Shown here: positions 1 to 24,071 of the stretch, one piece after another
How positions within the stretch are numbered: the stretch's first letter is position 1
How the letters are laid out: each line of letters opens with the position of its first letter
Source of the DNA: a virus
IMG/VR virus record: IMGVR_UViG_3300030102_000801
Coordinates: 2,496-26,566 of that record
Reading direction: 5' to 3' (one strand)
Length of the DNA: 24,071 bases
Program-made: the position numbers and the translations under genes
Notes under the pieces: generated by a model
The model's database searches: none
Told to the model about the DNA's origin: nothing
The model's input: the letters and a program-made list of their open reading frames with translations, nothing else

Positions 1-2
1 GC

Positions 3-680
3 ACATCACAAGCATTAACTGTTGCTAGTGGTGGCACAGGAGATCAACAAAGTAGAGCAGTTCTTAATTTGACAGGTACGCTTGCAGGTTCTACTGCATT
101 AACATGTGAAGCAAATCCTAACTGGTACATAATAAAAGATGCTACAACAAGAGCTGGACATGCTTTAACATTTGGACCAGCAGGTGGCACAGCTGTAACA
201 CTTACATCTGGTGCAATACATTTAATTTACACTGACGGTACATCAGCGTTCCAAATACCAGAAAATTTAGCTAACATGGCATTATCAGGCACACTTACCG
301 TTACAGGCGATGTGTCATTTGATGGTGGTTCTTTTACATTTAACCAATCAGGTGCAGCAGTAGATGCTAGATTTGAAGGCGATACAGATCAAAATTTAAT
401 TATAACTGATGGTAGCACAGATCGTGTTGGTATGGGTATTGCAGCACCAAACGGTAAATTACATGTAAGACAATCTTCAGCTACAGGTGCACAACCTGTT
501 ATAGAATTAGAACAATTAGATCAAGACTATGCATTTACAAACTATGTAGGTACGTCAGCTGCTGACGCATCTAAAAGTATATCTTCTTCTACAGCAACAG
601 CAGGCAGTAAAGTTGGTGCAATAAGAATAAGAGTAAATGGTACAGAACGTTGGATAAGAATTTACGATAACGCAATATAG
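3..680 (+). CDS. Tail fibre protein, C-terminal part (5' end outside window)
   Basis: The frame is open from the first complete codon (base 3), so the gene enters from outside; the TTG at 69 is internal. The visible 225 residues are low in charge and rich in Thr, Ser, Gly and Ala, as in beta-rich trimeric fibres. An ASGGTG turn, common in phage fibre repeats, lies near the visible N-terminus. Around base 421 there is an RVGMGIAAPNGKLHV stretch, a variant of the VGIGT-x-P-x-KLHV motif of fibre and endosialidase-chaperone-type proteins. The last ~35 residues hold an IRIRVNGTERWIRIYDN end that looks like a small knob. It is the first gene of the visible virion module, and the next gene starts 8 bases later. 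Inferred role: receptor contact at the tail. The receptor cannot be read from sequence. Confidence 0.7.
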   Translation, partial: TSQALTVASGGTGDQQSRAVLNLTGTLAGSTALTCEANPNWYIIKDATTRAGHALTFGPAGGTAVTLTSGAIHLIYTDGTSAFQIPENLANMALSGTLTVTGDVSFDGGSFTFNQSGAAVDARFEGDTDQNLIITDGSTDRVGMGIAAPNGKLHVRQSSATGAQPVIELEQLDQDYAFTNYVGTSAADASKSISSSTATAGSKVGAIRIRVNGTERWIRIYDNAI

Positions 681-688
681 GAGCTTGA

Positions 689-2569
689 ATGTCGCTTATA
701 AAAATTCAAGTAGCGCCGGGTATAGATAAACAAAGCACCGAATATGGTGCTGAAGGACGTTGGATAGATTGTGACAATGTTCGTTTTAGATATGGTTTAC
801 CAGAAAAAATAGGTGGTTGGGCAAAAACAACTGCAGAAGCACTTGTTGGTGCAGCACGTGGTATTATAAATTGGTTTTCTCTTGATGGTGATCAATACTT
901 AATGACAGGCACAAACAAAAAATTGTATGTGTATCAAAATCAAGCTTTTCACGACATTACTCCAATACGTGCAAGTGGTGCATCTATTACAGAATTTACT
1001 ACCACTTCAGGATCTACAACAGTTACAGTTACAGATCCTACACACGGCGCAATAGAAGGTGATTTTGTCACTATATCTAGTGTGTCTGGTACAGCTAACG
1101 GTATTACGGCTAGTAATTTAGAAGGTGAATTTGAAATACAATCTGTAACAGATACAAACAATTATGTAATCACTGCCAAAGCAGCAGCTTCTGGTTCTGG
1201 TGCCAGTGGTAGAACTGGTACAGCAGAATATCAAATAAATACTAACCCTGCTTTTTCTTTATTAGGATATGGTTGGGGTGCAGGACCTTACGGAGGAGTG
1301 TCAGGAGGACCTGGTTGGAATAAATCTCGTGCAGCTCTTGCAGCACCAAACAGTGTGCAACTTGATTCTGGTAAATGGTCTTTAGATGCCTGGGGAGAGG
1401 ATATATTGGCACAACAACTTAACGGTAGTTTATATTATTGGGATACATCAGCTAGCACATCAACTGTGCAACGGGCAAACAGAACAGCAGTTTCTGGTGC
1501 ACCTACGTCTAGTAGGTTTGTATTGGTTTCTGGTACAGATAGACACGTTATTTGTTTTGGTACAGAAACAACAATAGGAACTGCGTCAACTAGAGATGAT
1601 ATGTTTCTCCGTTGGTCAGATCAAGAAGATCCAGCACAGTGGACACCAACTGCTACAAACACAGCTGGGTCACAAAGGCTTACAGATGGATCAAAACTTG
1701 TAACAGCAAAACGTTCACGTGGTGCTGTTCTTGTGTGGTCAGACACTGCATTGTATCAAATGCAATTGATTGGTGCGCCATTTGTATTTGGTTTTCAACA
1801 ATTAGGTTCTGCTTGTGGATGTGTGGGTTTACATGCAGCGGTGGAAACTAACGGTAGATCATTTTGGATGGGTAATGATTCTTTCTTCTTATTCGATGGT
1901 TCGGTACAAAAAATACCTTGTAGTGTAGAAGATTATGTATTTACAGACATAGACGAAGCATCACAAAAAGACACGTTTGCTGGTCTTAACACAGAGTTTA
2001 ATGAGGTAACTTGGTTTTACCCATCTAGTGGTTCTAATGTTATTAATAGATCTGTTACATATAATTATTTAGAAAATGTTTGGTATGTAGGCACACTAGC
2101 TAGATCATCATGGTTTGACAAAGGTGTTTATGGTTTCCCGCAAGCAACAGAATACGATGCAACTGATACAACATCTACGATTAGTACAATTACAGGTTTG
2201 ACTGCAGGTAGAAGTTTTTTATATAGTCATGAAAATGGTAACAATGCAGATGGAGCAGCCTTATCTTCATCGATTACATCAGGTGATTTTGTTATACCTG
2301 AAGCAGGGGAAAGGTTAATGTCTATAAAAAGATTTATACCTGATTTCAAAGATCAATTAGGTGATGTCAATGTAGAGTTAAACTTTAAACTATATCCGAG
2401 CTCCACGGCTACAACAAATGGTCCGTTTACAGTATCACCTACAACAACTAAAATAGATACACGTGCACGTGGTCGACAAGCTTCTTTAAAAATAACGAGT
2501 TCTGCTTTAAATACTAAATGGAGATATGGAACATATAGGGCAGATGTAACACAAGATGGTATGAGATAA
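689..2569 (+). CDS. Large virion structural protein, head-tail/DNA-stabilisation type
   Basis: The protein has 626 residues; AGGAG at 679-683 sits five bases before the ATG. The N-terminus carries a GRWIDCDNVRFRYGLPEKIG stretch (residues ~23-42), which I recognise from structural proteins of many uncultured marine podoviruses. The spaced W/Y/G-rich beta repeats over residues ~190-500 recall the propeller-like head-closure or tail-needle-proximal family (P22 gp10-like stabilisation proteins). Residues ~97-165 form an insertion with THGAIEGDFVTISS and a Thr/Val-rich beta pattern, resembling the FCCH-like beta domains often found in phage tail proteins. There are no membrane segments. Its position between the fibre and small structural genes supports a role in the head-tail or tail hub. 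A virion structural role is likely; the gp10-like assignment is inference. Confidence 0.62.
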   Translation: MSLIKIQVAPGIDKQSTEYGAEGRWIDCDNVRFRYGLPEKIGGWAKTTAEALVGAARGIINWFSLDGDQYLMTGTNKKLYVYQNQAFHDITPIRASGASITEFTTTSGSTTVTVTDPTHGAIEGDFVTISSVSGTANGITASNLEGEFEIQSVTDTNNYVITAKAAASGSGASGRTGTAEYQINTNPAFSLLGYGWGAGPYGGVSGGPGWNKSRAALAAPNSVQLDSGKWSLDAWGEDILAQQLNGSLYYWDTSASTSTVQRANRTAVSGAPTSSRFVLVSGTDRHVICFGTETTIGTASTRDDMFLRWSDQEDPAQWTPTATNTAGSQRLTDGSKLVTAKRSRGAVLVWSDTALYQMQLIGAPFVFGFQQLGSACGCVGLHAAVETNGRSFWMGNDSFFLFDGSVQKIPCSVEDYVFTDIDEASQKDTFAGLNTEFNEVTWFYPSSGSNVINRSVTYNYLENVWYVGTLARSSWFDKGVYGFPQATEYDATDTTSTISTITGLTAGRSFLYSHENGNNADGAALSSSITSGDFVIPEAGERLMSIKRFIPDFKDQLGDVNVELNFKLYPSSTATTNGPFTVSPTTTKIDTRARGRQASLKITSSALNTKWRYGTYRADVTQDGMR

Positions 2570-2739
2570 TGGCACAGATAAATATACCTAGACTACCACA
2601 AGCTCCGCAGGAGTATAGTAAAAATCAGATAGATCAAATGATACAATCATTAGATTTGTTAATACAATTATTAAACAGTTCTTACACACCTGAAACGTTA
2701 AGAGAAGAGGACGAGGCTATTGCCTGGTTTTTAAGTTAA
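2569..2739 (+). CDS. Small 56-aa conserved-looking structural-module protein
   Basis: The ORF begins at an ATG that overlaps the stop of the preceding gene (TAATG) and ends in a TAA that overlaps the ATG of the next gene in the same way, so it fits exactly between its neighbours. The 56 residues begin MAQINIPRLPQAPQEYSKNQ, continue into an amphipathic helix (IDQMIQSLDLLIQLLNSS) and end acidic (REEDEAIAWFLS). There is no signal peptide or membrane segment. Exact translational coupling on both sides and the absence of in-frame stops in an AT-rich stretch make it a real gene. I recall similar very short proteins at this position in marine podovirus genomes, but no function is known to me; a small virion or assembly component is possible. 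Confidence 0.72.
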   Translation: MAQINIPRLPQAPQEYSKNQIDQMIQSLDLLIQLLNSSYTPETLREEDEAIAWFLS

Positions 2740-3044
2740 TGGCTAATACATATAAAAGAGTAGTATCTACATTGACTAGCACAGGAGATAATAGTGTTTA
2801 TACTTGTCCTACAGCTACAACCTCATTAATAAAGGGAGTAAAAGTGTTTAATGATACAGGTGGTGCAGCACAAATTAGTATGAAAGTCAATGCAATAGAG
2901 ATAGAAAGAGAGGCTAGTTTAGCTTCTAAAGCCACAAAATCCTTTGTTTCTGGCACAGATGTGTTAGAGGCAGCGGATGTACTAAAAATTAACACAAACG
3001 TACAACCAGTTAACGTGTATGTAACTTTTTTGGAGATATCATAA
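2739..3044 (+). CDS. Small beta-rich structural-module protein
   Basis: The protein has 101 residues and its start overlaps the preceding stop by one base (TAATG). It alternates short hydrophobic and Thr/Ser-rich segments (for example LIKGVKVFNDTGGAAQISMK) and ends VNVYVTFLEIS, which suggests a compact beta-sandwich. There is no membrane segment and no Cys-based site except one Cys near residue 23. Location among tail and head-tail genes suggests a minor virion or tail-completion protein. I do not recognise a named family. Its stop marks the end of the first tightly packed block and is followed by a 40-base gap, one of only four real gaps in the window. Confidence 0.6.
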   Translation: MANTYKRVVSTLTSTGDNSVYTCPTATTSLIKGVKVFNDTGGAAQISMKVNAIEIEREASLASKATKSFVSGTDVLEAADVLKINTNVQPVNVYVTFLEIS

Positions 3045-3047
3045 TGA

Positions 3048-3076
3048 TTGAAAATACACAAAATACTTGCTATAAG
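3048..3076 (+). promoter_or_regulatory. Candidate sigma70-type promoter with extended -10
   Basis: TTGAAA at 3048-3053, a 17-base spacer and TATAAG at 3071-3076 preceded by TGc (3068-3070). The -35 box and spacing are identical to those of the strong promoter before 14519. The predicted start (~3083) falls after the AAGGAG ribosome site of the next gene, so a transcript from here would either be leaderless for that gene or serve mainly the genes beyond it. That awkward geometry keeps confidence modest. Confidence 0.4.
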
Positions 3077-3084
3077 GAGAGATT

Positions 3085-3333
3085 ATGCCTATAAATGATG
3101 ACGGAGTAGTAGAGTACGTCGAGATCAACGGAGAAAAGGTACCAAAGATCGTTGTTCCGGCTGAAATAACTATTACAAACACTGTAACAGGACAGGAATA
3201 CGGGTCGGCTAAAGAAGCTGATGACGATGTTGCTAACCCTGCAACTGACACTAAAGCAGAACACATTAGACAAGATGTAGTTATTAGTGCAGCAATTCAC
3301 AAAATACTAGAGGGTAAAGCAGGAGAAGTATAA
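3085..3333 (+). CDS. Small acidic structural-module protein, unknown
   Basis: The protein has 82 residues; a clear AAGGAG at 3074-3079 lies before the ATG. It is acidic, with an N-terminal VEYVEINGEKVPKIVVPAEI segment that looks like a short beta hairpin, a middle rich in Ala, Asp and Lys, and a C-terminal helix (AAIHKILEGKAGEV). No family recognised. The stop overlaps the next ATG (TAATG), so it is coupled to the Gly-rich virion protein downstream. It could be a small virion, scaffold or chaperone-like protein; the sequence does not decide. Confidence 0.55.
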   Translation: MPINDDGVVEYVEINGEKVPKIVVPAEITITNTVTGQEYGSAKEADDDVANPATDTKAEHIRQDVVISAAIHKILEGKAGEV

Positions 3334-4547
3334 TGCATCCATTATTATTAGCAGCGTTGATTGGAGGCGGAGTTGGCGGAGGTTCAGCATACATACAAGG
3401 TAGAGATCCATTAAAAGGTGCACTTATAGGTGCAGCAACTGGTGCAGCTACATCAGGATTAGGAAGCATGTTTGCTCCAGCAGCAACAAGTGCGAAAGAA
3501 GCAGCCTTAAGAGAAGCATTAGCTTCAAATATTAAATCTCAAGTTCCTGGTCAAATCGCCGGATCAGTAACACAACAAGCAGCAAAACAAGCAGCATTAA
3601 GTCAAATAGGTAAAGAAACATTTAAAGATCAATTTAAAAATGCATTAACAGGACAATTTGGAACTAAAGGTTTAGGTAACTATGCTTACGGTATACTACC
3701 AAGTGCATCAGCTGCAGGTGAATTTTTATTTAATCCACGTGATGAAGAAAATCCTACAAGAGGATACAGACCCCCGCTCAATATGTTTTATGGTCGTAAC
3801 CCTGATAGGTTTGGTTTTGGTGAATTTTTTGATCCTGATAGAATAAAAGAAATATACGAAGACAAAGACGATCCTTATTACTATCCAGAAGGTTTTGCGG
3901 GAGGTGGTATAGCTTCTCTTAGACCAAGATATGCAGAGGGAGAAGATGTAAGTTTTACGCAAAGCACACAATTTAGTGGCCTTGCAGCGAAAGCAGCAGA
4001 ATATTTACAAGATGCTGGCATAGAACCAACTGTTGAAAATGTAAACGAAGTAATAGAACAAGTTATGGCACAGCAAACAGAAAAACCATACGAACCATTA
4101 ACTGGTTTGGCTGGTCAATTACAAACAATGACTCAACAATATGCAACTCCAATTGGTTCAGGACAGAAAACAATGGAAGGTGCACAACAACAAGGTATGG
4201 AAAGAGCTCAAATGAACATGGGCGGAGATCCAAGAAGAGTGTATCAAGAAGGTGGAGCTAGTATGCCTATGTCTCCTATGTTACCTACAGGTGATTTAGA
4301 CATGCGACCAGGCGGAGAGTCAGTGGGCCCAGGAACCGGGACATCTGATGATATACCAGCAATGTTAAGTGATGGAGAATTTGTTATGACAGCGAAAGCT
4401 GTAGAGGGAGCTGGAGGAGGAGATCGTGAAGTAGGATCTCAACGTATGATGAAGATGATGCGTAACTTCGAACAAGGTGGACAACCTTCACCGGAGTCAC
4501 AAGGACTAGGTTCAATGCAACAAAGTATGTTAGGAGGTATGGCGTGA
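3333..4547 (+). CDS. Gly/Ala-rich virion-associated protein with glycine-zipper N-terminus
   Basis: The protein has 404 residues. Residues ~3-47 form a hydrophobic Gly/Ala-rich stretch (LLLAALIGGGVGGGSAYIQG, then GALIGAATGAATSGLG) of glycine-zipper type, which could insert into or pack against membranes. The middle is Gln/Ala-rich and helical. Near residue 190 there is GFAGGGIASLRPRYAEG, and near residue 340 DDIPAMLSDGEFVMTAKAV, a motif I associate with C-terminal regions of tail or virion proteins in marine phages. Met- and Gly-rich tracts follow to the end. Coupled at both ends (TAATG before; GTGA after). Likely a tail or ejection-related virion component; the exact role is unknown. Confidence 0.55.
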   Translation: MHPLLLAALIGGGVGGGSAYIQGRDPLKGALIGAATGAATSGLGSMFAPAATSAKEAALREALASNIKSQVPGQIAGSVTQQAAKQAALSQIGKETFKDQFKNALTGQFGTKGLGNYAYGILPSASAAGEFLFNPRDEENPTRGYRPPLNMFYGRNPDRFGFGEFFDPDRIKEIYEDKDDPYYYPEGFAGGGIASLRPRYAEGEDVSFTQSTQFSGLAAKAAEYLQDAGIEPTVENVNEVIEQVMAQQTEKPYEPLTGLAGQLQTMTQQYATPIGSGQKTMEGAQQQGMERAQMNMGGDPRRVYQEGGASMPMSPMLPTGDLDMRPGGESVGPGTGTSDDIPAMLSDGEFVMTAKAVEGAGGGDREVGSQRMMKMMRNFEQGGQPSPESQGLGSMQQSMLGGMA

Positions 4548-4810
4548 CAACATTTGCGGCAATAGGTAAAGCAATAGTAGCAGCAAAAAAAGCTGGTAAA
4601 CCTTTAAGTTCAGTGGATTTAGGAAAATTTGACCCAAAGGTTGCATCAAAAAGAAAAACTCTTGCTGACGCAATTAAGAAAGCACCTAAATCAAGAAGAA
4701 AAGCTATGGATAGACATCCAGAAAAATTTTCTATTTTTGATAAAAAAGAAAGAAAAATGTTAGGAAAGAGACAAAACTACAAGAGAGGTGGAAGAACAAG
4801 AGGGAGATAG
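4544..4810 (+). CDS. Very basic Lys/Arg-rich small protein
   Basis: The protein has 88 residues and starts at a GTG that overlaps the preceding TGA (GTGA). I count 18 Lys and 10 Arg against 7 Asp plus Glu, a net charge of about +21. An N-terminal helix (FAAIGKAIVAAKKAGK) is followed by a Lys-rich segment and an Arg/Gly end (KRGGRTRGR). There are no Cys residues and no membrane segment. The composition fits a nucleic-acid-binding or DNA-compacting protein packaged with the genome, or a basic virion protein; I do not recognise a family. The stop TAG shares its last base with the GTG start of the acetyltransferase downstream, so the two are translationally coupled. Confidence 0.6.
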   Translation: MTTFAAIGKAIVAAKKAGKPLSSVDLGKFDPKVASKRKTLADAIKKAPKSRRKAMDRHPEKFSIFDKKERKMLGKRQNYKRGGRTRGR

Positions 4811-5262
4811 TGAAGTGGGATTTTGTAACAGATAAAGATATACAATCTTTACTGCAATTAACAGTTGATACATACAAGGAGTCTGAATGGAGTGATACTG
4901 ACTGGGATATAAAAAAGATAGAGCGTATGTTGTATCGAGCGATCAATGAACCTCATCAATTTTTTATCAAAGCCGAACAAGGTGGTAAAATAATTGGATA
5001 TCTTTTAGCTCACTACCAGGATTACTTTCACAATGATGACTTATTTGCAACTGAAGATTTTATATACGTTGTCCCTTCAAAACGTGGAGGAGCAACAGCA
5101 CTCAAGATGATGAAATTATTCATCAATTGGGCAAAAGGAGTAGGAGTAAAGGAGATTTATTTTGAACCATCTGTTAACAAACAAGATATTAAAAAATATG
5201 ATGCCTTTGCAAAAAAATTAGGTATGAAAGAATATTGTAAACACTATAGGATTAAAGTATGA
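4810..5262 (+). CDS. GNAT-family N-acetyltransferase
   Basis: The protein has 150 residues, a normal length for a single GNAT domain. GTG start overlapping the previous stop. Seen: a beta-strand pair FFIKAEQGGKIIGYLLAHYQ (~51-70), then EDFIYVVPSKRGGATALKMM (~82-101), which holds the R-x-x-G-x-A acetyl-CoA pyrophosphate-binding loop of motif A, and a C-terminal AFAKKLGMKEYCKHYRIKV, the usual GNAT ending. The fold is expected to transfer acetyl groups from acetyl-CoA to an amine. The substrate is unknown; the immediately upstream protein is exceptionally Lys-rich and coupled, which makes it a candidate. GNAT genes inside virion modules are known in marine phages. Confidence 0.82.
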   Translation: MKWDFVTDKDIQSLLQLTVDTYKESEWSDTDWDIKKIERMLYRAINEPHQFFIKAEQGGKIIGYLLAHYQDYFHNDDLFATEDFIYVVPSKRGGATALKMMKLFINWAKGVGVKEIYFEPSVNKQDIKKYDAFAKKLGMKEYCKHYRIKV

Positions 5263-6122
5263 GTAGACCATCGCCGGCACCAATGCCACCTGACGTAACA
5301 ACTCAAACGCAATACGTACGTGAAGCACCTGAAATAGAAGCTCGTAAACTGGGCTTGATGGACACTGCTAGACAGCTAGCAGAAACAGGGTTAAGCATTC
5401 CTACTCAACAAGTTGCTGGATTTACCGGTAATCAACAAGATGCTTTCCAAAGACAACAACAAGGTTTGGGAACTTTTCAACCATTTATAGATGATGCTCA
5501 ATCAATGGCTTATGCTTCTGCAGTTAATCAATATGATCCAAATTCATATCAAAATTTTTTAAATCCATTTCAAGATTTTGTAACAAAAGGAATAGAGGAT
5601 CAATTTGCAAAAGCTCAAAATGCAGCTAACATACAAGCTTCAAAAGCAGGAGCTTTTGGAGGAGCACGACAAGGAATTCAATCAGCTGAATTAGCTAATC
5701 AACAAGCACAAGCAGTTGGTTCATCATTAGCTCAAAATTTTGGCATGGCACAACAAGCAGCCATGTCTGATTTTCAAGCACAACAGCAACGTTTACAAAG
5801 AGGCGCACAGCTAGCCGCTGGATTAGGACAACAGCAGCAACAACAGCAAGCAGCCGACGTTACAGGACTACTGCAAACAGGTACATTACAACAACAAAGA
5901 GACCAGATGGAAAAGGATGCACAATTCAAACAACAAATGGCACAGATATACGAACCATATCAACGTGTTGGTTTTGTGTCGGATATATTCCAAGGATCAC
6001 CTACAAGTGCTTCTTCCTTAACCATGTCTACAGCTCCAGGGACTAACCCGTTAGCACAGGCTGTAGGAGCTGGTATTACAGGTTTGGCAGCATATCAAGG
6101 ATTTGCCAATCAAAAAAATTAG
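5259..6122 (+). CDS. Gln/Ala-rich internal virion protein, possible ejection protein
   Basis: The protein has 287 residues, starting with an ATG that overlaps the upstream TGA (ATGA). It has a Pro-rich N-terminus, then a long Ala/Gln-rich helical region with a QASKAGAFGGARQGIQSAEL segment and a run of seven Gln (around base 5830), and a small hydrophobic Gly/Ala C-terminus (NPLAQAVGAGITGLAAYQG). Composition and size recall the first, smallest member of podovirus ejection sets (T7 gp14-like, P22 gp7-like), and it precedes two very large virion proteins as in those phages. No sequence-level homology to gp14 was seen, so the ejection role is positional inference. The seven-A run at its end does not lead to a longer fusion frame. 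Confidence 0.55.
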   Translation: MSRPSPAPMPPDVTTQTQYVREAPEIEARKLGLMDTARQLAETGLSIPTQQVAGFTGNQQDAFQRQQQGLGTFQPFIDDAQSMAYASAVNQYDPNSYQNFLNPFQDFVTKGIEDQFAKAQNAANIQASKAGAFGGARQGIQSAELANQQAQAVGSSLAQNFGMAQQAAMSDFQAQQQRLQRGAQLAAGLGQQQQQQQAADVTGLLQTGTLQQQRDQMEKDAQFKQQMAQIYEPYQRVGFVSDIFQGSPTSASSLTMSTAPGTNPLAQAVGAGITGLAAYQGFANQKN

Positions 6123-6128
6123 GGTCTA

Positions 6129-8444
6129 ATGAAAAAAGTATTAGACAGATCAATGTTTAACAATAGACCAAAACGTTGGATTGGTGGCCCTATTTTAAAA
6201 TACAGTTCTAAAATAGCTAGAATAGGTGACACTGGTATAGGAAATAGAGTTGGTGATGCAATAGATAAAATTGATAAATTTGATTTAGGGTATGATAGAT
6301 ACAAAGGACCAGTTCCTCTAAACGCAAACAAAGGTTTTATTAGAGAAGCAATAATGCCTACAAGAAAAAGTGGTAAGGTTGCCACTTTAGGTTCTTATGG
6401 ACTTGTAGGATATGAAGCTCTTAAACCAGATGTTGCTGAAACAAAAGTACAAGAAAGTGTAGTTACAGATGATAACAATGTCATATCTAGTGAAACAATA
6501 AAAAATAAAAATATTACAACAAAAATAAAAGATGCCGCAGATAAAGTAACAACTGCAATCACAGGTCAACCAAACACTAACAAAGAAGAAAATTTTCAAG
6601 GTGGTAATGTTTTATCAGGAGACATATTTGCAACAAAAAATGAAGCACCTGATAACACAGTAGCTGCAGCAGAAAGCAATGACAACTTAAATATGTCTGG
6701 TCAATTTTCTCCATATCTGAATCCATCAAACGCAGGAGAAACAGCAGAGTTAGAAAAAATTGACATGACAAAGGTAACAGCTCTCAAAGAACAATTAAAA
6801 ATGTTACTTGGAGATACAGGTCAAAGACAAGATAATCTAAATTTATTGTTTCAATTAGGGTCAGCTTTGATGACAGGTAAAACATTAAAAGGTGGATTAG
6901 CGGGTTTCTTTGATGTTGCAGGTCAAGCAGGTTTAACTGTGTTACCACAAATGCTAGCTGCTTCTGAAAGAAGAAATGCTAGAGATCAAGAACTAGCACT
7001 TGCAGCTTTTGAATTAGTAAACGAACAACAAAATAAAGATCCTGCGTTTGGTGAAGGTAAAGGAACAATGATTTACCCTCACAAAATATCTTACAAAATG
7101 AACGAAGATGGTACTTTCTTTAAAGATGAAAATGATCAATTTGTTGCAATAGGATACACTCCTATTGGTTCAGGTTTTGGATTTAGTAAAGATCTACAAT
7201 CAAAAGCTATGATGGATGCCAATGCTTCACTATCAGCTCAAGGATTGCCACCACTGTTTACTTTATTAGATGCTGCTACAACAGGTGAGTCAGGAGCATT
7301 TGGTGCATTTGGTGTAGGTGAGTTTGGTGCAGAATCAAAATCTGGAAGAGATGAAAAAGAAAAATATGCTTCTGTGTTGGAAAGAGGTTTACCTAAAATT
7401 GCTGAGATGCTTAACTTTGTTACAATGTATGGCACAGATGGCACATTTAATTCTGATAAATATATAGGTCCAACTGGTTTATTTGCAGAGAAAGCAAGAC
7501 AAGTTTTAGCACCATGGGAACAAATAGCTGCTATCGCACCTTGGATGGGTAATAGTGAAGCAGAAGTTGGTAATAGCATGGCTAAACAATATGCTGAGGC
7601 TTTTGATCAATTAGAAAATTATTGGATGCAAAATATTGATAGTGACAATGGTAGATTGGTAGATGTATTTGAAACAGATAAATTAAACACGGATGGTACA
7701 TTTACAGACACAGAAGGTATTTATGCAGGGCAAACATTTACGTATCGTGACGAAGGTGGTAATTTAAGAACAGGCACTACTCAAGTTGGTGATATATATG
7801 AAACACCACTATCAATAAGAATTAAAATAGGTGCGCAACAATCACCTTGGAAAGAAGGTACTGTTGGTATCATGGAACAATACAAAAACCAAATTGGTAT
7901 GGTTGTTGCTCGTTACAAACAGCCTACTGGTCGTCTACTTGCTGACACAATTGCAGATTCAAAAAGAGATGTAGATTTAACACCAGGTTTCTTCTCAAAT
8001 CCAAACGACATTGTAAACAGACAATTTAGATATTTTAAAAATTTCTTAGAAGATTGGGTTCGTAACACTAGAGATGCTGGTATTGAAGTTACTCCAGAAT
8101 TGATAGATAAAAGATTTGGCGCAGCAGATGGATCAGGTGGTGGATTAGCTTTGATTAATAGAGCAATTACACAGTACAACATCTGGGGACTGTTAAAAGA
8201 ATCTCAAACAAATACGGCTATACTACCATCTTATGGCACATGGATTAAATTTCCTGGTGCTGTTTATCCTGGTGATGAAAATGGTAGCACGTTACAATCT
8301 ATAATAGATGGATTTAAAGAAGGTATAGAAGGTAGTGCTCAATCAGGCATAGACATGGGCAGTGGTTACTATGATGTTCCTGACGATTTTGATGCAGGTG
8401 AATACATAGATAACTATTTTGAACAATTGGATACTTTACAATAA
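6129..8444 (+). CDS. Large internal virion protein (771 aa), possible ejection protein
   Basis: The ATG lies six bases after the previous stop; no strong ribosome site is seen (GGGTCT precedes it). The N-terminal ~90 residues are basic; residues ~90-200 are Asn/Thr/Lys-rich and look disordered. Residues ~215-300 carry a helical segment with LFQLGSALMTGKTLKGGLAG and FFDVAGQAGLTVLPQMLAAS, which could be a membrane-active or packing helix pair. The remainder is mixed alpha/beta with many Gly and Asp turns, and the C-terminus is acidic. No enzymatic motif is visible. The size is close to T7 gp15 (747 aa) and it occupies the middle place of a three-gene set. The next gene starts at an overlapping TAATG. 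A virion role is likely; ejection is inferred. Confidence 0.55.
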   Translation: MKKVLDRSMFNNRPKRWIGGPILKYSSKIARIGDTGIGNRVGDAIDKIDKFDLGYDRYKGPVPLNANKGFIREAIMPTRKSGKVATLGSYGLVGYEALKPDVAETKVQESVVTDDNNVISSETIKNKNITTKIKDAADKVTTAITGQPNTNKEENFQGGNVLSGDIFATKNEAPDNTVAAAESNDNLNMSGQFSPYLNPSNAGETAELEKIDMTKVTALKEQLKMLLGDTGQRQDNLNLLFQLGSALMTGKTLKGGLAGFFDVAGQAGLTVLPQMLAASERRNARDQELALAAFELVNEQQNKDPAFGEGKGTMIYPHKISYKMNEDGTFFKDENDQFVAIGYTPIGSGFGFSKDLQSKAMMDANASLSAQGLPPLFTLLDAATTGESGAFGAFGVGEFGAESKSGRDEKEKYASVLERGLPKIAEMLNFVTMYGTDGTFNSDKYIGPTGLFAEKARQVLAPWEQIAAIAPWMGNSEAEVGNSMAKQYAEAFDQLENYWMQNIDSDNGRLVDVFETDKLNTDGTFTDTEGIYAGQTFTYRDEGGNLRTGTTQVGDIYETPLSIRIKIGAQQSPWKEGTVGIMEQYKNQIGMVVARYKQPTGRLLADTIADSKRDVDLTPGFFSNPNDIVNRQFRYFKNFLEDWVRNTRDAGIEVTPELIDKRFGAADGSGGGLALINRAITQYNIWGLLKESQTNTAILPSYGTWIKFPGAVYPGDENGSTLQSIIDGFKEGIEGSAQSGIDMGSGYYDVPDDFDAGEYIDNYFEQLDTLQ

Positions 8445-11400
8445 TGGCAATTTTAGATTTAGTTCCTGTAGCAAGAAGATTTGAAGATCGTAAACCAAAA
8501 GAACGTCTTAACACAGAATATGTAGGAATAGCACCTGGCGGTAGACCAATTACATCTGAAGAAAAAAATATACAAGACATAAGACAAAAATATATTGAAC
8601 CTGTTTTTGAACCAATAGGTGATGCTTTTTCAAGAGCTGGTAGAAGAATAGCTGATAAGTTTGTACCAGGACAACCATTCATGGATGGGTATAGACAAAA
8701 GAAAGCTGTTAAACAAGCTCAAGATATGCAGTTTGAAAAAAAACTTATATTAAGAAAAGAAAATCCAAAAGATGTTGTAAGAGCAAGAGCTTCTGAAATG
8801 TTTGAAGCAGCTGTAAAAAAATACGATGCCACTGGTAATCCTGAAGCATTAGTGCTTGCAGAAAACGCGATTCAAAAAATGATTATGGCTTCTGGTTATG
8901 CACCACAAGAGTTTGGTTTACCAGGAACAATAGATGTAGAGGCCGTAGATCCAGATCCTTATCAATTAGATACAACAAGACCAAATCCTTTTCCTGAGTT
9001 AGAGATTAGTGCAGAGATAGTAATGGGAACAGGTTTAGGTTTATATGGTGCCACTAACACAGGTGCTAGAAAATTTGCAAATGCATTTAAAAGAGGTGCA
9101 AAAATAGGATCAAGAGCTCCTGTACCAGGTGCATGGAAATTTGCTTCTAGTATTCTTGGTGGTGCTTTTGGGGTAGGTGCTGCTTACTTTGGATACGAAT
9201 TAGGATTAGACATGTTTAACTCTGCTAACAGAGCTAAAGCAATAACTGAAGGAAGAGATCCAAAAACATACATGATCAACAGACCTGGATTAGGTGCTAG
9301 ATTATATAGATCCGCGGACCTTGCTTTAACTGACGCTACACTAGGAACAATGATTCTTGGTTTTAGACCAGCTTATAATTCTTTACGTAACGTTGTTAGA
9401 AACAAAGTGGCAGGTGTTGGTCAATCGAAAGAAATGATTGAAAGAGGAGAAGCTCTTTTAGAAAAATTTCCTACAGGTGGGTATGGAACAGAAGGTAAAT
9501 TACCTGCTGAATTAGGTGGCGTATCAATACTTCCTGGTGGTCCAACTTTTCAATTAGGTAGAACAGGTAAACAAGATGTAGAAGAATTAAGAAGAGCAAT
9601 GTTTCCTTTTTATTGGGGCAACATTGAACGTGGTGCAGGTGAAATGCCTATACAAGGAACTGTATATTCAATAGCCACAGCTGGTAGACCAGCGTTTGGT
9701 ACTACAATAGAAACAGGCGGTAAATTTCCATACATAGGTGGTGGTATAAAAATGAATCTTGAAGAACAAGGAACAATACTTGTTGATTTATTTCATAACA
9801 TGTTTGCTGCTTATGGTCCTGTTGTTGCAACTAGAGAACTAATGTCAAACAATATATTAATGGCAAAAAGAAAAACAGCTGCAAGATATTTAGCTAATTT
9901 AAAAAGAAAATTAAATCGTTTTAGAAGACACGCGAGAGAAACAGGGTACACAATAGATGCTTCTCCAATAAGATTTGCAATGGAAGGAGTATTAGATGCT
10001 GCACCTAAGACAAGAAGAATGTTTGATCCTGATGGAAGATTGATAGAAAATGTAAACTATGGTGGCTACAGTGAAAAATTTGGATTAGACAATTTAACAA
10101 TGTTTCCTGTTGGAGAAAGACCTTTTTATCAATGGGTAAATGATACTATATCTGGTGCCGTTGGTAACAGACAAAAGTTTTCTGTAGTTGAATTAGAAAA
10201 ATTATTTAAAGACATTGAATATTACGCAAGAAGATACAAAGATAATCCTGATATAATGAATGCATTGACTAGAATAAAAATGTCAACAGAAGCATCACTT
10301 GGAACAGTTACAAATAGCGAAGCAAGAAGATTGTTAGACGATTTTGATAATTACGCAACCAACGGTATGTTATTGTTTGATAGTGCTGCAGCCAAAAAAT
10401 TTAATTCTGTTGATAGATACGGATTTACATTAAGATTAGCAGAGCAAGGACCAAAAGCAGCAGACGATTTATTTTCTACTGCTTGGGATGCAAATCATCC
10501 TTCTATAATTAGATCATTTAAAAACATAGTTGGACCTGATGTATTTAACCAAACAACAAGAAGATTTATACAAGATGCTTTTGAAGCTTCTGTAGAGGAA
10601 GGGCCAAAAGAAGGTATCAAGAAAATTAATTTTACTAAATTTAAAAATATACTTGGACTAGATGATAAAGCTAGTAATAGATATGCATCATTAAAAGAAA
10701 TGATGCCAGGTGCTAACCCTTCAGTTTCTGAAGGCAGAGTGGCTACTGCAACAGCTCCTGGTTCTTTTAATTCTGCAAAGTTTGATGCAACCATAAAACC
10801 AAACGGACTAATTCCTGGTGCTGTTATGGAAGGACCGATGAGCAGCACTGCTCCTCTTCCTACGGTAAATGATTTAGAGACATGGGTTAACATGGTTGAA
10901 GATGTTTTCAAATATGGTGTGCCTGATATCAGCACGTTTATCGCTAGACGTGCACAGATATCTGGATTACGTGGAGCAATCAAATCTTTTATGCCTTTAA
11001 GTGGTATATCTCCAGCAGCTCATGGTGGATCTGCGGCGGTTGCTGCTAGTACAGGATTTTTTGGTAGTGGTATACCAATAGGAGTTTTACTTGGAACTAT
11101 TCTAACAAGACACCTTGGTAAAATAATGACAAATCCTATCAACATGCGTGTATACAAAAATGCTATTGATTACAAATTACCAGAACGTGCAAGAAATGCA
11201 GCCATGGTAAGACTGTTTCATATTTTTAGAAATGAAATAGAGCAGATCGATAAAGAATTAGAGGCGATGGAATATGAGGCAACTAGACCTGCTCAAGAAA
11301 GACCAAGAACAATAATGGAAGGCATAAGGGACAGAATCACAGAGGGGGTTTCTGGTGCAGCTGAAATGATTATGCCATCTAGACCTCAACCACAAGCTGA

Positions 11401-11617
11401 TGCTAGCCCTGTTATACCAGATATACCAGTTGAACGTGAAACAACAAGTGTGAATAACAATCCAGTAGAAGGATCTTCATTAGCTCAAAGTAATGTTCTC
11501 ACACCAGGTGCAGCACAAGCACTTTATACTGGTGACACAGATGCAGCTTTAGCTGCACAGTTTAATACACCCACAATGGCAGCAGAGGGAGGTTTGATAA
11601 GCCTTAAAAAAACATGA
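8444..11617 (+). CDS. Very large internal virion protein (1057 aa), possible ejection protein
   Basis: Longest gene in the window, coupled to its neighbours (TAATG before, ATGA after). Basic, helical N-terminus; hydrophobic Gly/Ala-rich segments at residues ~185-205 and ~230-250 (FASSILGGAFGVGAAYFGYE) and again at ~864-885 (AAVAASTGFFGSGIPIGVLL), each long enough to touch or cross a membrane. Long charged helical regions lie between. The last residues (MAAEGGLISLKKT) repeat a short Gly-Gly motif also seen in the 404-aa virion protein. No lytic transglycosylase motif such as that of T7 gp16 was recognised. Size, position and membrane-prone segments fit the largest ejection protein of a podovirus; this is inference from architecture. 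Confidence 0.55.
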   Translation: MAILDLVPVARRFEDRKPKERLNTEYVGIAPGGRPITSEEKNIQDIRQKYIEPVFEPIGDAFSRAGRRIADKFVPGQPFMDGYRQKKAVKQAQDMQFEKKLILRKENPKDVVRARASEMFEAAVKKYDATGNPEALVLAENAIQKMIMASGYAPQEFGLPGTIDVEAVDPDPYQLDTTRPNPFPELEISAEIVMGTGLGLYGATNTGARKFANAFKRGAKIGSRAPVPGAWKFASSILGGAFGVGAAYFGYELGLDMFNSANRAKAITEGRDPKTYMINRPGLGARLYRSADLALTDATLGTMILGFRPAYNSLRNVVRNKVAGVGQSKEMIERGEALLEKFPTGGYGTEGKLPAELGGVSILPGGPTFQLGRTGKQDVEELRRAMFPFYWGNIERGAGEMPIQGTVYSIATAGRPAFGTTIETGGKFPYIGGGIKMNLEEQGTILVDLFHNMFAAYGPVVATRELMSNNILMAKRKTAARYLANLKRKLNRFRRHARETGYTIDASPIRFAMEGVLDAAPKTRRMFDPDGRLIENVNYGGYSEKFGLDNLTMFPVGERPFYQWVNDTISGAVGNRQKFSVVELEKLFKDIEYYARRYKDNPDIMNALTRIKMSTEASLGTVTNSEARRLLDDFDNYATNGMLLFDSAAAKKFNSVDRYGFTLRLAEQGPKAADDLFSTAWDANHPSIIRSFKNIVGPDVFNQTTRRFIQDAFEASVEEGPKEGIKKINFTKFKNILGLDDKASNRYASLKEMMPGANPSVSEGRVATATAPGSFNSAKFDATIKPNGLIPGAVMEGPMSSTAPLPTVNDLETWVNMVEDVFKYGVPDISTFIARRAQISGLRGAIKSFMPLSGISPAAHGGSAAVAASTGFFGSGIPIGVLLGTILTRHLGKIMTNPINMRVYKNAIDYKLPERARNAAMVRLFHIFRNEIEQIDKELEAMEYEATRPAQERPRTIMEGIRDRITEGVSGAAEMIMPSRPQPQADASPVIPDIPVERETTSVNNNPVEGSSLAQSNVLTPGAAQALYTGDTDAALAAQFNTPTMAAEGGLISLKKT

Positions 11618-11817
11618 GTTTGAGAGATATAATGTGGATACTTGGTATATTTGTAGCACTTGGTGCAACATGGGGGATGACATCTCAAAGAATAAATGCT
11701 ATGGAGCGTGATATTGATAGAATAGAAGAAGCTTTAATTTTGTTTACAAAAATGGAAGCTAGAATTGCTGTCATAGAAAACGAAATAAAAAATATAAATA
11801 AAAAATTGGATAGATAA
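11614..11817 (+). CDS. Small membrane protein with coiled coil, candidate holin or spanin-like lysis protein
   Basis: The protein has 67 residues. One transmembrane helix (residues ~6-22, IMWILGIFVALGATWGM) is followed directly by a heptad-like charged helix to the end (INAMERDIDRIEEALILFTK, then EARIAVIENEIKNINKKLDR). There is no cleavable signal. The start overlaps the previous stop (ATGA), and its TAA overlaps the ATG of the endolysin gene (TAATG). A single-TM protein immediately before a muralytic enzyme is the usual place for a holin; a one-TM helix with a long coiled coil could equally be an inner-membrane spanin-like protein. The lysis role is inferred from context and topology. Confidence 0.62.
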   Translation: MSLRDIMWILGIFVALGATWGMTSQRINAMERDIDRIEEALILFTKMEARIAVIENEIKNINKKLDR

Positions 11818-12323
11818 TGAAAGAAAATTACAACAAATGTTTAGAAACTATACTACATCATGAAGGTGGCTATGTTAACCATCCCGAGGACCCAGGTGGA
11901 GAAACAAACTTAGGTGTTACAAAAAGAGTGTACGAAGAACACGGTGGCACAAAAGACATGAAAGATTTAACAGTAGAAGACGTAGCACCAATATACAAAA
12001 AAGGTTACTGGGATAAGATGAAAGGTGATGACTTACCTAGCGGTTTAGATTTATGTGTATTTGATTTTGGTGTCAATGCAGGACCAGGACGTGCTGCCAA
12101 ATTTTTACAAGAAATGATTGGCACTACAGTAGATGGCGGCATAGGACCTATGACCTTGGCTAAAGTAAATGAGTATGTAGATAGCAATGGTTTGGAAGAA
12201 ACTATAAAACAATACCAAGTAGCTAGACACGAATATTATGAGGGTCTTTCTACGTTCAAAACATTTGGAAAAGGTTGGACTAGAAGAGTAAATGAAACCA
12301 CTGAATTAGCACTAGAATTATAA
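11817..12323 (+). CDS. GH108-family endolysin (N-acetylmuramidase)
   Basis: The protein has 168 residues, typical for one GH108 lysozyme domain plus its C-terminal peptidoglycan-binding part. The family signature is visible as HHEGGYVNHPEDPGGETNLG (residues 14-33), with the expected catalytic Glu at E16 followed by GGY. A second conserved block, CVFDFGVNAGPGRAAKFLQE, lies at ~79-98, followed by a VDGGIGPMTLAKV motif like the peptidoglycan-binding half. There is no signal peptide, so export would depend on a holin, consistent with the coupled membrane protein upstream. Expected reaction: hydrolysis of the MurNAc-GlcNAc beta-1,4 bond at the end of infection. Confidence 0.92.
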   Translation: MKENYNKCLETILHHEGGYVNHPEDPGGETNLGVTKRVYEEHGGTKDMKDLTVEDVAPIYKKGYWDKMKGDDLPSGLDLCVFDFGVNAGPGRAAKFLQEMIGTTVDGGIGPMTLAKVNEYVDSNGLEETIKQYQVARHEYYEGLSTFKTFGKGWTRRVNETTELALEL

Positions 12324-12332
12324 TACAATCTG

Positions 12333-12341
12333 TGCTATAAT
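12333..12341 (+). promoter_or_regulatory. Extended -10 promoter element TGcTATAAT
   Basis: Perfect TATAAT at 12336-12341 with TG one base upstream (12333-12334), inside a 24-base gap between the endolysin and nuclease genes. No good -35 box at 16-18 bases. The expected start (~12348) coincides with the GTG of the nuclease gene, implying a leaderless message if used. Confidence 0.45.
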
Positions 12342-12347
12342 GTCGCA

Positions 12348-13016
12348 GTGCAAATTATAGAGAAATATAATTACGCAGAATTAAAAAGAAAAGAAGGCGA
12401 TGGTAGGTTATATCTTACACCTGATGGTGAAGCATTACCTTCCGTTACTACAATATTATCTAAAACAAAAGATAAGTCTTTTCTTAAAAAATGGCGTGCA
12501 AAAGTAGGAGAAGAAAAAGCTGAACAAATCATTCGTGATTCTGCTCAGATAGGAACCGCGCTCCACCTATATATAGAACGTTTTGTGAACGGTGATAAAT
12601 ACAAAGATCTTACAGACGTCGGTGTTCAAGCAGAAAAAATGGCACAAAAGATAATAGATGAGGCTTTTAGTGACATAACAGAAATATGGGGATCAGAGGT
12701 GCATTTGTATAGCCCTGGTAAATATGCAGGCACAACTGACATGGTTGGTGTATATAAAGATAGACCTACTATCATAGACTTTAAACAAACTAACAGGCCA
12801 AAGAAACGTGAATGGGTGCAAGATTATCTAATGCAACTAGCTGCGTACGCCCAGGCACACAACGAGTTATTCAATACAGAGATAGAACAAGGAGTTGTTC
12901 TTATGTGTTCTCGTGATTTAACGTTCCAAAGATTCGAATTGACAGGTGAGAATTTTGTACGCGCTACTAATGCATTTATGAAAAAATTGGATGCATATAA
13001 TGCAAGTATAATCTAA
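12348..13016 (+). CDS. PD-(D/E)XK superfamily nuclease (RecB/Cas4-like exonuclease)
   Basis: The protein has 222 residues. Seen in order: PSVTTILSKT near residue 30, GTALHLYIERF (~69-79) in the place of the helical motif of MGME1/RecB-like nucleases, then WGSEVHLYSPGKYAGTTDMV with an acidic residue near 117 and D131, and IIDFKQT with D144-x-K146 as the core D-x-K. A YLMQLAAYAQAHNE helix (Q-x-x-x-Y-like) follows. This is the complete core of a PD-(D/E)XK exonuclease. Likely role: DNA end resection in replication, recombination or host DNA breakdown. No ribosome site precedes the GTG start; the promoter element directly upstream would make it leaderless. It ends one base from the convergent helicase gene. 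Confidence 0.82.
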   Translation: MQIIEKYNYAELKRKEGDGRLYLTPDGEALPSVTTILSKTKDKSFLKKWRAKVGEEKAEQIIRDSAQIGTALHLYIERFVNGDKYKDLTDVGVQAEKMAQKIIDEAFSDITEIWGSEVHLYSPGKYAGTTDMVGVYKDRPTIIDFKQTNRPKKREWVQDYLMQLAAYAQAHNELFNTEIEQGVVLMCSRDLTFQRFELTGENFVRATNAFMKKLDAYNASII

Positions 13017-13017
13017 A

Positions 13018-14454
13018 TCAAATCCACTTAGATAATTCTTCGCCACTAATTTCTTTTGCAATGTTTACCTTGTTTTTTAATGCTTTAATTATTTTTTCAT
13101 CTACTGTGCCTTTTGACACCATGTCAATATATAACACAGGATTTTTTTGACCTATACGATGAGCACGATCTTCTGATTGTATTCTTTTTTCTAGGTCGTA
13201 ATTATTGGAGTAATATATTACCGTGCTAGCAGCCGTCAATGTAATACCATATCCACCTGTTTGTGTATTACCAATAAAAAAACGACAATCATTTTTACTG
13301 TTTTGAAAATCATATATGCAACGTTGTCTGTCCTCTGGTTTGGTAGCACCATAATATGTACAATATGATGTGGGCCCATATTCTTTTTTTATAGCTTTTT
13401 CTATACTCAATATGTCGTGTATATAATTTGCCCAGATGATAGCTTTACCAGTAGTTTCTGATAATATTTGCATCAATTCATCAACACGGTTGCTTTTTAA
13501 ATCCATTGTTTCACCACCGTCTGTTTTCATATGTCCACACGTTATTTGATGTAATCTCATTAATTGAGTCAAAACATTTACTGCTGTCAATGACTCTCCT
13601 TTTATAATTGTCATTGCATTCTTTTTCATTTCTTCATATGCTTTCTTTTGTTCATCTGTGAGTTCAACAGTTCTTTTTACAAAAGTTTTTTCAGGCAGAT
13701 CCAAACAATCTTTCTTTAATATGCGATAAGAATGAGGCGACACAATTTGACCCAATTGTTTTAAATTTTTAAATTTTACAATCTTCTGGTACTTATGTGT
13801 ACCACCAGCTGCGTTAGCTGTTATGACAACTGCATACCTGGTACGAAAAGCATAATAACTAGACTGCCCAAGTATTTCTGGATCAAGGAAATCCATCTGT
13901 GACCACAAATCCATTGGCGATTGTGTTACTGGAGATCCTGTAAGTATTCTTCTGTATTTTGCTTCCTTACTAAGAGCCAATATATTCTTTGTTCTTTTTG
14001 CTTGTGGGTTTTTAATTGTGGTGCTTTCATCAATTATCATCATTGACTTGCCAATGAGAAACAATTTAGCATAATAACAACCTTTTTTTGTAGACAGAGA
14101 CTCTACGTTCATAACGAATATTTTTAATTTAAAATTTTCTACGTTACGTATGGCTTTTAATTGTTGTTCGTATTTTTCTGTAATGTTTGGTTTCCAAGCT
14201 AAAACATCTTTTTCAATGTAATCAGGAACGTGAACTGGGATTTCTTGATCTACCCAGTTCATGTATGTTCCTTTAGGAGCAACCACAAGTAACCGATCTA
14301 TTCTTCCTTTGTTGTATAATATACATGCATTATCTAATGCTATTTTAGTTTTGCCTGTACCCATTTCAGCAAAAATGGCAAATGATTCTTTATTCCAACA
14401 TTTTTTTAACGCATCTTTCTGATGCTCATATGGCTCAGTTTTAAATTTATACAT
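13018..14454 (-). CDS. SNF2-family superfamily 2 helicase/ATPase
   Basis: The only minus-strand gene. I choose the ATG at 14454 (478 aa) over the in-frame ATG at 14481, because a promoter -10 box occupies 14485-14480 and its start would fall near 14473, leaving a short leader with AAAGA. Motifs: EMGTGKT (residues ~30-36, Walker A), LLVVAPKGTYMNW (Ia), MMIIDESTTIKN (~139-150, DEAH-box equivalent with D-E-S-T), RRILTGSPVTQSPMDLWSQM (III), AIIWANY (IV), GGYGITLTAAS (V) and QSEDRAHRIGQ (~425-435, VI), which is diagnostic of SNF2. The C-terminus (TVDEKIIKALKNK) is also typical. No accessory DNA-binding domain is seen. Expected: ATP-driven translocation on double-stranded DNA, for replication, recombination or protein displacement. 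Convergent with the nuclease gene. Confidence 0.9.
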   Translation of the reverse strand: MYKFKTEPYEHQKDALKKCWNKESFAIFAEMGTGKTKIALDNACILYNKGRIDRLLVVAPKGTYMNWVDQEIPVHVPDYIEKDVLAWKPNITEKYEQQLKAIRNVENFKLKIFVMNVESLSTKKGCYYAKLFLIGKSMMIIDESTTIKNPQAKRTKNILALSKEAKYRRILTGSPVTQSPMDLWSQMDFLDPEILGQSSYYAFRTRYAVVITANAAGGTHKYQKIVKFKNLKQLGQIVSPHSYRILKKDCLDLPEKTFVKRTVELTDEQKKAYEEMKKNAMTIIKGESLTAVNVLTQLMRLHQITCGHMKTDGGETMDLKSNRVDELMQILSETTGKAIIWANYIHDILSIEKAIKKEYGPTSYCTYYGATKPEDRQRCIYDFQNSKNDCRFFIGNTQTGGYGITLTAASTVIYYSNNYDLEKRIQSEDRAHRIGQKNPVLYIDMVSKGTVDEKIIKALKNKVNIAKEISGEELSKWI

Positions 14455-14470
14455 AAGTCTTTCTTTATTC

Positions 14471-14499
14471 TTGAAACGCATTATATCATATGGTATAAT
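14471..14499 (+). promoter_or_regulatory. Rightward promoter for the replication operon
   Basis: TTGAAA at 14471-14476, a 17-base spacer, and TATAAT at 14494-14499 preceded by TGg: the closest match to sigma70 consensus in the window. Predicted start ~14506, 13 bases before the ATG at 14519. It heads a block of tightly packed + strand genes that runs to the window end. Confidence 0.68.
14480..14499. repeat. Near-perfect 20-bp palindrome joining two divergent -10 boxes
   Basis: The top strand reads ATTATATCATATGGTATAAT. It equals its own reverse complement except for one symmetric base pair (positions 7 and 14). The two TATAAT boxes form its arms and CATATG its centre. It may be only the symmetry of back-to-back promoters, or an operator for a dimeric regulator. 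Confidence 0.75.
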
Positions 14500-14507
14500 A
14501 TAATCAA
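14480..14507 (-). promoter_or_regulatory. Leftward promoter for the SNF2 helicase gene
   Basis: On the minus strand: TTGATT (14507-14502), a 16-base spacer, and TATAAT (14485-14480) preceded by TGa (extended -10). Predicted start ~14473, 19 bases before the ATG at 14454. The -10 lies over the alternative upstream start codon, which argues against translation from there. Confidence 0.6.
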
Positions 14508-14518
14508 GAAATAAAAAT

Positions 14519-14824
14519 ATGACAGTTTACGTACTACAAGAGATGGGAAGAAATATTAGGTCAGCTGAAAAGTTTGGTGATTTAAAAGTATTACTACCGG
14601 ACAATAAACAAATAGTTTTATCTGCTGGACCTCTTACTCATAAATTAAAAAAAGAGTTATCCACATTTTGTGATGATGACTACTTGCTTTTGATTGGTGA
14701 TCCTGCTATTATTGCTTTAGCTGGCGCAGTCGTTAGTGAGATGAATAGAGGTAAATTTAAAGTGTTAAAGTGGGATCGAGATGAGAAACGATACTACGAC
14801 ATAGAAATAGATTTGAAAGGATAA
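14519..14824 (+). CDS. Unknown 101-aa protein, first gene of the replication operon
   Basis: Starts 13 bases after the predicted transcription start, with only an A-rich leader and no clear Shine-Dalgarno sequence. Predicted mixed alpha/beta: N-terminal VYVLQEM strand, DLKVLLPDNKQIVL hairpin, a Lys-rich helix, then DDYLLLIGDPAIIALAGAVV (~53-72), a hydrophobic strand-turn-helix, and a basic C-terminus (FKVLKWDRDEKRYYDIEI). No catalytic motif, Cys pair or membrane anchor is seen. I do not recognise a family. As the first product of the strongest promoter it may be made early; a regulatory or host-directed role is possible but unproven. The next gene starts two bases after its stop. Confidence 0.6.
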   Translation: MTVYVLQEMGRNIRSAEKFGDLKVLLPDNKQIVLSAGPLTHKLKKELSTFCDDDYLLLIGDPAIIALAGAVVSEMNRGKFKVLKWDRDEKRYYDIEIDLKG

Positions 14825-14825
14825 T

Positions 14826-15395
14826 ATGACAAGTTTAGACCCAAGAGATTTAGATTTAGTTACCCAAATGAAAATGGATGCGGGCAGCACGGCCCAGGAC
14901 AACATGGGTAAGATAGGTGCTGTTGCAAATGATGTAGCAGATACTGATAAAGAGATTGCTGATTTAGAAGAGCAATTAAAAAAGAAAAAAGATTACAAAA
15001 AACATTTAGCAGAAAATGTTCTACCTAACTTATTTGCAGAAGTAGGTTTGTCAGAGTTAAAATTGGCAGACGGTAGACATCTTAAAGTTACCAACTACTA
15101 TGGTGCTTCAATCAAAGATACAAAGAAAGAAGCAGCATTTACGTGGTTAAGAGACAATGGATTTGGTGATTTAATAAAGAACCAAGTCAGTTGTAGCTTT
15201 GGAAGGAATGAAGATGAGAAAGCTAAGTCGTTGATAGATACTTTGAATGACAAAGGTTATCAATCAATGCAACGTGAATGGGTCGAACCTTCCACCCTTC
15301 GCGCATTCATACGAGAGCAGCATGAAGCAGGTAAGCAATTACCTATGGATTTGCTTGGGGCTTTCGTAGGACAAAAAACAACGATAAAAGACTAA
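14826..15395 (+). CDS. Unknown 189-aa coiled-coil protein of the replication operon
   Basis: The ATG at 14826 follows the previous stop at once; AAAGGA (14816-14821) is its ribosome site. Residues ~37-60 form a charged coiled coil (DTDKEIADLEEQLKKKKDYK). Then comes a beta segment LKLADGRHLKVTNYYGASIK, a helical region, and a conserved-looking C-terminus (WVEPSTLRAFIREQHEAG, then LPMDLLGAFVGQKTTIK). The order coiled coil, then a 'degree of match to a surface' type beta hairpin, recalls phage Gp157-like or Gam-like accessory replication proteins, but the resemblance is architectural only and I assign no function. It sits between the unknown leader gene and the SSB-like gene, so a link to DNA replication or end protection is a reasonable guess. 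Confidence 0.58.
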   Translation: MTSLDPRDLDLVTQMKMDAGSTAQDNMGKIGAVANDVADTDKEIADLEEQLKKKKDYKKHLAENVLPNLFAEVGLSELKLADGRHLKVTNYYGASIKDTKKEAAFTWLRDNGFGDLIKNQVSCSFGRNEDEKAKSLIDTLNDKGYQSMQREWVEPSTLRAFIREQHEAGKQLPMDLLGAFVGQKTTIKD

Positions 15396-15407
15396 AGGAG
15401 AATGGCC

Positions 15408-16217
15408 ATGGCAAAAGCACAGGCAGTCGCTACTAAAGCGGCAAAATTAGATCTAGCAGTTCTTGCTACTGATTCTAAAGATGCAAGTGGTTTCGGTAAT
15501 CTTGACATGTCAAGAGACATCGCGATCCCTTACATCAACATACTACAATCCAATAGTCCACAACTTAATCCGCAAAAGGCGGAGTACGTTGATGGTGCTA
15601 AAATAGGACAGTTCTATAATACTGTCACACAAGAGGTCAGTGATTCACTTAACGTGATTCCTGTTCTTTACCAACTACGATACGTAGAATGGAAACCACG
15701 TGAGCAAGGTGGTGGATTCGTTGAATCACATCATGCTGATAGTGGCATTCTTAGTAAAACTAAACGTGATCAAATGACGTTTAAAGATGTGTTACCTAAT
15801 GGTAATTACATTGCAACCACTGCTTATCACTATGTTATGGTGCAAGGCAAAGATGGTGCATGGTCCCAGGCAGTTGTCAGCATGACATCTACTCAATTAA
15901 AAAAGAGTAGACGTTGGAACAGCTTAATGTTGAGCCAGAAAGTTAATGGTCCATCGGGAAGTTTTACACCACCAACATATGCTATCATTTACAAGCTATC
16001 TACAGTTAGCGAGTCTAATGATCGTGGTAGTTGGTTTGGTTATCAAGTTGAGAGAGCAGGGCAGTTAGAGGACGCTGGCGTTTATAACGAGGCAAAATCA
16101 TTTTCAACTGCCGCATCACGAGGAGAAGTAGAAGCTAAACCTATGTCAGAGGGGGAGCCTGTAAAAGAGGCACCACAATCTAACAATAAAGAAAGCCAAG
16201 AAGACGTACCGTTTTAG
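15408..16217 (+). CDS. SSB-like replication protein with acidic D-V-P-F tail
   Basis: AAAGGAG at 15394-15400 is seven bases from the ATG at 15408 but only one base from the ATG at 15402, so I choose 15408 (269 aa). The body is beta-rich: DIAIPYINILQSNSPQLNP (~38-56), IPVLYQLRYVEWKPREQGGG with aromatic and basic residues, and SFTPPTYAIIYKLSTV. The C-terminal ~45 residues are acidic, disordered and end SQEDVPF, matching the D-D-D-I-P-F tip by which bacterial SSBs bind partners. Marine phage homologues are often called putative ssDNA-binding proteins. Likely coats single-stranded DNA at the fork. No OB-fold motif can be proved by eye. Confidence 0.62.
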   Translation: MAKAQAVATKAAKLDLAVLATDSKDASGFGNLDMSRDIAIPYINILQSNSPQLNPQKAEYVDGAKIGQFYNTVTQEVSDSLNVIPVLYQLRYVEWKPREQGGGFVESHHADSGILSKTKRDQMTFKDVLPNGNYIATTAYHYVMVQGKDGAWSQAVVSMTSTQLKKSRRWNSLMLSQKVNGPSGSFTPPTYAIIYKLSTVSESNDRGSWFGYQVERAGQLEDAGVYNEAKSFSTAASRGEVEAKPMSEGEPVKEAPQSNNKESQEDVPF

Positions 16218-16227
16218 GTAGGTCTTC

Positions 16228-16236
16228 TGCTATACT
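16228..16236 (+). promoter_or_regulatory. Possible extended -10 element TGcTATACT
   Basis: TATACT at 16231-16236 with TG at 16228-16229, in the 28-base gap before the primase gene. No -35 box. The ribosome site GGAGG (16237-16241) abuts it, so a start at ~16243 would leave that site out of the message. May be chance. Confidence 0.28.
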
Positions 16237-16245
16237 GGAGGTTTA

Positions 16246-17736
16246 GTGGAAAGATTCAAAGTAATATTTGAAGGCTTAGACGTGGCTTATGGTCAGCATC
16301 AATCCGAAGGGAGGCGTGCTGACGGTAAGCAGGAGGGTAAATCATATATTGTCAAACAAGTTGTTACAGAAGAATTATGGACGGCGCACCTTAATGGTGT
16401 GGGTCCTTCTCTTGGTATCATCCCTATTAGGGCTGACAATACTGTCAGTTGGGGCTGTATTGATATTGATACTTATCCTATTGACTACAAAAAAATAATA
16501 AACAAAATTAGAAATTTACAGTTACCATTGGTGCCATGCAGATCCAAAAGTGGAGGCATGCATATATTTTTATTTCTTAAAAACCCAGTATCCGCCAGAT
16601 TAGTACGAGAGAAATTGCGAGAGGTTGCATCCGGTCTAGGATACTCCTCTGTAGAAGTATTCCCCAAGCAATCAACCATACTAATAGAAAAAGGAGATCT
16701 AGGTAATTTTTTAAATCTTCCATATTATAATTCAAAAAGTACAACTAGATATGCGTATAAAGATGATGGAACAGCGGCGACCCTGCCAGAGTTCTATTCT
16801 TTATACGATAAATATGTTGTAGAAGAAATAGACAAAGTTGCAATTCAGGTATCTGATGATGTCATAAAGGATGGTCCACCATGTTTACAACAACTTTGCG
16901 CACAAGGTTTTCCTGAAGGCACACGAAACAACGGCTTGTTCAATATTGGTGTTTACTTACGTAAGTTTGATCCAGACAATTGGAAAACGTTATTAGAAAA
17001 ATACAACCAGGATTACATGACACCACCTTTGTCAGCATCAGAGGTAGTGACAGTGCAAAATCAATTAGAGAAAAAAGAATATAATTATAGATGTAAAGAA
17101 CCACCTATTAGTTCTTACTGCAATGCAAAAGTTTGTAGAGGTAGAAAATATGGTGTAGGTGGCAATGGTACATCGTTAGAGTTCAGCGCATTAACTAAAT
17201 TAGAAACAGATCCACCTGTGTGGTTCTTGGATGTTGGTGACGCAAGAATGGAATTACAAACAGAAGAGCTGCAGATACAAACTAAGTTTCAAAAGAAATG
17301 TATGAACAGTTTGAATCACATGCCTGCTCTTGTAAAACAGTCAGTATGGCAGGAGATTATTGAGAGATTGATGCAAAATCTTATCAAGATTCCTGTGTCT
17401 GATGATGGGTCATTGGCCGGTCAGTTTGAGGCTCACCTCCAGGAGTTTTGTACTGATCGTGCCCAGGCTCTAAATCGTGACGAATTATTACTACGTAAAC
17501 CTTGGACAGAAGATGGCGTGACGTGGTTTAGACTTAAAGATCTACAAGATTATCTTACTCGTAACAAGTTTACATATTTTAACACAGGTCAACTTGTTCA
17601 AGCATTAAGACATTTAAAAGGCAAGAGTGAGAAATATAACTTAAAAGGTAGAACTGTACGTGTGTGGGGTGTACCTGCATATCAACAACAAGATTCTGCA
17701 TTTGACATAAAGGAGGTAGATGGTGCGCCGTTCTAG
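16246..17736 (+). CDS. Archaeo-eukaryotic-type (AEP) DNA primase
   Basis: The protein has 496 residues; GTG start five bases after GGAGG. The AEP core is clear: GCIDIDTYP with D73 and D75 (metal-binding D-x-D), RSKSGGMHIFLF with H106 (motif II), and FPKQSTILIEKGDLGNFLNL, the third conserved block of this primase group. A second domain begins with PPCLQQLC and GTRNNGLFNIGVYLRK and holds C213, C218, C283, C292 and C297, a candidate zinc or iron-sulfur site like that of PriCT/PriL-type modules. The C-terminal ~190 residues are helical and look like a winged-helix or partner-binding part; no helicase motifs. The protein ends VDGAPF, like the SSB-like neighbour. Makes primers for the family A polymerase downstream. 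Confidence 0.85.
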   Translation: MERFKVIFEGLDVAYGQHQSEGRRADGKQEGKSYIVKQVVTEELWTAHLNGVGPSLGIIPIRADNTVSWGCIDIDTYPIDYKKIINKIRNLQLPLVPCRSKSGGMHIFLFLKNPVSARLVREKLREVASGLGYSSVEVFPKQSTILIEKGDLGNFLNLPYYNSKSTTRYAYKDDGTAATLPEFYSLYDKYVVEEIDKVAIQVSDDVIKDGPPCLQQLCAQGFPEGTRNNGLFNIGVYLRKFDPDNWKTLLEKYNQDYMTPPLSASEVVTVQNQLEKKEYNYRCKEPPISSYCNAKVCRGRKYGVGGNGTSLEFSALTKLETDPPVWFLDVGDARMELQTEELQIQTKFQKKCMNSLNHMPALVKQSVWQEIIERLMQNLIKIPVSDDGSLAGQFEAHLQEFCTDRAQALNRDELLLRKPWTEDGVTWFRLKDLQDYLTRNKFTYFNTGQLVQALRHLKGKSEKYNLKGRTVRVWGVPAYQQQDSAFDIKEVDGAPF

Positions 17737-18025
17737 ATTACCAAAGATAAAGAAAGGAATGTGGGCAGAACAATTAGCAGTGTTGCATCTTATAGACAAA
17801 GGATACTTTGTATTTAAAAATTTATATGGTGTTGGCCCAGCTGATCTTATAGCAATAAACGAAAAAGGCGCCGTAGAAATATACGATGTAAAAAGTGAAA
17901 GTTATCGTAAGACATGGAAACCTGGCACACGTATATGTAGAAAGTTAACACAAGAACAAAAGAAACTAAAGATGAAGTTTATTTTTGTAGAAAGAGATGG
18001 AACATGCAAAGTAAGACAAAGATAA
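17720..18025 (+). CDS. Small PD-(D/E)XK nuclease, Hjc/VRR-NUC-like Holliday junction resolvase
   Basis: The protein has 101 residues. AGGAGG at 17711-17716 precedes both the ATG at 17720 and an in-frame GTG at 17723; the latter has better spacing, so the true start may be one codon in. Core residues: KGMWAEQLAV with E17, GVGPADLIAIN with D42, and IYDVKSES with D56-x-K58, the PD-(D/E)XK set in the order E-D-D-x-K seen in archaeal Hjc-type resolvases and VRR-NUC domains. A basic C-terminus could bind DNA. Expected: structure-specific cutting of branched DNA during replication and packaging. Overlaps the primase by 17 bases and the helicase by 22. Confidence 0.8.
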   Translation: MVRRSRLPKIKKGMWAEQLAVLHLIDKGYFVFKNLYGVGPADLIAINEKGAVEIYDVKSESYRKTWKPGTRICRKLTQEQKKLKMKFIFVERDGTCKVRQR

Positions 18026-19509
18026 TATTAGGACCACCAGGAACAGGTAAGACGCACAACTTGTTAAATTTAGTTGAGCAAGAATTAGCAAAGGGCACAT
18101 CGCCTGATCGCATAGCGTTTGTTGCATTCACCAAGAAAGCGGCAACCGAGGCTCGTGACCGGGCAATGAAGAAGTTTAAATTAGAGGAGCAACATTTACC
18201 TTATTTTAGAACGCTGCATTCATTTGCATTTCATCAATTAGGATTAACAAAGTCGGAGGTTATGTCACGTGACAATTACAAAGAGTTTGCAAAAACGTTT
18301 GGTATGGATTTAGGATCTGTAACAGATGGTGCGGAGTCTGGTGGTGTCGTCACTACAGATAACATTTTAATCAATGAAATAAATCTAGCACGCATGAAGT
18401 GCATGGATTTAGAACAACATTATAACACTTCTAATTTACAGGATATGTCATGGCATTCTTTACTTCGTGCACAGAGATCATTGGAAGAATTTAAGAAAAA
18501 GAAAGAGGTATTTGATTTTACAGACATGATAGAATTGTATTTAGAGTCTGGTCCTGTACCAAAATTAGAAGTTGTATTTGTGGATGAAGCTCAAGATTTA
18601 TGTAAATTACAGTGGCGAATGATAAACAAACTGACAGAAAATGCAAGAAAAGTATATGTCAGTGGTGATGATGATCAAGCTATATACAATTGGGCTGGTG
18701 CAGATGTACGATACTTTATAAAATTACCAGGTGAGGTAGAAACACTAAAACAGTCTTTTAGGTGTTCTAAGGTTATACAAAATTTATCAGGTAGAATAAT
18801 AAATAGAGTAAAAGTAAGAAGAGCAAAACAATGGAAAGGAACTGACAGAAATGGATTGGTGCAATACCATGCTTATCCAGATAGTGTTAATTTAAGAGAT
18901 CCAGGTAGTTGGCTTGTAATGGCTAGAACAAACTATATGCTTGACGAGATAGAACGTGACATAAGATTACAAGGTATGTTGTACAAAAGAAACAATAAAT
19001 TACCTATATCTGCAAAATTATTAAATGCTGTAGAAGCGTGGAAAAAATTAAATAGTGGTGAAATTGTACCCTTGACAGATATAAAAGACATTTATTCATA
19101 CATGTCCAGTCAAATAGGAATAGAAAGAGGGCACAAAAATCTTAAGATGGCTGACAAAGAACAATATGAATTAGAAGAACTTGTAATGCATCATGGATTA
19201 TTAATGGGTGGTAGACCTTGGGATGTAGCATTTGATAAAGTTGGTAACAGAGATAAAGAATATTTACGTGCCATAGAAGTTAGAGGCACAATATCAAAAG
19301 ATCCTAAAATAAATATAAGCACTATACATGGTGCAAAAGGTGGAGAAGCAGACAACGTTATGCTTCTCACAGATCTATCTAGAAAATCACAAGAAGCTAT
19401 GGAAAGAGATTCGGATGACGAATGCCGTGTGTTTTATGTAGGAGCAACACGTGCTAGAGAAAATCTACATGTAATACAACCACAACGAGATGGAGGGTTT
19501 ATAATATGA
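18004..19509 (+). CDS. UvrD/Rep-like superfamily 1 DNA helicase
   Basis: The protein has 501 residues, short for UvrD (about 720) and close to phage Dda-size helicases. All SF1 motifs are present: GPPGTGKT (10-17), FVAFTKKAATEARDR (Ia), RTLHSFAF (Ib), VVFVDEAQDL (~189-198, Walker B D-E-A-Q-D), GDDDQAIYNWAGAD (III), LKQSFRCSKVIQNLSG (IV), ISTIHGAKGGEADNVMLLTD (V, with the H-x-A-K-G-x-E-A loop of UvrD-type enzymes) and FYVGATRARENL (~474-485, VI). Expected 3'-to-5' unwinding, likely the fork helicase because no DnaB- or T7 gp4-type helicase is seen here. Starts 22 bases inside the nuclease gene, and its stop overlaps the next gene start (ATGA). Confidence 0.92.
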   Translation: MQSKTKIILGPPGTGKTHNLLNLVEQELAKGTSPDRIAFVAFTKKAATEARDRAMKKFKLEEQHLPYFRTLHSFAFHQLGLTKSEVMSRDNYKEFAKTFGMDLGSVTDGAESGGVVTTDNILINEINLARMKCMDLEQHYNTSNLQDMSWHSLLRAQRSLEEFKKKKEVFDFTDMIELYLESGPVPKLEVVFVDEAQDLCKLQWRMINKLTENARKVYVSGDDDQAIYNWAGADVRYFIKLPGEVETLKQSFRCSKVIQNLSGRIINRVKVRRAKQWKGTDRNGLVQYHAYPDSVNLRDPGSWLVMARTNYMLDEIERDIRLQGMLYKRNNKLPISAKLLNAVEAWKKLNSGEIVPLTDIKDIYSYMSSQIGIERGHKNLKMADKEQYELEELVMHHGLLMGGRPWDVAFDKVGNRDKEYLRAIEVRGTISKDPKINISTIHGAKGGEADNVMLLTDLSRKSQEAMERDSDDECRVFYVGATRARENLHVIQPQRDGGFII

Positions 19510-19799
19510 CCAAAGAAGAGATACTAGAAGAGGCTAGTAGGTTAGTAGCCAAAGATAGAAATCTATCACATGGCGATGCATTTAGTAATCATGCAGAGAT
19601 AGCAGAATATTGGAATATTTTTTTAGATAAAAAATTACAACCAATGACTAGTATTACTGCAGATGACGTTGCTTTGATGATGATATTATTAAAAATATCT
19701 AGAAACAATCAAGGTAGAAAAATAAATATGGATAATTTTGTCGACATGGCAGGTTATGCAGCAATAGCAGGAGAGATAATTGACTCAGGATCTATATAA
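19506..19799 (+). CDS. DUF6378-type phage protein
   Basis: The protein has 97 residues. The segment RNLSHGDAFSNHAEIAEYWN followed by ITADDVALMMILLKISR and DNFVDMAGYAAIAGEII matches the pattern I associate with DUF6378, a small helical phage family (H-G-D near the N-terminus, D-V-A-x-M-M-x-L-x-K-x-x-R, D-x-x-D-x-x-G-Y-A). The acidic helices superficially recall MazG-like pyrophosphohydrolases, but I cannot place a full metal site. Its start overlaps the helicase stop and its end overlaps the polymerase start by 20 bases, so it is embedded in the replication operon. Function unknown; a nucleotide-pool or replication accessory role is possible. Confidence 0.75.
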   Translation: MTKEEILEEASRLVAKDRNLSHGDAFSNHAEIAEYWNIFLDKKLQPMTSITADDVALMMILLKISRNNQGRKINMDNFVDMAGYAAIAGEIIDSGSI

Positions 19800-21624
19800 A
19801 ACAGTCACGTCACATTGGGTAGCACCCACGGAATTTCCGGTCATAGAAGGACGTGTGGCGATTGACTTAGAAACATGTGACCCAGATTTAATAAAACACG
19901 GACCAGGTTGGCCAACGTTGAGAGGTAAGGTGATTGGTATAGCTATAGCCACTGCGTCCTTTAAAGCATATTATCCTATTGCACACGAGGGTGGTGGCAA
20001 TATGGAACAACACAAAGTCGTAAGTTACATAAAATCTATTTGTGATAATGATGCGATAGAAAAAGTATTTCATAATGCACAGTATGATATTGGTTGGCTG
20101 TGGACTTTAGGAATACAGGTCAAGGGTAAAGTGCATGACACTATGGTGGCAGCCGCTTTGATAGATGAAAACAGATACTCTTATACACTAAATAGTATTG
20201 TACACGAGTATCTAGGTGAATTTAAAAATGAGCAAAAATTAAAAGAAGCAGCAGAAGCTTTTGGTGTTGATGCAAAATCAGAGATGTATAAATTACCAGC
20301 AGAGTTTGTTGGTGAATATGCAGAGGCTGACGCAGATCTTACATATAAATTACATGAGAAATTAACTTGGGAGATAGTTAAAGACAATCTTACCACAGTG
20401 TATGATGTTGAGTGTAGACTCATTAATGTAATATTTCATATGACAAGACGTGGTGTTAGATTTGACACTGTTAAATGTGAGCAGTTGAATACAAAATTTC
20501 ACAACAAAGAAAAGAAGTTGATGAAACGTATTAAAGATCTTACAAATCTTAACGTAGAGATATGGGCTGCAGCTTCTATAGCAAAAGCATTTGACGCATT
20601 GAATTTACCTTATGAAAGAACTGACAAAACAGGTTCGCCATCATTTACAAAGATGTTTCTTACCGATCATCCTCATGAATTACCTAGGTTGATTATGCAG
20701 GCAAGAGAACTAAATAAATTACGAGGAACATTTTTATATGGCCTCATGAATTATACAGATGATGGTAGAATACACGCACACATTAATCAAATTAGGTCTG
20801 ATACTGGTGGTACTGTTAGTGGTAGGTTCTCTTATAACCATCCTAATTTACAGCAGGTACCCAGCCGTGGTCAGTTTGCTAAAGACGTTAGGAAATTATT
20901 CATTCCTGAGATGGGTGAATATTGGCTCAAGGCAGATTACTCGCAACAAGAACCAAGACTCTTAACACATTGGGCGTGCCTCGTGGACCAACCAGGTGCA
21001 CACGATGTAAAAGAAGCATATCAAAAGAAAGACTTAGACTTTCATCAACAAACAGCAGACATGGCAGGAGTGGATAGAAGATTAGCAAAAACAATTGGTC
21101 TGGGTGTTATGTATGGCATGGGGTATAATAAACTTGCTCGTGAATTGGATCTAGAACCACAGGAAGCAAAAGAAATGTTGAAAGATTTCCGTGGTAAAGT
21201 TCCTTTTATGCAGGGTATGTTGGAAGCAGTTATGAATCGTGCTAATTCAAAGGGTATAATTAGAACTTTACTTGGACGTAAATGTAGATTTGATCTATGG
21301 GAACCTACACAATGGGGCGTACATAAACCATTACCTTTAAATCAAGCTAAGGTAGAATATGGCGACGCTATAAAAAGATATGGCACGTACAAAGCGCTTA
21401 ACAGATTGATTCAAGGATCAGCTGCAGATCAAACAAAAAAGGCTATGGTGGACGTTTATGAGCAATTAAACGTTGTTCCATTAATACAAGTACATGACGA
21501 ACTTGATTGTTCTGTTAAAGATGAAAGACAGGCTAATCAAATAAAAGAAGTCATGGAGACATGTGTAAAATTAGAAGTGCCATCCAAAGTTGATATAGAT
21601 CTAGGAGAAAATTGGGGACAATGA
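19780..21624 (+). CDS. Family A DNA polymerase with 3'-5' exonuclease, Leu at the Pol I 762 position
   Basis: The protein has 614 residues from a TTG start; AGGAGA at 19769-19774 at good spacing supports it. No 5' nuclease domain. The exonuclease domain is intact: AIDLETCD (D29, E31), HNAQYDIGWL (N99, D103) and YAEADAD (Y180, D184). Polymerase motifs: A, KADYSQQEPRLL with D386 (family usual D-Y-S-Q-I-E-L-R); B, RRLAKTIGLGVMYGMG with R433, K437, L441, Y445; C, VHDEL with D573. L441 aligns with E. coli Pol I F762, a residue affecting nucleotide selection and speed, and is a variant reported as common in marine virus polymerases. Replicative polymerase of the phage. The stop overlaps the next gene (ATGA). 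Confidence 0.94.
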   Translation: MTQDLYKTVTSHWVAPTEFPVIEGRVAIDLETCDPDLIKHGPGWPTLRGKVIGIAIATASFKAYYPIAHEGGGNMEQHKVVSYIKSICDNDAIEKVFHNAQYDIGWLWTLGIQVKGKVHDTMVAAALIDENRYSYTLNSIVHEYLGEFKNEQKLKEAAEAFGVDAKSEMYKLPAEFVGEYAEADADLTYKLHEKLTWEIVKDNLTTVYDVECRLINVIFHMTRRGVRFDTVKCEQLNTKFHNKEKKLMKRIKDLTNLNVEIWAAASIAKAFDALNLPYERTDKTGSPSFTKMFLTDHPHELPRLIMQARELNKLRGTFLYGLMNYTDDGRIHAHINQIRSDTGGTVSGRFSYNHPNLQQVPSRGQFAKDVRKLFIPEMGEYWLKADYSQQEPRLLTHWACLVDQPGAHDVKEAYQKKDLDFHQQTADMAGVDRRLAKTIGLGVMYGMGYNKLARELDLEPQEAKEMLKDFRGKVPFMQGMLEAVMNRANSKGIIRTLLGRKCRFDLWEPTQWGVHKPLPLNQAKVEYGDAIKRYGTYKALNRLIQGSAADQTKKAMVDVYEQLNVVPLIQVHDELDCSVKDERQANQIKEVMETCVKLEVPSKVDIDLGENWGQ

Positions 21625-22142
21625 GTTGGATATGTAAAACACTAATGGTTTGTTTAACATTTAATCCTATTATGGATTACACAAACAACGATGAATTTAT
21701 AGAACAGGTGCGTGCATGTGCACTGCACCTTAATTCTATGCACGCAGAACAAGACCGAGTGCCGGTTGATTTAATTGTAGCGCAAGCAGTACATGAATCT
21801 AATTGGGGTAAATCTAGATTTGCTGTAGAAGCAAACAACCTCCTTGGAATCCGCACGTTTGACCCAACTGATGATCAACTAAAGCCGCTAAGTAATCCTA
21901 ATGCGACGTGGGGGCTTAGGATCTTTGAGACAAAGTGCGAATCCATTTCATATTATATTGATTTATTAAATCACAATCATCATTATTATAAGTTTAGAAG
22001 TGAAAGAATAAGTCAGCATTTTAGCGATAAAATAGATTTAGAAAGACTAGCTAAGACACTTGCAATATACGCTGAAGATGTATATTATACGCAAAAAATC
22101 ATCAGAACAATTAAAGAACTAGAGGCCTATGACAGAGACTAA
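21621..22142 (+). CDS. Bax/FlgJ-like N-acetylglucosaminidase
   Basis: I choose the ATG at 21621 (173 aa), which overlaps the polymerase stop as ATGA; an in-frame TTG at 21612 is also possible. The N-terminus (SWICKTLMVCLTFNPIM) is mildly hydrophobic and might be an uncleaved export or anchor segment. The catalytic region reads VPVDLIVAQAVHESNWGKSR with the expected acid E59, then NNLLGIRTF, and a block with ESISYYIDLLNHNHHYYKFR typical of Bax-type proteins. Expected to cleave the GlcNAc-MurNAc glycan backbone. It sits in the replication operon, far from the holin and GH108 gene, so it probably acts at a different time, or affects the host wall early. Family firm, role inferred. Confidence 0.83.
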   Translation: MSWICKTLMVCLTFNPIMDYTNNDEFIEQVRACALHLNSMHAEQDRVPVDLIVAQAVHESNWGKSRFAVEANNLLGIRTFDPTDDQLKPLSNPNATWGLRIFETKCESISYYIDLLNHNHHYYKFRSERISQHFSDKIDLERLAKTLAIYAEDVYYTQKIIRTIKELEAYDRD

Positions 22143-23265
22143 GAAACCCGGGTACCGAGCACAAGGCAAAGCCAGAGTTGGTAACGTCAAGAATAATTTT
22201 GCAATTAATCCAGAGCAAATGGAATACGAAAGAAGAAAAGTGCTTGAACAAATGTCTACCAAAGTAGATCAAAAGAAATTAAATAATATGGCTGCAGTTG
22301 CAGCTACGGTAGAGCCTAAATATTTTAAAACAACTAATTTACTTAAAAACGGTAACCGAGCAGAATACGACAGCACAGAGGGTAAGGGAGAACAACGTGA
22401 ACCTACCATGCGTATATTGTCATTGGGAGCTGGTGTACAATCATCATGCCTGGCATTGATGGCACAAGAGGGATTAACAAAACATAAACCAGATTACATG
22501 ATATTTGCTGACACAGGTTGGGAGCCCAAGTTTGTGTATGAGCATGTAGAATACCTTAAAAAAGCAATAACAATTTGTCCGCTGATCACTGTAGAGAGAG
22601 GAAACATCAGAGAAGACCTTATCAAAGCAGCGAACCCAGAACCAGGGTCTAGAGAAGAGGAGAAATCATTTGCTGGTCGTGTACCAAACCCTCCGCTGTT
22701 TGCTGCACGAAAAGGTGGACGCGTAGGGATGCTTTATCGTCAGTGTACGCATGATTATAAAGTTATCCCTATACAGAAAAAGATCAGAGAATTACTTGGT
22801 GTAAAACCAAAGCACAGAGTGCCTAAAGATGTTATCGTGGAACAATGGATAGGTATATCCACAGATGAAGCTATGCGTATGAAAAAAGCTAGATTGCCAT
22901 GGTTAGAATCACGTTGGCCTTTGATAGAAATGCGCATGTCACGTATGGATTGTTTACAATGGTACAGAGATGTAAAGAAACACCCTATGCCTGGTAAATC
23001 ATCTTGCATTGGTTGTCCTTATCATCACAACGATCAATGGAAAAATATGCAAAAGAATTATCCAGAAGACTTTGCAGATGCTGTAGAGGTGGATAATTTA
23101 ATTAGAAATGGATTAAAAAATTCGGAAGCAAAATTATATCTACATAAATCAGCTAAGCCATTAGGAGAAATAGATTTCTTAGAACCAAAGAAACAAGCGA
23201 GTTTATTTGGCGAAACATTTGATGAAGAGTTTGCTGATGAATGTGAAGGTTTATGTGGAGTATAA
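22129..23265 (+). CDS. PAPS-reductase/DndC-like PP-loop ATP pyrophosphatase family protein
   Basis: The protein has 378 residues; the start overlaps the upstream gene by 14 bases. Residues 1-93 are a charged, Lys/Gln-rich extension. The PP-loop follows as SLGAGVQSSCLALMAQEG (98-115), a G-A-G-V-Q-S-S form of the S-G-G-x-x-S loop, then FADTGWEPKFVYEHVEYL, as in PAPS-reductase-family proteins. Cys residues at C206 (YRQCTHDYK), C275, C293 and C296 (SSCIGCPYHH) could bind metal or an iron-sulfur cluster, as in thiolating relatives. The family adenylates or handles sulfur-containing substrates; phage members have been linked to nucleic acid modification or sulfur metabolism. The substrate here is unknown. 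It heads a small cassette with a Cys-rich protein and an oxygenase. Confidence 0.8.
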   Translation: MTETKKPGYRAQGKARVGNVKNNFAINPEQMEYERRKVLEQMSTKVDQKKLNNMAAVAATVEPKYFKTTNLLKNGNRAEYDSTEGKGEQREPTMRILSLGAGVQSSCLALMAQEGLTKHKPDYMIFADTGWEPKFVYEHVEYLKKAITICPLITVERGNIREDLIKAANPEPGSREEEKSFAGRVPNPPLFAARKGGRVGMLYRQCTHDYKVIPIQKKIRELLGVKPKHRVPKDVIVEQWIGISTDEAMRMKKARLPWLESRWPLIEMRMSRMDCLQWYRDVKKHPMPGKSSCIGCPYHHNDQWKNMQKNYPEDFADAVEVDNLIRNGLKNSEAKLYLHKSAKPLGEIDFLEPKKQASLFGETFDEEFADECEGLCGV

Positions 23266-23437
23266 TAAAAGCTGTGTCCGCGAAGGGCCACAATATAAAT
23301 GCTATGTGTGCAAACAATGGTTTGATAGACTTTTATATTGGTTGGACAAACAATTTAACCCGGATCAAAAATATAGAATAATATTTTTATGTGGTCCAAA
23401 ATGCGCAACGGAGAAATATGAGCGAAGTAATAAGTAA
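23255..23437 (+). CDS. Small putative zinc-binding protein (Cys2-Cys2)
   Basis: I choose the GTG at 23255 (60 aa): GAAGG lies six bases upstream and it overlaps the previous stop by 11 bases, whereas starts further upstream lie deep inside the neighbour. Two Cys pairs, CYVC (near residue 16) and CGPKC (near residue 47), flank an aromatic, basic middle (WFDRLLYWLDKQF), which fits a single zinc ribbon or treble-clef-like unit. Basic C-terminus (ATEKYERSNK). No family recognised. Zinc-ribbon proteins of this size in phages can act as nucleic-acid-binding adaptors. Overlaps the oxygenase gene by 20 bases. Confidence 0.6.
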   Translation: MEYNKSCVREGPQYKCYVCKQWFDRLLYWLDKQFNPDQKYRIIFLCGPKCATEKYERSNK

Positions 23438-24056
23438 AATACCAGTACAAGATACGAGATTGTTTTACAAAAGGTATAACAATTTTGAAAACTTAAATAA
23501 TTTATTAATGACAGAAATAGAGAAAGAAAGAGGTGATAACCCTAGCGGCATGATAGGTACTAATCCTGGTTGTTGGCGTAGTATGTTTAAATACAAATGC
23601 GAAAAAGAATTAATGAAACCAATTGGCATGATTATGTCAGCATACATGGATCATTACTTTCCTAAAAAACCCATGGATGCAAGTATAACATATTGGACAA
23701 ATGTAAACGAAACAGGAAGCAACAACATCTTTCATTCACATTATCGTGCAGATGCAGATCTATCCGGTGTATATTACGTGCAAGGTGCGAATACAGGTCT
23801 AATTAGATTTGCAACACATGAACAAATGTATCGTATGATACCTAACCACATGCCACATGCTAACATGATAGCACATCAACCAAGTGACGGTGACATATTG
23901 TGCTTTCCATCCTATTTATTACATGATGTAGACATAAACAGAAGTAACAGACAACGTATTACAATTGCATTTAATGCAAAAATAAAGTTTAAAGAAGAGT
24001 CAAACATTATAAATATGCCAGATAGGAGTAAAAAGGATGAATCATTGGAGAAATAA
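23418..24056 (+). CDS. 2-oxoglutarate/Fe(II)-dependent oxygenase (2OG-FeII_Oxy_5-like)
   Basis: The ATG at 23418 (212 aa) follows GGAGA at 23411-23415. The core motif NIFHSHYRADADLSGVYYVQ (H106, H108) matches the H-x-H-x-n-x-L-S-G-V-Y-Y pattern of phage 2OG-oxygenases; GDILCFPSYLLHDV supplies the distal His (H169) and RQRITIAFN the 2-oxoglutarate-binding Arg and terminal strand. The full double-stranded beta-helix is expected. A CWRS segment stands near the N-terminus, where relatives have a Gly-Gly-Trp. These enzymes hydroxylate protein, nucleic acid or small molecules; cyanophages and pelagiphages often carry them, with no proven target in most. Adjacent to the PP-loop protein, so a shared modification role is possible. 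Confidence 0.8.
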   Translation: MSEVISKIPVQDTRLFYKRYNNFENLNNLLMTEIEKERGDNPSGMIGTNPGCWRSMFKYKCEKELMKPIGMIMSAYMDHYFPKKPMDASITYWTNVNETGSNNIFHSHYRADADLSGVYYVQGANTGLIRFATHEQMYRMIPNHMPHANMIAHQPSDGDILCFPSYLLHDVDINRSNRQRITIAFNAKIKFKEESNIINMPDRSKKDESLEK

Positions 24057-24071
24057 CGAAGAAATGGCTGT
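24037..24071 (+). CDS. Start of a further gene, cut by the window end
   Basis: ATG at 24037 with GGAG at 24025-24028 upstream, overlapping the oxygenase gene by 20 bases, the same arrangement as the two junctions before it. Only MNHWRNNEEMA can be read. Too short to assign; the frame is open to the last base. Confidence 0.5.
   Translation, partial: MNHWRNNEEMA

Follow-up and report, generated by a model that had tools for sequence, protein, structure and literature searches.

Two opposed sigma70-type promoters sharing 37-38 bp probably form a nested bidirectional promoter between the helicase gene and the replication operon of an ocean phage group

In a virus represented by a record of 26,566 bases we found two near-consensus sigma70-type promoters which face in opposite directions and are interleaved at positions 14471-14507, that is within about 38 bases of a 64-base gap. 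The gap separates a leftward helicase gene from the rightward replication operon that lies back to back with it. The site is probably a nested bidirectional promoter in which two sigma70-type promoters share 37-38 bp, a reading that comes from the DNA sequence and from its comparison among related phages. All coordinates refer to the window, i.e. the whole stretch of 24,071 nucleotides that was analysed, which is part of the record. The features are as follows.

13018-14454, minus strand: SNF2-family helicase gene, ATG at 14454 (Pfam SNF2-rel_dom, E 1.6e-26; Helicase_C)
14455-14473, minus strand: predicted leader of the helicase mRNA with ribosome-binding-like AGAAAG; start at about 14473 predicted from the -10 spacing
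14471-14476, plus strand: -35 box TTGAAA of the rightward promoter (sequence, promoter scan; kept across relatives)
14480-14499, no strand: palindrome ATTATATCATATGGTATAAT, 20 bp, 9 of 10 pairs, centred on CATATG (14487-14492)
14485-14480, minus strand: -10 box TATAAT of the leftward promoter, with TG-a before it (14487-14488, CA on the plus strand)
14486-14493, no strand: central 8 bp, which contain CATATG with back-to-back TG elements and are not themselves kept palindromic
14494-14499, plus strand: -10 box TATAAT of the rightward promoter, with TG-g before it (TG at 14491-14492)
14507-14502, minus strand: -35 box TTGATT of the leftward promoter (sequence, promoter scan, relatives)
14506-14518, plus strand: predicted leader of the replication operon mRNA, AAGAAATAAAAAT; start at about 14506 predicted from the -10 spacing
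14519-14824, plus strand: first gene of the rightward operon, Pam3 gp32-like (PF23992; Pfam E 1.8e-27)
14826-21624, plus strand: remaining genes of the replication operon (gp33-like, gp34-like, AEP primase, UvrD helicase, family A DNA polymerase)

The boxes and spacings of the two divergent promoters were confirmed as given in the original prediction, with 17 bp between TTGAAA and TATAAT in the rightward promoter and 16 bp between TTGATT and TATAAT in the leftward one. The elements follow each other in the order -35 (plus), -10 (minus), 8 bp, -10 (plus), -35 (minus) within 37-38 bp. The -10 boxes are separate, 8 bp apart, and form the arms of the 20-bp palindrome with one mismatched pair, which had also been predicted correctly; CATATG in its centre reads CA-TA-TG, two TG elements placed back to back. 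If a distance of 7 nt between -10 box and start is assumed, the predicted starts are about 33 bp apart. Each start is no more than about 20 bases away from the beginning of a gene, and each -35 box is found on or beside the predicted start of the opposite promoter, with the leftward TTGATT overlapping the predicted rightward start. Both predicted leaders begin A-rich and carry AAGAAA or AGAAAG, which we read as ribosome-binding sequences on the basis of what we take to be the anti-Shine-Dalgarno sequence of the host. As both leaders carry them, the outer inverted repeat would be explained.

The helicase reading frame could also open at 14481, inside the minus-strand -10 box; since the relatives align from the methionine at 14454, this ATG is the conserved start. 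Judged by the helicase, the nearest deposited relatives are phage 023Pt_psg01, Pelagibacter phage HTVC027P, DSL-LC04 and Pelagibacter phage HTVC023P. A scan of 20 window proteins revealed no recognisable DNA-binding regulator, the record being a fragment. In DSL-LC04 a small protein encoded between primase and UvrD (positions 1405-1662 of that locus) is annotated as 'RNA polymerase sigma-G factor'. The reading frame in the same place of the window (17720-18025) gave no sigma match in Pfam or PHROGs. Near the window end (22129-24056) a PAPS-reductase-like gene is followed by a 2OG-Fe(II) oxygenase gene.

The palindrome as a signal by itself was rejected. In 200 simulated windows of the same dinucleotide content, 20-mers with at least 9 of 10 pairs are expected 1.1 times per window by chance and are present in 66% of the windows; ATTATATCATATGGTATAAT is the only one in the whole window. 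Interleaved promoter pairs as good as this one should arise by chance 0.085 times per window; among 64-base gaps the fraction containing one is 0.0001 with window composition and 0.00075 with the gap shuffled. It is therefore the promoter pair, not the palindrome, which is unusual. In a promoter scan of 8000-24071 the rightward site is the single match with 11 of 12 positions and the leftward site is one of five with 10 of 12; they are the only matches with TG. The pattern TTGA-N18..20-TATAAT has only two matches in the 26,566-base record, namely these two sites. It also matches a few other places in the records of six other long relatives, in numbers similar to the reversed control; we therefore rank the pair as the genome's strongest site only within the window's own record. 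A chance AT-rich palindrome, of which about one with 9 of 10 pairs is expected per window, is nevertheless hardly credible as an explanation, because 79 of 80 relatives conserve the site to a degree that exceeds that of synonymous positions; for the boxes, chance is already refuted.

These relatives, referred to as clade A, are the best 80 of 378 viral loci encoding a relative of the helicase. The promoter cassette was found ahead of the replication operon in 79 of them; it is missing from locus L079 and cut by the contig end in L040. Counting the window, there are 80 cores, 44 of them distinct, and the outer span of the -35 boxes from edge to edge is 38 bp in 49 and 37 bp in 31. These spans were taken from the core search; automatic -35 pairing was wrong for part of the clade. 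Exact TATAAT occurs on both strands in 33 of the 44 distinct cores, and part of the span-37 cores have weak -10 boxes. The cassette is not directly beside the helicase gene in 14 loci, in 13 of which it lies upstream of an inserted gene. On the other side, the core is followed by the gp32-like gene in 70 of 80 cases (by an N-terminal criterion) and by other small reading frames in six, four being uncallable; in four of the cores that lack it as the direct neighbour, the gp32-like gene is found further on. Since the cassette is kept despite insertions on either side, it belongs to the junction and not to one gene. The gene inserted between promoter and helicase in 13 of the 80 relatives comprises about 160 codons. 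The small reading frames between promoter and gp32-like gene, seen in six loci (e.g. MNKNYQQTGG...), often have a GGAG ribosome site.

Core identity was compared with that of four-fold degenerate sites of the same helicase genes, for pairs with equal span and at least 80 shared four-fold sites. The divergent subset comprises 320 span-38 pairs, not independent of each other, with a four-fold identity below 0.35 (mean 0.30). In these pairs, identity amounts to 0.89 and 0.90 for the -10 boxes, 0.73 and 0.87 for the -35 boxes, 0.46 for the central 8 bp and 0.34 for the rest of the spacers. Conservation of the core exceeds that of the four-fold sites in 320 of the 320 non-independent pairs. Also in clade A, the best -10 box found without constraint lies 17 bp from its own -35 box in 28 (plus) and 29 (minus) of the 33 distinct span-38 cores. 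The comparison shows selection acting on what we read as promoter boxes and on their spacing, not on the centre or the spacers. Boxes similar to TTGACA and TATAAT that are under selection at 16-18 bp, as in a sigma70 promoter, are evident in clade A and weak in clade B described below.

It had been proposed to ask in the gaps of related phages whether the palindrome or only the promoter boxes are conserved. The boxes are; the centre of the palindrome is not. The four central pairs do not covary, being complementary in 5, 17, 16 and 24 of the 33 distinct span-38 cores as against 9.4, 17.7, 18.2 and 22.9 expected for independent columns. Fewer than three of these pairs match in 31 of the 49 span-38 loci, and TG is present on both sides in just 13 of the 33 distinct cores. 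As the boxes are kept while the centre drifts without covariation, the palindrome appears to be a by-product of two back-to-back extended -10 elements rather than a conserved operator.

The more distant clades B (psg01-like), C (HTVC027P-like) and D were represented by 80 loci each, the best 80 of several hundred per scan. They keep facing -35 boxes at altered distances, mostly 33-38 bp. In clade B 71 of 80 loci have a near-perfect TTGACA...TGTCAA with a span of 37, together with TATATA-like sequence spaced by 8 bp; among 40 distinct cores a consensus -10 box at 16-18 bp is rare according to a weight matrix (fractions of 0.12 and 0.03). Clade D shows spans of 33, 34, 37 and 38 in 20, 33, 9 and 10 of 80 loci, with weak -10 boxes at spans 33 and 37. 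The best unconstrained -10 box lies 17 bp from its own -35 box in 22 (plus) and 16 (minus) of 25 distinct cores with span 34, and in 8 (plus) and 8 (minus) of 10 with span 38. Between these two spans the distance from a -10 box to the opposite -35 box shifts by 4 bp and the promoter spacing stays constant. Constant spacing between -10 and -35 with a changed arm distance fits a promoter, whose own spacing is fixed, unlike a rigid dimer operator, whose arm distance is fixed. In six of seven clade D cores, picked by pattern, 24 of 24 consensus positions are present.

In clade C overlapping -10 boxes (by 4 bp) fit best in 59 of 78 regions. Typically TTTACT-18-TATAAT-like sequence on one strand is combined with TTGACT-17-TATATA on the other, and the predicted starts are about 21 bp apart when 7 nt from -10 box to start are assumed. 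This is close to the published bidirectional arrangement of E. coli. In HTVC027P-like relatives an inverted CTTTCT...AGAAAG surrounds the overlapping -10 pair, flanked by the -35 boxes TTTACT and TTGACT. The promoter pair is absent from the cultured phages HTVC023P and DSL-LC04. This counts against the nested promoter, as do the weak -10 boxes of clade B, of spans 33 and 37 in clade D and of part of the span-37 cores in clade A.

An operator, formed by the palindrome or by the TTGACA...TGTCAA arms, through which a dimeric repressor or activator governs transcription both ways, is an unlikely explanation of the site. It would account for the dyad symmetry, for the long perfect arms of some clade D cores and for the TTGAC/GTCAA arms that are almost invariant in clades B and D. 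However, these arms are the sigma70 -35 consensus, the drifting central pairs lack compensatory changes, and the proteins scanned in the window include no recognisable regulator. The inter-arm distance moreover ranges from 32 to 38 bp, unlike in a rigid dimer site. On a FastTree tree of the helicases the span label changes at least 26 times, a count which is inflated by recombination between gap and gene and by near-ties of 37/38 and 33/34. This tree retains 138 of 322 rows after thinning, 19 without label, and its outgroup branches are long. The drifting centre, together with the lack of a recognised regulator among the 20 scanned proteins, leaves the dimeric repressor operator of the original prediction unsupported. 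A regulator may still bind the TTGACA...TGTCAA arms in addition to the polymerase.

That one promoter is functional and the other a passenger of the -10 symmetry, as are many divergent starts of E. coli, is quite improbable. According to the available text of PMC10268837, -10 symmetry alone can yield divergent starts by an 18-bp logic, and clade B has a poor -10 box on one side. On the other hand, conservation extends to both -35 and both -10 boxes, the latter being separate and not shared, and both predicted starts are close to a gene. A replication origin or recombination site is highly improbable. The gap is AT-rich and adjoins replication genes, and deposited relatives were opened at this gap; yet there is no switch of GC skew at the gap, the skew just following the reversed helicase gene.

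TG is absent from all 14 clade A rows with a perfect rightward -35 box TTGACA and present in 42 of the 66 others. In five independent pairs on the tree the two features go opposite ways in four to five and the same way never (p 0.06). Clade A thus weakly suggests a compensation between TG and -35 box, against which stand the span-38 cores of clade D, where perfect -35 boxes occur together with TG in 8 of 10.

We also looked for the arrangement elsewhere. A strict symmetric pattern whose centre was left free over 2-20 bp matched 19 viral stretches, all 19 with the 8-bp gap and 18 at the same gene pair. In a collection of prokaryote genomes it matched 12 stretches, with a gap of 8 in seven, 7 in two, 6 in two and 12 in one. 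Of the seven matches with a gap of 8, five come from Treponema, where several adjoin genes homologous to each other, and one consists of a (TA)n run, which leaves about three independent cases; a Ruminococcus match also has the 8-bp gap. A loose pattern with its centre left free occurs in at least 120 viral stretches, 80 of which were listed. Here 10 of 82 matches have a gap of 8, four of these being the present locus, and nine have a gap of 5; among these matches there is no clear enrichment of the gap-8 geometry outside the locus. The same symmetric 38-bp promoter pair occurs at five Treponema loci, several of which have it between a flavin-reductase-like gene and a small one. This small gene resembles a regulator and, if it is one, would be a further point in favour of an operator.

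The divergent promoters of bioA/bioB in E. coli are controlled by the BirA repressor. Bidirectional promoters were recently described in E. coli and Salmonella by Warman, Grainger and co-workers (PMC12825309, PMC10268837, here according to their available parts). In the accessible text of PMC12825309 these promoters share a -10 box, their starts are most often 18 and also 10 or 23 bp apart, and one polymerase sterically excludes the other. For five tested E. coli promoters the same text gives a basal activity too weak for polymerase competition unless boosted. The present site resembles them in its pseudo-symmetric core between divergent, functionally linked genes and, as we infer, in exclusion; the symmetry of the boxes and the full overlap of both promoters are seen in the sequences of window and relatives. 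It differs by separate -10 boxes 8 bp apart with a recognisable -35 box on both sides, and by predicted starts about 33 bp apart instead of 10, 18 or 23. With this geometry and no shared -10 box it is a variant and not a member of the strict class. The overlap of divergent promoters in one short region is also found in bioA/bioB, one of the five promoters in the text of PMC12825309; unlike there, no regulator was recognised among the scanned window proteins and the predicted starts are not within 10-23 bp. Lysis-lysogeny regions of the lambda PR/PRM type likewise have divergent, potentially interfering promoters between phage genes; here no repressor gene was recognised on either side, there are no tandem operators, and the leftward gene encodes a helicase. 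Our literature searches found no report on promoters in this phage group, and the available text of a paper on HTVC023P-type phages (PMC9599517) does not contain the word 'promoter'.

After entry, the host RNA polymerase would bind the site in either orientation, one molecule at a time. One orientation would give the helicase mRNA and the other the replication operon mRNA, in a ratio that would depend on how strong the two box pairs are relative to each other, and both gene sets may be expressed early and in rough balance. That two polymerases could hardly bind together, as originally suggested, is supported by the geometry and by the steric exclusion described for E. coli (available text of PMC12825309). 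Judging from the geometry, probably only one promoter is usable at a time. Alternation, low noise and balance may be the regulatory outcome. A regulated switch is unsupported, the leftward gene encoding a helicase and not a repressor.

Tentatively, and with a little less than even confidence, we propose that these sites form a distinct nested class: two full promoters within 33-38 bp, each -35 box on the start of the other, kept in a large group of ocean phages. Within this group the inter-arm distance would have been retuned at a constant 17-bp spacing, and one lineage would have converted to overlapping -10 boxes. Such an arrangement would oblige the helicase and replication genes to fire in strict alternation, and it may recur in bacteria (Treponema, Ruminococcus, with the 8-bp gap). 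The case also shows that palindromic sequence between divergent promoters is not necessarily an operator. The few hundred related sites are a natural series, some with perfect boxes both ways, for which competition should be strong, and they lend themselves to tests of how exclusion and noise depend on geometry.
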